Shown here piece by piece: positions 1 through 58,138 of a stretch of DNA of 58,138 bases (its first letter is position 1; each line of letters opens with the position of its first letter). Location of the stretch: assembly GCA_944381075.1 (NCBI GenBank), contig CALWJT010000031.1:1-58138 (forward strand). The letters are read 5' to 3'. This stretch comes from an uncultured Clostridia bacterium. GTDB taxonomy: Bacteria > Bacillota > Clostridia > Oscillospirales > CAG-272. Under the pieces are notes generated by a model that was given only the letters and a program-made list of their open reading frames with translations, had not been told where the DNA came from and made no database searches. The position numbers and the translations under genes were made by a program.

Positions 1-1
1 T

Positions 2-739
2 ATCCGATTGGATATGAGCGAATATATGGAAAAGCACAGCGTTTCCAAAATGATCGGCTCCCCGCCGGGATACGTCGGGTACGACGAGGGCGGAGGGCTG
101 ACGGAAAAGGTGCACCGCCGTCCCTATTCGGTTGTGCTGTTCGATGAGATCGAGAAGGCGCACCCCGATATTTTCAATTTGCTTTTGCAGATTTTGGACG
201 ATGGAATCCTGACCGATTCCACGGGAAGAACGGCCAGCTTCAAAAATGCGATCATCATTATGACGACCAATATCGGATCGCAGGGCTCTGAAACCAAAGG
301 CTCGCTTGGCTTTGCTTCCGAGGCGGGGAGCGAGGAAAAGCGGATGGCAGAGCGCGGGGAGCGGATGCGTTGCCTGCGGGAAAGCTTCCGTCCGGAGCTT
401 GTCAACCGCATCGACGAGATCATTGTATTTGATAAGCTGAGCCATGAGAGCATTGCATCCATTGCCGGAATGATGCTGAAGGATGTGGAGGCGAGGATCG
501 CGGCACTCGGTATTTCGGCAAGCTTTGACGGATCCGTTTCGGAAATGCTTGCTTCCTGTGATTCTGTCGAACGGTATGGGGCGCGGCCGCTTCGCCGTGA
601 GATCTCGTCCAAGATAGAAGATGCCTTTTCTCTTTGGATGCTGGACGGGAAAATCGAGGAGGGAGACCATGTTTTCGTGTTTGCCTTGGACGGTGGGATC
701 GATTTTATCAAAATGAAAAAAGAAGAAGGCGGGGCATGA
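2..739 (+). CDS. ClpC/ClpB-type AAA+ unfoldase, C-terminal part (5' end outside window)
   Basis: This is the last 245 or so residues of an ATP-dependent Clp subunit that unfolds proteins for a protease or for disaggregation. The reading frame is open to the left edge, so the true start lies upstream. Visible are the pore-loop region with GSPPGYVGYDEGG, the second-AAA Walker B (VVLFDEIEKAHP), a sensor-1 Asn in MTTNIGS and the sensor-2 Arg in YGARPLRR. The C-terminal D2-small domain is complete. ClpC versus ClpB cannot be settled without the N-terminal and middle domains. The stop codon lies inside the terminator hairpin. Confidence 0.93.
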   Translation: MRLDMSEYMEKHSVSKMIGSPPGYVGYDEGGGLTEKVHRRPYSVVLFDEIEKAHPDIFNLLLQILDDGILTDSTGRTASFKNAIIIMTTNIGSQGSETKGSLGFASEAGSEEKRMAERGERMRCLRESFRPELVNRIDEIIVFDKLSHESIASIAGMMLKDVEARIAALGISASFDGSVSEMLASCDSVERYGARPLRREISSKIEDAFSLWMLDGKIEEGDHVFVFALDGGIDFIKMKKEEGGA

Positions 740-755
740 CCCCGCCTTCTTCTTT
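722..755 (+). terminator. Intrinsic terminator of the Clp gene
   Basis: A perfect 13-bp stem (GAAGAAGGCGGGG with its complement) closes a 5-nt loop and is followed by TTT. The loop CATGA contains the stop codon of the Clp gene. Confidence 0.85.
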
Positions 756-864
756 GGCCAAATTGAGAAAAAACAGCGCTTGACAGCGTCGTTCGGTATT
801 GATATACGATGCGTTTTGTGATAAACTGAAGCTACAGAAAACGATCGGAGCCAAGGAGGCGTTT

Positions 865-1071
865 ATGAAGGAAAACGGCAAGCGATTTCTCAAGATTTAT
901 TCGCAGGGCATGATGGAGGGCATTCAGATCTGGGTAGACAGGGAAACGGGCGTGCAGTATCTGTTCCAGTTTTCGGGCTATTCCGGCGGTGTGACGCCGC
1001 TTCTGGACGCAAAAGGAGCGCCCGTGATCCTGACGGCAGAGGAGCTCGCGGCGCTCGACGGGGAAGCATGA
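865..1071 (+). CDS. Small conserved protein, DUF6440-like
   Basis: A 68-residue cytoplasmic protein with no membrane segment. The core pattern GIQIWVDRETGVQYLF followed by GYSGGVTPLLD resembles the DUF6440 family of small Firmicutes proteins, as recalled from family knowledge; its function is unknown. The frame is open from 799, but the ATG at 865 has an AAGGAGG site six bases upstream, so that start is chosen. It is a single-gene unit between two terminators. Confidence 0.75.
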   Translation: MKENGKRFLKIYSQGMMEGIQIWVDRETGVQYLFQFSGYSGGVTPLLDAKGAPVILTAEELAALDGEA

Positions 1072-1107
1072 AAAGACAAACGGCATTACTTATGCCGTTT
1101 GTCTTTT
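1071..1107 (+). terminator. Intrinsic terminator
   Basis: A 16-bp stem (AAAAGACAAACGGCAT and complement) with a 4-nt loop starts at the last base of the preceding stop codon. Its right arm ends in GTCTTTT. Confidence 0.8.
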
Positions 1108-1279
1108 ACAGCGCGGAGACGATATGAGAAAGTCCGAAGGGGAAAGTCGATATTTTTCTATATTTATACTGTGTTTTCCGTATGCAGGATTTTCCTTGCT
1201 TTTCAGCGGAAACCGGGACAGCGGACCTATTCGGACGCTCGATTTTTCGGATATTATGAAGAATGGAGAAGTGGAGAAG

Positions 1280-1852
1280 ATGAGATTGGAACGTATGGCA
1301 AATACGGATCATGAACGATATGCGGACGCATGGAAGCTGTACAAAGCGAGCTTCCCTTATCACGAACAGCGGGAAACCGCTTCGCAGGAGAAAATATTGC
1401 GCGACAAGGGATATTTCTTTGATTTGATCTATGACGGAGAGCTCTTTGTCGGACTGCTTCTGTATTGGGAGACGGACCTCTTCCTTTATGTGGAGCATTT
1501 CTGTATTCTGCCGGAAATGAGAAACAGGCGCTACGGACAAAGAACGCTGGCATGGCTGAAGGAAAGCGGGAAAAAAGTGATCCTTGAAATCGATCCGCCG
1601 GCGGGTGATATTTCCCTGCGGAGAAAGGGGTTTTATATCCGGAACGGTCTGGTCGAGAATCCTTATCCCCATATTCATCCTCCGTATCATAAGGAGAATT
1701 CAGGACATCGTCTTGTCGTCATGTCATATCCGTCGATGCTGTCCGAGCGGGAATACCTTCGGTTCCGCCGCTTTTTGGAGGACCGTGTCATGGACGGCGC
1801 GGTTGACGCTTCTGATAGAGAAGGAAAGGGAGAAAGACAATGGAAAATCTGA
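1280..1852 (+). CDS. GNAT-family N-acetyltransferase
   Basis: A 190-residue protein with the layout of a GNAT acetyl-CoA-dependent acyltransferase. The central strand FLYVEHFCILPEMRNRRYGQRTL carries the acetyl-CoA-binding R-x-x-R/Y-G-x-R pattern, and a downstream strand KKVILEID follows it. The acceptor substrate cannot be inferred. The frame is open upstream to 1124, but homology-like sequence begins at MRLERM, preceded by GGAGAA. Its 3' end overlaps the NYN gene by 13 bases, suggesting cotranslation. Confidence 0.75.
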   Translation: MRLERMANTDHERYADAWKLYKASFPYHEQRETASQEKILRDKGYFFDLIYDGELFVGLLLYWETDLFLYVEHFCILPEMRNRRYGQRTLAWLKESGKKVILEIDPPAGDISLRRKGFYIRNGLVENPYPHIHPPYHKENSGHRLVVMSYPSMLSEREYLRFRRFLEDRVMDGAVDASDREGKGERQWKI

Positions 1853-2610
1853 AAAATATAGCGCTTTTCATCGATGCGGAAAATATTTCGTACACAAAAC
1901 TTGAAGGTATAATAGAAAAAATATCAGCCAATGGGTGTATCGTAGTAAAAAGAGCGTATGGAGACTGGACAAAGAAAAATCAGGCTCCTTGGAGGGAGCA
2001 GCTCAATCGGCTGGCCATCAAGCCTTGTCAGCAGTTCAGCTATGTGTCGGGAAAAAACGCTGTCGATATGGCTTTGACGATCGACGCGGTAGAGCTGCTG
2101 CATAAAGAAATTTACGACATGTTTGTCATCGCCTCCAGCGACAGCGACTATACTCCTCTTGCTATCCACCTGCGTGAATCCGGGGCATATGTGGTCGGGA
2201 TAGGAGAAAAGAAAACGCCGGAATCCTTTCAGCATAGCTGTGATGGATTTATTTTCTTAGAGGAGATACCGGAAGAGCAAATGGAGCCGAATCCCCCCAG
2301 CGGCGCGGCGGCAAAAGTGCAGGCGGAAAACGAAGGTACCGATACCGATAAAAGCGATGCATGCGGTGAATTACATAAATTGTTGGAAGAGATCTGGGAG
2401 TCCTGTTCGAAGGGTAATGATCCTTATGTACTGCTCTCCGTGGCGGGGAAAGAAGCAGGACAAAAGCTTCCGGATTTTAAGAAAAAAATAAAGTCCCTCG
2501 GATATAAAAACTTATCCAGCTTTATAGAAAAATTTCCCAAAAAATACGATTTGAGAAGGAAAAAGAAAGAGAGCGGCAATATTGTTGCTTACTATAGATA
2601 TATAAAATAA
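1840..2610 (+). CDS. NYN domain (PIN-like nuclease) plus LOTUS/OST-HTH protein
   Basis: A 256-residue protein with two domains. Residues 1-145 form a NYN domain of the LabA/DUF88 type: FIDAENI with Asp12, VDMALTIDA with Asp76, and ASSDSDYTPL with Asp101 and Asp103, the acidic residues that bind metal in PIN-like RNases. Residues about 185-256 resemble an OST-HTH/LOTUS RNA-binding module. The likely role is metal-dependent RNA cleavage or RNA quality control, inferred from the fold. The start has an AAAGGGAG site and overlaps the GNAT gene. Confidence 0.85.
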   Translation: MENLKNIALFIDAENISYTKLEGIIEKISANGCIVVKRAYGDWTKKNQAPWREQLNRLAIKPCQQFSYVSGKNAVDMALTIDAVELLHKEIYDMFVIASSDSDYTPLAIHLRESGAYVVGIGEKKTPESFQHSCDGFIFLEEIPEEQMEPNPPSGAAAKVQAENEGTDTDKSDACGELHKLLEEIWESCSKGNDPYVLLSVAGKEAGQKLPDFKKKIKSLGYKNLSSFIEKFPKKYDLRRKKKESGNIVAYYRYIK

Positions 2611-2644
2611 AGCTGCGCTGAAAAGATGCTGCTACTGCGCTTCT

Positions 2645-3445
2645 CTATTTTTGCAGGGCGCCATCTGCGTCCAGCGGTACCTGTATTTGATAATCCCACT
2701 GCAGGATGCCTGAGAGCATGATGAGGGAAACCGTAAATGCGGGGGATGCGGAATACCGGTCCTTTGCCTGCGCGCAAAGCTTATCAAGAACGGATTCGCG
2801 CTGCTTTTCTGCACAGTCGGCGCATAGATACTTGCCGGCAGGCAGCACGAGCAGCCCGTCTGCTTCGGAGTACCGCGTGCATATGGCGAATAGACGGGGC
2901 TGTTCCTCTGCCTCGTAGATTCCCGCAATGTCAGCGAAGGAAAAATCCTTCTTTTTCTTTTCTCCGAGCTGCTCATAAAAGTGTCGGTGATAGTCCCACA
3001 GGTTATCAACCGCAGGGATTGTGAGACGGTCGGAAAGCAGGATGACCCGCTGCGGAAGCTCTTGTATGAATGCGCCTTCCTTTTGCGGCCTTTCGGCGGC
3101 TTTGTTCTCATAATACCGCTTCGCTCGCTGGACTCGCTTTTTTACCTCCTGCCATTGTGAAATCTTTTCCTCTGCGCTTTGCTCTGCCTGTTTCAGAAAA
3201 AGCAGGATTTTATCGACGTCATCGAGCGCCAGAACGCTTTTGATTTCCTCCAGCGAGATATCCATGCAGCGCAGCGCGCAGACCGCATGCAGACGGACGA
3301 TGTCTGCCTCCGAATAGTAGCGATAGCCTGTCCATGGGTCGATGCGATGAGGATGCACAAGGCCGATCCTGTCATAATGACGAAGAGCTTCCGCTGTTAT
3401 GCCTGCTTTTTTTGCCGCCTGCCCGATTGAAAAAAGCTTTTCCAT
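2645..3445 (-). CDS. MerR-family transcriptional regulator with effector-binding domain
   Basis: A 266-residue regulator. Residues 1-70 are the MerR winged helix: FSIGQAAKKAGITAEALRHYDRIGLV, then the wing GYRYYSEADIVRLHAV. A coiled-coil helix follows (about 75-125), then a C-terminal domain of about 140 residues with the look of a GyrI-like/BmrR ligand pocket. The ATG at 3445 has AGGAGG about 15 bases upstream; the longer frame to 3538 would run into the divergent promoter. It faces the lipoprotein gene at 3564, and the intervening region carries a MerR-type operator, so it probably controls that gene and itself. Confidence 0.9.
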   Translation of the reverse strand: MEKLFSIGQAAKKAGITAEALRHYDRIGLVHPHRIDPWTGYRYYSEADIVRLHAVCALRCMDISLEEIKSVLALDDVDKILLFLKQAEQSAEEKISQWQEVKKRVQRAKRYYENKAAERPQKEGAFIQELPQRVILLSDRLTIPAVDNLWDYHRHFYEQLGEKKKKDFSFADIAGIYEAEEQPRLFAICTRYSEADGLLVLPAGKYLCADCAEKQRESVLDKLCAQAKDRYSASPAFTVSLIMLSGILQWDYQIQVPLDADGALQK

Positions 3446-3477
3446 AAGATTTTTTGTTTTCCTCCTTCCTCCCCCCC

Positions 3478-3508
3478 TTGACTTTTGTGTCGCACAAAGG
3501 TTTATACT
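3478..3508 (+). promoter_or_regulatory. MerR-type promoter with 19-bp spacer and dyad operator
   Basis: TTGACT (3478-3483) and TATACT (3503-3508) are separated by 19 bp instead of 17. The spacer holds a perfect dyad, TTTGTG-TCG-CACAAA. Long spacers with a central dyad are the hallmark of promoters that MerR-family activators untwist. It fires toward the lipoprotein at 3564. Confidence 0.85.
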
Positions 3509-3563
3509 AATGATAACACAGGAAATGGGTCCTGTCAAATCGTTATTTGTAGGAGGATTCTAT

Positions 3564-4229
3564 ATGAAAAAATGTACGGCATTCTTTTTTTCCATAATTG
3601 GACTGATCTTGGTCTTTGCATGCTACGGCTGCGCTGGGGACCAGACGTTCACGGCGCGGCGCTATGTACCGGAGAGCGAAGTCCAGTCCATCGTCATCGA
3701 CGTTTCGGATAGAGAGGTCGAGGTCTGTGCTTCCGACAGCGAGGAAATTGTGATTTCGTATTACGAGAGCGAAAAGGAATATTATGACATTTCCGTTTCC
3801 GAGGGCGGAGAGCTGTCCATGCGTCTGTCCCTTGACAGGGACTGGACGGATTATGTCGGGACAAAGCCGGCGCAGGAGTATCGGAAAATCAAAGTGGAGA
3901 TCCCGGACCGTCTTTTGTCCGGCCTAACGGTAAAAACGACAAACGAAAGCATTCATGTGTCGCCCTTATCGGGGGTTGCGTCCGTTTCTCTCGAATCAAA
4001 CGGCGGCAATGTGGAATTTGAAAAGCTTTTTGTAAGCGAAAGTTTGACGGTAACGGCGAAAAACGGAAATATCCTCGGCTCGGTCGTCGGCGGCTGGGAT
4101 GATTTTTCCATTTCCTGCGAAATCAAAAAGGGAGAAAGCAATTTGCCCGAGAACAAAACGGGCGGGGATAAAACGCTTGCGGCGAGCTGCAACAATGGCG
4201 ACATCCAAATCGATTTTGTGGAGGAATGA
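3564..4229 (+). CDS. Putative lipoprotein with DUF4097-like adhesin fold
   Basis: A 221-residue exported protein. It starts MKKC, has a hydrophobic segment at about 4-20, and Cys residues at the end of that segment fit lipid attachment, although the lipobox (VFAC or CYGC) is not ideal. The rest is beta-rich with repeating strands such as SGLTVKTTNESIHVSPLSG and SLTVTAKNGNILGS, which matches the DUF4097 beta-helix type. Function is unknown. AGGAGG lies eight bases before the ATG. It is the presumed target of the divergent MerR regulator. Confidence 0.75.
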   Translation: MKKCTAFFFSIIGLILVFACYGCAGDQTFTARRYVPESEVQSIVIDVSDREVEVCASDSEEIVISYYESEKEYYDISVSEGGELSMRLSLDRDWTDYVGTKPAQEYRKIKVEIPDRLLSGLTVKTTNESIHVSPLSGVASVSLESNGGNVEFEKLFVSESLTVTAKNGNILGSVVGGWDDFSISCEIKKGESNLPENKTGGDKTLAASCNNGDIQIDFVEE

Positions 4230-4700
4230 CAGGCGTCGCGGCAGGGAAGCGCAGAATGATGCTCCGGCGTCGAATGGCGCGGAAGCAAAAGGCCCCCGGT
4301 ACGGATGCCGGCGAAAGGACGAAAATTCGTGTGAGTCGCGGCAGATGCATAAAGGCGCATTCCTTTTCCAAGCCTGCGCGCGGAGCGCGCAAAAAGAAAA
4401 GAACGGGGCGAGAAAGCCGCAGTTTCGCGGCGTTCGCCCCGTTTCTTTTTGCCGTGAAGTTGAGGTATTTATAAAATACACCTTTTCTACACCCTAAAAA
4501 TCAGAAAAAGGGTGAAAACGGGCTAAAAATAGTAGAATAATTTTTAAAAGAAAAGACAGCATATACCTAAATCCATTGGGCATGTGCTGCCTGTTTTGAT
4601 TTAAAAAGCGATACCCATGCATAAGAAAACCAAACCACAACCCAGTGCCGGCGGTTGCGGTTTGAAAGGAGCTGCGACAGAATGAGTGCGAGGCGACTTT
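4230..4700. other. Non-coding stretch between lipoprotein gene and tRNA-Leu
   Basis: No credible gene is seen. It contains the terminator at 4402-4450 and an AT-rich segment (4480-4600). Confidence 0.5.
4402..4450 (+). terminator. Intrinsic terminator downstream of the lipoprotein gene
   Basis: An outer 10-bp stem AACGGGGCGA/TCGCCCCGTT encloses an inner GCCGC/GCGGC stem and is followed by TCTTTTT. It lies 170 bases after the stop codon. Confidence 0.75.
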
Positions 4701-4702
4701 TG

Positions 4703-4739
4703 CAAAAAAATTGGGGCAAGCGATGCCTCGCTTGCCCCG
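4703..4739 (-). terminator. Terminator of tRNA-Leu
   Basis: Read leftward, a GGGGCAAGCG stem with a short loop is followed by AATTTTTTTGC. It begins a few bases after the tRNA CCA end. Confidence 0.85.
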
Positions 4740-4742
4740 ACT

Positions 4743-4829
4743 TGGTGCCGGTGGCGGGGGTCGAACCCGCACGGTATCGCTACCACTGGATTTTGAGTCC
4801 AGCACGTCTGCCAATTCCATCACACCGGC
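4743..4829 (-). tRNA. tRNA-Leu (anticodon CAA)
   Basis: An 87-base class II tRNA including an encoded CCA. The acceptor stem GCCGGTG pairs with CACCGGC, the discriminator is A, the anticodon loop is CTCAAAA with anticodon CAA, the T-arm has GGGTTCGACCC, and there is a long variable arm. The anticodon and variable arm both fit leucine. Confidence 0.95.
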
Positions 4830-4844
4830 CGATCGACGCTATTT

Positions 4845-4872
4845 ATTATATCATAAAATTTCAAAAATGCAA
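4845..4872 (-). promoter_or_regulatory. Promoter of tRNA-Leu
   Basis: Leftward TTGCAT (4867-4872) and TATAAT (4845-4850) with a 16-bp spacer end 16 bases before the tRNA. It lies back to back with the promoter at 4902. Confidence 0.7.
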
Positions 4873-4901
4873 GATAAATTTTCGGAAAGTATCCATTTCA
4901 T

Positions 4902-4930
4902 TTGACATTTTGAAAATTCTCTGATATTAT
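4902..4930 (+). promoter_or_regulatory. Sigma-A promoter of the uridine-kinase-like gene
   Basis: TTGACA (4902-4907), a 17-bp spacer and TATTAT (4925-4930), with the start codon at 4964. Confidence 0.85.
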
Positions 4931-4963
4931 AAAAGCGTTTCACGGCTCAAAAAGGAGAATGCT

Positions 4964-5539
4964 ATGGATATGGAGAGATTTGCGCCGCTGCTCGCGGCGA
5001 TTGACCGTTCTCTGGCGGGGACGGAAAAAGCAGTAGCTGTAGCCATCGACGGGATGGCGGCGTCCGGCAAAACGACGCTTGCCGCGGCGCTTGCGGAGAA
5101 ATATGGCGCGCCGGTCGTCCATATGGACGATTTTTTTCTGCGTCCGGAGCAGAGGACGCCCGAACGCTATGCGCAGCCGGGCGGGAATATCGACTGGGAA
5201 CGCTTTTTGTCGGAGGTATGTCCGTATTTGGCAACAGGAGAGGGCTTCTCCTATTTCCGCTTCGACTGTCACCGGATGTGTCTTGCACAGCGGATCGTCA
5301 TCCCGCCGCATCCGCTCATCATCGTGGAAGGGACCTACAGCCTGCACCCGAAATTTCTTTCATTTTACACGATAAAGGTGATGCTGACCATTTCACAGGA
5401 ATGGCAGGCAGAGCGTATCCAAAGGCGCAACGGCAAGGATGGATACCGGATTTTTGCAGAAAAATGGATCCCGCTCGAAAATCGGTATTTTTCGGAATTT
5501 CATGCGGAAATGAGTGCAGACTTTGTTTTTAACGGATGA
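4964..5539 (+). CDS. Uridine kinase-like P-loop phosphotransferase
   Basis: A 191-residue cytoplasmic P-loop kinase of the uridine kinase/phosphoribulokinase superfamily. Walker A is GMAASGKTT at residues 30-38. The motif VVHMDDFFLRP follows, as in uridine kinases where this Asp helps bind nucleoside, and LIIVEGTYSLHP is the strand after it. The length is typical of the short Firmicutes homologues. The substrate is not proven; a nucleoside or small hydroxylated metabolite is likely. AAGGAG precedes the ATG. It is monocistronic behind its own strong promoter. Confidence 0.85.
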   Translation: MDMERFAPLLAAIDRSLAGTEKAVAVAIDGMAASGKTTLAAALAEKYGAPVVHMDDFFLRPEQRTPERYAQPGGNIDWERFLSEVCPYLATGEGFSYFRFDCHRMCLAQRIVIPPHPLIIVEGTYSLHPKFLSFYTIKVMLTISQEWQAERIQRRNGKDGYRIFAEKWIPLENRYFSEFHAEMSADFVFNG

Positions 5540-5615
5540 ATTTTGAAGCGGTTCCAAAGATTTTGCATTGCCTTTCCGTATCGGACATGTTAGGATAAGG
5601 ACGGAGGTGATGCAG

Positions 5616-6431
5616 ATGAAAAAGATGTTATCGTCCCTGTTGACGGCAGCTTTGGCAGCCGTCCTCTTATGCCTGCCTGTTCGTGCGGAGACTCGATCTG
5701 TGCCTGTTTACATAGGCGGCCGCACCGTAGAAGGGATTTTGATCGAAGATACGACCTTTGTGCCGTTTGATACCTTCTGTTATGAAATGGGAGCGGATAC
5801 GGTCACGTGGGACCCGGAGACGGATGTGGTTTCCGCTTTCTGCCGAGGCATCGTGATAGAATCGAAGGAGTGGGCTTCTTATGTAGAGGCCAACGGTCGG
5901 TGCTTTTATACCGGACCGTCGTGCCGGTCGATCGGCGGTATGCTGTACGTTCCCGTGCGAGCGCTTGCTGCGGCGTTTGACGCCGAGGTCATCTGGAACG
6001 CCGAGAATTTCAGCGTGGAGCTCCTCGATGGGGGAGGGGTCTGCGAATCCGGTGATACCTACTATTGGGACGGCGCTGTGATGTGGCTTTCCCGCATTCT
6101 TTATGCGGAGGCAGGTGCCGAGCCGCTGGCCGGAAAGATCGCCGTCGGCAATGTGATTCTGAACCGTGTGGAAAGTCCGGCTTTTCCGGATACGATATAC
6201 AGCGTGATTTTCGACAGGGAGTACGGCGTTCAGTTTACGCCTGTGGCAAACGGGAGCATTTACAACGATGCGGACGAAGAATGTATAAGGGCGGCCAAGA
6301 TGGTGCTGGAGGGCGTCTCTATAAGCGATGACGCCTTGTACTTTATGAATGCCGCCACAGCCGACAGCAGATGGATCGAAGAGAATTGCGAGTATCTGTT
6401 TACCATCGGCAATCACAGCTTTTATCAATGA
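5616..6431 (+). CDS. Spore cortex/cell wall hydrolase, SleB family, with copper-amine-oxidase-like N domain
   Basis: A 271-residue secreted protein. Residues 1-25 are a signal peptide (MKKMLSSLLTAALAAVLLC, cleaved near VRA-ET). Residues about 27-130 resemble the copper amine oxidase N-terminal domain common in Clostridia surface proteins (FVPFDTF, YVPVRALAAAF). Residues about 145-271 form a SleB/Hydrolase_2 domain, with the catalytic Glu in RILYAEAGAEPLAGK and the conserved VGNVILNRV. It would cleave cortex peptidoglycan during germination or remodel the wall. The ATG at 5616 is preferred because GGAGGTG sits at proper distance; the ATG at 5610 is too close. Confidence 0.9.
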   Translation: MKKMLSSLLTAALAAVLLCLPVRAETRSVPVYIGGRTVEGILIEDTTFVPFDTFCYEMGADTVTWDPETDVVSAFCRGIVIESKEWASYVEANGRCFYTGPSCRSIGGMLYVPVRALAAAFDAEVIWNAENFSVELLDGGGVCESGDTYYWDGAVMWLSRILYAEAGAEPLAGKIAVGNVILNRVESPAFPDTIYSVIFDREYGVQFTPVANGSIYNDADEECIRAAKMVLEGVSISDDALYFMNAATADSRWIEENCEYLFTIGNHSFYQ

Positions 6432-6435
6432 TCAA

Positions 6436-6470
6436 AAAAGCCTCGGAACGACAAGTCCCGAGGCTTTTTC
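6436..6470. terminator. Bidirectional terminator between converging genes
   Basis: AAAAGCCTCGG stem, ten-base-class loop, CCGAGGCTTTTT. A-run on the left and T-run on the right let it work for both the SleB gene and the leftward RCC1 operon. Confidence 0.85.
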
Positions 6471-6484
6471 TTCGTACAGGGCAT

Positions 6485-7915
6485 TTAGATGCCTGTTGTT
6501 TTGATATCGGTAAAATCCGCAACGCTGCACTGTCCATAGGTGTTGTCGCCGGCGGCGAAAACCCTGCCTGAGCGGTCAAGCGCGACGGTATGGTTGCGTC
6601 CGGCGGCGACCGCGATAATATCTGTCCAATCCGAGACATTGCATTGTCCGTAGCCGTTGTGGCCGACTGCGACCACACGACCGTCTTCTTTTAGGCCTAC
6701 CGTGTGGAAGTTGCCGGCCGCGATCGCGGTGATGTGGTTCCAGCGGGAGACCTCGCACTGATTATTGGCATTGTTCCCGACGGAAACACAGGTGCCGTCG
6801 CTGCGCAGTCCGATGGTATGCAGGCCGCCGGCGGCGACCGCAGTGATGCCGCCCCACTTGATGGCGCCCCATTGTCCGTCGGTGTTCGCGCCGACCGCGA
6901 CGAGAGTACCGTCCACGCGAAGCCCGACTGTATAGTTGGAATTGGCCGAGATGGAGATGATGTCCGTCCAATCAAAGACGTTGCATTGGCCATAGGTATT
7001 GTCACCGACCGCGACACAGGTGCCGTTTTCCAGCAGTCCTACGGTATGGCTCGTACCGGCGGCGATGGCGCAGATGCTGTTCCATCCGGAAACGTCGCAT
7101 TGCCCGTATCCGCTGTAGCCGCAGGCGACACAAGTCCCGTTGGATTTTAGTCCAACCGTGTGATGGTTGCCGGCGGAAACTGAAATGATATCGCGCCAAG
7201 AGGAGACATCGCATTGTCCGTATGTACCGTAGCCGGTCGCGGCCACATATCCGTTGCGGCGCACCGCAACCGTATGCAGGCCGCCGGCGGATATGGTCTG
7301 GAGGGAGATCTGAGGGACAAAACGAGTAACCGCTCTGTATTTGCGGTTGATCTCAAAGGTCTCGGTGCCGACGGACATGATGGTGCCCTTCGGACGAGAC
7401 GGCTGCTCTTTGGCGTCTCCGACGCCGACCTCTCCGGTCTCCGCGTTCAGCTTTTTCTCAGGCTGGGAAAATTCCCGTGTCAAATCTCCGGTCGGATCTT
7501 TGACCTTTCCTGCTGCCAGATCGTCGCGGCTGACCGCTTCATAATGGATGGTGCGTTCCGCCGCATTGGGAATGGAGACGGAAGCGCCGGTCGGCGCCTT
7601 TCCCCCTCCTCTTGCCATGTTTTTGGACATCGGCGAATACTTGCTTACCGTATCGGAGGCGGATTTTGCGATCTTCGACTGGCGGTTGGCGAGAATTTTC
7701 AGCTTTTCCTCTTGGACGCCGAATCCCTCGGCCAGATTTCCGATCTGATAGAGCGGATAAATGAGAATGAGACAGACAGCGGCGAGCAAGAGCCATATGA
7801 TTTTTGCCGTAACGGTCTCCGTTCCGGCAAAGGCCATGGCGGCGCATGCCGCAGCGCCGAGCAGACCTGCGAGGACCGCAATGAATTTTATCGCTTTCGC
7901 CTGGTTTCCAGACAT
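6485..7915 (-). CDS. Membrane-anchored RCC1-repeat (beta-propeller) protein
   Basis: A 476-residue protein. Two transmembrane helices lie in residues about 10-60 (FIAVLAGLLGAAACAAMAF and IIWLLLAAVCLILIYPLY). A linker follows, then seven tandem RCC1/BLIP-II-type repeats of exactly 38 residues with the consensus AAG-x-HTVGL-x-x-DG-x-x-VAVG-x-N-x-YGQC. Seven repeats would close one seven-bladed propeller. Such propellers bind proteins; the partner here is unknown. The start at 7915 has GGAGGTG four bases upstream; a longer frame exists but overlaps the upstream gene. It is the last gene of a leftward three-gene operon. Confidence 0.88.
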   Translation of the reverse strand: MSGNQAKAIKFIAVLAGLLGAAACAAMAFAGTETVTAKIIWLLLAAVCLILIYPLYQIGNLAEGFGVQEEKLKILANRQSKIAKSASDTVSKYSPMSKNMARGGGKAPTGASVSIPNAAERTIHYEAVSRDDLAAGKVKDPTGDLTREFSQPEKKLNAETGEVGVGDAKEQPSRPKGTIMSVGTETFEINRKYRAVTRFVPQISLQTISAGGLHTVAVRRNGYVAATGYGTYGQCDVSSWRDIISVSAGNHHTVGLKSNGTCVACGYSGYGQCDVSGWNSICAIAAGTSHTVGLLENGTCVAVGDNTYGQCNVFDWTDIISISANSNYTVGLRVDGTLVAVGANTDGQWGAIKWGGITAVAAGGLHTIGLRSDGTCVSVGNNANNQCEVSRWNHITAIAAGNFHTVGLKEDGRVVAVGHNGYGQCNVSDWTDIIAVAAGRNHTVALDRSGRVFAAGDNTYGQCSVADFTDIKTTGI

Positions 7916-7974
7916 GAGCACCTCCATTTCGCCGTCCCTTGGATGGCGGTATGATTTTTGAAAAACGGCGATTC

Positions 7975-8649
7975 CTAAGACAGCGCGCTGCAAATGCTGT
8001 CGAGGACGACCGCATAGGCCGCGCGCGTCAGATGCATATATTCGTCGTTTTGGTAGATGACTTTTAAATACCCGTTTTCATCGACAAGCTTTGCATGGGT
8101 ATCGACATAAAGGATATCCATTTGTGAGCAAAGCTCCGAGATCCAGCTGTTTGCTTCCGCTACCGCTTCGCGCGTCAGCTTTTTGAAATGCTTTACCGAT
8201 TTGTCGGACAGCGGCAGGATCGACTGGACGACGATCTTTGTTTCGGGATTTGCCTTTTGTACGGAAATCAGCATTTCCCGGTAAACAGAAACAAACGCTT
8301 CCTTGGACAGAAATCCGGCCCCGCCGGATACGCCAAGGGTAATGACAAGGATTTCCGGCTTCTTTTGCGCCACGGCGTCCGCCAGCGTAAGGTCGAGGTT
8401 TTCCTCCTCCCAATGGACGCATTTGGTGCGATTGACCGTTTCAAATAAAACGGTGTTGCCGGCTCCTGACCAGACGCGCTCCTCGGGAATCCCGCCGCGG
8501 CACGCGAGATGCGCTGTGGTCGAATCGCCGAAAAAGTAAGCATGGGATAAAATGTCGTCCTCTTGAGCAAAAACGGCCTGCCGCGCGGATAGGAAACAAA
8601 AAACAGAAAAAATAAGAACAAAGCATAAAAGCTTGCACAGTCGCTTCAC
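7975..8649 (-). CDS. Secreted SGNH/GDSL-type hydrolase
   Basis: A 224-residue protein with an N-terminal signal sequence (KLLCFVLIFSVFCFLSA). The SGNH block I is FFGDSTT with the nucleophile Ser, a block-III-like Gly/Asn region lies in VITLGVSGGAGF, and the C-terminal Asp/His region is DEYMHLT. The enzyme should be an esterase or acyl-hydrolase acting outside the membrane; related enzymes remove acetyl groups from wall polymers. It lies 22 bases after the MBL gene and is presumably cotranscribed with it. Confidence 0.82.
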   Translation of the reverse strand: MKRLCKLLCFVLIFSVFCFLSARQAVFAQEDDILSHAYFFGDSTTAHLACRGGIPEERVWSGAGNTVLFETVNRTKCVHWEEENLDLTLADAVAQKKPEILVITLGVSGGAGFLSKEAFVSVYREMLISVQKANPETKIVVQSILPLSDKSVKHFKKLTREAVAEANSWISELCSQMDILYVDTHAKLVDENGYLKVIYQNDEYMHLTRAAYAVVLDSICSALS

Positions 8650-8671
8650 AGAGAGAGATCCGCCCTCCTTT

Positions 8672-9613
8672 TTAATCAGCAGTCAGGCGAGATACCTCTT
8701 TCTTATCGGAGCAGAGAACAATGGTTCCTTCCTCGTCGGTACGCAGGACCGGAATCCCGACCGCTTCCAGCTTGTCGAGCGTTTCCTTATGCGGATGTCC
8801 GTAGGAATTGCCTTTGCCGCAGGAGATGACGGCAAGGTCCGGATCACAGGCAGAAAGGAACGCGTCGCTTGTCGACGTAGTGGAGCCGTGATGTCCGACC
8901 TTCAGAACATTGCACTTGAAATCGGAGGCAGGGAAGCGGGCAAGCATTTCCTCTTCGCTCGCGGTTTCCGCGTCGCCTGTGAAAAGGAACGAGGTTTCGC
9001 CGAAGTCGAGCCGTACCACGACGCTGTAATTGTTGGCGTCGTCCGGATCGACGGCGGCAGCGTCGACAGGACCGAGTATCGTGAAGGAGGCTTCGCCTAT
9101 GGTATAAGTTTTTCCCGCCTCGCTGGGAATATACGTAAGCTCCTTTTCCTCCATGGCAGACAGCACGCGCAGCCATGACTGCGTGGACGCTTCGCATTCC
9201 GGCAGGATGATGTTTTGGATATCAAAGTCCGCAATCACTTCATCCGCGGCGCCGATATGGTCGAGATGCGGATGGGTGATAATCAAATATTCCAGCTCGG
9301 TAATGCCGAGTCCGTTTAAGTAATTTTCAATGTTGGAGGCCGGATATCCTTCGGACGTCCCGGCGTCAATCAGCATATTTTTTGTGCCGTTTTCTGTCGG
9401 GATCCGGATGAGAATGGAGTCCGCCTGACCGACGTCTATGTAGTGGACCTGCAAATCGGTGACGGACGCCTCGGTAATGCTGCCGATCTTGTTTTTATCT
9501 CCTGTCAGGTACTGCCAAGGCTCCGTAAAATAGGAAACCACGGCAAGCACGATGACAATCAGAAGAGCAAGGATGGTTCTTACGGCTTTGCGGCTGCTTT
9601 TTCTTTTTGCCAT
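8672..9613 (-). CDS. ComEC/Rec2-like metallo-beta-lactamase-fold hydrolase, membrane anchored
   Basis: A 313-residue protein. A signal anchor lies at residues about 12-30 (ILALLIVIVLAVVSYF). The metal site HPHLDH is present, along with LFTGDAE and KVGHHGS, the pattern of ComEC-type MBL enzymes; the ComEC membrane channel is absent. It probably acts outside the cell on nucleic acid or phosphoester substrates, inferred from family. The ATG at 9613 has AAGGAG upstream and is preferred to the in-frame ATG at 9643. It heads the operon that continues into the SGNH and RCC1 genes. Confidence 0.88.
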   Translation of the reverse strand: MAKRKSSRKAVRTILALLIVIVLAVVSYFTEPWQYLTGDKNKIGSITEASVTDLQVHYIDVGQADSILIRIPTENGTKNMLIDAGTSEGYPASNIENYLNGLGITELEYLIITHPHLDHIGAADEVIADFDIQNIILPECEASTQSWLRVLSAMEEKELTYIPSEAGKTYTIGEASFTILGPVDAAAVDPDDANNYSVVVRLDFGETSFLFTGDAETASEEEMLARFPASDFKCNVLKVGHHGSTTSTSDAFLSACDPDLAVISCGKGNSYGHPHKETLDKLEAVGIPVLRTDEEGTIVLCSDKKEVSRLTAD

Positions 9614-9803
9614 TGCTGTTGTCTCCTTATTTCTTATCCGCACACGGGACGATTTTCTTTTCGTTCTAAATTACGGATATAAAAAATAAATATTGTAGAT
9701 TCGAATCTATTATACCAAACTCAAAAGACCTTTACAATAGAAAAATCCGAAAAACTTTTTGTTTCTTTTGAAAAAAATTTTTAGAAATTTCTTTTGAGAA
9801 AGT

Positions 9804-9833
9804 GTTGACAACCTCTATCGGTTGTGATAAAAT
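9804..9833 (+). promoter_or_regulatory. Promoter of tRNA-Arg
   Basis: TTGACA (9804-9809), an 18-bp spacer and TAAAAT (9828-9833), 19 bases before the tRNA. Confidence 0.8.
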
Positions 9834-9852
9834 ACCAGAGTACACAAAAAAT

Positions 9853-9928
9853 GCGCCTGTAGCTCAGTGGATAGAGTGCCCGGCTACGAACCGGTAGGTC
9901 GAGGGTTCGAATCCCCCCAGGCGCGCCA
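9853..9928 (+). tRNA. tRNA-Arg (anticodon ACG)
   Basis: A 76-base tRNA with encoded CCA. The acceptor arms are GCGCCTG and CAGGCGC, the D-arm contains AGCTCAGTGGATAGAG, the anticodon loop is CTACGAA (ACG), and the T-arm has GGTTCGAATCC. Confidence 0.96.
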
Positions 9929-9955
9929 TCTTGCGGGTATGAAAATGCAAGTTAA

Positions 9956-9996
9956 AGCCAAAAAGCCTTATAAAATAAGGCTTTTTGGCTTTTTTC
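9956..9996 (+). terminator. Terminator of tRNA-Arg
   Basis: A stem of 15-16 bp (AGCCAAAAAGCCTTA and complement) with a small A-rich loop is followed by TTTTTTC. Confidence 0.88.
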
Positions 9997-10467
9997 TCTC
10001 ATTTTTTATCTTTCAGGGCCGCGTAGCTTTTTCATCTGACAGGACTTGAATCTTTGATCCAGATCATATCCTTTCCCAAATGACTTGCTTTCGATAGAAT
10101 CGATACTGGAAGAGAAAGGCGGGAGGCGGAAAACGGGGGAATGGCAGGTGCTCGATCCGGCTGACAGAGACGCGCTTTGGGGAATGAGCGGTACATGCAG
10201 TAAGATGAGAACGAAAAAGCGAAGGAAAAGCCGCCTCCCGCTTTTATGATCTTCTGCTGCCTTGAGAAGCATAAAAAGAAACGTTAAATGGGAAACCGTC
10301 CTTATCCCAATATCATGGGATAAGGACGGTTTTGTCGGAATAGCAGGGATGGTGTATGAGGAAAAGGAAAGGATGGATTTTTGTCATAATGAAAAAAATA
10401 TAATGGGAAAAATATGATTTTTTAAAATTTTCGACAAATTTCTCTTTTTTTTTACTTTTTATTATGA
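9997..10467. other. Non-coding stretch upstream of the RiPP island
   Basis: No credible gene. The 88-residue leftward frame at 10006-10272 has no recognisable features. A terminator-like hairpin lies at 10293-10336. Base composition turns AT-rich after about 10360. Confidence 0.5.
10293..10336 (+). terminator. Terminator-like hairpin, left boundary of the RiPP island
   Basis: A perfect 17-bp stem, AAACCGTCCTTATCCCA and complement, with loop ATATCA, followed by TTTTG. No gene directly precedes it on the + strand, so it may insulate the island. Confidence 0.65.
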
Positions 10468-10473
10468 TATAAT
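10468..10473 (+). promoter_or_regulatory. Probable -10 box of the RiPP operon
   Basis: TATAAT in a very AT-rich stretch about 100 bases before the maturase gene. No good -35 box is seen at 17 bp, so an activator may be needed. Confidence 0.4.
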
Positions 10474-10574
10474 AAATAAAAAAAGAATTTGGATAGATAG
10501 CTTATTTTTTATAATATGCTTCAATTGTATGGCAGTTTGGAGAATAGATGCCTCGTCTTAGAATGGAGAACAAG

Positions 10575-11897
10575 ATGAAAAAAAGTATTTATTTATTGGA
10601 TTATGAGTCGAAAGATGGAAAATATTATCTTATGAGTACATATTCGGGCAATATAATTTCTATTGATTCTGCTAAAAAGAAGAAATTACAAAATATTCTT
10701 GATATCTCTAATACCGATATGGATAGAAATAGTCCTGTCGTCGATAAATTGGTCTCATTGGGGTTTATCATAGATGAAAATGTGAATGAATTTCAACGGG
10801 TTACGGGGGAACGCATTTTACGTAGCTTTACAGAAAACAATTATTTGGAATTGTCCATTATGCCGACGGAAAAGTGTAATTTCCGATGCGTTTATTGTTA
10901 TGAAAATTTTGAAAAACCCAAAATGAGCAATACTACTTGTGATGCTATTATAAAATATGTAAAAAAGCATATTGCCAACCATCAGGGACTTGTCGTTAGC
11001 TGGTTCGGTGGAGAACCATTGCTTGCGGTCGATGTCATTGAAAAATTGTCAGAGGCGTTTATTCAGATTTGCAAAGACAATCATAAAGTTTATCATTCGT
11101 CTATTACGACAAACGCATATCTTCTTGATTTGGAAACTTTTGAAAAATTGCGGAAGTTTCACATCAATCATTTCCAGATCACGGTGGATGGCGATAGAGA
11201 AACCCATGACAGCCAAAGGGTTTTGGCTGACGGACGAGGTTCTTTTGATGAGATCATGTCAAACCTTAAAACGATATGTGAACATGGAAAAGGAAATTTG
11301 TGGACGATATCTCTTAGGACGAATGTTACGAACCAGATTATCAAAAATATAGAGCAATTTAAAAATGATGTGCTACGTCCTTTTCGAGAGGATCATCGCG
11401 TTTACATAATGCTCAGAAAAATGTGGACAAACAATACGAAAGAGGCGGATTCCCTTATTTGCGACGACCATGAATTCGAACAGTTTATAAATGAATGTCA
11501 AATCAGTGCGCATTCTCTATATTTGGAATATGTGTTTTCACATAATATGAATTTTATGTGCTACGCTGCCAATCCGAATGCCTTTGTCATAGGATCGGAT
11601 GGCATGGTCTACAAATGCACATGTGGTTTTTATGATGAAATTAATCAGGTTGGAAGACTGCGGCCAGATGGGTACATGGCATTGGATACGGCAAAAATGA
11701 GTTATTGGGTTGCTCCACGGGCAGGAAATCAGGAAAAATGTATAACATGTGTAAATTATGCAACGTGTGTGTCCAATGGATGCCCTTATCATCAGGATCA
11801 GCCTTGTGATGGCAAAACACTGGATATCTTAAGATATTATATCCCTCAATTTTTCAAATTGGCCCAAAAGTCAGAAGATTTGTCTGATTTAATATAA
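10575..11897 (+). CDS. Radical SAM/SPASM peptide maturase of a RiPP system
   Basis: A 440-residue enzyme. Residues 1-80 form a small N-terminal domain (LMSTYSGNIISID, then VVDKLVSLGFII) of the PqqD/RRE-like kind that binds leader peptides. The radical SAM cluster motif CNFRCVYC lies at residues 101-108, followed by VSWFGGEPLL. The C-terminal Cys set (KCTC, then CITCVNYATC and NGCPYHQDQPC) resembles a SPASM domain for auxiliary iron-sulfur clusters. Such enzymes install thioether or other carbon-centred crosslinks on Cys-rich peptides. It resembles the Cys-rich-peptide maturase family CcpM as I remember it. GGAGA precedes the ATG at 10575. It heads the operon with the three precursor genes. 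Confidence 0.9.
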   Translation: MKKSIYLLDYESKDGKYYLMSTYSGNIISIDSAKKKKLQNILDISNTDMDRNSPVVDKLVSLGFIIDENVNEFQRVTGERILRSFTENNYLELSIMPTEKCNFRCVYCYENFEKPKMSNTTCDAIIKYVKKHIANHQGLVVSWFGGEPLLAVDVIEKLSEAFIQICKDNHKVYHSSITTNAYLLDLETFEKLRKFHINHFQITVDGDRETHDSQRVLADGRGSFDEIMSNLKTICEHGKGNLWTISLRTNVTNQIIKNIEQFKNDVLRPFREDHRVYIMLRKMWTNNTKEADSLICDDHEFEQFINECQISAHSLYLEYVFSHNMNFMCYAANPNAFVIGSDGMVYKCTCGFYDEINQVGRLRPDGYMALDTAKMSYWVAPRAGNQEKCITCVNYATCVSNGCPYHQDQPCDGKTLDILRYYIPQFFKLAQKSEDLSDLI

Positions 11898-11922
11898 AAA
11901 TATAATTAGGGGGAATTTTATT

Positions 11923-12246
11923 ATGAGTGAAGCGAATGTCTTAAAATATACGGAAGATGAAATGAAAGCGATTGTTCGTGAAGAATTCGAAAAAAATGGG
12001 ATCGATATAGATGATAGGGAATCGCTTGAGCATATGAATTCGTTGGAGTACATTTCTATTTTAGTCGCATTGGAAGAGAGATTTGAAATTGAGTTTCCGG
12101 ATGTGGTATTAACAAGAAATTTGTTTGTAAATATGGAGGATTTCTATCAATATTTAGGATGGCTTCTGGGGCTCAACGGATTGGATGAAGATCTGCTGCC
12201 TGAAGAAATCAATTGGGAAGGGGATGATAATCCATTGCTCATTTAA
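11923..12246 (+). CDS. Acyl carrier-related protein of the peptide maturation system
   Basis: A 107-residue acidic protein shaped like an acyl carrier protein. The helix-2 region reads HMNSLEYISILVALEERF, with Ser40 where the phosphopantetheine arm attaches in ACPs (usual DSL, here NSL), followed by the EIEFPD and VNMEDFYQYL helices. Family knowledge includes an ACP-related protein found beside Cys-rich-peptide radical SAM maturases, which fits this position. Whether Ser40 is modified is unknown; the Asp-to-Asn change next to it raises doubt. A TTAGGGGG site precedes the ATG. It lies 25 bases after the maturase. Confidence 0.8.
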   Translation: MSEANVLKYTEDEMKAIVREEFEKNGIDIDDRESLEHMNSLEYISILVALEERFEIEFPDVVLTRNLFVNMEDFYQYLGWLLGLNGLDEDLLPEEINWEGDDNPLLI

Positions 12247-12417
12247 ATCCTTTTTAAGGAATTAATGCTGTATTTAACTTGAGAATATGAAATTGGAATT
12301 TGGGTTTTGCAGAGACACGGAAAGCGTCTTTTGTGTGCCTGATATAGACTAGACTACTTACCATGCCAAAATTGAGACAAACAAAATATGGTAAAAATGA
12401 AAGAAAGGAGGGGTCAT

Positions 12418-12528
12418 ATGAGAAAAAAACTGATTCGAAAATTCATCAAGGCCAACGCTAAAGCGTCACTGTATAACCGAGAGTGTACCGGCAGCGGCAA
12501 CAATAATATTTGTAACTGCAAAAAATAG
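12418..12528 (+). CDS. RiPP precursor peptide 1 (36 residues)
   Basis: A tiny gene with a strong AAAGGAGGGG site seven bases before its ATG. The 21-residue N-terminal part is basic (MRKKLIRKFIKANAKA) and ends in LYNREC. The presumed core holds Cys23, Cys32 and Cys34 with a Gly/Ser/Asn-rich loop (TGSGNNNIC). It shares the R/K-K-hydrophobic start and the LYN-x-EC signature with the next two peptides, which supports a common leader read by the maturase. The cleavage site is not visible. Confidence 0.85.
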   Translation: MRKKLIRKFIKANAKASLYNRECTGSGNNNICNCKK

Positions 12529-12653
12529 ATTCAAGGAACAATGGATATTAGCAGAATTTTTGCGAATATAGGAGCACAAGACAGTCCGGAATAATTTCTT
12601 AGCTTTCTGAATTTGTGTCATCTGCAATCCCGTATGAAAGTGAGGTGAATTTC

Positions 12654-12758
12654 ATGCGTAAATTATCGCGCAAACTTAAAGTGAACCGGATGGTTACGGT
12701 ATACAATATTGAATGTGCGTCAAGTGGAAGCAACTATCGATGCAAACCTGGTTGTTAA
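12654..12758 (+). CDS. RiPP precursor peptide 2 (34 residues)
   Basis: A tiny gene with GTGAGGTG about seven bases before the ATG. The leader-like part (MRKLSRKLKVNRMVT) ends in VYNIEC, followed by a core with Cys21, Cys30 and Cys34 and loops rich in Ser, Gly and Asn. The arrangement matches peptides 1 and 3, but Cys spacing differs (9 and 4 apart). It is expected to be modified by the maturase upstream. Confidence 0.85.
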   Translation: MRKLSRKLKVNRMVTVYNIECASSGSNYRCKPGC

Positions 12759-12789
12759 TTATGATTTAATTTAAAGGGAGGAAATTAGG

Positions 12790-12894
12790 ATGCACCTCAA
12801 ACTCAAAAGAAAGATTGTCTTAAAAAAATTTGTTGTTTTATATAATATAGAGTGTGTAAATCCGAGTCGATGCGGCTCTAATGGTGTGTGTTGA
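12790..12894 (+). CDS. RiPP precursor peptide 3 (34 residues)
   Basis: A tiny gene with GGGAGG upstream of its ATG. The leader-like part (MHLKLKRKIVLKKFVV) ends in LYNIEC, followed by a core with Cys22, Cys28 and Cys34, evenly six apart. It lies 31 bases after peptide 2. A hairpin follows before the next gene, which may keep peptide transcripts more abundant than enzyme transcripts. Confidence 0.85.
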   Translation: MHLKLKRKIVLKKFVVLYNIECVNPSRCGSNGVC

Positions 12895-12915
12895 CATTTT
12901 AAGGGTTCAAGTGGA

Positions 12916-12942
12916 ATAGGGCGGCATTACGGCTGCCCTTAT
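12916..12942 (+). terminator. Weak hairpin between precursor genes and downstream enzymes
   Basis: AATAGGGC pairs with GCCCTTATT (one bulge) around GGCATTACGGCT; no T-run follows. It fits a partial terminator or an mRNA-stabilising end. Confidence 0.45.
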
Positions 12943-12981
12943 TCGTATGTTAAAATATTTTTAGAAAGAGATTGATGAATC

Positions 12982-13830
12982 ATGAAGCTCAACGATGGCG
13001 TAGTCAATAACAGCGATTATATTAAGGTGTTAAGCTTATTTTCGGAATATGATTTTAAGGAAAGTATAGAAGACTTTGCTTTTGAGTATGTGATCGATGA
13101 TGAACGCCTGACGAAACTCAAAGATGAGTTTAAATATAATGATTTTATAGATGAAGATCATCAATTTCAGTCTATGGTAAAGCTGATGGTGTGGGTATTT
13201 CATTCGTTAAGGGGAGATGGAATGTGTGTTCCACCATCCAAATTTAATGCGGAAACAGTATTAAAGCGTACAAAAAACGAAGGCTTACTTTCAAATTGTT
13301 ATATGTATGCTACCGTCCTAAATGAAATATTTTTGTCCATGGGTTTTTTTTCAAGAATGGTTCGATGTATGCCGGTGGATTTGAATTACGGCGACTGTCA
13401 TTGTGTGACGGAAGTATATAGCGATGATTATAACAAGTGGGTCATTTTTGACGCCGCAAACAAGGCATATTATGTGGACCGGCATATGATACCGCTGAAT
13501 CTTTTTGAATTAAGAGAGGCGGTGCGCGCTCAAAAAACAATATATGTTCCCGGAATGGGACGCGCACAGACGACAGGATTGATGCAATATTGGGCGAAAA
13601 ACTTAGTACGTTTTGAGAGTTATCAAATAAGCCGATATGGAAATGAAAGTGAACTGAGGGACAGCACGATGCTGCATTTTCAATCAAAAAATTTTCCAGT
13701 ATCCGATAAAACCGTGTATTATAAAGATTTTGATATCCGTATCCATCACATTCATACTTCTAATCCTCAGCTGTTTTGGAAAAGACCATATGAGCGGTGC
13801 GAAAAAGTTGTCGGGAGGGCAGAACCATGA
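12982..13830 (+). CDS. Transglutaminase-like protein in the RiPP cluster
   Basis: A 282-residue protein with a transglutaminase-like (papain-fold) core. The triad is visible: Cys106 in SNCYMYATVLNEIFLSMGFF, His140 in DCHCVTEVY and Asp157 in WVIFDAANKAYYV. The residues after Cys (SRMVRCMPV) follow the usual strand. There is no signal peptide, so it acts inside the cell. Members of this fold make or break amide or thioester links; a role in cleaving or further modifying the precursor is inference. Its stop overlaps the ATG of the first ABC gene (ATGA), showing translational coupling. Confidence 0.82.
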   Translation: MKLNDGVVNNSDYIKVLSLFSEYDFKESIEDFAFEYVIDDERLTKLKDEFKYNDFIDEDHQFQSMVKLMVWVFHSLRGDGMCVPPSKFNAETVLKRTKNEGLLSNCYMYATVLNEIFLSMGFFSRMVRCMPVDLNYGDCHCVTEVYSDDYNKWVIFDAANKAYYVDRHMIPLNLFELREAVRAQKTIYVPGMGRAQTTGLMQYWAKNLVRFESYQISRYGNESELRDSTMLHFQSKNFPVSDKTVYYKDFDIRIHHIHTSNPQLFWKRPYERCEKVVGRAEP

Positions 13831-15635
13831 AAACACTGAAATCGAACTTTAAAATGATCGCGATGTGCTATCGGGGCTCCAAGGCATGGGTGATATTAAA
13901 TGCGCTTGACATACTAATCAATCCGATACGGAATCTGACCATTGATGTGCTTCTCATCGGCTTGATCTACAATATGATAAGCGAAGGAAGACCGTTTCGG
14001 ACGCTGGTGCCGGTTTTCGGGGCGCTGATTGTATTCTATATCGGTACGGCGGTATACGAAGGCTTTTTGCATGCGAAAGTGGAGCCGAACGGGTCAATCA
14101 AAATTCAGAGACATATCGACCGCCTTCTATGCGAAAACGCGGCCGACGTAGAACTTTCGATGTTTGACAATGCAAAATTCTATGAGGAAAAGGTCTTTAC
14201 CGTTGAAAACTGTACGAGAATAGCGAAGAAGGCAGTGACCAATACTGCCAGCTTTTTCGCTTATTTGATCGGCGGCTTGATGTCGATGGGACTCATTACC
14301 GGAATAGAGCCGATGATGCTTATTTTTATCGCCATCTCGATCCTTTTTTCCTTACTGATCTCAAAGCGGCAAAAAAAAGTCGAACTGGCATTGAACGAAA
14401 AGCGCTCAAAGCTTTTGGCGCGCGAAAATTATGTCCAGCGCGTATTTTACGGCAGAGAATATGCGAAGGAGCTTCGCGCTTATCCGGAGCTTGCCGAAAT
14501 GAATCTGTCGCTTTTTACAGAGGTGGAAAAGGGAAACAAAAGGCTGACCAAAGCGTATGGCTTAAAAAAGCTGGCTTGCAATTTGCTGTCCTTGTTAAAC
14601 AGCCGTGTGCTGATGTATTGGCTGGTGATGCTGCTTACGGTGCTTTTGATCCAGTATCGCGGGGATATCGAGCCGGGGAACCTGCTGATTATGACAGTTT
14701 CCATCGCGACGGCAGCGCTTTTGATTCGGGCGATCACCAATACCATTCCGGAGATGGCCAATATTCGGAGCTATCAGGAAAAATTCGGTGATTTTCTTTC
14801 CTATGCGAAAAAGCGCCATGAATCGATGGGTTCGGTCAAGATAGATAAAGTGGAAACGATCGAATTTGAAGACGTAAGCTTTACCTATCCTATGGAAGAG
14901 GCACCGGTGCTGCATCACATAAGCTTTCAGACCAGAGCCGATGAAATGCTCGTGATTGTGGGGCTCAATGGCTCCGGCAAATCTACCATCCTCAAGCTTC
15001 TGATGGGCTTTTATCCGCCGGATTCCGGCAGGATCCTTATCAATGGGATCGATATGCGGGAGCTGGATATGGACAGCTATCTTGCAGCGGTGTCCTGCGT
15101 TTTCCAGGATGTTGTACCCTATGCGCTTCCGGTGGAGACGAACATTACCGCCGAAAAATCGGTTCCCGAGGGGGACCGGCTAAGAAAGGTGCTGGTGGAT
15201 GCCTGCCTCAGCGATGCGCTTGACAGGGAAGTGCTGCAAAAGGATCTGACAAAGCAGTTTTCAAAGGACGGCGCGGTATTGTCGGGAGGAACTCTGCAAA
15301 AGCTGGCTTTGGCAAGAGCTTTCTATAAAAATGCCTCTCTGGTCATCCTTGATGAAACGACGTCCGCGATCGATCCGGAAGCTGAGATGCAGATCATCGA
15401 GAGCATGGAACGCATGAAGAAAGGGCGGATCCTCGTACAGATTTCGCATAAGTTGTCCAATGTGAAAAACAGCAATCAGATCCTTTATTTGGAAAACGGA
15501 CAGATCGTCGAGTCAGGTACGCATCATGAGCTAGTGGAAAAGAAGGGAAAGTATTACGAACTGTTTCTCTATCAGTCTGAAAAATTTGAGAGGGAGCAGA
15601 GGAAGCATATACTGAAAAGCGAGGAATGGGCATGA
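13827..15635 (+). CDS. ABC exporter subunit 1 (fused membrane and ATPase domains)
   Basis: A 602-residue half-transporter. About six membrane helices fill residues 20-320. The ATPase domain (about 345-580) has Walker A GLNGSGKST, signature LSGGTLQKLALARAF (LSGGT instead of LSGGQ) and Walker B LVILDETTSAID. There is no N-terminal C39 peptidase domain, so leader removal must come from elsewhere. It probably pairs with the next gene as a heterodimer that exports the mature peptides. It overlaps both neighbours by ATGA junctions. Confidence 0.9.
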   Translation: MKTLKSNFKMIAMCYRGSKAWVILNALDILINPIRNLTIDVLLIGLIYNMISEGRPFRTLVPVFGALIVFYIGTAVYEGFLHAKVEPNGSIKIQRHIDRLLCENAADVELSMFDNAKFYEEKVFTVENCTRIAKKAVTNTASFFAYLIGGLMSMGLITGIEPMMLIFIAISILFSLLISKRQKKVELALNEKRSKLLARENYVQRVFYGREYAKELRAYPELAEMNLSLFTEVEKGNKRLTKAYGLKKLACNLLSLLNSRVLMYWLVMLLTVLLIQYRGDIEPGNLLIMTVSIATAALLIRAITNTIPEMANIRSYQEKFGDFLSYAKKRHESMGSVKIDKVETIEFEDVSFTYPMEEAPVLHHISFQTRADEMLVIVGLNGSGKSTILKLLMGFYPPDSGRILINGIDMRELDMDSYLAAVSCVFQDVVPYALPVETNITAEKSVPEGDRLRKVLVDACLSDALDREVLQKDLTKQFSKDGAVLSGGTLQKLALARAFYKNASLVILDETTSAIDPEAEMQIIESMERMKKGRILVQISHKLSNVKNSNQILYLENGQIVESGTHHELVEKKGKYYELFLYQSEKFEREQRKHILKSEEWA

Positions 15636-17395
15636 AAACATTCAAATCGATATTACAAGGCTTTCGATTGCTGCGCGATGTAGCGAAAGCGTCGCCCTGG
15701 CGGCTCCCTCTGGAGTTTTTCAGCGTCATCGCGGCCGTGTTGAATTCGATGCTTGTCCGTGTATATCTCGTGAAGCTTATCCTTGACGACGTGGTGGCGG
15801 GCGAATTCATGGCGGCAGTCCGGCTGATTGTGATCGCCGCTGTCGGAGATTTTATACTGAGCGCCTATGAATCGTGGATGAGCAGTCGCTTCCGTCCCTG
15901 CGACGGGGTGAGACTCCATGAGAGGTTCCAGGGCAAGCTGTATCGCAGAGCCGCCGGCGTAGAGCTTCGCTGCTATGATGATCCCGAATATTTTGACAGC
16001 TTTATCATGGCTGCCAAAAACAGCGATTCTACCGTTGGCAAGATGATTGGTTCAATCCGTGAATTTATGATTACGGTTGCCGAAATTATCATATCGGGAG
16101 GCTTTATCCTCTCCGGCCTGTCGGGACTGCTGCTTGTCGTACTGGTCCCCTCGGTATTGTATATCCTTGTGTCAGGCTTAAGTGCCAAGGCAAGGGTCGG
16201 GATCAGCGCAGCGATGAATCCGCAGCAAAAGCGGATGGAATATGTGAAGCGCGTTTTCTTTTCAAAGGAATCTGCGGTGGACATGCGTACCACAGGGCTG
16301 AAAAAACCGCTGCTGGACATGCTGGACGATGCATGTGACGATGCGATTCGTGACGGGAAAAAGTATACCGACCGGCGCACATGGTATTCGATTTTGCAGG
16401 GCGGCCTGTTCTATTTTCAGTACATATCGATCATTGCCGTGCTGGCATGGAGCGCGCTTGAAACGCATGATATATCGGTGGGCGATTTTTCCTTGCTGAT
16501 GTCTTCTGCGCTGGCCTTGGGAAACAATCTGCGGTTTTTTGGACAAACGGTAGGCGAGCTTGCCGAATACGGGCTGTTTTCCGAGTACTATTATCAGTTT
16601 TTAAAGCTTCCGGCCCGGACATTCTCTGCGCCGGACGAGGAATACAGAGAGACTCGCTTTCAGGACGTGTCATTTACGTATCCAGCGGGGACAGATCCGG
16701 TTTTCCGTGATCTGACGTTCCGGCTGCAAAATCATGAAAAGATAGCGGTCGTCGGTCCGAACGGCGCCGGAAAATCTACACTGGTAAGCTTGATGCTGGG
16801 CTTTTATCCACCCGACGAGGGGGAAGCTCTTCTCAATGACAGACAGCTGACGGCGGGCGACAAAGGATATTATTCGCTGATTTTCCAAGACAGCCGGCTG
16901 TATCCTTTCACAGTGGCGGAAAATTTACTGCTTCGTTCGCCAAGAGGAGAGGACGACCGAGCGGCGGTCAAGAGCGCGCTGGGAAAAGTACATATGTGGG
17001 AAAGAGTCGATTCGCTGCCTTTATCGATGGATACGCCGCTGACCAAGGAGTTTGAGAGCGGCGGCGTCGTCTTTTCGGGCGGGGAGGCGCAGCGCATCAT
17101 GCTGGCAAGAGCACTGCTGCAGCGGCGCTCGGTCTATATCATGGATGAGCCGACAGCAGCTCAGGACCCGAAATCGGAAAGCGAGCTGAACCGCTTATTC
17201 ACCGAACTGATGCGGGATGAGACGGTCATGCTGATTACGCACCGCCTGTCGACGCTGCCGGGCATCGACTATATCTATTTGATGGATGAGGGAAGAATGA
17301 TCGAGTCCGGCACGCACGAGGAACTAATGGCGCTGGGCGGACGCTATCATCATATTTATACCGTACAGGCAGAGCTGTTTTCTATGGAGGAGTAG
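15632..17395 (+). CDS. ABC exporter subunit 2 (fused membrane and ATPase domains)
   Basis: A 587-residue half-transporter. The membrane domain lies in residues about 20-310. The ATPase domain has Walker A GPNGAGKST, signature FSGGEAQRIMLARAL and Walker B VYIMDEPTAAQD, with the catalytic Glu kept, so both partners look active. The start at 15632 reproduces the ATGA overlap seen at the previous junction and has GAGG seven bases upstream; an ATG at 15626 in the same frame is possible. Confidence 0.9.
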   Translation: MKTFKSILQGFRLLRDVAKASPWRLPLEFFSVIAAVLNSMLVRVYLVKLILDDVVAGEFMAAVRLIVIAAVGDFILSAYESWMSSRFRPCDGVRLHERFQGKLYRRAAGVELRCYDDPEYFDSFIMAAKNSDSTVGKMIGSIREFMITVAEIIISGGFILSGLSGLLLVVLVPSVLYILVSGLSAKARVGISAAMNPQQKRMEYVKRVFFSKESAVDMRTTGLKKPLLDMLDDACDDAIRDGKKYTDRRTWYSILQGGLFYFQYISIIAVLAWSALETHDISVGDFSLLMSSALALGNNLRFFGQTVGELAEYGLFSEYYYQFLKLPARTFSAPDEEYRETRFQDVSFTYPAGTDPVFRDLTFRLQNHEKIAVVGPNGAGKSTLVSLMLGFYPPDEGEALLNDRQLTAGDKGYYSLIFQDSRLYPFTVAENLLLRSPRGEDDRAAVKSALGKVHMWERVDSLPLSMDTPLTKEFESGGVVFSGGEAQRIMLARALLQRRSVYIMDEPTAAQDPKSESELNRLFTELMRDETVMLITHRLSTLPGIDYIYLMDEGRMIESGTHEELMALGGRYHHIYTVQAELFSMEE

Positions 17396-17404
17396 TACCT
17401 TTGT

Positions 17405-19240
17405 ATGGGGAGAAAAAGCAAAATCGTCGTGATCGACAGCGGAATCAAGCGCTATCCGGAATTTCCTTCCGATAAAATTGATGGGTGCAGTATTGTCCGC
17501 GGGCCGGAGGGCGAATTCAAAATATCGGAGGAATACGAAGATCCTGTCGGACATGGGACGGCGGTTGTCGGTCTGCTTCTAAAGAAGGTCCAGTATATAG
17601 AAAGCATATTCTGCGTTAAGATCTTTGAAGATGCAGGCGAAATCGAAATGGATATGCTGATTGAAGCGCTTCGCTATGTATATCGATCAGTTGCTTGCAA
17701 TATGATCGTGATCGCTTCCGGAATCACATTTTGTGAGAGATGTGGAGAGTTATCAGAAATTATTGATCGGTTGTATCATAAAGGCGTATGCATCCTTTCT
17801 GCCTTTGACAACGAAGGCTCGATATCGTTTCCCGCTGTGCTGGATCCTGTGATTGGAGTTGCGATCGCGCAAGGCGGTGAGGATAAAGTGAAGATAGCTG
17901 TAAACAGCAAGGTAGATGTGATTGTTCCCGAGCATTACTATCGAGTAAGATGGGTGTCTCCTCCAAAGATTGTGATTGGGGGCAGCAGTTTTGCAGTTCC
18001 GAGTATCGCTGCGCATCTGATAGAAATCCTATACGAATCAGCTCCTACAGATCCTATGCCGGATAAAAGATATCTGCTGATTCGACTGGCCGAAAAGCTG
18101 GGCATAAAATATGACAGTTATGAAACGGCAATCCCCACATGGGAGAAAGGCAGTGCTTTTGTAAAAAAAATAAAAAAGGCAGTTGTTTTTCCTTGGAATA
18201 AAGAAATCCATTCGTTGGCAATGTTTCATGAATTGCTTTCCTTTCATATTGCGGGGTTCTTTGATGTAAAGTATGATTTGAATATTGGGAAACCGATTGG
18301 CAGCGGTACTTATCGAACGACAATTTATAATATCGACAGATTAAATTGGAGTGCTGACTTTGACACCGTGATTTTGGGTCACTGTCAGGAACTGGCTGTC
18401 TATTGCAAACGAGATTTCATTCAAGAAATTGTAGATAAATGTGTAAAATATCATAAGCGTCTTTACGCATTTGATCCGCAAGTGTATGAGTATATCACGC
18501 TCAGTCAGATTCAGATTGATTGTTTCGTGCCCGGAATAGACAAAATAGATATACCCAAAATGCTGGGAGGACGGCTGTATAATCGTTTGACTCCGGTGGT
18601 TGGCGTGATGGGGACAAGTTCGAGACAGGGAAAATTTACTGTTCAGATGGGATTGCGTGAGAAATTTATAAAAGAGGGATATGATGTGGGACAGATCACA
18701 TCTGAGCCATCTGGATATTTATTTGGGTGCGATGCGGTATTCCCGTTTGGTTACAATGCGAATGTATCTGCCAGTGCCGAGGATTCCGTTGCTGTCCTGA
18801 ACCAAATGGTATGGGATGCTTGCGCATGTAATACGAAGGACGTTGTCATCGTCGGAGGTCAGTCTGGTTCGGTGCCGTATTCTCATGGGAATTTATCTCA
18901 ATATAATTTCTACGGTTATGATTTTCTATGCGGCACCAATCCAGACGTGTTTGTATTATGTGTGAATCCGCATGACAGCGTCGACTATATCATACGGACT
19001 ATAAAATATCTGGAATCCTTTTATGGGATGCCTGTTGCTTCTATTGTGGTTTTCCCGCTAAAGTATGAAGCTAAAACGCAGATCGGCTATGGATACAGTC
19101 AAAGAAAAATTTCTTCCGACGAATTTGCAGAGATCAAACAAAATATATGGAGTAGAACCGATATCCCGGTATATTTGTTGGGAGAAGCTGACAGCATAGA
19201 CCATATCTATCAGGATATCCTATGTGTTCTTGGGGAATAA
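17405..19240 (+). CDS. Subtilisin-like (S8) protease fused to a DUF1611-like P-loop domain
   Basis: A 611-residue cytoplasmic protein with two parts. Residues 1-230 are an S8 protease: Asp11 in IVVIDSGI, His50 in DPVGHGTAV, oxyanion Asn136 in AFDNEG and Ser195 in GSSFAVPS. All catalytic residues are present, but there is no signal or propeptide. Residues about 260-611 resemble DUF1611: a Rossmann-like part, then a nucleotide-binding loop GTSSRQGKFT at 403-412. The protease is the natural candidate for cutting the precursor leaders before export. The P-loop part may regulate or modify; this is unknown. GGAGGAG lies 13 bases upstream. It is the last gene of the island. Confidence 0.85.
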   Translation: MGRKSKIVVIDSGIKRYPEFPSDKIDGCSIVRGPEGEFKISEEYEDPVGHGTAVVGLLLKKVQYIESIFCVKIFEDAGEIEMDMLIEALRYVYRSVACNMIVIASGITFCERCGELSEIIDRLYHKGVCILSAFDNEGSISFPAVLDPVIGVAIAQGGEDKVKIAVNSKVDVIVPEHYYRVRWVSPPKIVIGGSSFAVPSIAAHLIEILYESAPTDPMPDKRYLLIRLAEKLGIKYDSYETAIPTWEKGSAFVKKIKKAVVFPWNKEIHSLAMFHELLSFHIAGFFDVKYDLNIGKPIGSGTYRTTIYNIDRLNWSADFDTVILGHCQELAVYCKRDFIQEIVDKCVKYHKRLYAFDPQVYEYITLSQIQIDCFVPGIDKIDIPKMLGGRLYNRLTPVVGVMGTSSRQGKFTVQMGLREKFIKEGYDVGQITSEPSGYLFGCDAVFPFGYNANVSASAEDSVAVLNQMVWDACACNTKDVVIVGGQSGSVPYSHGNLSQYNFYGYDFLCGTNPDVFVLCVNPHDSVDYIIRTIKYLESFYGMPVASIVVFPLKYEAKTQIGYGYSQRKISSDEFAEIKQNIWSRTDIPVYLLGEADSIDHIYQDILCVLGE

Positions 19241-19925
19241 AGGATGGATCGAACCTAGCAAAGTCCAGCAATATCAAAAAATTGTAAAAATTGGGCTTGA
19301 CCGGCAAGCCGATAAATGCATTCGTGGCAGAGGATATCCGATAGAAGAGATCAGGGAACACGCTGCCTGTGACGCGGTGAAGCGGTGTTCTGCTTCTGTT
19401 TGTGATCGATGTTTTGATTGGGAGCTTATAGGGACAGTGGAGATAGAAAGGGATGCTTTCAATCTTTGTCGCTTGTCCTGATTAAGATGGGAAATCAAGA
19501 AAAAGAGGATCGAGTTTATTTCGGACAAACACCAATTTAAAAAGGAAGACTTTTTCTCCATTGACAAGGATACGGCGATTGCGCATGAACTATTTTTTCA
19601 ATCTTTATGTCCATGAGATATTTGACAATTTTTATGATAGAAAAGCAGAAAAAGCCTGCCATTTATAGAAACGGCAAGCACGCTTTCTTCTGCAATCACG
19701 GGAAAAGCATACGACAGTATCGTGTTAGACATTGATCGTCGGACCGGGCCTTGGGTTTTCCGGCGCATGTATATATCCGCTCTGCCGTCGAAGCTTCAGC
19801 CGGAGACGCTAAGGCTTGGCGGATTTATACAGATAGCTTTTTATAGTAAAATCCCGTAATAACAATATCATAAAAACATAAGGGGATCAAAGATATTTAC
19901 AATACCGAAAAGAGAGCCTTTTAAA
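19241..19925. other. Long stretch without a recognisable gene after the RiPP island
   Basis: Short frames exist on both strands (for example + 19224-19481 and - 19274-19567) but none shows a recognisable domain, a good ribosome site or family-like sequence. Fragments rich in Lys and Glu around 19490-19610 could be a decayed gene. No terminal repeats or integrase remains were recognised. Confidence 0.4.
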
Positions 19926-19969
19926 AGGAAGGCCTCGCTTCAGCAAGGAAGGGCGAGGCCTTCCTTTCG
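19926..19969. terminator. Bidirectional terminator
   Basis: A 12-bp GGAAGGCCTCGC stem and complement, 14-nt loop, flanked by AAAA and TTT. It ends both the RiPP region and the leftward P-II operon. Confidence 0.8.
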
Positions 19970-19971
19970 CT

Positions 19972-20652
19972 CTATTCCCCATAAAGCCGGAAGCCGGCAG
20001 TATTTGTCACCGGCAGGGAGAAGACAAGCGCATGCGCTTTGGTCCCCGCGCCGGCATGGTCAACAATCGCCTGCATGATGGCGTTTCTTTTTTCCTTGCC
20101 GGAGACGATATAAATGATCTCCTTTTCGTCGACGATAGAGATCCCGAAAAATTTTTCTGCGTATTCGGTGCCGGTCCCCTTGGCGTGCAGGATGGTCCCG
20201 CCGCCGGCGCCGGCGGCCCTTGCCGCCTCCATCACGTCTTCGGTATGTCCCTTGTTGCAGATGGCGACGATCAGCTCCATCGGCATATTTTCCGGCTGCT
20301 TTTGATTTGTCATTTCATCCTCCGCGTGTCCGCCCGAGAAAAAATCGAGCGTGGTTTTGGTTGCGATGCTGGTCAGCGGGACGGCAAGCGCGATTCCCTT
20401 GTCGGGAAGGTCGATCTGAAATTCCTTTTCCAGCGCGCCTGTCAGCTCTTCCATCTTGTTCTGTGTAATGACCGTTTGATGGATCACCTTTTCCGACGGC
20501 TCGATGCCGAGCAGGTCCAGCGACTGCGATTTGGCTGTCCCATGTGCCAGTGCGCTGTAGAGCCTTGGGACCTCAAGCTTTTGACAAAGCTCGATGAGTT
20601 CTTTGGCGTCGGATCGTTTGGAAATCATGATGTACCAATATAAATTCTGCAT
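19972..20652 (-). CDS. P-II-like regulator linked to DUF1538 transporter
   Basis: A 226-residue cytoplasmic protein made of two ferredoxin-like halves of the P-II type. The second half has the clearest pattern (MELIVAICNKGHTEDVMEAARAAGAGGGTILHAKGTG), like the effector loop region of P-II proteins, and the first half echoes it (YWYIMISKRSDAKELIELCQ). It starts three bases after the DUF1538 gene, and AGGTGG lies before the ATG. P-II proteins sense ATP, ADP and metabolites and gate transporters, so it probably regulates the DUF1538 protein. Confidence 0.82.
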   Translation of the reverse strand: MQNLYWYIMISKRSDAKELIELCQKLEVPRLYSALAHGTAKSQSLDLLGIEPSEKVIHQTVITQNKMEELTGALEKEFQIDLPDKGIALAVPLTSIATKTTLDFFSGGHAEDEMTNQKQPENMPMELIVAICNKGHTEDVMEAARAAGAGGGTILHAKGTGTEYAEKFFGISIVDEKEIIYIVSGKEKRNAIMQAIVDHAGAGTKAHALVFSLPVTNTAGFRLYGE

Positions 20653-20654
20653 GC

Positions 20655-22286
20655 TTACCACCTGTCCTCGTTATCGAATTCAATGATGTCCGGATAATCC
20701 GGCGCCGGTGCATGTTTGCCGCCGTGGGAGCTTTTCTCCCGAAGGGAGGAGATCCGTTTCTTGATTTTTTGCCGTACGGGGTCGAGTTCGATGATGCCGG
20801 AGGCGTCCTCTTGGCGGCTTGCTTGCTCGGCGCGGCGGATTTTGATTTGATAGATGAGTCCGAGGATTTGGATGGTGATCGTGGGCAGCAGGGCGACCAT
20901 GGCGATGACGCCGAAGGCATCCGTCATGACGTTGCCGCCTATGGCATCACAGGCGCCGACGGCAAGCGGCATGAGAAAAGCCGAGGTCATGGTGCCGGAG
21001 GCGACGCCGCCGGAGTCAAAGGCGATGGAGGTGAAAATGTCCGGGACAAAGAAAGACAGCAGCAGCGCGGCGGCGTAGCCGATTCCTACGAACCAGAGAA
21101 TGGAGATCCCCGTCAGCGCGCGCACCATGGCGAGCCCGACGGCGAGCGATACGCCGGCGGAAATGGCAATCGACAGCATTTTTTTAGGGATCGTGCCGGA
21201 GGTCGCCTCCTCCACCTGCTTTTCCAGCACCTGAACGGCCGGCTCCGCCGCGACGATGAAGTAGCCGATGATCATGCCGAGCGGGATGAGGATCAGACGA
21301 TAGGAGGTATCGCCGATGGATGCGCCGATATAGCTTCCGACCGGCAGAAATCCGATGTCGACACCGGTGAGAAAAAGCACGATGCCGAAATAGGTATAGG
21401 CGATCCCGATCAAAAGCTTGAAAATATTTTCTTTTCCATATGGATTTGCAATGGCTTGATATATAAAGAAAAAGACAAGGATCGGCAGAAGTCCCTTTGC
21501 TACCTCCGCCATCTGTTCCGGAAAGGAAGAGAAAAGCTCCCGTCCGAATTCACGGGACGTGGTAAACTCCGGGAGCGCCTCTGCTGCATAGGACATCCCG
21601 CTGGTGTCGTAGGAAAGTCCGAGTACAAGGATCGCAATGACCGGTCCGACGGAGCAGAGTGCCATAAGGCCGAAGCTGTCGGTCCCCTCTCTATCGGAGG
21701 TCATGGAGGCGATACCGACGCCCATAGCCATGATAAAGGGAACGGACAGCGGTCCCGTCGTGACGCCTCCCGCATCAAATGCGACCGACCAGAAGTCGGG
21801 GTCTACAAAGGCGGCAAGCACAAAGATGACGGCGTAGGATCCGAGCAGCAGGTATTTGACCTTGACGGCAAAGATGATACGCAGAATGGCGATGACAAGA
21901 AAGACGCCGACGCCGGCCGCTACGGCAAGGATGAACGTATACGTGTCAATGGAGGGAACATAGTCAGCCAATACCTGCAGATCTGGCTCCGATATGGTAA
22001 TCAGGGCTCCCACAAAGAAGGAGAGAAGGCAAATAAGCCAGATTTTTTTGGACTTTGTCATGGTCGTGCCGACGTATTCGCCCATTGGCGTCATGGACTT
22101 GTCTGCGCCGAGCGTAAAAAATCCGATTCCGACGATCATCAGGACTGCCCCGAACAAAAAGGAGATGAAAATTGAATTGGGCAGCGGCGTTATGGTCATA
22201 GCCAGCAGCAGAATGATGGCGGAAACCGGAAGCACAGAGGAAAGCGATTCGCGTAATTTTTCCATCAGTATCGTTTTGTTTTTCAT
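20655..22286 (-). CDS. DUF1538 family membrane transporter (two fused repeats)
   Basis: A 543-residue integral membrane protein with about 12-14 helices and an internal duplication. The signature FDAGGVTTGPLSVPFIMAMGVG in the first half returns as FDSGGVASGTMTSAFLMPLAVG in the second. DUF1538 proteins have been described as cation/proton antiporters in halophiles (from memory); the substrate here is inference. The start at 22286 has GGGAGA upstream. It forms a two-gene operon with the P-II-like gene. Confidence 0.87.
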   Translation of the reverse strand: MKNKTILMEKLRESLSSVLPVSAIILLLAMTITPLPNSIFISFLFGAVLMIVGIGFFTLGADKSMTPMGEYVGTTMTKSKKIWLICLLSFFVGALITISEPDLQVLADYVPSIDTYTFILAVAAGVGVFLVIAILRIIFAVKVKYLLLGSYAVIFVLAAFVDPDFWSVAFDAGGVTTGPLSVPFIMAMGVGIASMTSDREGTDSFGLMALCSVGPVIAILVLGLSYDTSGMSYAAEALPEFTTSREFGRELFSSFPEQMAEVAKGLLPILVFFFIYQAIANPYGKENIFKLLIGIAYTYFGIVLFLTGVDIGFLPVGSYIGASIGDTSYRLILIPLGMIIGYFIVAAEPAVQVLEKQVEEATSGTIPKKMLSIAISAGVSLAVGLAMVRALTGISILWFVGIGYAAALLLSFFVPDIFTSIAFDSGGVASGTMTSAFLMPLAVGACDAIGGNVMTDAFGVIAMVALLPTITIQILGLIYQIKIRRAEQASRQEDASGIIELDPVRQKIKKRISSLREKSSHGGKHAPAPDYPDIIEFDNEDRW

Positions 22287-22391
22287 GCTGTCTCCCATTC
22301 CGTATGCTTTAGGTCCCTGCACGTAGGAAAACATAACGATCCTGCAAGATCCCTTGGAACATATCTTCTTATATAATTATCCTATTATAAA

Positions 22392-22420
22392 TAATTACCA
22401 TAAAATTGCTCTCCTGTCAA
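22392..22420 (-). promoter_or_regulatory. Probable promoter of the DUF1538/P-II operon
   Basis: Leftward TTGACA (22415-22420) and TAATTA (22392-22397) with a 17-bp spacer; the -10 is a weak match. Confidence 0.5.
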
Positions 22421-22507
22421 GCTGTGTGGGCGGCGGGACGGCAAAGTTTACAAAAAATTTTCGATTCCAAAAGAAAAATTCTCTGCATTATTTTTTGAAA
22501 TTCCATG

Positions 22508-22536
22508 TTGACAACTGATTTTCTTTCGGGTATAAT
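22508..22536 (+). promoter_or_regulatory. Strong sigma-A promoter of the MFS gene
   Basis: TTGACA (22508-22513), 17-bp spacer, TATAAT (22531-22536): a consensus promoter. Transcription would start about 110 bases before the gene. Confidence 0.88.
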
Positions 22537-22560
22537 CGTACCCGTTGTGTGTCTGATAAT

Positions 22561-22619
22561 GCCGCAAAAAAGAAAAACCGCCGGTCCGGGATCCGGAGTG
22601 GGTTTTGTTCTTTTGCGGC
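22561..22619 (+). other. Long stem-loop in the 5' leader of the MFS gene
   Basis: GCCGCAAAA..GAA..AACC pairs with GGTTTTGTTCTTTTGCGGC over about 19 positions with few mismatches, with a smaller CCGG-containing hairpin in the loop. No T-run follows, so it is not a plain terminator. Confidence 0.6.
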
Positions 22620-22656
22620 TTGGACCTCCTTTTTATCGCGGAAGGGATTTTTGCCT

Positions 22657-23895
22657 ATGAGAAAAAAGCTGAACTACAATCATACCGTATATGCCTGCTT
22701 TTCGGGATATGTCGTACAGGCGGTCACGGTCAATTTTGCGCCTCTTTTGTTTGTCACGTTTCAAAACAGCTATGGGATCAGCCTTGATAAAATCACGCTG
22801 CTTGTCACGATGAATTTTGGCATTCAGCTCCTCATTGACCTTGTGGCGTCCCGTTTTGTCTATCGGATCGGGTATCGGACAGCGGCCATCACCGCGCAGA
22901 TTTTTGCAGCGGCGGGACTTGTCGGCCTTGCGGTTTTGCCGCAGATCATGGCAGATCCTTATACGGGCATCGTCACGGCGACATTTTTGTATGCGGTCGG
23001 CGGCGGGCTCGACGAGGTCATCATCAGCCCGATTGTCGAATCGTGTCCGACAAAAAAGAAAGAGGCGGCGATGAGCCTGCTGCATTCTTTTTACTGCTGG
23101 GGCCAGCTCTTTACCGTTCTTGCCTCTACCGCCTTTTTTGTCATATTCGGAATCGAAAAGTGGCAGTATCTCGCTTGTGTCTGGGCGCTTGTCCCGGTTT
23201 TGAACGCCGTGTTCTTTTCCTTGGTTCCGATCCCGCCGGTGGGCGGGGAGGACGGCGGACCGGATATGAAGCTGGGGCAGCTCTTCCGCATGAAGCGCTT
23301 TTGGATCTTGGCGCTCATCATGCTGTGCGGCGGCGCCGCGGAGCTTTGCATCAGCCAATGGGCGTCCGCCTTCGCGCAGACCGGACTTGGCGTCACCAAA
23401 ACGGTCGGCGACCTTGCAGGTCCGTGTCTGTTCGCAGGGCTGATGGGGCTTGCAAGGGTCCTGTATGCCAAATTCAGCGATAAAATCAACATGCAGAACG
23501 CGATGATGGCCTGCGGTGCGCTTTGCATCGTTAGCTATCTTTTGGCCGCTTTATCACCGATCCCAGCGCTCGGCCTTGTGGGATGCGCGCTTGCGGGCTT
23601 TGCCGTCGGTATTTTCTGGCCTTGCGCGCTCAGTCTCGGTGCGGTCAGCATCCGCGGAGGCGGTGTGACCCTGTTTGCTATGATGGCGCTGTTCGGCGAT
23701 ATGGGCTGCACGTCAGGCCCGACGCTTGTCGGCATGATTTCCGATGCTTTCGGCGGCAAGCTGAACGTGGGCATCCTGTTTTCGCTCATTTTCCCGCTTT
23801 TGCTGATTGTCGGCGTCCTGCTCTTTCAGCGGGATATAAAGAAGGAGCATAAAAAGAGTCAAATATCCGTTGATAATAGGGAGAAAATAGGATAA
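22657..23895 (+). CDS. MFS transporter
   Basis: A 412-residue membrane protein with about 12 helices. The overall pattern (GLDEVIISPIVESCPTKKKEAAMSLLHSFYCWGQ in the first half, GxxWP in FAVGIFWPCALSLG in the second) resembles the FucP-like sugar branch of the MFS. The substrate is unknown. The ATG at 22657 is chosen because transcription starts near 22543 and a GTG at 22549 would leave no room for a ribosome site; GAAGGG lies ten bases before the chosen start. The long leader may control it. Confidence 0.82.
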   Translation: MRKKLNYNHTVYACFSGYVVQAVTVNFAPLLFVTFQNSYGISLDKITLLVTMNFGIQLLIDLVASRFVYRIGYRTAAITAQIFAAAGLVGLAVLPQIMADPYTGIVTATFLYAVGGGLDEVIISPIVESCPTKKKEAAMSLLHSFYCWGQLFTVLASTAFFVIFGIEKWQYLACVWALVPVLNAVFFSLVPIPPVGGEDGGPDMKLGQLFRMKRFWILALIMLCGGAAELCISQWASAFAQTGLGVTKTVGDLAGPCLFAGLMGLARVLYAKFSDKINMQNAMMACGALCIVSYLLAALSPIPALGLVGCALAGFAVGIFWPCALSLGAVSIRGGGVTLFAMMALFGDMGCTSGPTLVGMISDAFGGKLNVGILFSLIFPLLLIVGVLLFQRDIKKEHKKSQISVDNREKIG

Positions 23896-24003
23896 AATTT
23901 ATAAGGACCAGTAAACCCTCTCGGAGAACATTATAAAGAAGGCTTTTGCGTATGAGAACGTTTGGGGAAGTTCCTTTTTGAGACATTGCATGTAAATTCG
24001 TTT

Positions 24004-24051
24004 GCAAGCGCATCGGCGCCGCGCCAAAGCACGCGGCGCCGATGCGCTTGC
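24004..24051. repeat. Perfect 20-bp GC-rich inverted repeat
   Basis: Arms GCAAGCGCATCGGCGCCGCG at 24004-24023 and its exact complement at 24032-24051, with loop CCAAAGCA. No T-run on either side. Confidence 0.8.
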
Positions 24052-24196
24052 TCGTTTCACAAAATCGGAACGATGGACATTTTGCAGGGGGAATGGCATG
24101 GGATGATGAGGGCTGTCCCACCGTTATGATGTCAAAATGGGGAATGTGTGAACGAACCCGAAATGGGTCGACTGAGCCGTTTTCTGACGAAGTGCA

Positions 24197-24231
24197 AAGA
24201 AGCCGGAGAGCAGAAGGCTCTCCGGCTTCTT
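24197..24231 (-). terminator. Terminator of the fructosamine kinase gene
   Basis: AAGAAGCCGGAGAGC stem and complement round a 5-nt loop, starting at the stop codon of the leftward gene and followed by TTTGC. Confidence 0.8.
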
Positions 24232-25123
24232 ATTTATATTTTCGGACGGCATCCATGAGCTTTCCCTTGAACTTGTCGGCGTACAGCGTGACGTGACCGA
24301 GCCATTGGTTGATTTTCCAGAGATCGGCACGCTCCGCAAATCCCGGCTCGATGGGATAGGCCTCGTGATACGCTTCAAAAAAGACGGGCGAGACGGGACA
24401 AAAGAAATCCACGGTGGTAAGGTCGATTTCACGGTTCCCGTAATAAAGACTGCAATCGATGGCGACAAGCTCTTTCCCATCATAGAGCAGATTGCCGAGC
24501 CAAGGGTCCCCGTGCAGAAGGGAAAAAGAGGTCTGCGGCGGACAAAGCGAGGGCAGCTTTGCGATGAGCGTTTCCACCTCGGTGCATTCCTCCGTGGTCA
24601 TATTGCCGGCATCCACCGCCATTTTCATCGAATCGCGCAGCCGGCATTCGCCGAAAAATTCCGGCCACGTGTCCTTCCACGTATTGTCCTGCCGGAAGAT
24701 GCCGAGATAGGTGGGATATTCGAATCCGCACCGGTCGTTTTCCGTCCAATGCAGGGAGGCAAGCCCTCTTCCGAGCCGTTCATAGTCCTGCTTTGTCTCC
24801 GGATTTACGATGTCAATGGCCTCTAAAATCAGCAGGACGGCACCCGCCTCCCGGACGGTAGCGATGACCTCGGGCGTTTTGACTTCGGAATGCGTGCGGA
24901 TATAATCAAGCTCCTGCGCTTCCCGCTCAAACTGCTCCGGCGAGAACGAATGGGTCCCTGCTTTGACAAAGACGCGGAATTTTTCGCCCTCGAATATAGC
25001 GGCGGGGTGCATGGCGCCGGCTTTGTTTTCCCGAATGCCGGTGATCGAAAAGGGCTTTCCTAAATAGGAGGAAACCGCTTGTTCGATGGCTTTGTTGAAT
25101 CTTCCGTCGGTTAAAATGTTCAT
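24230..25123 (-). CDS. Fructosamine kinase family protein
   Basis: A 297-residue kinase of the fructosamine-3-kinase/APH-like fold. The catalytic loop is SLLHGDPWLGNLLYD, followed by the metal-binding VAIDCSLYYGNREIDL. The N-terminal part has RENKAGAMHPAAIF and VFVKAG (ATP-binding Lys). These enzymes phosphorylate sugar adducts on proteins so that the adduct falls off. The start at 25123 has GGGAGC nearby. It follows sigF by 64 bases on the same strand, but relation to sporulation is not shown. Confidence 0.88.
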   Translation of the reverse strand: MNILTDGRFNKAIEQAVSSYLGKPFSITGIRENKAGAMHPAAIFEGEKFRVFVKAGTHSFSPEQFEREAQELDYIRTHSEVKTPEVIATVREAGAVLLILEAIDIVNPETKQDYERLGRGLASLHWTENDRCGFEYPTYLGIFRQDNTWKDTWPEFFGECRLRDSMKMAVDAGNMTTEECTEVETLIAKLPSLCPPQTSFSLLHGDPWLGNLLYDGKELVAIDCSLYYGNREIDLTTVDFFCPVSPVFFEAYHEAYPIEPGFAERADLWKINQWLGHVTLYADKFKGKLMDAVRKYK

Positions 25124-25187
25124 CGTATCGCTCCCATTTCCCATATTGTAAATACAGTATACGGAAAGAGGGATCGTTTGTCAACCG

Positions 25188-25925
25188 CTACAGCTCGCGC
25201 CGCAGAAATTCGAAGATCTTTTTTTCTTCTCTTGAGACCTTGACCTGCGTGATGCCGAGGATTTCCGCCGTCTGCTGCTGGGAAAGGTCTTTGTAAAAGC
25301 GAAGGATGACGATTTGGCGGCTTCGCTCGTCGAGCTTGGCGATGGCCTCGGAGAGCGCCAGCTTGTCGGTCATGCTCTCGATCTCATTTTCGGAGGCGGG
25401 GGTGAGATTTTCAAGTGTTGTGCCATCCTCCTCGCCGCCCACGGTCTCCTGAAGCGAAAATACCGGACAGACCGCGTCGAGCGCGTAGACGATATCCTCC
25501 GCCGGCATGCCGCAGAGCTCGGAAAGCTCGGAGATTTTCGGTTCGCGCTGGTGCTCTTTGATAAATTCTTCCTTTGCCTTCATGATGGCGGTCCCTTTTT
25601 TGCGAATGTCGCGGCTTACCTTGATGATGCCGTCGTCCCGCAGGAACCGCCGGATCTCTCCGATGATGAGCGGCACGGCATAGGTGGAAAAGACGGTCCC
25701 GAAGCTCGTGTCGAAGCTTTTCGCCGCTTTCAGCATTCCAATGGTGCCGATCTGTACAAGGTCCTCGTATTCGGTGTTTCTGCCGATAAAGCGGCGGGCG
25801 ATGTTTTTGACAAGTCCCATGTTCTGGGAGATGAGCTGGTCCATGGCGGCGCGGTCGCCGCTCTGTGCTTTTGCGATCAGGGTCAAATTGTCCTCGCTGT
25901 CGGTTTTTTCCATACATTCGGACAT
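25188..25925 (-). CDS. sigF: Sporulation sigma factor SigF
   Basis: A 245-residue sigma-70 factor with regions 2 (LVKNIARRFIGRNTEYEDLVQIGTIG), 3 and 4 (LDERSRQIVILRFYKDLSQQQTAEILGITQVKVSR). Being third in a spoIIAA-spoIIAB order identifies it as SigF, which directs early forespore transcription. AAGGAGG lies six bases before the ATG at 25925. SpoIIAB holds it inactive until SpoIIAA is dephosphorylated. Confidence 0.95.
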   Translation of the reverse strand: MSECMEKTDSEDNLTLIAKAQSGDRAAMDQLISQNMGLVKNIARRFIGRNTEYEDLVQIGTIGMLKAAKSFDTSFGTVFSTYAVPLIIGEIRRFLRDDGIIKVSRDIRKKGTAIMKAKEEFIKEHQREPKISELSELCGMPAEDIVYALDAVCPVFSLQETVGGEEDGTTLENLTPASENEIESMTDKLALSEAIAKLDERSRQIVILRFYKDLSQQQTAEILGITQVKVSREEKKIFEFLRREL

Positions 25926-25946
25926 AAAAACGCTCCTCCTTCGGTT

Positions 25947-26396
25947 TTATGTAGCCTCCGGGGGTGAGGAAAGCTTCCGAATGAGCGTGACCTTGGTTCC
26001 CTGTCCGGGCTTGGATGTGACAAAAAGCTTGTCGGAAAAGCTCTCCATAATGGAAAAGCCCATGCCGCATCTGTCCTCATCGGGACAGGTGGTGAACAGC
26101 GGCGTTCTGGCCTTTGCTACATCCTCGATGCCGCATCCGCGGTCGGATATCGTGATCTTCAGCGTCCGGTCGTCAAAATATTTTGCGCAGAGCGTAATCA
26201 TCCCGCTGCCGCCTCGATAGGCGTGTACGATGCAGTTGGTGACAGCCTCGGAGACAGCGCAGCGGATGTCAGCGAGCTCCTCCACATCCGGGTCGAGCGG
26301 CAGCATGAAGCCGGAGATGATGCTTCTGGCCAGTGATTCGTTTTCCGATTTGGACAAAAACGTGCATTTGATTTCGTTTACAGGTGTTTTTCCCAT
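25947..26396 (-). CDS. spoIIAB: Anti-sigma F factor and SpoIIAA kinase SpoIIAB
   Basis: A 149-residue GHKL-type ATPase/kinase. The N box is in IRCAVSEAVTNCIVHAYRGG, and the G1 and G2 boxes are ISDRGCGIEDV and DEDRCGMGFSIMESF. It binds SigF and phosphorylates SpoIIAA. It starts two bases before the stop of spoIIAA on the leftward strand, and a 21-base gap separates it from sigF. Confidence 0.95.
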   Translation of the reverse strand: MGKTPVNEIKCTFLSKSENESLARSIISGFMLPLDPDVEELADIRCAVSEAVTNCIVHAYRGGSGMITLCAKYFDDRTLKITISDRGCGIEDVAKARTPLFTTCPDEDRCGMGFSIMESFSDKLFVTSKPGQGTKVTLIRKLSSPPEAT

Positions 26397-26398
26397 GG

Positions 26399-26737
26399 TT
26401 ACACATCCTTTCCTTTGTCAGATGAGCTCTCGATTTTGATCATTCGGTCGATGCCCGCCATTTTTAACATTTTTTCGGCTCTGGGAGACGGATTCTGCAC
26501 GACGAGCATTGTACCGATCTCCTTGGCCTTTGTATATCGTCCGAGAATGAGTCCAAGTCCGGAGCTGTCCATAAAATCGACGCCGCCGATGTCGATGACG
26601 AGCGTCTTCGGAAGCTCTCTGTACATCGCCTCGTCGATGTCCGCGCGGACCGAGACAGCCCTGTGATGGTCGATCTCGCCCGTAAGAGCGGCGGTGAGCG
26701 TTTCCCCGACGCAGGAAATTTTTAAATTTTCCTCCAT
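26399..26737 (-). CDS. spoIIAA: Anti-sigma F factor antagonist SpoIIAA
   Basis: A 112-residue STAS-domain protein. The phosphorylated Ser lies in GVDFMDSSGLGLILGRY, the standard STAS site. When unphosphorylated it removes SpoIIAB from SigF. The ATG at 26737 is preceded by AAGGAGG. It is the first gene of the three-gene operon. Confidence 0.95.
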   Translation of the reverse strand: MEENLKISCVGETLTAALTGEIDHHRAVSVRADIDEAMYRELPKTLVIDIGGVDFMDSSGLGLILGRYTKAKEIGTMLVVQNPSPRAEKMLKMAGIDRMIKIESSSDKGKDV

Positions 26738-26756
26738 ATTGAACCTCCTTGCAAAT

Positions 26757-26790
26757 AAAAAAGTGCTATCCTGATAGTAGGATAGCACCT
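26757..26790 (-). terminator. Terminator upstream of spoIIAA
   Basis: Leftward stem GTGCTATCCT and complement with a 6-nt loop, followed by TTTTTTATT. It separates the regulator pair from the spoIIA operon. Confidence 0.8.
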
Positions 26791-26864
26791 GCGATTTAAA
26801 AAGATTGTCACAATCTGGTGTCGAAACGGATTTTGCGGCGTTTTGCCGCTTTTTCTTTTTTCAT

Positions 26865-27110
26865 TTACAGTCTTACTTCGATTTGCTCGCCTTTCCCAGT
26901 TTCGATTTGGACGAGCTGCCATGCCGGATACTTCTTTTTCAGCCTCCGGAACTCCCGAAAGAGCACCGTGAGCGTTTTCCCGTCAAGCTGCGGGAAATCA
27001 TGCTTTTTTAGTTGGTGTCCCGCAATCGAGGCAGTCAGCGCATTGAATGCCAAATAAGTGGGAATTCGAAGGGTAAGGTGAACATCACCGGTGTGAATTT
27101 GGATTTTCAT
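26865..27110 (-). CDS. Small uncharacterised protein partnered with an XRE regulator
   Basis: An 81-residue protein with no recognisable domain: start MKIQIHTGDVHLTLRIPTYL, then a basic segment (FREFRRLKKKYPAWQLVQIE). No signal or membrane helix. It begins four bases after the regulator's stop, so the two are coupled. The N-terminal strand-helix pattern resembles the C-terminal half of the regulator, which also consists of short beta-rich domains, so the pair may act together. Ribosome site is weak. Function unknown. Confidence 0.65.
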   Translation of the reverse strand: MKIQIHTGDVHLTLRIPTYLAFNALTASIAGHQLKKHDFPQLDGKTLTVLFREFRRLKKKYPAWQLVQIETGKGEQIEVRL

Positions 27111-27114
27111 GCAT

Positions 27115-27603
27115 TTATTCCACCGCGACCTCGATGAGAACATCGTCGGCTTCGATTTCCAGCAGCTTGCCGTAAAGACCGTTGTCGACGAGGAGGAGGA
27201 CTTTTTCAAGGTCCAATTCCTTCAATATATCGTTCCCCGAAATCTGCGGCATCGTGAGTCCCGTCGAAAGCATCGTTTTGACGAGCGGCATCGGAAGCCG
27301 CAGGACTATTTTCACGTCATCGTCGACGCGGGCGCAGACGCGCAGGAGAAGCTCATCCGGATTTTTTCGGCTGTCGGGAGGCAAAAGGACTGTTTCCTTC
27401 TGTTTTTTCCCGAACAGCTCGTCGATGCTCACGTCGAATAGGGAAGCAAGCGCCGGCAGCAGCATAATATCGGGGCAGGACAGGTCATTTTCCCATTTGG
27501 AGACCGCCTGCGGGGAGACGCCCAGCGCTTCCGCAAGCCCTTCTTGTGTAAGGTTCTTTTCTTTTCTCAGTTCGGATATTTTTTTGCCGAGGGATTCAGA
27601 CAT
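27115..27603 (-). CDS. XRE-family transcriptional regulator
   Basis: A 162-residue protein. Residues 5-65 are a Cro/C1-type HTH (KISELRKEKNLTQEGLAEALGVSPQAVSKWEND). Residues 66-162 are a separate domain of unknown type with ISGNDILKELDLEKVLLLVD. AAGGAGG precedes the ATG. The upstream region has two copies of a 12-base palindrome-like site, the probable operator for its own control. Confidence 0.88.
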   Translation of the reverse strand: MSESLGKKISELRKEKNLTQEGLAEALGVSPQAVSKWENDLSCPDIMLLPALASLFDVSIDELFGKKQKETVLLPPDSRKNPDELLLRVCARVDDDVKIVLRLPMPLVKTMLSTGLTMPQISGNDILKELDLEKVLLLVDNGLYGKLLEIEADDVLIEVAVE

Positions 27604-27685
27604 GATTTTGTCCTCCTTTGAATTTGTTGTCTTTATGATAGCATGGGAAAACGGGGGAAGGAAGGGACCGGCGGTTGATGTTCTG

Positions 27686-27721
27686 CAACCATTGGTTTTT
27701 GATTCTATCAACCATCGGTTG
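27686..27721. promoter_or_regulatory. Putative operator: two CAACCAT-x-GGTT sites
   Basis: CAACCATTGGTT (27686-27697) and CAACCATCGGTT (27709-27720) start 23 bases apart, about two helical turns, 80-100 bases upstream of the XRE regulator gene. Each is a near-palindrome. Confidence 0.6.
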
Positions 27722-27784
27722 TGATGATATTTTATCATAGAAGTGTCAGGGATACAATGAAAAATACGGCGGCAGACAAAATTT

Positions 27785-27812
27785 GAATGCGGACATCCTT
27801 TGTCCGCATTTC
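27785..27812 (+). terminator. Terminator-like hairpin
   Basis: AATGCGGACA/TGTCCGCATT stem with loop TCCTT, then TCTTTTTAT. No gene precedes it on the + strand. Confidence 0.65.
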
Positions 27813-28269
27813 TTTTTATACTGAAGTCGGCGTGCAGAAAAGGGGAAGAAAAGATGAAATCCAAAATGGCAAGCCGATGGGCGCGTCATGGCGCTGAGCC
27901 CTCTGTCCGGATATCGTGACCGTCAGAGGGAACCGACATCCGGTCAAAGTGCGGGGAAAGGAAAAAGCGGCAGTTTATCTGCGCCATATCCTCCGCAGAG
28001 CTGGATTTTTCGGACTCTGAGACTCGGTCCGTATCCGAAAATAGAAATTTGTCAGAGAGCGGAGCGCTTTCGGCCGCCGCGGGAAAAATCCCGCCGGCAA
28101 GGCAAAGCTTGCTTTGCCCTGCCGGACAGGGAAGGGTTGCTTTCGGCTGCCGTCGGGCAGCTTTGGGAAGGCGTGCCTATGCGTAGGATTTCGGTACGGC
28201 ATCTGCGGGAACGGCTGTGCGTTCTTAACGCTTTTAGAGATTTCATATGCAAAAGCAAAGGAGGAAAAC
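27813..28269 (+). other. Long structured leader region before the RHS gene
   Basis: No credible gene. It contains several hairpins: GGGAAAAATCCC, a 15-bp near-perfect inverted repeat at 28094-28125 (CCGGCAAGGCAAAGC and complement, one mismatch), and GCTGCC-GTCG-GGCAGC at about 28147-28162. These could shape the RHS mRNA leader. Confidence 0.5.
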
Positions 28270-31200
28270 ATGGGTCAGAATCAAATCGAATGGAAAAAAG
28301 CCGACATTGTGCGGGAGATTAAGAGTATGCGGACAGGCAGCCGAAAGGCTTATCAGCTAAAAAACGGAACACGCCTCGCGGTGCTCAGCTCCGAGCCGCT
28401 TCACACACGAAACGGCAGGACGGGACGATGGGAGGAGAGCCAAAGGGGTCTTTCCGCAGGGAGCAGGGGGCTTACCGCGAAAATGGGCGCTTGGCGCGTC
28501 ACACTGCCGGACGGGAAAAACAATCTCGGAAAGATGGATATAGAAAACGGAAGGTCCGGCGTCGAATGGGAATACCTCGGAACGGCGCCGGCGGGTCCGG
28601 AGAAGACGTTCCCTTCGCCGGCGATCGAGGACGGAGAGCCGGATCCGGCATACTTGAAAAAGAGCCCGTCAAAGAAATATGGGAAGCGAGCACGGGTACG
28701 GTATGCTCCTGTCGGGGAAGGCGTCGGTTTTGTTTATGAAGTAAAAAACGGCGCGCTGAGAAAAAGCATTGTCCTGTGCGGGGAAAATCCAGGCCGTACG
28801 CTTTGCTTCCGGCTGCGGACAAGGGGACTGACGCCCGTCATGTCGGAGGACGGCCGCGCGGTCGATTTTTGTGCCGGCGGAAAAAGAAGGCTCCGATTTT
28901 CGGCGCCGTTTATGCGGGATGCGGCGGGAGAGCGCAGCGAGGCGGTTTTCTATCGTCTGAACGAGACGGGCAGCGGAAGCTATGATTTGTGCATAGAGGC
29001 GGATGCTGCTTGGCTCCATGCGCCGGAAAGGATACGTCCGGTCACGATCGACCTGCGTGCGGAGCCTGGCGGTTTCGAAAAGACTTTGCTTTGCTGCAAG
29101 AATACGGCCGGCGGCTTTGACGGTATCGCGGCGGGCTTCCGTGGTGAGCTCGCATGGGGAAGTCATTTGTTCGCGGACCTTTCGTGGATTCCGGCATCTG
29201 CTAAGATCCATTCTGCCGTTCTGACCCTGACGCAGCAGTTTTCCGCGGAAGATGCGGATTTTTATTGGCGCCTGAACACCGGCTGGCAGTCGATCATCGA
29301 ATTTCCGAAGGAAAATGGGCATGTGTTTTGTTTGGATGTCACGGAGTCGGTGAAGAGCGCGCATGACGGGGGCGAACGCGGATGCGGCTTTGCGCTCTTC
29401 CCCAAAGCGTATGCGATCACACAAAATGGCAGCATCTGCGGTGGACCGGCTGATCTGTGCGGACCTTCAGGTGAAAAGGAGAGAGGCGGCGTTGAATTTT
29501 CCGGCATGGCAGAGCTTTGGGTGCAGTATGCCGAGCGGGATGCGTATTCCGGCCATCCAAGCCTTTTTGCCGTGTCTTCTGCCGGGGAGCCGGAAAATGG
29601 TCATATCGATTTGTTTACGGGCGCTCTTGTCTATGAACGGGAAGATGTTCGTTCAGGCAGCGCCATGCTTCCATTTTCCGTTTCCCATTACTGGATCGGA
29701 AGTGGGGAAACCTATGGCGGAAGATACGGCAAGGGCTGGGGCCTCTCCTTAGACCAGCGGGTGGAAATGCGGCGGGATGCCGCAGGGGACGCTGCTTTTA
29801 TCGATGAGAAGGGACGGATACATAGCTTTATACGAAAGCGGGGAAGCTGGAAGGATACGGGCGGGCTTGGTCTGACGCTGGCGCGGAAGGCGGAGGGGTA
29901 CGTTATCCATGACGGACACGGCGGCAGGAAACGCTTGGATTCCAGCGGCTGGCTTCGGGAACTGGAAGATGCTTCAGGCAATCGGATCACGGTGGAAAGA
30001 GACCCGCACGGACGGATCTCCGCGGCAAAGGACAGCTTCGGCAGGCGCATCGGCTTTTATTATGACGGATTTGGCAGACTGGATATGATAGCGGATCCGG
30101 CGGGCCGGATGGTGACCTACCGCTATGACGCGGCGGGATGTCTTGCCGAAGTAAAATATCCGGACGGTTCGACGGTGTCCTATGCCTATGACGAAAAATA
30201 TCGGCTTGCTGCTGTCAAGAAGCAGGACGGCGCAGGGACGGTTTATCGATATTCCGAAGACGGCAGGGTGATAAGGGCGGAGATGTATGCTCCAGAGGCC
30301 ATTGCCGGCACAGCCGCACCGAATGCGTATCGGGAGATCGTTTACCGCAGCGCGCGCTCGGTGGCGGTGGCAGACCAGACGGGCATGCAAAGGGTCTATG
30401 TGCTTGACAAGGCAGGACGAACGGTCCTCTGCTATGAGGACACGCCGGCGGAAGCGGACCGCGGGCTCCTCCGGGGCCGCTTTGAGACGGTGGCGTCGCT
30501 TTACCGGTATACGGATGAAAAATGCACCTTTGCGGCATCGTTTTCCGCAGCGGGAAAGGAGCAGAACCGAATCGCCAATGGTTCCTTTGAAATGGGGGAG
30601 GATTCATGGCGGCTTACGGGAGAGCGAATCGGCAGCGGCGGTCCGGACGGCGACGGGATCGTTTATTGTGATCCAAACCGCAGGGCAGCGGTTTATCAGC
30701 TTGTGGGCTCCGTGTATGGAGACAAATATTTAGAGCAGACGGTGAGCGCCTCCCATATGACGCATGCTTGCGGAGGTGCGCTGATGCTGTCTGCATGGGC
30801 AAAGGCGGATTCGGCGCCGACGGGCGGGACGGGCAGCACGCGGTTTGAGATTCGTGTGCGGGCGCGGTATACGGATGGTGCGTCAGCGGAGCTTCGCGCA
30901 GGGTACGATGCCGGCTATGCCGGCTGGCAGTACATGGCGCTTCCGATTCCAATCTCGTACGGAAAAACGCTCTTGTCCGTCACGGTGTATCTGGATTATT
31001 CCCACAACCGGGGAAGATGTCTTTTCGGGGATGTCCGGCTATGGGACGTGCCGTCGCAAATAAGCTTAGATGAGCAGGCCGTCGGGGAAAACACGATGGT
31101 TCTTGGGAAAGTCCATAGAATTGTACGGCGTGCCGTTTTGAGCGGCAGCAAAGGTACGGTGATACGGGAGCAGGACAGTTTGGGAGACATCGTGCGGGAG

Positions 31201-33369
31201 ACGGTGATCGATTGTGAGGGAAACAAATTTGTTCGGAGCTATGCGTATGACAAAAGGCATCGATTGATCCTCCGGCAGGACGAACGGGATCGGAGGACGG
31301 AATATACCTATCATGAAAAGGGAATGCCGGCCTCTGTCAGAACCTATTTTCCGCAGATGCGAGATCCGGATGACAAGGCGTCCGCCGCGCCGCTTTTTTC
31401 CGAGGCGAGGATCCTTACCGATGAAACGGGCGAATTTGCGGCGGAGATATTCGGCGCGGGCAGAGAAGGCCTCCGGCTCCGGAACCGCTGCCATCCGGTA
31501 AAAGGGCTGTTGCGGGATATGACGCTGCCAAGCGGACAGACGATACGCTTTGCATACGATGCGGCATCCGACCTTGCGGCAAGCATGCGTGCGTCGGTGG
31601 GGAATGACAATTATTTTGTACTGTATGAATATACCGGAGCAATGCTCTCAAAGATAACCCGCGGAGGCTTTTCTTACGGTTTTGCCTATGATAATGCGGG
31701 ACGCATGGAAAGCGTTTCCGTCGCTGGGGAAACGTATTGGAAGGTCCGCCGCCTCCGCCGTGAAACCGAGACGGAGGTGACAAGCTTTGCCGGCGGAGAG
31801 AAAATGGAGGTGGAAAGCGACTGCCGGGGAAGGCCGGTAAGGCGTACCTATACCGACCGGGACGGAAACGATACGGTCATCGCAGAGTGGGAATATGATG
31901 CGAACGGAAGGACGGGAAAGGTCCATGATCATAGCTGCCAGCGTGCGCACGCCTATCGATACGATAAGTTCGGCAGCCCTGTGGAGGAAACGATAGACGG
32001 CGTCCGCTTCAAGACATGGGAATACGACAGGCAAAACCGTATGAAGAAGACGGATATCTGCCTTGGAGACAGGGTGCTGCGCTATCTGCCGATTTATGAA
32101 GCGCGTCCGGACGGTGCGGTCTATCCGGACGCAGCCGTGACGGGCATCGTGCTCGACGGCGTGTTCAGGCAGGAGCGCAGGCTCGACCGTGCGGGACGCG
32201 TGACCGAGACCGTTTTGACGCTGCCCGGCACCTCTTCGCCGCTGCTTGCGCAGCGCTATGGATATTCGGATACACAGACGGCGTGCGGGACAAGCCTTTC
32301 GCGGACGGTACGGCAGCTCACGCGGTATGCCGGCGGAAAAGAAAAGGACGTGCTTCGGTATACCTATGACGGCAGCGGAAATATCACGGCGGTACGCAAC
32401 GGGACGGAATATGCGGCAAAATACACATATGACGGGTTGGATCAGCTTATCAGAGAGGACAACGCCGTGCTGGGACAAAGCCGCACGTTTGCCTATGATA
32501 CGGCGGGAAATCTTCTTGCGAAGAAGACCTTTGCCTATACGACGGGACCTCTTGGCGCGGCGCTGGATACGAAGGTATATTCCTATGCGTCCTGCGGCTG
32601 GAGAGACAGACTGACCGGCTTTGGCGGAGATGTCATCTCCTATGATGCGCTGGGCAATCCGACGGTCTACCGCGGCCATGCACTGATATGGGGAAGAGTC
32701 CGGCTGCTATTGGGGTATCGCTTGGATGAGGACAGTTTGCTCACCTTCGCATATGATGCGGACGGCATACGGGTCAAAAAAGGCGAAACGGTCTATGTAA
32801 ACGACGGCGAAAGGCTCCTTCGGGAGATAGGGCCTGCGGGAACGCTTACATATTACTACGGCAGCGACGGGATATGCGGCTTTCGGTATGACGGCGTGGA
32901 CTATTTCTATGAAAAGAACCTGCAGGGCGATGTCACGGCGATCTATGACGAGTACGGCGGCCTTGCGGCGGCATATGCCTATGACGCCTGGGGCGCTTAT
33001 AAAATCCTTGTGGACGCGCATGGCATCGGGACGCTCAACCCATTCCGCTATCGGGGGTACTATTATGATACGGAAACGGGACTGTATTATCTTAGCAGCC
33101 GGTACTATGATCCCGAAACGGGACGCTTTTTGAACGCGGACATGACGCTGGACCCGCGGTCCTTTTCCGGATACAATGCGTTTGCATACTGCCTGAACTG
33201 TCCCGTCAGGTATCGGATGCCTTCCGGACGGTCGGCGGTATCCGCGCTTGGGGACGATACCGGACGCTGGACCTCCTTTTATAGACAGATGCTCCGGAAC
33301 GGCGGTGCCCTTGCCGGTCTGCGGCCCTTGCTGGATGAGACGAGGCTGCGGGCGCCGGTCCATTGTTAA
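28270..33369 (+). CDS. RHS/YD-repeat protein (1699 residues)
   Basis: A giant protein of the WapA/RHS class. The N-terminal 460 residues include a DNRLRE-like beta domain (PASAKIHSAVLTLTQQF), then a DUF6531-like start of the shell (GHIDLFTGALVYERED). Many YD repeats follow (GRLDMIADPAGRMVTYRYD and others). The RHS core ends with PFRYRGYYYDTETGLYYLSSRYYDPETGRFL and YNAFAYCLN. Only about 55 residues follow, with NCP and MPSG replacing the usual NNP and DPxG, and no toxin domain is recognised. No signal peptide is seen. AGGAGG lies six bases before the ATG. Confidence 0.9.
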   Translation: MGQNQIEWKKADIVREIKSMRTGSRKAYQLKNGTRLAVLSSEPLHTRNGRTGRWEESQRGLSAGSRGLTAKMGAWRVTLPDGKNNLGKMDIENGRSGVEWEYLGTAPAGPEKTFPSPAIEDGEPDPAYLKKSPSKKYGKRARVRYAPVGEGVGFVYEVKNGALRKSIVLCGENPGRTLCFRLRTRGLTPVMSEDGRAVDFCAGGKRRLRFSAPFMRDAAGERSEAVFYRLNETGSGSYDLCIEADAAWLHAPERIRPVTIDLRAEPGGFEKTLLCCKNTAGGFDGIAAGFRGELAWGSHLFADLSWIPASAKIHSAVLTLTQQFSAEDADFYWRLNTGWQSIIEFPKENGHVFCLDVTESVKSAHDGGERGCGFALFPKAYAITQNGSICGGPADLCGPSGEKERGGVEFSGMAELWVQYAERDAYSGHPSLFAVSSAGEPENGHIDLFTGALVYEREDVRSGSAMLPFSVSHYWIGSGETYGGRYGKGWGLSLDQRVEMRRDAAGDAAFIDEKGRIHSFIRKRGSWKDTGGLGLTLARKAEGYVIHDGHGGRKRLDSSGWLRELEDASGNRITVERDPHGRISAAKDSFGRRIGFYYDGFGRLDMIADPAGRMVTYRYDAAGCLAEVKYPDGSTVSYAYDEKYRLAAVKKQDGAGTVYRYSEDGRVIRAEMYAPEAIAGTAAPNAYREIVYRSARSVAVADQTGMQRVYVLDKAGRTVLCYEDTPAEADRGLLRGRFETVASLYRYTDEKCTFAASFSAAGKEQNRIANGSFEMGEDSWRLTGERIGSGGPDGDGIVYCDPNRRAAVYQLVGSVYGDKYLEQTVSASHMTHACGGALMLSAWAKADSAPTGGTGSTRFEIRVRARYTDGASAELRAGYDAGYAGWQYMALPIPISYGKTLLSVTVYLDYSHNRGRCLFGDVRLWDVPSQISLDEQAVGENTMVLGKVHRIVRRAVLSGSKGTVIREQDSLGDIVRETVIDCEGNKFVRSYAYDKRHRLILRQDERDRRTEYTYHEKGMPASVRTYFPQMRDPDDKASAAPLFSEARILTDETGEFAAEIFGAGREGLRLRNRCHPVKGLLRDMTLPSGQTIRFAYDAASDLAASMRASVGNDNYFVLYEYTGAMLSKITRGGFSYGFAYDNAGRMESVSVAGETYWKVRRLRRETETEVTSFAGGEKMEVESDCRGRPVRRTYTDRDGNDTVIAEWEYDANGRTGKVHDHSCQRAHAYRYDKFGSPVEETIDGVRFKTWEYDRQNRMKKTDICLGDRVLRYLPIYEARPDGAVYPDAAVTGIVLDGVFRQERRLDRAGRVTETVLTLPGTSSPLLAQRYGYSDTQTACGTSLSRTVRQLTRYAGGKEKDVLRYTYDGSGNITAVRNGTEYAAKYTYDGLDQLIREDNAVLGQSRTFAYDTAGNLLAKKTFAYTTGPLGAALDTKVYSYASCGWRDRLTGFGGDVISYDALGNPTVYRGHALIWGRVRLLLGYRLDEDSLLTFAYDADGIRVKKGETVYVNDGERLLREIGPAGTLTYYYGSDGICGFRYDGVDYFYEKNLQGDVTAIYDEYGGLAAAYAYDAWGAYKILVDAHGIGTLNPFRYRGYYYDTETGLYYLSSRYYDPETGRFLNADMTLDPRSFSGYNAFAYCLNCPVRYRMPSGRSAVSALGDDTGRWTSFYRQMLRNGGALAGLRPLLDETRLRAPVHC

Positions 33370-33954
33370 AGTGAGCGCCAAAGTCAAATTCATTCGCCGG
33401 CACAGAGGGGAAGACTTGCCGGCAAAGGTGGGATCACGCGGGAAGCGGCAGATAGATGAGGGGATATCCTTGGCCGCCGAAGCGTGCGCGGGACATCCTG
33501 CGGGCCGTGCTGCCCTTCTTTGAGAAAATAAGAGGGAAAGCGGCTCCCGATACGTCGTATGGGACATATCGTGGCGCCGCGGCTCCATGGCGAGCAGATC
33601 GGAAGGAGCATAGCTTGTATTGAGAGGCTTAAATGCAGCGGCATTGGCGAGAACGCGCATCTTCCAATGAGATGTGCGCGGAGGGAAAGCGACGGATTTT
33701 TCGCTTTGTCATAGACCCGATAGAAGGGAGAAGAAACAGAAAAGAGCGGGCCGCCCAGAGGTCCGGCGGCCGCTCTTTTCTTCGATGACGCCGGAAGCCT
33801 GCCGATCGTGTCGGAGGGCCGTCGACGAAGGCTCCGTTTGGGAGCAGGACGGGAAAAAGAGTTCGGCGTTTGGGGAAAGATGTTGTGCTGAAGCGGCAGC
33901 TTCGAGGAAAAGAACGTTTTAAAGTAAAAGAATAAAAAAGTTTGAGGGGAGGAC
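33370..33954. other. Non-coding stretch after the RHS gene
   Basis: No recognisable gene or immunity protein. It holds the terminator at 33740-33783. An inverted pair GCCGGCA/TGCCGGC lies near 33400-33425. Confidence 0.5.
33740..33783 (+). terminator. Strong terminator-like hairpin downstream of the RHS gene
   Basis: AAAAGAGCGG(G)CCGCC pairs with GGCGGCCGCTCTTTT over 15 bp, loop about 9, followed by CTTCG. A-run to the left may allow leftward use. Confidence 0.75.
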
Positions 33955-33983
33955 TTGACAAACGTTTGTTTTTCATATATGAT
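33955..33983 (+). promoter_or_regulatory. Sigma-A promoter with palindromic operator
   Basis: TTGACA (33955-33960), 17-bp spacer, TATGAT (33978-33983). A perfect 12-bp palindrome, ACAAACGTTTGT (33958-33969), overlaps the -35 box and suggests repressor control of the operon at 34101. Confidence 0.8.
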
Positions 33984-34016
33984 AATGTTAGAAAAAGGAA
34001 GGGAGCAGAGGACCGC

Positions 34017-34082
34017 ATGAATTTACGGCAAAATGCCGTATTTTTTGTTTCCTTGTATCAAACTTTTGTTCAGAACAGTTGA
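34017..34082 (+). CDS. Possible 21-residue leader peptide
   Basis: A short frame beginning ATG AAT TTA CGG just after the promoter and ending TGA directly before the zinc-ribbon gene's ribosome site. The first codons lie within the hairpin at 34024-34046, so translation could disrupt it. Only weak ribosome site (GGAAGGGAG, far). Could be chance. Confidence 0.35.
   Translation: MNLRQNAVFFVSLYQTFVQNS
34024..34046 (+). terminator. Leader terminator/attenuator
   Basis: TACGGCA-AAA-TGCCGTA followed by TTTTTT, about 35-55 bases after the expected transcription start and before the first gene. It would stop most transcripts unless relieved. Confidence 0.7.
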
Positions 34083-34100
34083 TGAAAGAGGGGAAAATCA

Positions 34101-34313
34101 ATGAATACAGAACAAGAAAGCATTCGATGTATGGCAAGCTGTCCGGTATGCGGCAGAGGGTTATGCAAGGCTGTACCGCATTCCGTCGTGGAGATGCATT
34201 GTCCAAAATGTAAAAATCCGCTCCTTGTCTGCTTTGAAAACAACGGCGTTTCCGTCAAGGTGCTGGACCGCAGCGGGAGCGCCGGCGCTCCCGGACATGG
34301 AACTGTTTGCTGA
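34101..34313 (+). CDS. Small zinc-ribbon protein
   Basis: A 70-residue protein with two Cys pairs, SCPVCGRG and MHCPKCKNP, spaced as in a zinc ribbon, then a short tail. GAGGGG lies before the ATG. Function unknown; such proteins bind nucleic acid or other proteins. It is the first gene behind the palindrome-controlled promoter and attenuator. Confidence 0.75.
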   Translation: MNTEQESIRCMASCPVCGRGLCKAVPHSVVEMHCPKCKNPLLVCFENNGVSVKVLDRSGSAGAPGHGTVC

Positions 34314-34350
34314 AGAGATACGTTGGACTTGACTCGGATCAAGAGGAACC

Positions 34351-34402
34351 TGGCAAATCGGTGATCGCAGAAGCTGCGATGCCGTTCTGCCGGGTTTTTC
34401 TT
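34351..34402 (+). terminator. Compound hairpin with T-run
   Basis: AACCTGGCA pairs with TGCCGGGTT (with G-T pairs) round an inner GATCGCAG/CTGCGAT stem, then TTTTTC. A second hairpin AATCCGGACA/TGTCCGGATT follows at 34421-34445. Confidence 0.55.
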
Positions 34403-34482
34403 TTGTTCAGGGTCTTTTTTAATCCGGACATGCGCTGTCCGGATTGTTCATTAAACTGTCAGACAGAAAGGAGGTGGTCCTC

Positions 34483-34836
34483 TTGGGAATGGCCGGACGG
34501 CAGAACGAGATCCTGCGGATCCTATGTCGGCGCAGACACGAAACCATATCGAATTTGGCGGCAGAGCTCGGCGTTTCCGAGAGGACGATCCGCCGGGATA
34601 TCGAGGAGCTCAGTCTTACGGCTCCGATATATACGCGGCCGGGACGGTATGACGGCGGCGTCTATGTGATGGACGGTTATACGATGGACCGTATGTACTT
34701 CAAGCGCAGCGAGGCCGATGTCATACGCGGCATCGTCTCGGCGGCCGAGAGGGACGGCGTGTGCGTGATCGGAAACGCTGAGCTTTTGATTCTGAAGGAA
34801 ATGCTTGCCTCCTATTCCAAACCTGTGGTGCAGTAG
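34483..34836 (+). CDS. HTH (DeoR/HTH_11-type) regulator
   Basis: A 117-residue protein. Residues about 5-55 are a winged helix of the HTH_11/DeoR type (RQNEILRILCRRRHETISNLAAELGVSERTIRRDIEEL), and the rest is a short C-terminal part (PIYTRPGRYDGGVYV) of unknown fold. The TTG at 34483 lies seven bases after AAGGAGGTG; the ATG at 34489 is the alternative. It precedes the carrier-protein operon and probably controls it. Confidence 0.8.
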   Translation: MGMAGRQNEILRILCRRRHETISNLAAELGVSERTIRRDIEELSLTAPIYTRPGRYDGGVYVMDGYTMDRMYFKRSEADVIRGIVSAAERDGVCVIGNAELLILKEMLASYSKPVVQ

Positions 34837-34854
34837 ATCATGAAAGGAGTAACG

Positions 34855-35955
34855 ATGAATTCATTTGAAAAAGAACTATTGCTTTGTGTGTGCCGGCTCC
34901 GGAAGCCGGACGGGGAGCGGCTGGAGACACTTTTGCAAAAGGGCGCGATGAGCGCCGCTGTGCTCGGCGAACTGTTTTGGAACCGGACGGCGGGGGTCGC
35001 TTACCATGTCCTTCGGGAATGCGGACTTTTGCCTTATCTGCATAGGGAAGCGCGGAATGCGCTGTCCCATGCGTGGGAACAGAATGTCCGGTATAACGAG
35101 AGCTATTTTCAGTGCCTCAAGCAGCTGCAGACGGCGCTTGCGCCCTGCGCAGGGCTTTTCGCGGTACTCAAGGGAGGAGGCGGTTATCTTTGCGCAAAAT
35201 ATCCGGACGGATGCCGTACCTCCAATGACGCGGACCTTCTGACCCTGCCGGAATCCCTCACCGCGCTCGGCAAAGCGCTTGCTGACGCGGGCTTCCGGCA
35301 GGGAAGCGTCCAAAACGGCGTCTTTGTTCCGGCGTCGAGAGAGGAGATCGTCCGTTCTCGGATGACGCGGGGAGAGACCGTGCCGTATCTCAAGGAGGTC
35401 GACCTGCCGTATCTGCGCTATTTTGAGGTGGACGTCAATTTTTCTCCGGACTTTAAAAACGGCGGGACGAAGACGGTCCGAGAGCTGCTTTCCCGTGCGG
35501 TATCCGTTCCGTTTCGGGATATAAGGGTCCCGGCGCTTGCAGGAGAGGATTTCTTCCTGCATCTTTGCGCTCATCTTTATAAGGAAGCGACCACATATCC
35601 CTGGATTTCCGGAAAGCGGGACATGACCCTTTATAAGTATGTCGATCTGTATCTGATGCTTTTCGATATGACGGAAGAGGAGGCGGTCCGCATCCCGGAA
35701 AGGGCGCGCGCGCTGAATCTTGAGACAGAATGTGCATTTGCGGTATCGGAGACGAAAGCGCTTTTCGGCGACGAGACGGGGACTGGCATAAAGATCCTTG
35801 AGAGACTAACCGACGTGTGTGCGGATTCGCTTTTGACGGTGATCTCTCCTGAGGAAAAAAAGAAATACCGGTATACGGAGCCGGACACGGCGGCGCGCTT
35901 TTTTGCCACGGACCGCACTGCACTTCTTGAGGAGGTGGGAGCATGGAGGCCCTGA
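34855..35955 (+). CDS. Nucleotidyltransferase-fold protein (PF14907-like)
   Basis: A 366-residue protein similar in layout to the PF14907 nucleotidyltransferase group found in natural-product clusters. The catalytic-like strand is FAVLKGGGGYLCAKY followed by RTSNDADLLT, with the D-x-D pair, and a further Asp lies in FEVDVNFSP. A helical C-terminal half follows (FFLHLCAHLYKEATTYPW). The acceptor is unknown. AAAGGAG lies five bases before the ATG at 34855. It overlaps the kinase-carrier gene by 13 bases. Confidence 0.8.
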   Translation: MNSFEKELLLCVCRLRKPDGERLETLLQKGAMSAAVLGELFWNRTAGVAYHVLRECGLLPYLHREARNALSHAWEQNVRYNESYFQCLKQLQTALAPCAGLFAVLKGGGGYLCAKYPDGCRTSNDADLLTLPESLTALGKALADAGFRQGSVQNGVFVPASREEIVRSRMTRGETVPYLKEVDLPYLRYFEVDVNFSPDFKNGGTKTVRELLSRAVSVPFRDIRVPALAGEDFFLHLCAHLYKEATTYPWISGKRDMTLYKYVDLYLMLFDMTEEEAVRIPERARALNLETECAFAVSETKALFGDETGTGIKILERLTDVCADSLLTVISPEEKKKYRYTEPDTAARFFATDRTALLEEVGAWRP

Positions 35956-36842
35956 ACCTGAAGGTGCATGACGGCACCGGCCTTTTGATTACCTTCTGCG
36001 GGCTTGACGGCTGCGGAAAGTCCACCATGATAGAAAAGACGGCGGCCTATCTTGAAAAAAAGGGACATTCGCTTCTGCTGACAAGGCAGCCGACGGACTT
36101 TGTTCGGCGTTCCGATATCTTCCGGACCTATATGGATCTGGAAGATCACGACAATTACGAATACCGCAGTCTCTCCCTGCTTGCGGCAAGCGACAGGGTG
36201 CAGCATAGCTGTCATGTGATTCTGCCGGCTCTGCGCGAGGGGAAAACGGTCATAAGCGACCGGTATTTTTATTCCTGCCTTGCCAATCTGCGCGCGAGAG
36301 GATATCGGGAGGACCGCTGGATCTATGAGATCGCGGAGACGATCCCGAAGCCGGACCTCGCGTTTTTCCTCGACGTTCCGGTAAAAACCGCTGTCGCGCG
36401 CGTCCGCTCGCGGGCAGCGGAGAAGGACCGGTATATCGACATGGCGCTCCAATATGAATTGCGGAAGGAATATCGGGAAATCTGCGGCAGGAGCGGCGGG
36501 ATCTTGATCAATGCAGAGGGACCTTGGGAACAAACCTTCGCCGCCGTAAGGGAAAAGATCGACGAGCTCCTTGCCCGCCGCCCGGACATGTCCGGACAGG
36601 TTTTGGCGCTTCTTGGCGAGCTTGCGGCAGGGAGCAGCGTTTGCAGGGAAAGCCGGCTTTCCGAGGACCTCGGCCTTGACAGTTTCGGGCGTGTTTCTCT
36701 CATTCTTGCGCTTGAGGAGCTTTTGGATGCGGAATTCGAGGAGTCCGACCTCGATCCTTTCCAGCTTGTCACGGCAGGCGACGTCGTGCGTCTTGCACAG
36801 AAATATGCGGGAGGAGCTTATGAAAATACTGCTGCCGTATAA
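35943..36842 (+). CDS. dTMP-kinase-like domain fused to a phosphopantetheine carrier domain
   Basis: A 299-residue fusion. Residues 1-212 are a thymidylate-kinase-like P-loop domain: Walker A GLDGCGKST (20-28), DRY motif (VISDRYFY at 103-110), and a lid with several Arg (ARVRSRAAEKDRY). Residues about 216-290 are an acyl/peptidyl carrier domain with the attachment Ser247 in LGLDSFGRVSL. This combination is unusual; a free-standing kinase of nucleotides would not need a carrier. The kinase part may act on the tethered group or a partner. Overlaps both neighbours in frame-shifted junctions. Confidence 0.88.
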   Translation: MEALNLKVHDGTGLLITFCGLDGCGKSTMIEKTAAYLEKKGHSLLLTRQPTDFVRRSDIFRTYMDLEDHDNYEYRSLSLLAASDRVQHSCHVILPALREGKTVISDRYFYSCLANLRARGYREDRWIYEIAETIPKPDLAFFLDVPVKTAVARVRSRAAEKDRYIDMALQYELRKEYREICGRSGGILINAEGPWEQTFAAVREKIDELLARRPDMSGQVLALLGELAAGSSVCRESRLSEDLGLDSFGRVSLILALEELLDAEFEESDLDPFQLVTAGDVVRLAQKYAGGAYENTAAV

Positions 36843-37806
36843 AGAGCCTTTGTTCCTTGCGTATCATTATATGGCGAGCCATGGCATCGTTGCCGGAGAA
36901 AATCCGACGGGGGTGCGCTGGTTTTACAATCATGCGACGGGACTCTCCTGCTTTGAGGATTTTGGAAAGGAGAACCCCTCTCCGAAGCTGATAGCGACGC
37001 CGCACGGCGTGCTCGCCGATCAAAATCTTGAAACCTATATCGTAAATATCTGGTTTTGCCCCGAGGATGCGGAAAAGACGGTCCGCAGCATGCTTGATGC
37101 GGGATATTACGTGCTTTTCGATCATGTCGACGATTATTTTATCGAAGGGAAAAGCTTTTACGGGACAAGGCATTTTTATCACGACGGCCTTATCCTCGGC
37201 TATGACGGCGAGGCGGAAACGCTGACGCTTGCCGCCTACGACAGCAGATGGAATTACGGCGTGTGGCAGACGCCGGCGCAGGGCTTCTTCCGCGGAGTCC
37301 TTGCCGCCGCGCAGGCGCAGGAGCATCCGCGGTTTATTGCGGCAAGGACGGGGAGCTCTCCGGTGGCGCTGGATCTGTCTCTGATTGCCGAATCGTTCCG
37401 TTCTTATCTGGAACCGGCATCCGTTTCGGAAAACGGACGGACGCGTGTGTCCGGCCTCTCCGTATATGAGGCGCTGATCCGGTATCTGGAGATGCTGGCG
37501 CAGGCCCGTATTCCGCATGAGAAAATGGACTGGCGCGTGATGCGCCTTCTGTGGGAGCACAAAAAATGCGTGCTCGGCTGTCTTTGCGACGCGGAAAATG
37601 CGCTTTCTCTCGGAAATGGGACAAGCGGCGCCTACCGTGCAGTCGTGCAGCGCTGTCATTTGCTTCGGCTTGAATATGCCATGTATCATGAAAAAGAAAA
37701 GGAGAGCCTCCTTGCGTCGATGATCCGCAAATTGCGGGAGGTCCGGGAGACAGAAGAGCTTCTCCTGCGGGCGTTTGCGGAAAATTTGGAAAAGAAGGGA
37801 TATTAA
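36820..37806 (+). CDS. BtrH/peptidase C39-like protein
   Basis: A 328-residue protein. Residues 1-150 resemble the BtrH N-terminal domain, a papain-like fold: VLFDHVDDYFIEGKSFYGTRHFYHDGLILGYDGEAETLTLAAYDSRW, with His residues where the catalytic His lies in C39-like enzymes. BtrH moves an acyl group from a carrier protein to an acceptor in butirosin synthesis, so a similar transfer is a reasonable inference. A clear catalytic Cys is not certain; Cys in GLSCFED is a candidate. The C-terminal half is helical and unknown. The start at 36820 lies after GGGAGGAGC, inside the end of the kinase-carrier gene. Confidence 0.7.
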   Translation: MKILLPYKEPLFLAYHYMASHGIVAGENPTGVRWFYNHATGLSCFEDFGKENPSPKLIATPHGVLADQNLETYIVNIWFCPEDAEKTVRSMLDAGYYVLFDHVDDYFIEGKSFYGTRHFYHDGLILGYDGEAETLTLAAYDSRWNYGVWQTPAQGFFRGVLAAAQAQEHPRFIAARTGSSPVALDLSLIAESFRSYLEPASVSENGRTRVSGLSVYEALIRYLEMLAQARIPHEKMDWRVMRLLWEHKKCVLGCLCDAENALSLGNGTSGAYRAVVQRCHLLRLEYAMYHEKEKESLLASMIRKLREVRETEELLLRAFAENLEKKGY

Positions 37807-37807
37807 A

Positions 37808-39166
37808 ATGCTTTGGAATCGATTGAAACAACGGATGCTAACACATCCTGCCTCGTATTTATGCGAGGGGGAACGCATCGTCACGTATGAAGAGAGCGCA
37901 GCGTACGCCGAGCGCTTTGCGGAAAATCTGACCGCTCCGTGCTATGGAATCTTATGTGAAACAGAGCTTGGTACGGCGCTCGCGGTCCTTTCCTGCCTTG
38001 CGGCGGGGAAAACGGCGGTCCCGCTTTCCCGCCGGTATGGCGAGGTCCATTTGCGCCGGATCTTAAATTGGCTGCAGCCGCGTTTTTTGATCGGGGAAAA
38101 GGCGGGGGAGCTTACCCTTTTTGAAATCGAGGACGAGCATTATGAGGTGCCGGAGCCCTCTCCTGCCTTTATCCTGTGTACGTCCGGAACGACCGGAGAG
38201 CCGAAGGGCGTGATGCTGAGCGAAGAGAATATCCTTGCCAATGCGGAGGACATCCTGCGCTATTTCCCTCTGACGGAGAAGGATCGGATCCTGATTTCCC
38301 GTCCGATCTATCACTGTGCGGTGCTCACCGGCGAGTTTTTGGTATCGCTGATGCGGGGGACGAATCTTTACTTTTTTGAAAATCCGTATTCGGTAGGCGA
38401 ATTTGTAAAGGAGATGGAACGGCGGCGGATCACGGTCGTCTGTTCGACGCCGTCCTATTTTCAGCTGGTATCCCGTCTTGCAAAGCGGGCGCTGTCCGCG
38501 AAAACAGTCGCCGTAAGCGGGGAATGTCTTGCCGGCGAGGCGGCGCAGAAGATCCGGCTGCTGTTTCCCCAGGCGGATATTTATCATGTGTACGGCTTGA
38601 CGGAGGCATCCCCGCGGGTCGCCTATCTTGTGCCGGAGCGGTTTGACCGTGCGCCGCAGACGCTTTCGCATCCGCTGCATTCGATATCGATGAAAATCAC
38701 CGGCGAGAATGGCGCCGAGGTCCCGAACGGGAGGGAAGGCGAGCTGTGGATAAAGGGAAAAAATGTCATGCTCGGCTATTACAAGGCGCCCGGGCTTACG
38801 GCCGATACGGTGCGGGACGGCTGGCTTCGTACCGGCGATATGGCGGTGCGCTTTGAAGACGGTTCGATTCGGATTTTAGGCAGAAAGGACGATATGATCG
38901 TATATGCCGGCATGAATCTGTATCCCGGCGAGATCGAAAGCGCGCTGAAGGAGGATCCGCGGGTGGAGGAGGTCTTGGCCTATGCCATTCCGCATCCGCT
39001 TGCGGGACAGGCGGTCGCGCTCAAGGTCAAGGGCTCGTTTTTGGATCCGAACGAGGTGTCGGCGCTTTGCCGCAGGGTTCTGCCCATGTACGAGCAGCCG
39101 GCCAAAATCGAACTGACGGATGAGATCCCCAAAAACGCAACGGGAAAAATCGTAAGGAGAAAATAG
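37808..39166 (+). CDS. AMP-forming acyl/aminoacyl ligase (adenylation enzyme)
   Basis: A 452-residue ANL-superfamily enzyme. Motifs: A3 FILCTSGTTGEPKGVML, A5 VYGLTEASPR, A7 GWLRTGDMA, A8 GRKDDMIVYAGMNLYPGEIE and the C-terminal Lys motif PKNATGKIVRRK. It activates a carboxylate with ATP and should load the carrier domain of the kinase-carrier protein three genes upstream. The substrate cannot be told from the visible pocket. Slightly shorter than the 500 residues usual for the family. The ATG has AAGGGA upstream; it begins two bases after the stop of the BtrH-like gene. Confidence 0.9.
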   Translation: MLWNRLKQRMLTHPASYLCEGERIVTYEESAAYAERFAENLTAPCYGILCETELGTALAVLSCLAAGKTAVPLSRRYGEVHLRRILNWLQPRFLIGEKAGELTLFEIEDEHYEVPEPSPAFILCTSGTTGEPKGVMLSEENILANAEDILRYFPLTEKDRILISRPIYHCAVLTGEFLVSLMRGTNLYFFENPYSVGEFVKEMERRRITVVCSTPSYFQLVSRLAKRALSAKTVAVSGECLAGEAAQKIRLLFPQADIYHVYGLTEASPRVAYLVPERFDRAPQTLSHPLHSISMKITGENGAEVPNGREGELWIKGKNVMLGYYKAPGLTADTVRDGWLRTGDMAVRFEDGSIRILGRKDDMIVYAGMNLYPGEIESALKEDPRVEEVLAYAIPHPLAGQAVALKVKGSFLDPNEVSALCRRVLPMYEQPAKIELTDEIPKNATGKIVRRK

Positions 39167-39306
39167 CGCGAAAAGTATATTACATCGCAGCAGAATGCGG
39201 CTGGTTTCACGCATGAATTTCTAAATAAGCGGAACGATTTTTGTTTTACGGAACAAAACACGAGATTTTTTGTTTACGCTGTCCGAAGGCAGCAGGGAGA
39301 GTTGTT

Positions 39307-39885
39307 ATGAGAGAAAGAGAAGGGAAACGGCTGGTGCCGAAGGAAGAATTTGAGGCGCTTTTGCATGTGGTATCGTGCCTTGCCTTGTCGGCAGGGGAGC
39401 AGCGCCTGCAAATCAATCATTATTACGATACCATTGATCATGGCTTGGGAAAGGAAGGTGTCTGCGTACGCATCCGGCAGACGGAGGGCCGTCCGCTTGC
39501 GGGAACGGTGAAAAAGCACGGAAAAAGCGGGATAAGCGAAGAAAGCAGCTTTCGGGTGGAGCGTCTTCCTCGTTTTATCACCTATAAAAACCGGCTGCTC
39601 CATAGACTCGGCGCGCTGACGACGCAGCGCACGAATTTTCGGATCGAGAGGCTTGGTGTTCTGTCCTTTGACCGCAATTTTTATCTTGGCACGGCGGATT
39701 ACGAAATCGAGCTCGAGCTTTATCCGGACACGCCGGAAGACGGGGCGGGCCGGCTGCCGGCGCTCTGCGGCGGGACGGCAGACAAGTATACGCGGTTTTT
39801 GTCCGTTTTGGAGCGGTTCGAGCAGCTTTGCGGCAGCGACGCGGATGCGGATGCCTTTGGGGAAGGGGAGAAAACGGAGAATTGA
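39307..39885 (+). CDS. CYTH-domain protein (triphosphate tunnel metalloenzyme)
   Basis: A 192-residue protein with a CYTH/tunnel fold: YYDTIDHGLGKEGVCVRIRQTEG, LAGTVKKHG and EESSFRVE give the alternating charged strands of the tunnel. Members hydrolyse inorganic or nucleoside triphosphates or act on thiamine triphosphate or cAMP; the activity here is unknown. The family start EREGKRLVPKEEF is complete. The ATG at 39307 is preceded by AGGGAGAG. It joins the carrier operon and the holin-like module; the next gene starts within its stop. Confidence 0.8.
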   Translation: MREREGKRLVPKEEFEALLHVVSCLALSAGEQRLQINHYYDTIDHGLGKEGVCVRIRQTEGRPLAGTVKKHGKSGISEESSFRVERLPRFITYKNRLLHRLGALTTQRTNFRIERLGVLSFDRNFYLGTADYEIELELYPDTPEDGAGRLPALCGGTADKYTRFLSVLERFEQLCGSDADADAFGEGEKTEN

Positions 39886-40106
39886 AAGAGAAAGAATATG
39901 AAAATTTGCACCGCTGCCTGCGGGAAATGCGGCAGGCGGCGCTGCTTGTCGAAGGGTGCATACAGCAGATGACAGGCATTCTTTACACGGCGCAGGTCCA
40001 AGGCGGGGGCTGCGATCTGGAATGGAAATGCGAGGAATGTCCGTATTATTACAGAGGTGAATGTGCGCTCTGCGGCGGGAAAAAGCGAAAGGAGAACATT
40101 TTATGA
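39882..40106 (+). CDS. Small Cys-rich protein A
   Basis: A 74-residue protein starting with TTG that overlaps the previous TGA (TTGA). The N-terminal helix (LREMRQAALLVEGCIQQM) is followed by a Cys cluster CEECPYYYRGECALC. It is a paralogue of the next protein (shared helix with ALLVE and a C-x-x-C..C-x-x-C end). The Cys set could bind zinc or an iron-sulfur cluster. GGAAGGGG is at a workable distance. Function unknown; phage-like context. Confidence 0.6.
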   Translation: MKEKEYENLHRCLREMRQAALLVEGCIQQMTGILYTAQVQGGGCDLEWKCEECPYYYRGECALCGGKKRKENIL

Positions 40107-40342
40107 AGACAGAAAATGATGAAACCAAAACCTTGACACGGCTGCTTTCTGAATGGAGACAGTGTATACGGAAAGCGGAGGAGGAGGCGCTGCTTGTCGA
40201 GCAATTTTTGGATACGCTCCGGGCAGAGGACGATACGGGAGCGGCGTTCGGGTACTGCGCCTATTGCTATGCGGAGAGTTGTGAGGGCTGCCGGTATCGC
40301 CTGCGCCGTCCGGAAAAAGGGGAGGGATCGAGGAATGGGTGA
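40103..40342 (+). CDS. Small Cys-rich protein B
   Basis: A 79-residue protein. A coiled helix (EEEALLVEQFLDTLR) is followed by CAYCYAESCEGCRY, the same Cys spacing as protein A, then a basic tail. AAAGGAG lies before the ATG. Its end overlaps the holin-like start. Together with protein A it looks like a duplicated small zinc-binding protein of a phage-type module. Confidence 0.7.
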   Translation: MKTENDETKTLTRLLSEWRQCIRKAEEEALLVEQFLDTLRAEDDTGAAFGYCAYCYAESCEGCRYRLRRPEKGEGSRNG

Positions 40343-40643
40343 AAATTCCGTTTATTGTCTTCCTGCCATCGCGGTCGCTTGTTATCTCTTGATCGAGCTT
40401 GTCAAGGCTGTGACCGGAGGCGCCGCCTCTTGGAAAAGCTTCTATCCTATCCTGTCGGCTTTTATCGGGATGGGCCTTGGCGCAGCCCTGTTTTTCGTAG
40501 ATCCCGAATGGATTTCCGAATCCTTGCCGGGGGCGATTCTGATCGGGGCTGCAAGCGGGCTTTCCGCTACCGGCGGCGATCAGATCGGAAAGCGCTTGTC
40601 GGAATTTTTTCATCGCGATGAGGAGGATGACTCCGAAAAATAA
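40335..40643 (+). CDS. Phage-type holin
   Basis: A 102-residue membrane protein with about three hydrophobic segments (AIAVACYLLIELVKAV, LSAFIGMGLGAALFFV and AILIGAASGLSATGG) and a charged C-terminus rich in Glu and Asp. This matches small phage holins, which make lesions in the membrane for endolysin release. No endolysin gene is adjacent. It overlaps the preceding stop by eight bases and has GAGG upstream. Confidence 0.75.
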   Translation: MGENSVYCLPAIAVACYLLIELVKAVTGGAASWKSFYPILSAFIGMGLGAALFFVDPEWISESLPGAILIGAASGLSATGGDQIGKRLSEFFHRDEEDDSEK

Positions 40644-40673
40644 GGACGTGAAGAGAAAGGAGGCGAATGGAAA

Positions 40674-40991
40674 ATGGGTTCTGTGATATCGACGGTTTTT
40701 ACCGCCTGCGCGACTGTCGCAAGCGGGATGATTCTGTTTTTTCTTCAGCGGCTTCTCACAAGACAGCAGAAAAAGGAAGAGCAGCGCGACGCCGCAAAGG
40801 CAAAGGAGACCGTTCTGCTGTTCCGCTCATTGGATGCACTGGGAAAGCTCTCGATGGCGAACGGCGTCGCCCTTCGCGACGGCAAGACCAACGGGGAGCT
40901 TACGCTTGCGCTTTCCGAATGGGAAAAGGTGCAGCGCCAAATGTATGATTATCTGATTTCCTCGCATGCGGAAAACAGCGCCGGAACGTGA
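40674..40991 (+). CDS. Small membrane protein after the holin
   Basis: A 105-residue protein with one N-terminal membrane helix (VFTACATVASGMILFFLQRLL) and a helical charged tail (LTRQQKKEEQRDAAKAKE). The tail is amphipathic. It fits accessory proteins of phage lysis modules but is not a named family I recognise. AAAGGAGGCG lies nine bases before the ATG; a competing ATG at 40667 is in another frame. Confidence 0.68.
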   Translation: MGSVISTVFTACATVASGMILFFLQRLLTRQQKKEEQRDAAKAKETVLLFRSLDALGKLSMANGVALRDGKTNGELTLALSEWEKVQRQMYDYLISSHAENSAGT

Positions 40992-41088
40992 CCGCGCCGC
41001 GATTCTTAAAACAAGAGCAGGGAATCCCTTTCGATTAGGGCCGAGGACTTACATGGAATGCTCGAAAGTCCAACGGAGAGAGAAAAAC

Positions 41089-41117
41089 AAAACGCTCCCC
41101 ATTTTTGGGGAGCGTAA
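41089..41117 (-). terminator. Terminator of rplM-rpsI
   Basis: Leftward ACGCTCCCC and complement with AAAAAT loop, followed by TTTTGTTTTTC. Confidence 0.85.
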
Positions 41118-41134
41118 GTTTTGATTGAAAAATG

Positions 41135-41536
41135 TTATCTCTTGGAGAACTGCGGAGCACGGCGGGCTGCCTTGAGTCCGTACTTCTTTCTTTCTTTCAT
41201 TCTCGGGTCACGGGTGAGAAGGCCGGCCTTCTTGAGAAGCGGCTTATAGGTTTCATCCGCCTGGAGCAGCGCTTTGGCGACGCCGTGGCGGATAGCACCC
41301 GCCTGACCGGAAATGCCGCCGCCTGCCGCGGTGCATACGATGTCGAATTTGCCTTCCGTACCGGTAACGGCGAACGGCTGATTGACGATAAGCTTCAGGG
41401 TCTCCAGTCCAAAATAGTCGTCGATATCGCGCTTATTGATGGTGATGGTGCCGGTCCCCGGATAAATGCGGACGCGGGCGACCGATTTCTTTCTTCTGCC
41501 TGTGCCGTAGAAATAAGGTTTTGCACTTGTGTACAT
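41135..41536 (-). CDS. rpsI: 30S ribosomal protein S9
   Basis: A 133-residue protein with the S9 pattern: [34 protein letters not shown] and the C-terminal basic tail [17 protein letters not shown] that reaches the P-site tRNA. Second gene of the rplM-rpsI operon, as in most Firmicutes. Confidence 0.97.
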
Positions 41537-41555
41537 TCTTCTCTACCTTCCTTTC

Positions 41556-41987
41556 TCAGTCTGCCTCGTAGGGAATGGGCTTCTGTGCCTGCTGCTTGTG
41601 TTCGGGTCCCGCGTATACCTTCAGACGTGTGATGCTGGCGTCCCCGATGGAATTGTGCGGCAGCATTCCTTTGACCGCGAGGCGCATGGCAAGCTCCGGC
41701 TTTGTCGCCATCAGCGTTTTATACTGGATCTCCTTGAGCCCTCCGATGTAGCCGGAATGGCGGCGGTAATATTTCTGCTCGAGCTTTTTGCCCGTGAGAA
41801 CGGCTTTTCCCGCATTGATGATGATCACAAATTCCCCGCAGTCTACATGCGGCGTGAACTCGGGACGGTGCTTTCCCCTGAGAATGTTGGCAGCGGCGAC
41901 CGCGGTTTTGCCAAGCGGCTTGTTTGCCGCGTCGATGACATACCATTTCCGTTCCAGAGTCTCTTTTTTTGCCATATAGGTTGACAT
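41556..41987 (-). CDS. rplM: 50S ribosomal protein L13
   Basis: A 143-residue protein: [21 protein letters not shown], then [15 protein letters not shown] and [27 protein letters not shown] precedes the ATG at 41987. Upstream lie a promoter and a GGGC-TATTCT-GCCC hairpin in the leader (about 42017-42030) that may be the L13 autoregulatory leader. Confidence 0.97.
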
Positions 41988-42049
41988 TCTGTAACTCCTC
42001 CATGAAATCGTTTGGGCAGAATACGCCCTTTCTTTTTGATAACGGTAGG

Positions 42050-42078
42050 ATTATAGCATAGAAGAGAAGGGTTGTCAA
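42050..42078 (-). promoter_or_regulatory. Promoter of rplM-rpsI
   Basis: Leftward TTGACA (42073-42078) and TATAAT (42050-42055) with a 17-bp spacer; consensus strength. Confidence 0.88.
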
Positions 42079-42205
42079 CAGGTTTTGGAAAAATATTTTC
42101 AGGTTTTTTAATTTACAGCGGCATATGTTCCGTTTTTCTCGCGTTTTCTCGCATTTTCTTTCACAAGCTGTCCTTTCAAAAATCTCTTTTTCCGAGTGGA
42201 AATAC

Positions 42206-42234
42206 TTGCATTTGCCCTTGTCGTATAGTATAAT
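42206..42234 (+). promoter_or_regulatory. Promoter of prfA
   Basis: TTGCAT (42206-42211), 17-bp spacer, TATAAT (42229-42234). The start codon lies 163 bases further, leaving a long leader. Confidence 0.75.
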
Positions 42235-42396
42235 GAGGACAAATAACAGGAAAAGGAAAATCCGGACGGCGTCTTTCGGAGGAAAAGCGAAGCCTTTCCG
42301 ATATGGGATTTTGTGAGAGTTGCGAAGGCACGGCGGTCTTGTGTGCTTCAAGGCTTTTGTCCTGTTTGCTTCGGATATACAGGAGGAAAAACGGAA

Positions 42397-43476
42397 ATGC
42401 TCGCAAAATATGAGGAAATCGAATCGCGGCTTGAGGAGATCGAGCAAAGATTCGCTTCGCCGGAGGTCTCCGGAAATCCGGAGCTCTTCCGTGAGCTGAT
42501 GCGGGAGCATCACCGCCTCCTTCCGATCGTGGAAAAGATAAGAGAATGCCGCCGGTATGAAAAAGCCGCGGCGGAAGCAAGGGAGCTTCAGGATACGGCG
42601 GACGAAGCGGAAATGCGGGACCTTGCCGGAGAGGAGCTGCGGGCGGCGCGCGCCGGGATGGAACAGTGCGAAAGAGAGCTTCGTATCCTGCTTTTGCCAA
42701 GGGACCCGAGCGATGACAAAAACGTTATTATGGAGATCCGGGCCGGGGCCGGCGGCGAGGAATCGGCGCTGTTCGCGGGAGACCTTTACCGCATGTATTC
42801 GATGTATGCGGCGGCCTCCGGCTGGCACACGGAGGTCCTGTCTGTAAATCCGACGGAGCTCGGCGGCTTCAAGGAAATATCCTTTTCCGTGGAGGGCGAG
42901 GGCGCGTACGCAAGGCTGAAATTTGAGAGCGGTGTCCACCGTGTGCAGCGCGTACCGGAAACGGAGTCGCAGGGGCGGATCCACACCTCCACGGTGACGG
43001 TAGCGGTGCTGCCGGAGGCGGAGGAAGTGGAGATCACAATAAGTCCGGCCGACCTTGAGATTCAGACCTGCAAGTCCAGCGGCGCCGGCGGACAGCATAT
43101 CAATAAAACGGAATCCGCGATCCGGATCCTGCACCGACCGAGCGGGATTGTGGTCGAATGTCAGGAGGAGCGCAGCCAGTTCAAAAACCGCGATAAGGCG
43201 ATGAAGCTTTTGCGTGCGCGTCTTTACGACAGGGAAAAAACAAAGCGCGACAGCGAGATCGCCGACGAAAGGCGGCGGCAGGTAGGGACGGGCGACCGCA
43301 GCGAGCGAATCCGGACCTATAATTTTCCGCAGGGACGCGTGACCGATCACCGCATCGGACTTACGCTGTATTCCTTGGACTCTTTTATGGATGGGAAACT
43401 CGACCCTGTGGTGGACGCGCTTCTCGCGGCGGATGCCGCAAGCCGGCTTTCCGGCGGGGAAGCAGAGCATGGATAA
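42397..43476 (+). CDS. prfA: Peptide chain release factor 1
   Basis: A 359-residue class I release factor. The GGQ loop is [17 protein letters not shown] and the stop-codon-recognition domain lies in the preceding half. The C-terminal region ([19 protein letters not shown]) is typical of RF1. AGGAGG is before the ATG at 42397. The frame is open further upstream to 42313 but the family start is here. A prmC methylase gene is not adjacent. Confidence 0.96.
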
Positions 43477-43515
43477 TTTTTAAAAAATTTTGGAATAAGT
43501 AAACGAAAATAAAAA

Positions 43516-44568
43516 ATGAAGACAGAATACTGGAAAATCGATCCTTATGCGCCTTTGGAGCCTCAGCTTGCAGACGCGGCGTCGGTGCTCGCGCACGGCG
43601 GGCTCGTCGCCTTTCCGACGGAAACGGTGTACGGCCTCGGCGCCGACGCGACGGACGCCGCGGCCGCCTCCCGCATTTATGCGGCGAAGGGGCGTCCGAG
43701 CGACAATCCCCTCATTGTACATATCGCGCATCCTGCGGATGCCGGAAGGTATGCCGTCACAGGCGAGCTGTATGAGCGGCTTTCATCGGCGTTCATGCCG
43801 GGGCCTTTGACCGTTGTCATGCCGCGGCGCGGCTGCATCCCGCTTTCCGTGACGGGCGGGCTTGACAGCGTGGGCATCCGATGTCCGGAAAATCGGATCG
43901 CCCGCACGCTCATCTGTCTTGCCGGCGTGCCGGTCGCGGCGCCTTCGGCGAATCTTTCCGGACGTCCGAGTCCGACCTCAGCGCGTCATGTACGGGCGGA
44001 TCTGGATGGGAAAATCGATGGGATTCTGGACGGCGGTGACTGTACGGTCGGTCTGGAATCCACCGTCGTGAAGCTTTGCGGGGACAGGGTCACGGTGCTG
44101 CGTCCCGGCGCTGTCACGCCGGAGATGCTGCGGGAGGTCTGCCCGCATGTGACGCTCGACGCAGGCGTGACGGAAAAGCTGCCGGAGGGCGTGGCGCCTC
44201 AGGCGCCCGGCATGAAGTACCGGCATTATGCGCCGCGGGCTCGAGTGGTTCTCATTCGGGATGCCGGTCATGGGGATTTTGACCGGCGGGCGGTCCTGTT
44301 CCTTGAGCAACGGCTGCGGGAGGAGCCGGCTGTCGGCATTCTTTGCTTTGATGAATACGGTCCTTATCTGCACGGAAAAAACGTCATGACCTTCGGGAAA
44401 AAGCAGGACGATGCGGAGCATGCGAGACGTCTTTTCGACTGCCTGCGGCGGTTCGACGAAACGGACGCTCCCGAAATCTATGCGGTAGCGGGCGCGCCGG
44501 ATGGGCTGGGGCTTGCGCTCTACAACCGGATGCTCAAAGCGGCGGGCTATACGGTGCTGGACCTGTAA
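43516..44568 (+). CDS. L-threonylcarbamoyladenylate synthase (Sua5 type)
   Basis: A 350-residue enzyme of tRNA t6A synthesis. The YrdC domain has AFPTETVYGLGADA and KGRPSDNPLIVHI. The C-terminal Sua5 domain is present (PGAVTPEMLREV, then KYRHYAPRARVVLI), so it is the long Sua5 form, not the short TsaC. It makes threonylcarbamoyl-AMP from Thr, bicarbonate and ATP. No clear Shine-Dalgarno site is seen before the ATG. It follows prfA by 39 bases. Confidence 0.93.
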   Translation: MKTEYWKIDPYAPLEPQLADAASVLAHGGLVAFPTETVYGLGADATDAAAASRIYAAKGRPSDNPLIVHIAHPADAGRYAVTGELYERLSSAFMPGPLTVVMPRRGCIPLSVTGGLDSVGIRCPENRIARTLICLAGVPVAAPSANLSGRPSPTSARHVRADLDGKIDGILDGGDCTVGLESTVVKLCGDRVTVLRPGAVTPEMLREVCPHVTLDAGVTEKLPEGVAPQAPGMKYRHYAPRARVVLIRDAGHGDFDRRAVLFLEQRLREEPAVGILCFDEYGPYLHGKNVMTFGKKQDDAEHARRLFDCLRRFDETDAPEIYAVAGAPDGLGLALYNRMLKAAGYTVLDL

Positions 44569-44581
44569 GGCGGGCAAGCTG

Positions 44582-44683
44582 CTGCCATCTGCTGTTTCGC
44601 ATTGCAAAAGCAGATGGCAGGTCTCCTCGCATTTTCGGCAGGAAGCTTGTCTTCCGATCGAAATACAGTGATCGAAATACAGT
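44582..44683. repeat. Inverted repeat and tandem repeat between sua5 and coaE
   Basis: CTGCCATCTGCT and its complement at 44582-44620 form a 12-bp stem without T-run. A 14-base unit GATCGAAATACAGT occurs twice in tandem at about 44656-44683. Confidence 0.65.
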
Positions 44684-44781
44684 GAAAGTGGACGCCGTGC
44701 CTTGCCGCACTACATAACGGGCATCCCTTGTATTGGACAATCGATTTTTTTGGCCGCGGGACGGCGGAACGGAGGAATACG

Positions 44782-45375
44782 ATGATGATAGGCCTTACCG
44801 GACCCTCCGGCGCAGGAAAAAGCACGGTCGCCGCGCTTTTTGGTGCAGCGGGATACCGGATTATCGACTGCGACAGGCTGGTCCATGGACTGGACAGGGA
44901 AGCTTCCTATCTTGAAAAAGTCAGGGAGGCCTTCGGTCCCGAATATCTGTCGGATGGGGCGGTGGACCGGAAGAAGCTTGGCCGGCTTGTTTTTTCGGAC
45001 AAAAGGGAGCTTGACCGGCTGAATCGCCTGATCGCGCCCTTGATCTACCGTCTCGTCATCGAGCAGGTAGAGGCGGCGAAGCGGGGGGGCAGAGATACGG
45101 TGCTGGACGCGCCTTTGCTGTTCGAGTACGGACTGGAATCCGTCTGTGATGCGACGGTAGGGGTGGTAACAGAAAGAAAAAAGGCAGTGGAAAGGCTATC
45201 CGTCCGGGACGGGAGAAGCGAGGAGGAGCTTCTTGCCCGTCTTGCTTCTCAGCATGACGACCTGTTTTTCCTTGCCCGATGTGACTTTATCATTCGGAAT
45301 GACGGGGACCGCGCGGCGCTTGCTTCGGCGGTTGGCGAGGTTTTAAATTCCCTTGAAAAAAGGAGGAATCCATGA
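44782..45375 (+). CDS. coaE: Dephospho-CoA kinase
   Basis: A 197-residue P-loop kinase that phosphorylates dephospho-CoA in the last step of CoA synthesis. P-loop GPSGAGKST, then IIDCDRLVHGL, and DAPLLFEYGLE fit CoaE. GGAGGAA precedes the ATG at 44782. Its stop overlaps the start of the next gene (ATGA). Confidence 0.92.
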   Translation: MMIGLTGPSGAGKSTVAALFGAAGYRIIDCDRLVHGLDREASYLEKVREAFGPEYLSDGAVDRKKLGRLVFSDKRELDRLNRLIAPLIYRLVIEQVEAAKRGGRDTVLDAPLLFEYGLESVCDATVGVVTERKKAVERLSVRDGRSEEELLARLASQHDDLFFLARCDFIIRNDGDRAALASAVGEVLNSLEKRRNP

Positions 45376-46469
45376 GCGAGTCAAAAAGCGAGCATCTCTT
45401 GCGGCGCATCGTGAAAGCCGTCCTGCTCCTGCTTTTGGCGGCGGCGCTGATTTTCATCGCGGGCTCGGAAAGCGTAAAGGAGTGGGTGGATACCTGGCTT
45501 TATCCGCGTCTTTACCGGGAGTATGTGGAGGAATACGCTGCACGCTACCGCGTCGAGAAGAATATGGTTTATGCTATCATCAAGGCGGAAAGCGGCTTTT
45601 GTCAAACGGCGGTTTCCCCCTCCGGCGCCATCGGACTTATGCAGGTTTTGCCGGAGACCTATCTTTCCGATATCCGAGAGGAGATCGGACTTGAGGCTTC
45701 TCCCTCCTCGGTTCTTTTTGAAGCGCAGGAAAATATCCATGCGGGTACCTATTATTTTTCGAAGTGGTACGATTATTTCGGCTCGGCCGTCGAAGCGCTG
45801 GCCGCCTATAACGCCGGCTTTGGCAATGTCCAGAAATGGCTCGCCGACGAAGCTCTTTCCACGGCGGACGGACTTATCGTAGAAAAGATCCCCTTTGAGG
45901 AAACGCGGGAGTATGTCAAGCGCGTGCTTGCCTATAAAGAAAAGTACGACGAGCTTTATGGGAGGGAAGAGCTTCCCCAAAAGGAAACCATAAGCGAGGA
46001 TCTGTGCTATGAATGGGCGGTCAAGTACGGGGAGACCTATCATATCGACCCGCGCTTCGTCATGGCGATCGTCAAGGCGGAAAGCTCTTTTATCCCGTCC
46101 TCCGTGTCCGTATCCGGCGCGGTCGGCATGATGCAGATCATGCGACCGACCTATGAGACGGATATCAAGGCAAACCTGGGGCTGGAGGAAGAATTCGAGG
46201 ATCTGTTCGACGCGGAATTCAACATAAAGTGCGGCACCTATTACCTGCATTGGCTCGATGAGCGGCTGGACGGCTATGAGCAGCTTGCCGCGGCCTATAA
46301 CGGCGGCATCGGAAATGTAAGAGCGTGGCTTGCCGATCCTGCCTATTCGGCTGACGGCAAAACGCTGATCGTCGAGAATATCCCGCTTGACCAGACAAAG
46401 CGCTATGTCAGAAAGGTTATGACCTTTTATGAGGAATACCTGGCCCGTTATCCCGATATTTCGGGATAG
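45372..46469 (+). CDS. Membrane-anchored lytic transglycosylase with two SLT domains
   Basis: A 365-residue protein. A membrane helix lies at residues 12-30. Two tandem lysozyme-like SLT domains follow: the first has the catalytic Glu73 in IIKAESGF and GAIGLMQVLP, the second Glu237 in IVKAESSF and GAVGMMQIM. Each also has an AAYNAGFGNV or AAYNGGIGNV motif. It cleaves peptidoglycan glycan strands with anhydro-muramyl ends. Two catalytic units in one chain is unusual. It is coupled to coaE by an ATGA overlap. Confidence 0.92.
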   Translation: MSESKSEHLLRRIVKAVLLLLLAAALIFIAGSESVKEWVDTWLYPRLYREYVEEYAARYRVEKNMVYAIIKAESGFCQTAVSPSGAIGLMQVLPETYLSDIREEIGLEASPSSVLFEAQENIHAGTYYFSKWYDYFGSAVEALAAYNAGFGNVQKWLADEALSTADGLIVEKIPFEETREYVKRVLAYKEKYDELYGREELPQKETISEDLCYEWAVKYGETYHIDPRFVMAIVKAESSFIPSSVSVSGAVGMMQIMRPTYETDIKANLGLEEEFEDLFDAEFNIKCGTYYLHWLDERLDGYEQLAAAYNGGIGNVRAWLADPAYSADGKTLIVENIPLDQTKRYVRKVMTFYEEYLARYPDISG

Positions 46470-46517
46470 GCGCGGTATTACATAAAAATTTGTTAAGGAA
46501 GGAAAGGATAAAAAACG

Positions 46518-47930
46518 ATGGCTGAACAGGAAAACAAAGAAAAAACAGAGGGACAAAAGCTGAAGGACGAGCTTTTCTTCAAGGCAAAGAACACCTATGA
46601 GGCGCTTTCCGACGAGGAAATTGCCGCGGCCTATGACTATGCAGAGGGATATAAAAAATTCCTCGACAAGGGAAAGACCGAGCGCGAATTCGTGAAAGGC
46701 GCGGTCGCGCTGCTGGAGAGGGAGGGCTTTGTCCCGTATACCTTCGGCATGAAAGCGGTGCCCGGCGGCAAATATTATTACAACAACCGCGGCAAGAGCC
46801 TTTCTGCTTTTGTGATCGGAACGGAGCCGCTTACCTGCGGCGTGTATTTTTCCGCCGCGCATATCGATTCGCCCCGTGTGGACTTAAAGCAGCATCCGCT
46901 TTATGAGGCGGATGGGCTCGGCTTCCTCAAAACGCATTATTACGGCGGCATCAAGAAATACCAGTGGACGACCATCCCGCTTGCGCTACACGGCGTGGTA
47001 ACGAAGGCGGACGGCACGACGGCGGACGTCGTCGTCGGCGAGGAGGAAAGCGATCCCATCTTTTATATCGACGATCTGCTCCCGCATCTTGCCGGCGATC
47101 AGATGAGAAAATCACTTGCCGACGGAATTTCCGGCGAGCAGCTCAATCTACTGTCCGGCTCCAGACCGTTTGAGAAAAATCTTCCCGAAGCGGTCAAGCT
47201 GAATATTCTAAAGCATCTGCATGACAAATACGGCATGACGGAGGCGGATCTTATGAGCGCGGAGATCTGTGCGGTGCCGGCCTACAAGGCGCGTGATATC
47301 GGCTTCGACCGCAGTCTCATCGGCGCTTACGGACATGACGATAAGGTTTGCGCATATCCGTCCCTTACCGCGCTTGTCGCCGTGAAGAATCCGGTGCATA
47401 CGACGATGGCGGTGCTTGCAGACAAGGAGGAGATCGGCTCCGAGGGCAACAGCGGCATGCAGAGCGCGATCTATTTTGACCTGATCGCGGATCTTGCCTC
47501 GGGCTTCGGCGTATCCGAAGCGGTCGTCCGTGCCAATTCCAAGTGCCTTTCCGCCGATGTCAACGCCGCGTTTGATCCGAATTTCCCGGAGGTTTGTGAG
47601 AGACGCAACTCCTGCTTTGTCAATGGCGGCGTTGTGATAACGAAATTTACGGGCTCACGCGGGAAATCCGGTTCGAACGACGCTTCCGCAGAGTTTGTCG
47701 GTTATGTCCGCCGCGTGCTGGACGATGCCGGCGTTGTATGGCAGACCTCTGAGCTTGGCAAGGTCGACGGAGGAGGCGGCGGTACGGTCGCGAAGTTTAT
47801 CGCCGAAAAGAACGTCGACGTCATCGACCTCGGTGTGCCGGTGATTTCCATGCACGCACCCTATGAGGTAGTATCCAAAACGGACGTCTATATGACCCAT
47901 AAAGCGATAGAGGCCTTCTTCCGTGCGTAA
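46518..47930 (+). CDS. M18 family aminopeptidase
   Basis: A 470-residue zinc aminopeptidase. Visible are the metal-site blocks SAAHIDSPRVDLKQHPLYE, the catalytic Glu pair in VLADKEEIGSEGN and the C-terminal VISMHAPYEVVSKTDVYMTHKAI. Members release N-terminal acidic or other residues from peptides. A GGAAGG site lies before the ATG. It ends at a strong terminator. Confidence 0.92.
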   Translation: MAEQENKEKTEGQKLKDELFFKAKNTYEALSDEEIAAAYDYAEGYKKFLDKGKTEREFVKGAVALLEREGFVPYTFGMKAVPGGKYYYNNRGKSLSAFVIGTEPLTCGVYFSAAHIDSPRVDLKQHPLYEADGLGFLKTHYYGGIKKYQWTTIPLALHGVVTKADGTTADVVVGEEESDPIFYIDDLLPHLAGDQMRKSLADGISGEQLNLLSGSRPFEKNLPEAVKLNILKHLHDKYGMTEADLMSAEICAVPAYKARDIGFDRSLIGAYGHDDKVCAYPSLTALVAVKNPVHTTMAVLADKEEIGSEGNSGMQSAIYFDLIADLASGFGVSEAVVRANSKCLSADVNAAFDPNFPEVCERRNSCFVNGGVVITKFTGSRGKSGSNDASAEFVGYVRRVLDDAGVVWQTSELGKVDGGGGGTVAKFIAEKNVDVIDLGVPVISMHAPYEVVSKTDVYMTHKAIEAFFRA

Positions 47931-47932
47931 TC

Positions 47933-47972
47933 AAAAAATCCAAGGGAATTTTCCCTTGGATTTTTTCACGTC
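47933..47972 (+). terminator. Terminator of the aminopeptidase gene
   Basis: AATCCAAGGGAA and complement around a tiny T-loop, followed by TTTTTT. Confidence 0.88.
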
Positions 47973-48152
47973 TTTGCCGCATGGACTCATTTGAGAAGCC
48001 GTCCTGCATTTTGCATGTCGGCCGAAGCGATAGAAGAAATCCGGACAGTGCGGCAAAGCGGCCTCTGTCGGGCGGTCCCGTTCCCGCAGGGGCAGGCGGG
48101 AACGGCGGATGGGATCAGAACCGTCTGCCAGACGGACTTGCGAAAATAAACT

Positions 48153-48185
48153 GCCAAAGCCGCCTGCACAGCAGGCGGCTTTGGC
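48153..48185 (-). terminator. Hairpin after the S1-domain gene
   Basis: GCCAAAGCCGCCTGC and its complement (15 bp) with a 3-nt loop, just after the leftward stop; the T-run (GTTTATTTT) is imperfect. Confidence 0.65.
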
Positions 48186-48191
48186 ACGGCG

Positions 48192-49136
48192 TTAGGAAAC
48201 CGTTTCAAATTCCGTTTCAATGAGCCGGTCGCAAGCCTGCGGCGAATAGATCCATTTGTCGATGTGGGTGCCCGTCTCAAAATAATCGAAGCGGTAATCC
48301 AGCGGCGCCGTGCCGCCGTAGGCGTCGACCAGCACAAGCTTGATTTTCATTTTTTCCGGAATGATATTTTTTATGTAGACGGCGGCGCGCTGTCCCGGCG
48401 TGATGCCGTCCCGGTATTCCGCAAGTCCTGCAAGATTCGGCGCAAGCTCGACGAAAATGCCGTAGGATTCAATGCTGCGCACGATACCGGCGACCGTTTG
48501 ACCGACCTCGAAGCGGGCCGTATTTTCTTCCCAGGTTCCGAGCAGCTCCTTGTGACTGACGTAGATGCGCGTCGTTTCATAATCGATGCTCTTGATCACG
48601 GCCTTGATGTGCATGCCGGTATAAAAACGGTCGCGCGGATGAGAGATCCTCGATACGGAGATGCAGTCGATCGACATCAGGGAAACGATGCCGCAGCCGA
48701 TGTCCACGAACGCGCCAAACGGCTCGAGATGCGTCACCTTGGCGTCGATGATATCGCCCGGGACCAGCGTCATCAGAAAATTCTCCATGCAGTCCTTTTG
48801 TGCGGCGCGGCGTGAAAGGATCGCCGCCGTTTCTCCATTTCGTGTCTCAAAATCGATGATTTTGAAGCATACGGTCTTTCCGACGCGCGTGATGACGGCG
48901 ATGTCCTTGACCGGCTCGCCTGTCACATTATAGACGGCCTCCTCTTTAGGAATGATGCCCTTCATGCAGCCGAGATCTACGGTAAGGGACATCTCAGCAT
49001 CGCAGAGGACCGCCTGCGCTTCGAGTATCTTTCCGGTTGCCGCCGCTTTTTCCAAGGCGGCCTGCGAGTAAAAGCATTCGCGGTTTTCCGCGCTTCCGAT
49101 TGAAAATCCTTCCGGCTTGTACATGGACGTGTTCAT
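48192..49136 (-). CDS. Protein with three S1 RNA-binding domains
   Basis: A 314-residue protein. S1-like domains lie at about 40-110 (weak), 125-190 (VPGDIIDAKVTHLEPFGAFVDIGCGIVSLM) and 205-275 (VGQTVAGIVRSIESYGIFVELAPNLAGL). It resembles the S1-domain proteins related to RpsA used in Firmicutes to bind mRNA. AGGA precedes the ATG at 49136. A single gene in its own unit. Confidence 0.88.
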   Translation of the reverse strand: MNTSMYKPEGFSIGSAENRECFYSQAALEKAAATGKILEAQAVLCDAEMSLTVDLGCMKGIIPKEEAVYNVTGEPVKDIAVITRVGKTVCFKIIDFETRNGETAAILSRRAAQKDCMENFLMTLVPGDIIDAKVTHLEPFGAFVDIGCGIVSLMSIDCISVSRISHPRDRFYTGMHIKAVIKSIDYETTRIYVSHKELLGTWEENTARFEVGQTVAGIVRSIESYGIFVELAPNLAGLAEYRDGITPGQRAAVYIKNIIPEKMKIKLVLVDAYGGTAPLDYRFDYFETGTHIDKWIYSPQACDRLIETEFETVS

Positions 49137-49220
49137 ATATATCCTCCGCTTTTTTCTTTTTGTTTTATGTGTATGCGCGGGAGGACGGGTTTATAACCGA
49201 AAGAGCGATTTCCGAACGGA

Positions 49221-49250
49221 TAAAAAGCGACCGCCTGTGGGGGCGGTCAT
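49221..49250 (-). terminator. Leftward terminator after the truncated sigma-like gene
   Basis: GACCGCC-CCCACA-GGCGGTC followed by GCTTTTTATCC. It ends a leftward transcript that carries the fragment at 49681-49926. Confidence 0.7.
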
Positions 49251-49680
49251 GGTCTGGCTATGAAGTCGTTTTTCCACCGAAGATACAGAGATTTATCCTT
49301 TCCTGCGGGACGATAAGCTGTCCGTTTTCCGCCGTTTTTCAGGTGAGACATGCCATAACGTCGAGTCTGTGATGGATTTTGGCAATGGCGGGACCGCTGC
49401 CGGCGCGCGCTCCGATAAAGCGGCTGCCGCTTTATCGGAAATATCCGTCATGTGCAGGCGCTGGCGACTTCAGCGGTCGGACGCAGAAGCCCGGAAAGCG
49501 TTTCAAAAACGGCATTCTCAAAAACGGGGAAATTTGCCGGAAGGACATGTTTTCACATCGGATAAATCCATTTTCGATAAGCTTCGGCAGAACGGGAGGC
49601 TTCCGGATTGGCGGGACAGGCAGCTTCGGCTCGCCGGAGACAACCTGCACGATTTTTAGAAATCGTTTATTTCTCATGTA
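49251..49680. other. Non-coding or decayed stretch
   Basis: Short frames on both strands lack family-like sequence. A perfect hairpin CCGATAAAGCGG-CTG-CCGCTTTATCGG lies at 49412-49438. Probably the decayed remainder of the sigma-like gene's transcript. Confidence 0.4.
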
Positions 49681-49926
49681 TCATTTTTTCATATCCGTTT
49701 GAAGCAGTTTTTTCCGAAGGAATTTCCGGAAAGTGTTTTCGGCGATTTTCCATACGGATCCCCCAAAGGCGTCCTGACTTTTCAGATTTTCCGCAGAAGC
49801 GAGGATTTCGCAGACAATCTCGCCCGCAAGCTCTTCCGCGTCCGTTTTGTCGAAAAGACGGACAAGGGCATATCCATAGACGGCAGTGAGATTTTCTGAA
49901 AGAGAGGCGGCGGTTTTGGCATCCAA
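49681..49926 (-). pseudogene. Truncated sigma-70 factor-like ORF (region 2 only)
   Basis: An 81-residue ORF resembling region 2 of a sigma-70/ECF-like factor (ALVRLFDKTDAEELAGEIVCEILASAENL and AENTFRKFLRKK). Region 4, needed to contact the -35 box, is missing, and nothing like it is seen downstream in any frame before the terminator. The start codon is uncertain (TTG at 49926 or GTG at 49935). Either a decayed gene or a short protein that mimics a sigma region. Confidence in the family is limited. Confidence 0.5.
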
Positions 49927-50138
49927 TGGTCTCACATCCTTTGATATTTTGATAGCTTTCGTCTATATAGTATCGGAAAGAGGCGAAGGGATAATCGGAA
50001 ACAAGAAATTTTTTATAAAGGAGCCTGTCCCGTTCTGTGGCGCGGAAAAGACCGACAAAGTAACTGCGTATTTTGCCGGAGACCCTATCCCCCACGGAAT
50101 GCAGAAGGGAATCGCTGTCGGAACGTCGGGGGACGGCA

Positions 50139-50172
50139 TAAAAAAAGCGGCCATCGCCGCTTTTTTTATTTC
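50139..50172 (-). terminator. Terminator of the thioesterase operon
   Basis: AAAAAAAGCGG-x-CCGCTTTTTTT hairpin overlapping the stop codon of the thioesterase, with T-run on both sides. Confidence 0.8.
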
Positions 50173-50555
50173 TTCTGTTTTGCTTCTGCCTTGGCGAGGA
50201 ATTTTTCGGCATTTACGATAAAGCGTTCATGCGTACCGGAGCCGATCTCTCCCGCGTCGTCGAAGGCGTGTACGGTAAAGATGAGCCGTCTGCCGTCGAT
50301 TTCCGTAAGCTCAGTCACAGCGCGGACCGTCATGCCGACGGGCGTTGCCGCCGTATGCGCGACATCGAGCCTTGTGCCGACGGTTGTCATGCCGGCTTCA
50401 AGCTGCGGCGCGACTGATTCGGCGGCGGCCTTTTCGATGAGCGCGATCATGGACGGCGTGGCGAATACGGGGAGCATTCCGCTGCCGACAGCGGCGGCGG
50501 TCACCTTGTCGGTCACCTCCAAAGCGGCGGTCCCTTTGATATGGAGTTCCAGCAT
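50166..50555 (-). CDS. Hotdog-fold thioesterase (FlK-like)
   Basis: A 129-residue hotdog-fold protein of the fluoroacetyl-CoA-thioesterase-like group: VGSGMLPVFATPSMIALIEKAA, GMTTVGTRLDVAHTAATPVGM and FDDAGEIGSGTHERFIV. The Thr/Glu/His trio seen in FlK may lie in FATPSM, EKAA and THTA-like regions. Substrate unknown; it may clear toxic or stray acyl-CoA. It begins four bases after the stop of the M50-type pseudogene, so it is the last gene of the operon. Confidence 0.85.
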   Translation of the reverse strand: MLELHIKGTAALEVTDKVTAAAVGSGMLPVFATPSMIALIEKAAAESVAPQLEAGMTTVGTRLDVAHTAATPVGMTVRAVTELTEIDGRRLIFTVHAFDDAGEIGSGTHERFIVNAEKFLAKAEAKQKK

Positions 50556-50558
50556 AGT

Positions 50559-51685
50559 TTAACCTTCTTTCCTATTTTGATAAAGCATTTGTACATGTGC
50601 GATCATATCGCGTTCGGGAAGCGTGCCCGACGGGTTCCGTGCGGTGAGCAACTCAAAGCGGGCAAGCGCTTCTGCCGCGGCGGACTCGTCTTCCGACGAT
50701 AACAGCGTGTAAGCGTAAAGCATGCGACGGGCTGCCAGTATTGTGCTTCAGCAGCGGAAGCGAGGCCTCCACCTCCCGATGCAGGCGGTCTATTTCCTCG
50801 GGACGGGCGTCCAGAACGAGCTCCAGAAACAGCAGCTCCGAAAGCAGACATGACCGGTAGAGCGGCAAAAGCACCCTTGCCTTCAAAAGATGGCTCGCGG
50901 CGTCGCGCGCGCCCGCATAATCGTCGGTATCTTCCAGCCTGTCATATACATCATGCCCTCGCAGACGGTGAGCGCGGAATCAAGATCCCTTTCTTCGGGC
51001 AGAAAAAACAGCTCTTCCGGCATATCACGGGGGCGTGTGCCTTCGGTAAGCAGAGCCATATATTCGAACTGATTCCAGTAAGCGTCCCGCGCGGCACGGC
51101 TTCTTTTGGCGGCGCGGCCGTTGGTCCCGTCGTTCGAGAGCCGCTTGCCGCTTGTCGGAACGGCATTGACAAGAGAAAGGAGAGTCCAAGCCATCCGATA
51201 CAGAGAAGCAGCAGCCTAAGCATATAAGGATGGGGAGAGCGTATAGAGCAGAATCAGTGCGGCGGCGCTGACGATAAAGCCGAGCAAAACGCCTCCTGCA
51301 TTGCAAAGCCGATATGGGAACTGCCCGTTTGCCTGTCGCGGCGGTGCCATCAGGCACTGACCGGCAATGCCGGGCACCGGAGCGGGCTCCTGCCTATCCG
51401 CCATCTGCCGTTTTTCTTTTTGATGACAAAAGAGAAGATCCGAAAGCTCACTGGTCGGTATCCTGTAAGTAGGCCGAACAGAAGATGCCCCGCCTCATGC
51501 ACGAAAACAGAGAGGATATAGGCGATGACGGCGGCGGGGATAGGGAAAAGCGCCAAGAGCGCGGATAGCCCGATATCCCGGTAGTTCAGATATGAAACCA
51601 AGAAGAGCAGAAGATACAGGAGAAAAAAGTAAAAAGCGGACACGGTGCCGGTGCAAAGCTGTGAGTTTTTCTTCTTGTGCCGCAT
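50559..51685 (-). pseudogene. M50-type site-2 protease gene, broken by about five frameshifts
   Basis: The start at 51685 has AAGGAGG, and the first frame gives membrane helices and the zinc motif VHEAGH. Near 51395 the frame changes; the next frame carries GIAGQCLMAPPR and the membrane segment NAGGVLLGFIVSAAALILL. Further changes near 51215, 51160, 50900 and 50730 give, in order, LRLLLLCIGWLGLSFLL, LVNAVPTSGKRLSNDG (second metal-type motif), a helical tail and the ending MLYQNRKEG-stop at 50559. Together they make about 375 residues of a familiar Firmicutes M50 relative. No single frame is complete, so it is probably inactive unless the breaks are sequencing errors. Confidence 0.82.
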
Positions 51686-51707
51686 AGGAGCCTCCTTTTG
51701 AAGCCGT

Positions 51708-52754
51708 TTAAGGTTTTGTCTTTTTTGTCCGGATGGCTGTTATGCCGGAGCGCATGATGAGCCGGCGCAGTGTCGGAGAGGCAAGGACTTTGCGCTTGCA
51801 TTCCTTTCCGTACAGGATATGGCGCAGTGCTGTGGTCCGCCGGCGGTAAGCGCGGGCCGGATCCCTTTCCAAAAGGGACTCGGCGAGCATCTCGCCGGAG
51901 CGCAGGGCATAGCTGATCCCCTCAAAGGAGCTGGGGCTGATAAAGCCCGCGGCCTCTCCAATGAGGAAGATTCTGTCGTTCCCTGTGCAGAAACCAGAAA
52001 ATCCAGGTGAGGCGACAAGGCAGACCTCTGTTTTCATCGGCGCGGAAAAATTTTCGGCGCGCAGGGCGGTGTGCTGCACAAGCTTTTGCTTCTGCGCCTC
52101 AAAGCGTGTCCGGCTTCCGGCGAAGGGAAAAGCGCCCCCGAAAAGCATCGTCCCGTTCTTGAAAAGGATCCAAGAGGGAGCGGGCGAGGTTTCGCTGTCG
52201 AATATGCAGGAGTAAAAGGGATCGGTGTCCTGTGCGGCAAAGGTCTGCTGAATCGCCGTATAGAAGCGAAGCCTGTCGTTTTTGAAAAATGTCCGTCGCA
52301 CGAGGGAGTTCGCCCCGTCTGCACCGACAAGCCACTGTGCGGTGAATTCTCTGCCGTCGGCAAGACGGACGGAAAAGACCTTGCCCGTGTCGGAAATCCG
52401 AACACAGCGTCCCTGCACGCGCACGACGCCGGGTGGGATCTGCGAGCGCAGGAAACGGTCAAAGGCGGCGCGGTCCATATTCAGATAATGTCTGGGATAC
52501 CGGCGGGCGATCCCGCTTTCGAGATCGATGACCTGGACGGCAAAAATCTGAGGGGAGGTGAGGACCGAGACGGGCAGGGAAATATCATAGCGGGCAAGCG
52601 CTTTCTGCGCATCGGGCGAAAGCAGGCCGCCGCACGGCTTTTCGCGTGAGTCGTCGTCCACGACGAGCAGGCGCATACGACGGGCGCCGGCAAGGCGGGC
52701 AAAGTTCGCGCCCGCCGGCCCCGCTCCGATGACGGCGCAGTCGAAATGTTCCAT
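51708..52754 (-). CDS. FAD-dependent oxidoreductase (geranylgeranyl reductase-like)
   Basis: A 348-residue flavoprotein. The dinucleotide loop is VIGAGPAGANFARLAG, the second FAD motif is IFLIGEAAGFISPSSFEGISYAL, and LVGADGANSLVRR lies between. This is the layout of geranylgeranyl-reductase/FixC-like enzymes that act on lipid or quinone double bonds. The ATG at 52754 has GGGAGGGGG upstream. It lies 24 bases after the GH2 gene. Confidence 0.87.
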   Translation of the reverse strand: MEHFDCAVIGAGPAGANFARLAGARRMRLLVVDDDSREKPCGGLLSPDAQKALARYDISLPVSVLTSPQIFAVQVIDLESGIARRYPRHYLNMDRAAFDRFLRSQIPPGVVRVQGRCVRISDTGKVFSVRLADGREFTAQWLVGADGANSLVRRTFFKNDRLRFYTAIQQTFAAQDTDPFYSCIFDSETSPAPSWILFKNGTMLFGGAFPFAGSRTRFEAQKQKLVQHTALRAENFSAPMKTEVCLVASPGFSGFCTGNDRIFLIGEAAGFISPSSFEGISYALRSGEMLAESLLERDPARAYRRRTTALRHILYGKECKRKVLASPTLRRLIMRSGITAIRTKKTKP

Positions 52755-52778
52755 AGGTGTTTCCCCCTCCCAAAATGG

Positions 52779-55700
52779 TCAGTACCGCATGAGCCTTCCT
52801 TTGAAGATTCGTGCGACAGGATTTGCAAGATGGGAATCCAAATCCACTTCATTCACGATGATTTTTCCTTGACCGCACGGAAGCTCCGCGCAGGCGAGCG
52901 CAGGGTACAGCTTCTGTCCCCATGCGCTGCCGGAAAGGCTGTTGCCGGAAAGAAGGATCGGCTTCGCTCCTTCTGCCGTGAAGGTATAGCGGATAAGTGG
53001 CGTGATGCGATCCTTTTCCGCGTCGTACCAGAGACGGAAATCATAGGGTCCAAAGCCATCGACCAGCGGATGTCCGGTTTTCCTTGATACGAAATGCAAC
53101 GCACGCATGCCGCAGGCCTTGACCTTGACTTCTGTTCCCGCGATCTCATAGGAGCCGGGGGCAAGCCCGCTTATCACGACGGTTTTCCCGGATGACGCGG
53201 CATCGGTCAGCTCCTCTCTGCGGGAAAGGAACTCCTCGCCGGAGACGGTGATAGCGGACTCTTCCGCGGGTTCTTCCCTCGGGAAGACCTCGATCTCCTC
53301 GTCGCTGTAATGCAGCACTCTGCCTGCGGCGTCTGTAAGGATGGCGCGAAGCGTATACGTCTCGCGGCCCTCTCCTTCGGGAGCGGCAAAGCGGATATCG
53401 CCCTGCATGAAGCTGGAATTCTCGCCGAATTTGGCATCGTATTCGCCGCTCATGACGGCGGTCCCTGTGCGGTCCAGAAGCTCTATGACAAGACGGTGTC
53501 CGTCGGAGACGGTATGGGTGTCGTTGCACACGAACAGCTCGACCGAAAACTCCTCACCGGCAAACACGGTCTTTCTGTCGTTTCGGATGCTTACCATGAG
53601 CGGGGTCAGCGCGTCGCGGTAGGCAAAATAGGCGGGCTTGGGATTGCGTTCACAGTCGACGAGCGTTTTCATCCAGCCGGAGGGCCATGCGTCGATAAAG
53701 AGATGGATTGCGAACGTGACCATCTTGGGATCGCGGCGGAAGGCCTCCGTTTGCAGCCTTGTGCCGAAGACCTGATGGCGATGGCTCTCGCGGACCCAAT
53801 CTTCGAGTGTTTCCTGCGTATCATAATAGAAAAAGTGCATGTTGCCGCTCTGCGCGTCCTTGATCCTGCCGGGATCCCATGCCTTTTCCTCCTCCGGCGT
53901 CTGCGGCAGCCATGCGGCGGGATAGCGCCGGCGCATGAGCGGCACGGGGTCGAGTCCCTCGGCGCCGAACTCGCCGCAGCCATAGTACCAGCCTTCCTTG
54001 ACGCCGAGCCAGTAGCCGCGGTGGAGCATGCCCATATCGATGCCGTGGCCGTTGTACCATGTGCAGTAGCAATGATTGTCGGGCAGGGTGTCGTCCGGCG
54101 GATCGTAGTCGCCGTCGATATGCTTGATGACGCGGTCCGGATTGAGCAGATGCACCGCCGTGTCGCAGGCGGCGAAAAACGCTTCCATCTCATCTCTGAC
54201 AAGGTGCCGGTGAGGGCGGTTGCCGCCGTTTGCCATCGGTTCGTTCATATAAGTGATGAGGATGCTCGACGCATGCGGGCGGATGAGCCGTTCCATTTCC
54301 TCCGCCTGACGCACGCCCTCGGCAAATTTCGTGCGGCGCATGACCGTGAACAGCGGCAGATCCGTTTGCAGCATAAGACCGATGCTATCGCAGAGCTCAT
54401 AGATCTCCTTCTGCACGGGGCGCTGGGTAAGGCGCAGAAAATTCATATTCGCGGCCTTCGCCATCAGCATGTCGTAAAGGAGCATGTCAAAGTCCCCGCG
54501 CAGAACGTCCTGCTGCTCGTATCCCATCGTGTTCGCGCCGCGCAGCCGGATGGCTTTGCCGTTCAGATAAAACATGCCGCGCGGCACGCTTTCCATATCC
54601 TCGGCAAAGCTACGCATGCCGAACGCCGAGACGGCGGTATCTTGGATGCTGCCGCCGACGGATAGAGAGACCTGCGCTTCGTAGAGATACGGGAAGTCCG
54701 GCTCCCAGAGCCGCGGACTTGCCATGGGAAAGCGGAGCTTTATCAGGTTGGCTCCCTTGTGGAAGGTGAGCTTCATCGCGGATTTCATCGCTTCCGCATC
54801 CGCAAGCTCGGATACGGAAATCCGGTCTCCGTGCTCTGCACCGGCGAAGGTGATGGGCTCGTATTCGAAATTTTCGAGCACTGTCCTCTCAAAATTGCGC
54901 CCGTAGACGGAATAGATGAGCTTGACGTTTTCCAGAGGCAGGTAATCGCAGTTATAGACCTCGCACCAGACCTCGAATTCTCCTGTCGCAAGCATCGGAC
55001 GCACGAATATGTCGGATAGAAATGCACGGGCCCGCTTTTCCACCGTCACCTTCTGGCAGATGCCCATGCCGGGCGGGCAGTGATGCCAGCCGGTTTCGGC
55101 GTCGTCGTATCCGAAGCCGGTCGCGGCGTACAGCTTGTCGCCTTCCAGTCTGGAGGGGCCTGTCGTGGGGCCGGGGTTCCCGCCGTACACATAATCGTTG
55201 CGTACCGTGACGACGAGCGTATTTTCCCCGTCGCGCACGTAAGGAGAAACGTCGAATTCAAAGGCGCCGAAAAATCCCTCATGAGAGCCGACAAAGCTGC
55301 CGTTGACAAAGACCTCCGCGATGTAATCCACTCCGTCGAAGTGCAGGAATACCGCTTCTCCTGCGGACGGCTTTTTCATCTCGAATACGGTGCGGTAATA
55401 ACAGCATGCGTTCCCGACGGGACCAAAAAAGTAGGGAACGGTGATTTTCTTCCATTCGCCCTCGCCGCGCAGCACGCGCGAAAAATCCGACATATCCTCC
55501 GGCGCCGCCTCCCGCAGATCGAAAGCGGAAAGGACGACGGCCTCTCTTGTGCTCTTGGGGACCGGTGCGAGCTTCTGCATAAACGGCTCGTATTTGGTTT
55601 TGAGCTTCTCGATTTCAAAGTCGAGCTCCGCGCGCGTGGAAATTTTTTTATAGACTTCATGCGCTGCTTTTCCCTTTGCTTTTTCGAGAGGAAAGACGAC

Positions 55701-55790
55701 GCCGTTTTTCGGAGTCGGCTCCGGAAAAACGAGCGGTACTCGCTTGGAGCCTATCTCACCCGCGGCGATCGAACCGAAAAAATCTGCCAT
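52779..55790 (-). CDS. Glycoside hydrolase family 2 enzyme
   Basis: A 1003-residue glycosidase with GH2 order: sugar-binding jelly roll (residues about 120-270, with VFLHFDGVDYIAEVFVNGSFVGSHEGFF), immunoglobulin-like domain, and a TIM barrel. The acid/base Glu517 lies in ITYMNEP and the nucleophile Glu607 in GCGEFGAEG. A C-terminal beta-sandwich follows. No signal peptide, so it acts on imported sugars. Substrate not determined (beta-galactosidase, glucuronidase or mannosidase are possible). It heads the leftward operon to 50166, with promoter TTGACT-17-GATAAT. Confidence 0.92.
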   Translation of the reverse strand: MADFFGSIAAGEIGSKRVPLVFPEPTPKNGVVFPLEKAKGKAAHEVYKKISTRAELDFEIEKLKTKYEPFMQKLAPVPKSTREAVVLSAFDLREAAPEDMSDFSRVLRGEGEWKKITVPYFFGPVGNACCYYRTVFEMKKPSAGEAVFLHFDGVDYIAEVFVNGSFVGSHEGFFGAFEFDVSPYVRDGENTLVVTVRNDYVYGGNPGPTTGPSRLEGDKLYAATGFGYDDAETGWHHCPPGMGICQKVTVEKRARAFLSDIFVRPMLATGEFEVWCEVYNCDYLPLENVKLIYSVYGRNFERTVLENFEYEPITFAGAEHGDRISVSELADAEAMKSAMKLTFHKGANLIKLRFPMASPRLWEPDFPYLYEAQVSLSVGGSIQDTAVSAFGMRSFAEDMESVPRGMFYLNGKAIRLRGANTMGYEQQDVLRGDFDMLLYDMLMAKAANMNFLRLTQRPVQKEIYELCDSIGLMLQTDLPLFTVMRRTKFAEGVRQAEEMERLIRPHASSILITYMNEPMANGGNRPHRHLVRDEMEAFFAACDTAVHLLNPDRVIKHIDGDYDPPDDTLPDNHCYCTWYNGHGIDMGMLHRGYWLGVKEGWYYGCGEFGAEGLDPVPLMRRRYPAAWLPQTPEEEKAWDPGRIKDAQSGNMHFFYYDTQETLEDWVRESHRHQVFGTRLQTEAFRRDPKMVTFAIHLFIDAWPSGWMKTLVDCERNPKPAYFAYRDALTPLMVSIRNDRKTVFAGEEFSVELFVCNDTHTVSDGHRLVIELLDRTGTAVMSGEYDAKFGENSSFMQGDIRFAAPEGEGRETYTLRAILTDAAGRVLHYSDEEIEVFPREEPAEESAITVSGEEFLSRREELTDAASSGKTVVISGLAPGSYEIAGTEVKVKACGMRALHFVSRKTGHPLVDGFGPYDFRLWYDAEKDRITPLIRYTFTAEGAKPILLSGNSLSGSAWGQKLYPALACAELPCGQGKIIVNEVDLDSHLANPVARIFKGRLMRY

Positions 55791-55827
55791 AGCTTTTTCC
55801 TTTCTGGTTTGAAGATTTTACAGGCCT

Positions 55828-55856
55828 ATTATCACACAACCGGTTCTAAAAGTCAA
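55828..55856 (-). promoter_or_regulatory. Promoter of the GH2 operon
   Basis: Leftward TTGACT (55851-55856) and GATAAT (55828-55833) with a 17-bp spacer. Confidence 0.75.
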
Positions 55857-55893
55857 CATCTTCCGCATTTTTTTATCTTTTTGAACGGCGAGC

Positions 55894-55922
55894 TTTACAG
55901 TTTGGCTATAATAGAATATAAT
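55894..55922 (+). promoter_or_regulatory. Promoter of the MBL gene
   Basis: TTTACA (55894-55899), 17-bp spacer, TATAAT (55917-55922). The -10 box overlaps the ATG at 55921, which argues that translation starts downstream at 55957. Confidence 0.7.
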
Positions 55923-55956
55923 GAAAGAAAATAGAAAGAATTCGGAGGACGGCAGC

Positions 55957-56727
55957 ATGGGAGATCCTGCATGGTTTACCGTGGAAGCGGCGGATGCCGA
56001 CACCTTTGTCATCAGCGAATACCGGCATCCGGAGCAAACGCACTGCTATCTTCTCCTCGGTAACGGCCGCGCGCTTCTGATTGATACAGGACTTGGCGTT
56101 TCGGATATCGGCGCTGTCGTATCTTCCTTGACCTCGCTTCCGGTAACGGTCGCGGCAACCCATGTGCATTGGGATCACATCGGCGGGCATCGTCGTTTTT
56201 CGGATATTGCGGTCCACGAGAAAGAAGCCGGATGGCTTTCCGGCGGGTTTCCTCTTTCGCTGAATGTCGTAAAGAAAAATTTAATGGCGGGAGCATGCGA
56301 ATTTCCGGCGGACTTCGATATAGACCGGTATGAGATCTATAGAAAAGGCGCTGGATGTCAGCTTTCCGACGGGGATATCATTTCTCTTGGCGGCCGGCGG
56401 GTGTCTGTTCTTCACACACCCGGCCATTCCCCGGGGCATATGTGCTTTTGGGAGCCGGAGCGGGGATATTTGTTTTCCGGTGATTTGATATATGCCGGCA
56501 TGCTCGATATGTTCTATCCGACCACAAGCCCCGATGCGTTTCTGCGTTCCGCCGCACGGGTGGAGGCTTTGCCTGTGCAGCGTATCTTTCCCGGCCATCA
56601 TAGCCTTGCTCTATCCCCGGCGCTTATCCATAAAGTGCGGCTTGCCTTGGAATCCTTAGAGGGACGCGGCCTTCTGCATCATGGCACGGGCGTGTTCCGA
56701 TTTGAAGGCTTTGGGCTGCATCTGTAA
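55957..56727 (+). CDS. Metallo-beta-lactamase-fold hydrolase (glyoxalase II-like)
   Basis: A 256-residue MBL-fold enzyme. Metal site THVHWDHIGGH, then HTPGHSPGHMCFW, LFSGDLIYAG and a C-terminal IFPGHH. This is the layout of glyoxalase II-like hydrolases. Substrate unknown. The ATG at 55957 has CGGAGGAC seven bases upstream; the ATG at 55921 lies in the promoter. It is followed closely by the glycosyltransferase. Confidence 0.88.
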   Translation: MGDPAWFTVEAADADTFVISEYRHPEQTHCYLLLGNGRALLIDTGLGVSDIGAVVSSLTSLPVTVAATHVHWDHIGGHRRFSDIAVHEKEAGWLSGGFPLSLNVVKKNLMAGACEFPADFDIDRYEIYRKGAGCQLSDGDIISLGGRRVSVLHTPGHSPGHMCFWEPERGYLFSGDLIYAGMLDMFYPTTSPDAFLRSAARVEALPVQRIFPGHHSLALSPALIHKVRLALESLEGRGLLHHGTGVFRFEGFGLHL

Positions 56728-56765
56728 AAAGGGCAAGCATTTTTAACAAATAGAAGGGGAAATCC

Positions 56766-57974
56766 ATGAAAAAAAGAATTCTTATAATTGGGATTACCAT
56801 GGCGGCGGCGGGCAGCGAGAAATCATTTCTTTCCTTTGCCGGCGCCATCGATTATGAAAAATATGACGTCGACCTGCTGCTGGCAAAGAAGTCGGGCGAC
56901 TTTCTGCCGCTTGTCCCGAAGGAAATCCGCATTTTGGAGATGGGAAGGATGGGAGAGCTTTTTCTGCTTGACCGCCGCAATGCGAAGAGGATCATCTTAA
57001 CCCGGTATCTTGCGAGAAATCCGTTTCGAGCGTTTGGGCTCGTGCCGTATTTTTTACGGATGAAAGGTGCGGAAAGTCCTGAGGCGCGCAGCTTTGCCGC
57101 GAACCGCATGTGGCTTGCGATGATGAGAAAAATGCCGGATTTTGAAGGCGAATACGATATTGCGCTTGCTTACTGGGGAGACCGGACCATGTTCTACATG
57201 ATCGATAAGGTGACGGCAAAGAAAAAAATCGCATGGCTGCATTTTGATTATTCTCATCCGCCGCGCGAGGACGCGCTGTATCTTTCCTATTTCAAGCGGT
57301 GCGACAAGGTGGTGACGGTTTCGCGGGAAATTGAAAAGTCGCTGAAAAGCGCGCTCCCTGAAATTTCAGATAAGATAGTGACTCTTGAAAATATAATAAA
57401 TCGAAGAGAAATCCTCGCGCTGGCGTCCGAGCCGGCGGATTTTGGGGATGATTTCGACGGGATCCGGCTTTTGACGGTCGGGCGCATTTGCCCGCAGAAG
57501 GGCTATGACCTCGCTGTTCCGGCAGTTGCGCGGCTTATCCGGGAGGGCTATCCTATCCGCTGGTATATCGTCGGCAGGGGAGAGGAAGGCTATGTGCGCC
57601 GACTGGAGGCTCAGATCCGGGAAAAGGGGATATCCGATGAGGTCCGATTCCTTGGCGTCCGTCAGAATCCATACAGCCTGATGAGGGCGGCGGACCTTTA
57701 TGTCCAGCCGTCCCGCCATGAGGGAAAGCCGATTGCCGTCGAAGAGGCGAAAGTCCTTTGTAAGCCGATTTTTGTTACGGCTTATACGTCCGCTGCGGAG
57801 CAGATGGAGGGCGGCAGGCTGGGATTGATTGGGGATATTTCTGAGGAAGGGATTTATCAGGGACTAAAAAAAATGCTGGACGAGAGAGACTTTCGAGAAT
57901 CTCTGCAAAAAAACCTGGAAGAATTGACAAAAAAAGAAGAAAAAAATTCCGTTTTCATGGACATTCTCGAATAA
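56766..57974 (+). CDS. Glycosyltransferase family 4 (GT-B)
   Basis: A 402-residue transferase with the GT-B double Rossmann layout. N-terminal KKRILIIGITMAAAGSEKSFLSF; the C-terminal half has LLTVGRICPQKGYDLAVPAV, VRFLGVRQNPYSLMRAADLYVQPSRHEGKPIAVEEAK, the nucleotide-sugar-binding E-x7-E type motif. It transfers a sugar from a nucleotide donor to a surface or lipid acceptor. Two codons for a start fit; the ATG at 56766 has GAAGGGG upstream. It lies 38 bases after the MBL gene. Confidence 0.9.
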   Translation: MKKRILIIGITMAAAGSEKSFLSFAGAIDYEKYDVDLLLAKKSGDFLPLVPKEIRILEMGRMGELFLLDRRNAKRIILTRYLARNPFRAFGLVPYFLRMKGAESPEARSFAANRMWLAMMRKMPDFEGEYDIALAYWGDRTMFYMIDKVTAKKKIAWLHFDYSHPPREDALYLSYFKRCDKVVTVSREIEKSLKSALPEISDKIVTLENIINRREILALASEPADFGDDFDGIRLLTVGRICPQKGYDLAVPAVARLIREGYPIRWYIVGRGEEGYVRRLEAQIREKGISDEVRFLGVRQNPYSLMRAADLYVQPSRHEGKPIAVEEAKVLCKPIFVTAYTSAAEQMEGGRLGLIGDISEEGIYQGLKKMLDERDFRESLQKNLEELTKKEEKNSVFMDILE

Positions 57975-58138
57975 ATTTAATAAATTTTGAAAAAAATGAA
58001 TAAAAAAGCCCAAAGGGGGTTGACAAGGTAGGGGAAGATGTGATAGAATAATCGAGCCGCTTCGGGGAGGGGACAAACCGGAGGGGCTTGGTCCTTGGAA
58101 ATTGAACAACAACGAAAGAACGAATTAAGATCTCGTTA
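57975..58138 (+). promoter_or_regulatory. Presumed rRNA operon promoter and leader
   Basis: An AT-rich stretch leads to TTGACA (58020-58025), an 18-bp spacer and TAGAAT (58044-58049). The following leader has CGCTTCGGGGAGGGG and CCTTGGAAATTGAACAAC, a phrase that is common before 16S rRNA in Clostridia. The rRNA itself lies past the edge. Confidence 0.6.

Follow-up and report, generated by a model that had tools for sequence, protein, structure and literature searches.

A widespread branch of CLI_3235/CcpM-type peptide cassettes with a predicted subtilisin-DUF1611 fusion beside an intact acyl carrier protein

What do the genes at positions 10575-19240 of the window, by which we mean the whole 58,138-nucleotide stretch of DNA that was analysed, make together, and how do they relate to peptide systems already described? 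The gene calls bear out the order given in an earlier note on this DNA, with all genes on the forward (+) strand: a radical SAM (rSAM)/SPASM maturase, an acyl carrier protein (ACP), three Cys-containing precursors, a transglutaminase (TG)-like protein, two ABC half-exporters and a fusion of an S8 subtilisin with a TIGR04066/DUF1611 domain. Judged from sequence, as its genes, domains, catalytic residues, core selection and conserved cassette are, the region is a genuine RiPP operon that makes, trims and exports three small modified peptides. The note had read it in this way, and rightly so, as the maturase adjoins short precursor genes whose cores are conserved in a Lachnospiraceae contig (L110). 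ATGA overlaps join the frames of the TG-like protein and of the first half-exporter (13827-15635; PF00005, E 5.4e-28), as well as those of the first and the second half-exporter (15632-17395; PF00005, E 5.5e-26), which suggests a single operon. Between precursor 3 and the TG-like gene, the RNA is predicted to form a hairpin (12897-12966, + strand; -21 kcal/mol, z -2.63, 3/200 shuffles as stable), which is a possible attenuator or may protect the end of the precursor transcript.

The three precursors are 34-36 residues long, all contain Cys and each has an RBS-like sequence 5' of it. They are precursor 1 (12418-12528, core YNRECTGSGNNNICNCKK, AGGAGG), precursor 2 (12654-12758, core YNIECASSGSNYRCKPGC, GAGG) and precursor 3 (12790-12894, core YNIECVNPSRCGSNGVC, AGGG). 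L110 encodes one-to-one counterparts in the same order, with core identities of 13/18 columns (13/16 of the first 16), 14/18 and 15/17; the leaders are poorly conserved. Among the 51 core codons compared, 17 are identical, 25 differ synonymously and 9 nonsynonymously, a pattern that indicates that the cores are under selection. Since the precursors are matched in order and their core differences are synonymous-heavy, they are more than chance. The three tiny precursors of the earlier reading are thus genuine, and homologues of them are found beside such maturases. None of the three matches TIGR04065 at E<=10, a model that the canonical precursors of L080 and L082 do match.

The maturase (10575-11897, from the ATG at 10575, with another in-frame ATG at 10548; PF04055, E 7.9e-22) shows CxxxCxxC and SPASM-type cysteines and is 54% identical to that of L110. 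The closest curated models are the rSAM/SPASM RiPP maturases TIGR04463 (194 bits, the best NCBIfam model among the matches listed), Clo7bot (173 bits) and CefB (150 bits), but the protein falls far below their cut-offs (525, 600 and 600). Against TIGR04068, the CLI_3235/CcpM maturase, it scores 110.9 bits at a cut-off of 500. Sactipeptide and ranthipeptide products are defined by thioethers that link Cys to a carbon in the alpha, beta or gamma position. Among the matches listed, none of the window's maturase, ACP, precursors, TG-like protein and fusion reaches an NCBIfam cut-off.

The set of processing genes had been called unusual. This applies to the S8-TIGR04066 fusion, which is distinct, but not to the rSAM, ACP-related, TIGR04066, S8 and ABC components. 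These make up the known CLI_3235/CcpM system, which consists of a TIGR04065 precursor, TIGR04068 maturase, TIGR04066 protein, TIGR04069 ACP-related protein, S8 protease and ABC transporter (e.g., Roseburia intestinalis L1-82, SacP23). Separate rSAM, ACP-related, TIGR04066, subtilase and ABC genes are present in loci above the TIGR04068 cut-off, and the gene set is described in passages of published work on Roseburia (PMC4573289) and on the SacP23 cluster of Paenibacillus polymyxa (PMC10731318). Common to the window and this system are the kinds of parts and a precursor plan in which a basic KKLxK-type leader precedes a hydrophobic-aromatic stretch that contains Glu, with Cys coming next. The window differs in that S8 and TIGR04066 form one protein, in that the ACP serine and the P-loop GK are kept, and in its three short precursors, two half-exporters and TG-like partner. 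On these comparisons, we assign the operon to a widespread branch of the CLI_3235/CcpM-type system that lies outside the curated models tested. The cassette recurs in 80 fetched loci, with an rSAM gene within 9.5 kb of the fusion in 63, and the branch spans Bacillota, Spirochaetota, Latescibacterota, KSB1 and Gemmatimonadota, at 27-44% identity to the window.

The proposal that the product class is probably undescribed stands in so far as the branch lies outside the NCBIfam models listed, but a distant relative, SacP23, has a characterised product whose structure is unsolved. According to a passage on its purification, this product has a blocked N-terminus and an m/z of 3404, against 4455 Da predicted (PMC10731318). 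Our fragment-mass search for SacP23 was uninformative, with 36 combinations falling within 1 Da. As the serine is missing from the canonical ACPs examined, we rejected SacP23 as a proof of N-acylation. A search for literature joining rSAM, acyl carrier, transglutaminase and RiPP found nothing beyond PMC8120280, which deals with thioamide RiPPs.

The subtilisin/DUF1611-like fusion proved to be one protein (17405-19240), as had been stated. Its S8 domain (residues ~1-251, 17405-18157) has a subtilisin fold and the triad Asp11-His50-Ser195; QhpE (NF049966, E 1.1e-16, residues 7-214) is its best curated model, with 60.9 bits at a cut-off of 165. We know of no QhpE that is fused to DUF1611. The C-terminal domain (18158-19240, to the stop codon) contains the P-loop GTSSRQGK and matches PF07755 above cut-off (E 2e-11). 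It also matches TIGR04066 (E 2.2e-23, residues 257-607), as a homologue that stays below the cut-off (82.8 bits versus 200); the canonical L080 protein scores 497 bits. The structure model (pLDDT 94) predicts a DUF1611 fold, with TM-scores by target of 0.70-0.73 for 2g0t, 0.65-0.68 for 2obn and 0.57 for 7xrj, which we take, from its PDB title, to be the N-acetyltransferase DgcN. DgcN is reportedly a stand-alone enzyme with a small-molecule substrate, whereas the DgcN-like domain of the window is fused to a protease inside a peptide operon. No RiPP is known to us in which a DUF1611 domain has been assigned an activity; our literature search on the fusion covered the terms TIGR04066, which is mentioned in 2 papers, TIGR04069 and DUF1611. 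Protease and TIGR04066 domain share a single ORF at 78/80 fetched loci, and the S8 triad and the P-loop GT...QGK are invariant in all 60 aligned fusions (59 of the 74 listed full-length fusions plus that of the window).

The window ACP (11923-12246; PF00550, E 1.1e-4, 22.8 bits, cut-off 20.8) has the phosphopantetheine serine of a functional carrier (NSL), preceded by Asn rather than Asp, as in 7/61 aligned ACPs. The serine is kept in 61/61 ACPs of the fusion branch, which were picked by profile (E<1e-6), a choice that could favour intact copies. An ACP lies within 9.5 kb of the fusion in 70/80 loci, and contig ends explain some but not all of the ten loci without one (not L134, L154, L156 and L178). 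The window ACP has no match to TIGR04069 at E<=1; the canonical L080 protein scores 119.8 bits. The canonical ACPs compared all lack the serine (0/9, excluding the L092 protein, which has no ACP-profile match), and in 11/11 canonical P-loops Asn or Gln replaces the Gly that precedes the Lys. Since the Lys itself is kept in all 11, we grade the canonical P-loop, by its residues, as degenerate and no firmer. Because serine and Gly are both lost in these loci, the carrier arm and the P-loop are apparently kept or degraded together, and the contrast may be a single event.

A candidate loader of the ACP is an AMP-forming acyl ligase (37808-39163, + strand; PF00501, E 2.5e-54; PF13193, E 1.4e-11), whose link to the operon is uncertain. 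It lies 17 kb downstream in DNA with a host-like GC3 of 0.67, versus 0.35-0.42 for the rSAM, ACP, TG and fusion genes. AMP-forming ligases are common enzymes. Ligases like that of the window, which is 44% identical to the one of L060, occur in 4/80 loci, two of them as fragments (L129, L135). Directly 5' of it lies a gene for a BtrH_N-like protein (36820-37803, + strand; profile E 2.7e-55; 36% identical to that of L060), whose link to the operon is likewise uncertain; in L060, too, the two genes are near each other. Between its TG-A and ABC genes, the cassette of L120 (Paenibacillus polysaccharolyticus) encodes a 585-residue protein that combines a ligase part with an ACP part at its C-terminus, and in L172 an AMP-ligase-like protein follows directly behind the ABC genes.

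The TG-like protein (12982-13830; PF01841, E 3.1e-7) has a papain-type fold with Cys106-His140-Asp157, a C/H/D triad that is invariant in 15/15 TG-A proteins. Its structure model (pLDDT 90) resembles PDB entries at the superfamily level only (3isr, transglutaminase 3, factor XIII; TM by query ~0.3). The transglutaminase partner highlighted in the earlier note does recur, but it is optional: TG-A is present in 14/80 loci, although contig ends may hide some copies, and it is found at many positions, and mapping it onto the fusion tree requires 11 changes or more. As a defining feature it was rejected, with matches to the window TG in 20/295 genomes of the order (own included). In the 19 other TG regions fetched, neither the ACP nor the fusion was matched at E 1e-3, and we therefore treat the TG-like enzyme as accessory. 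Among these other regions, L036 has two ABC exporter genes beside the TG, L029 a short ABC-like ORF on the opposite strand (E 3.6e-11) and L032 a weak rSAM-like ORF (E 6e-4). PADLOC gave no match for the TG or the fusion; in PHROGs, too, the TG was unmatched, and the S8 part matched a protease family only. As a separate observation, an Asn near the conserved Glu of the core is seen in 12/12 TG-A loci versus 20/40 others with a loose motif (p 0.0016), and in 9/12 versus 11/40 with a tighter one (p 0.0056). The motifs were picked post hoc, relatedness was ignored and the 28/80 loci without a parsed core were excluded, so that this sequence mark of TG-A is only a hint.

We tentatively propose, at a little less than an even chance, that the operon makes a three-peptide product by radical crosslinking, by leader cleavage and carrier-dependent acyl transfer through the fusion, and by export; the step order, the chemistry, the ACP substrate, the cleavage site and the activity of the product are what we infer. 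The rSAM/SPASM enzyme would crosslink the short cores by radical chemistry, probably through Cys thioethers; these cores would start near a conserved Tyr-x-x-Glu-Cys. The cytosolic subtilisin domain would then cut off the basic KKLxK-type leader, a role we assign to it because neither exporter shows a peptidase domain (no C39 match in the Pfam profile scan of either half-exporter). The DUF1611 domain, with its DgcN fold and intact P-loop, would work with the holo-ACP to acylate the peptide once it is freed, most likely at the newly exposed N-terminus or at the conserved Glu; an AMP-forming ligase like that at 37808-39163 might load the ACP. The TG-like enzyme would add an optional step, probably acyl transfer or amidation, and the two half-exporters would form a heterodimeric pump. 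Against this scheme speaks the invariant P-loop, whose direct ligand is more readily seen as CoA or a nucleotide than as an ACP thioester. A bolder version, which we consider rather doubtful, sees one cut-and-cap polypeptide whose subtilisin half removes the leader and whose DgcN-like half acylates via a dedicated, ligase-loaded ACP. CLI_3235/CcpM would then be a reduced relative that has lost carrier chemistry; the conserved set of three peptides might serve as a signal, given the LytTR regulator and the GHKL kinase encoded in the closest cassette.

Alternatively, the ACP and the TIGR04066/DUF1611 domain might be non-catalytic helpers that bind the leader, act as a scaffold or chaperone the maturase, the only chemistry being crosslinking, cleavage and the TG-like step. 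The canonical genes persist despite the lost serine and the degenerate P-loop, and a structural role is probable there. In the fusion branch, however, both features are kept without exception across several phyla, and L120 has its ligase-ACP protein within the cassette, so that we regard mere helpers as doubtful for the window. It is unlikely that DUF1611 is instead an ATP-dependent activating enzyme, either a ligase loading the ACP or a kinase acting on the peptide, leaving acyl transfer to a TG- or BtrH-like partner. The intact P-loop and the invariant triad of the TG-A proteins are consistent with such an activator, as are the BtrH_N-like proteins near 57/80 fusions, besides the one 17 kb off in the window, and BtrH of butirosin is described in a passage of PMC10318531 as an ACP-dependent acyltransferase. 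Yet TG-A is missing from 66/80 loci, and ten aligned BtrH-like proteins share two invariant His columns but no Cys column (max 3/10). Their relation to BtrH_N is weak, as a Pfam scan of nine such proteins or parts matched only L023 (E 1.1e-4, below cut-off), and the window protein had no Pfam or NCBIfam match. BtrH/BtrI and AdmF (andrimid), the latter reportedly also a papain-/transglutaminase-fold acyltransferase using a carrier-protein thioester, act in non-ribosomal small-molecule pathways.

Two further readings concern the TG-like protein itself. That Gln-Lys isopeptide bonds between precursors define the product class is highly improbable, even though the protein has a Transglut_core domain and counts transglutaminase 3 and factor XIII among its structural matches. 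All three window precursors lack Gln, the acyl donor of the classical substrate pair, and we rejected classical crosslinking for these peptides on that account; Gln occurs in only 5/21 hand-picked cores of TG-A loci, and neither the 14/80 distribution nor the low TM to any one structure favours it. A leader peptidase or C-terminal trimming peptidase, with S8 making a second cut, is very unlikely as well. Transglutaminase-fold proteins can be RiPP peptidases, e.g., McjB (in a passage of PMC10318531), and TG-B, a second papain-like family, is associated with cores that end in CG(x)[LY]x[WF] (5/6 TG-B loci versus 0/74 others), a motif chosen post hoc. However, with 66/80 loci having the S8 fusion but no TG-A, S8 can suffice as leader protease, and the positions of TG-A vary widely.

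Returning to carrier-dependent acyl transfer, a protease-acyltransferase-like fusion beside an intact ACP points to a novel route by which such peptides could be cut and capped. For CLI_3235-type systems, a passage of PMC10731318 offers guessed roles, with the ACP homologue in precursor modification and TIGR04066 in immunity. The present branch keeps both apparently active, the second fused to a protease, and these roles are therefore directly testable with three components, namely a ~600-residue fusion, an ACP and a peptide of 34 residues, for which the three strictly ordered cores offer substrates that are ready to use. Should acyl transfer prove true, ribosomal peptides would have an added modification route, with 80 fetched loci to mine, and cut-and-cap chemistry would mean a ribosomal-peptide pathway borrowing from carrier proteins.

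Finally, the AT-richness pointed out in the earlier note is real, with GC3 values of 0.35 (rSAM), 0.37 (ACP), 0.38 (TG) and 0.42 (fusion) versus 0.59 and 0.62 for the ABC genes. The transfer that it was said to suggest is plausible, but a search of plasmid and phage records with the fusion found nothing at E 1e-10. We also rejected integration at the tRNA-Arg gene (9853-9928), as its last 14 bases are not copied on either strand of 9929-30000; of the 50 direct-repeat families in 9700-20000, 20 were inspected. Moreover, AT-richness relative to the flanks is general in these cassettes, the GC3 of the fusion being below that of its flanks in 59/69 loci.

The run of peptide-operon genes that the earlier note had read from the sequence is present in the order proposed, with all genes on the + strand: a radical SAM (rSAM)/SPASM maturase (10575-11897), an ACP (11923-12246), three precursors (12418-12528, 12654-12758 and 12790-12894), a transglutaminase-like (TG) protein (12982-13830), two ABC half-exporters (13827-15635 and 15632-17395) and a 611-residue protein (17405-19240), termed the fusion, which consists of an N-terminal S8 subtilisin and a C-terminal TIGR04066/DUF1611 domain. 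ATGA overlaps join the TG gene to the first ABC gene and the first ABC gene to the second. This is almost certainly a RiPP operon, real and conserved, in a branch outside the curated models. It is of a kind already known; the branch and, likely, the chemistry are new. A stable predicted hairpin (12897-12966), flanked by the third precursor on one side and the TG gene on the other, could be an attenuator and would then favour the precursor transcript.

The known kind is the CLI_3235/CcpM system, whose loci are termed canonical here. Maturases over the TIGR04068 cut-off occur in 9 of 291 genomes of the class. Fourteen regions were fetched around the better TIGR04068 matches, and ten of them have a separate TIGR04066-like protein (L079-L086, L091 and L092; the L086 maturase, at 482 bits, is slightly below the cut-off of 500). 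Within the stretch fetched, five of these ten canonical loci contain a subtilase, which is a separate gene in L082, L084, L085 and L091 and part of a 929-residue ORF in L081. The models score 497 bits (TIGR04066), 120 bits (TIGR04069) and 62 bits (TIGR04065) in L080. The same kinds of part are described for a cluster of Roseburia intestinalis (PMC4573289) and for the SacP23 cluster (PMC10731318). Since the canonical loci and the published clusters have the same parts, the window system is a relative of this kind. However, its rSAM matches best TIGR04463 (194 bits, cut-off 525) and reaches only 111 bits with TIGR04068 (cut-off 500), the fusion scores 83 bits with TIGR04066 (cut-off 200), and neither the ACP nor the precursors match TIGR04069 or TIGR04065, respectively. 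Thus, with no NCBIfam cut-off reached among the matches listed, the window is not filed as a CcpM system. Near the canonical locus of L079, a gene fragment (L079:11279-13000) encodes one protein with KR, ACP and BtrH_N domains.

Fusion matches were found in 10 of 395 genomes sampled from the family, at 13 places, two of which cover the C-terminal part only, and in 13 of 394 genomes from the order. A scan of one genome per species over 84,980 species yielded 135 fusion relatives, the best 80 of which are the named loci; several of these can come from one genome. The best 80 of 135 loci are mainly from Bacillota (Lachnospiraceae, Oscillospiraceae, Paenibacillaceae and others), the other hosts being Treponema and further Spirochaetota, Latescibacterota, KSB1 and Gemmatimonadota. 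The S8 and TIGR04066 parts form a single ORF in 78 of the 80 loci and adjoining ORFs in L135 and L171. Counted up to 9.5 kb from the fusion at E<=0.01, an ACP is found in 70 loci, an rSAM belonging to the same family as the window's in 63 (58 at a stricter threshold) and a protein like the N-part of butirosin BtrH (BtrH_N-like protein) in 57. TG proteins of the window type (TG-A) are found in 14, and members of another papain-like family (TG-B) in 6. ABC genes are present in 65 of the 80 loci. As contig ends truncate some loci, all these counts are lower bounds. The genome from which the window comes contains one more cassette, a distant one, on a different contig whose end cuts it; this second cassette comprises two ABC genes, the fusion, a BtrH_N-like protein and a precursor, MKTLKKKMTKQSKLVCLYAVEGGMNYQCTIWH (G000:C32, L023:12667-18289). 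Sequence repeats stand at this contig end, and further precursor copies may be missing.

Some loci carry additional proteins. Second rSAM proteins near the maturase, at L059:2950-4539 (PF04055 4e-12) and L061:5880-7418 (PF04055 2.6e-5 and B12-binding 1.6e-6, both under the cut-off), are possible extra tailoring enzymes. A putative degenerate polysaccharide-deacetylase domain is fused to or lies beside the BtrH_N-like protein in L102 (Pfam, E 0.0014, under the cut-off) and, judged by eye, in L103 and L108. The loci from Latescibacterota and Gemmatimonadota (L186, L188 and L189) contain the fusion and an ACP, joined in L186 and L188 by a BtrH_N-like protein; no precursor was recognised in these three, of which L188 and L189 are cut by contig ends.

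The island is AT-rich, as had been noticed beforehand: GC3 is 0.35-0.38 for the rSAM, ACP and TG genes and 0.42 for the fusion, compared to 0.59 and 0.62 for the ABC genes. The transfer that had been proposed from this composition is plausible but does not follow from it. GC3 of the fusion is below that of the flanking genes in 59 of 69 loci and below that of the cassette's own ABC genes in 60 of 65; AT-richness is therefore a general trait of these cassettes and no proof of recent transfer in the window. A tRNA-Arg (acg) gene (9853-9928) lies directly upstream of the AT-rich island, and no copy of its end was found downstream up to position 30000 of the window.

The phosphopantetheine serine is present in all 61 aligned ACPs (60 of the fused branch, matching the profile at E<1e-6, and the window's) and is preceded by Asp in 51, Asn in 7, including the window, and Glu in 3. 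The fusion keeps the triad Asp11, His50 and Ser195 and the P-loop GT...QGK in 60 of 60 aligned sequences (59 of the 74 full-length fusions and the window's). In contrast, the profile-matching canonical ACP-related proteins (n=9) carry Ala or Pro in place of the serine, which none of them keeps; excluded from this count are the aligned proteins of L092, which has Ile at this site and no profile match, and of L088, which has the serine but comes from a locus whose maturase is below the cut-off and in which no TIGR04066 was found. Likewise, the canonical TIGR04066-like proteins replace the Gly before the P-loop Lys by Asn or Gln (11/11) and the Gln of QGK by Thr or Cys, the Lys being retained in 11/11. 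Thus, both features are intact in the fused branch and both are lost or degenerate in the canonical one. The simplest reading of these alignments is a joint function, in which the ACP and the P-loop domain would act together and the described canonical system would be a reduced one; the branches supply one such contrast, which may go back to a single event.

What this function might be is suggested by the structure model of the fusion (mean pLDDT 94, pTM 0.92). Compared with the PDB, the model as a whole is most similar to the DUF1611 protein 2g0t (TM by target 0.70-0.73), which a profile of the C-terminal part also matched among PDB sequences (4.3e-8); 2obn (0.65-0.68), 7xrj (0.57), titled N-acetyltransferase DgcN, and many subtilisins are further matches. 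An acyltransferase-fold domain, a cytosolic leader protease and an adjoining ACP together suggest acylation of the peptide, whereby the fusion would modify the new N-terminus or the conserved Glu. We consider an acyl-transfer mechanism a serious candidate, slightly short of an even chance. The complete scheme, in which the S8 half removes the leader, the DgcN-like half acylates the freed peptide with an ACP-borne acyl group and an AMP-forming ligase loads the ACP, is rather unlikely. An ACP also accompanies the fusion in L116 and L185, which have a short rSAM (by Pfam) as maturase, and in L139, L147, L168, L186, L188 and L189, where the maturase profile finds no rSAM (L188 and L189 are cut near the fusion); L147 encodes a precursor without Cys in which the leader motif is present (VTLYIYEGEG, L147:9605-9808). 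Judging by this gene content, fusion and ACP seem to form a unit that can occur apart from the radical chemistry.

A ligase gene is present in the window 17 kb downstream of the operon, where a BtrH_N-like gene (36820-37803, +; E 2.7e-55 in the whole-window profile check) immediately precedes that of an AMP-forming acyl ligase (37808-39163, +; PF00501 2.5e-54), both with host-like GC3 (0.66-0.67). They end a + strand row (34444-39163) that begins with an HTH protein and a PF14907 nucleotidyltransferase and may either serve the operon as a partner module or form a separate pathway. In L060, a ligase (44% identical to the window's) and a BtrH-like gene (36%) lie one gene apart, at least 2.7 kb upstream of the maturase. 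Ligase-like ORFs occur in four of the 80 loci: immediately after the ABC genes in L172, as fragments in L129 and L135, and within the cassette in L120, where a 585-residue ligase-like protein with a C-terminal ACP part is encoded between TG-A, one further gene and ABC. Because AMP-forming ligases are common, their link to the cassette is suggestive outside L120. The L120 cassette (L120:9648-20018, Paenibacillus polysaccharolyticus) is a single run of ACP, fusion, BtrH-like protein, rSAM, TG-A, a 366 aa protein, the ligase-ACP protein and ABC.

TG-A retains its catalytic Cys, His and Asp in 15 of 15 proteins. Its position varies among cassettes, and the fusion tree (80 rows, 15 with TG-A) requires at least 11 changes, though some of the absences may be due to contig ends (L123 and L133 are paired with rows that have TG-A). 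TG-A thus looks like an accessory that is often gained or lost, and regions fetched by the TG alone show mainly other gene contexts. Gln is absent from all three window precursors and present in 5 of 21 cores picked by hand from TG-A loci. TG-B has a Cys-His-Asp triad in 6 of 6 proteins, as read from the alignment. Precursors ending in CG(x)[LY]x[WF], a motif fitted after viewing the members, occur in five of the six TG-B loci versus none of the 74 others, which links these enzymes to the core sequence and hence to tailoring. Proteins of this family, of about 275 aa, were seen in L061, L104, L106, L128, L145, L168, L173, L182 and L184; the two scanned (L061 and L128) have no Pfam match.

The precursors share a basic KKLxK/KP leader, followed by a hydrophobic-x-[LVA]-Tyr-x(1-3)-Glu motif ahead of the Cys-rich part; the strict form [LVIAMFTSY]-[YF]-x-x-E is found in 51 of 102 candidates, a mechanical listing that includes chance ORFs. 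The nearest relative of the window, and its sister in a quick tree of fusions (SH-aLRT 100), is a MAG contig from Lachnospiraceae with the title water deer cecum (L110). It encodes, in this order, an rSAM (54% identical to the window's), an ACP (43%), three precursors, a TG (54%) and the fusion (44%), followed by genes for a LytTR regulator and a GHKL kinase and by two ABC genes (33-35%); the two cassettes seem to differ by an exchange of the exporter. The three cores pair one-to-one with the window's in the same order (identities in 13 of 18, 14 of 18 and 15 of 17 columns), and the leaders are poorly kept (7/18 and 4/18 aligned positions identical in pairs 1 and 3). Over 51 core codons, 17 are identical, 25 differ synonymously and 9 nonsynonymously. 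Judged from these codons, the three distinct cores are under purifying selection, which points to a product that would have three parts. Pairs of a LytTR regulator and a GHKL kinase are usual in peptide-pheromone circuits and, given that genes for such a response regulator and kinase lie within the L110 cassette (L110:5194-6748), its product may be a signal.
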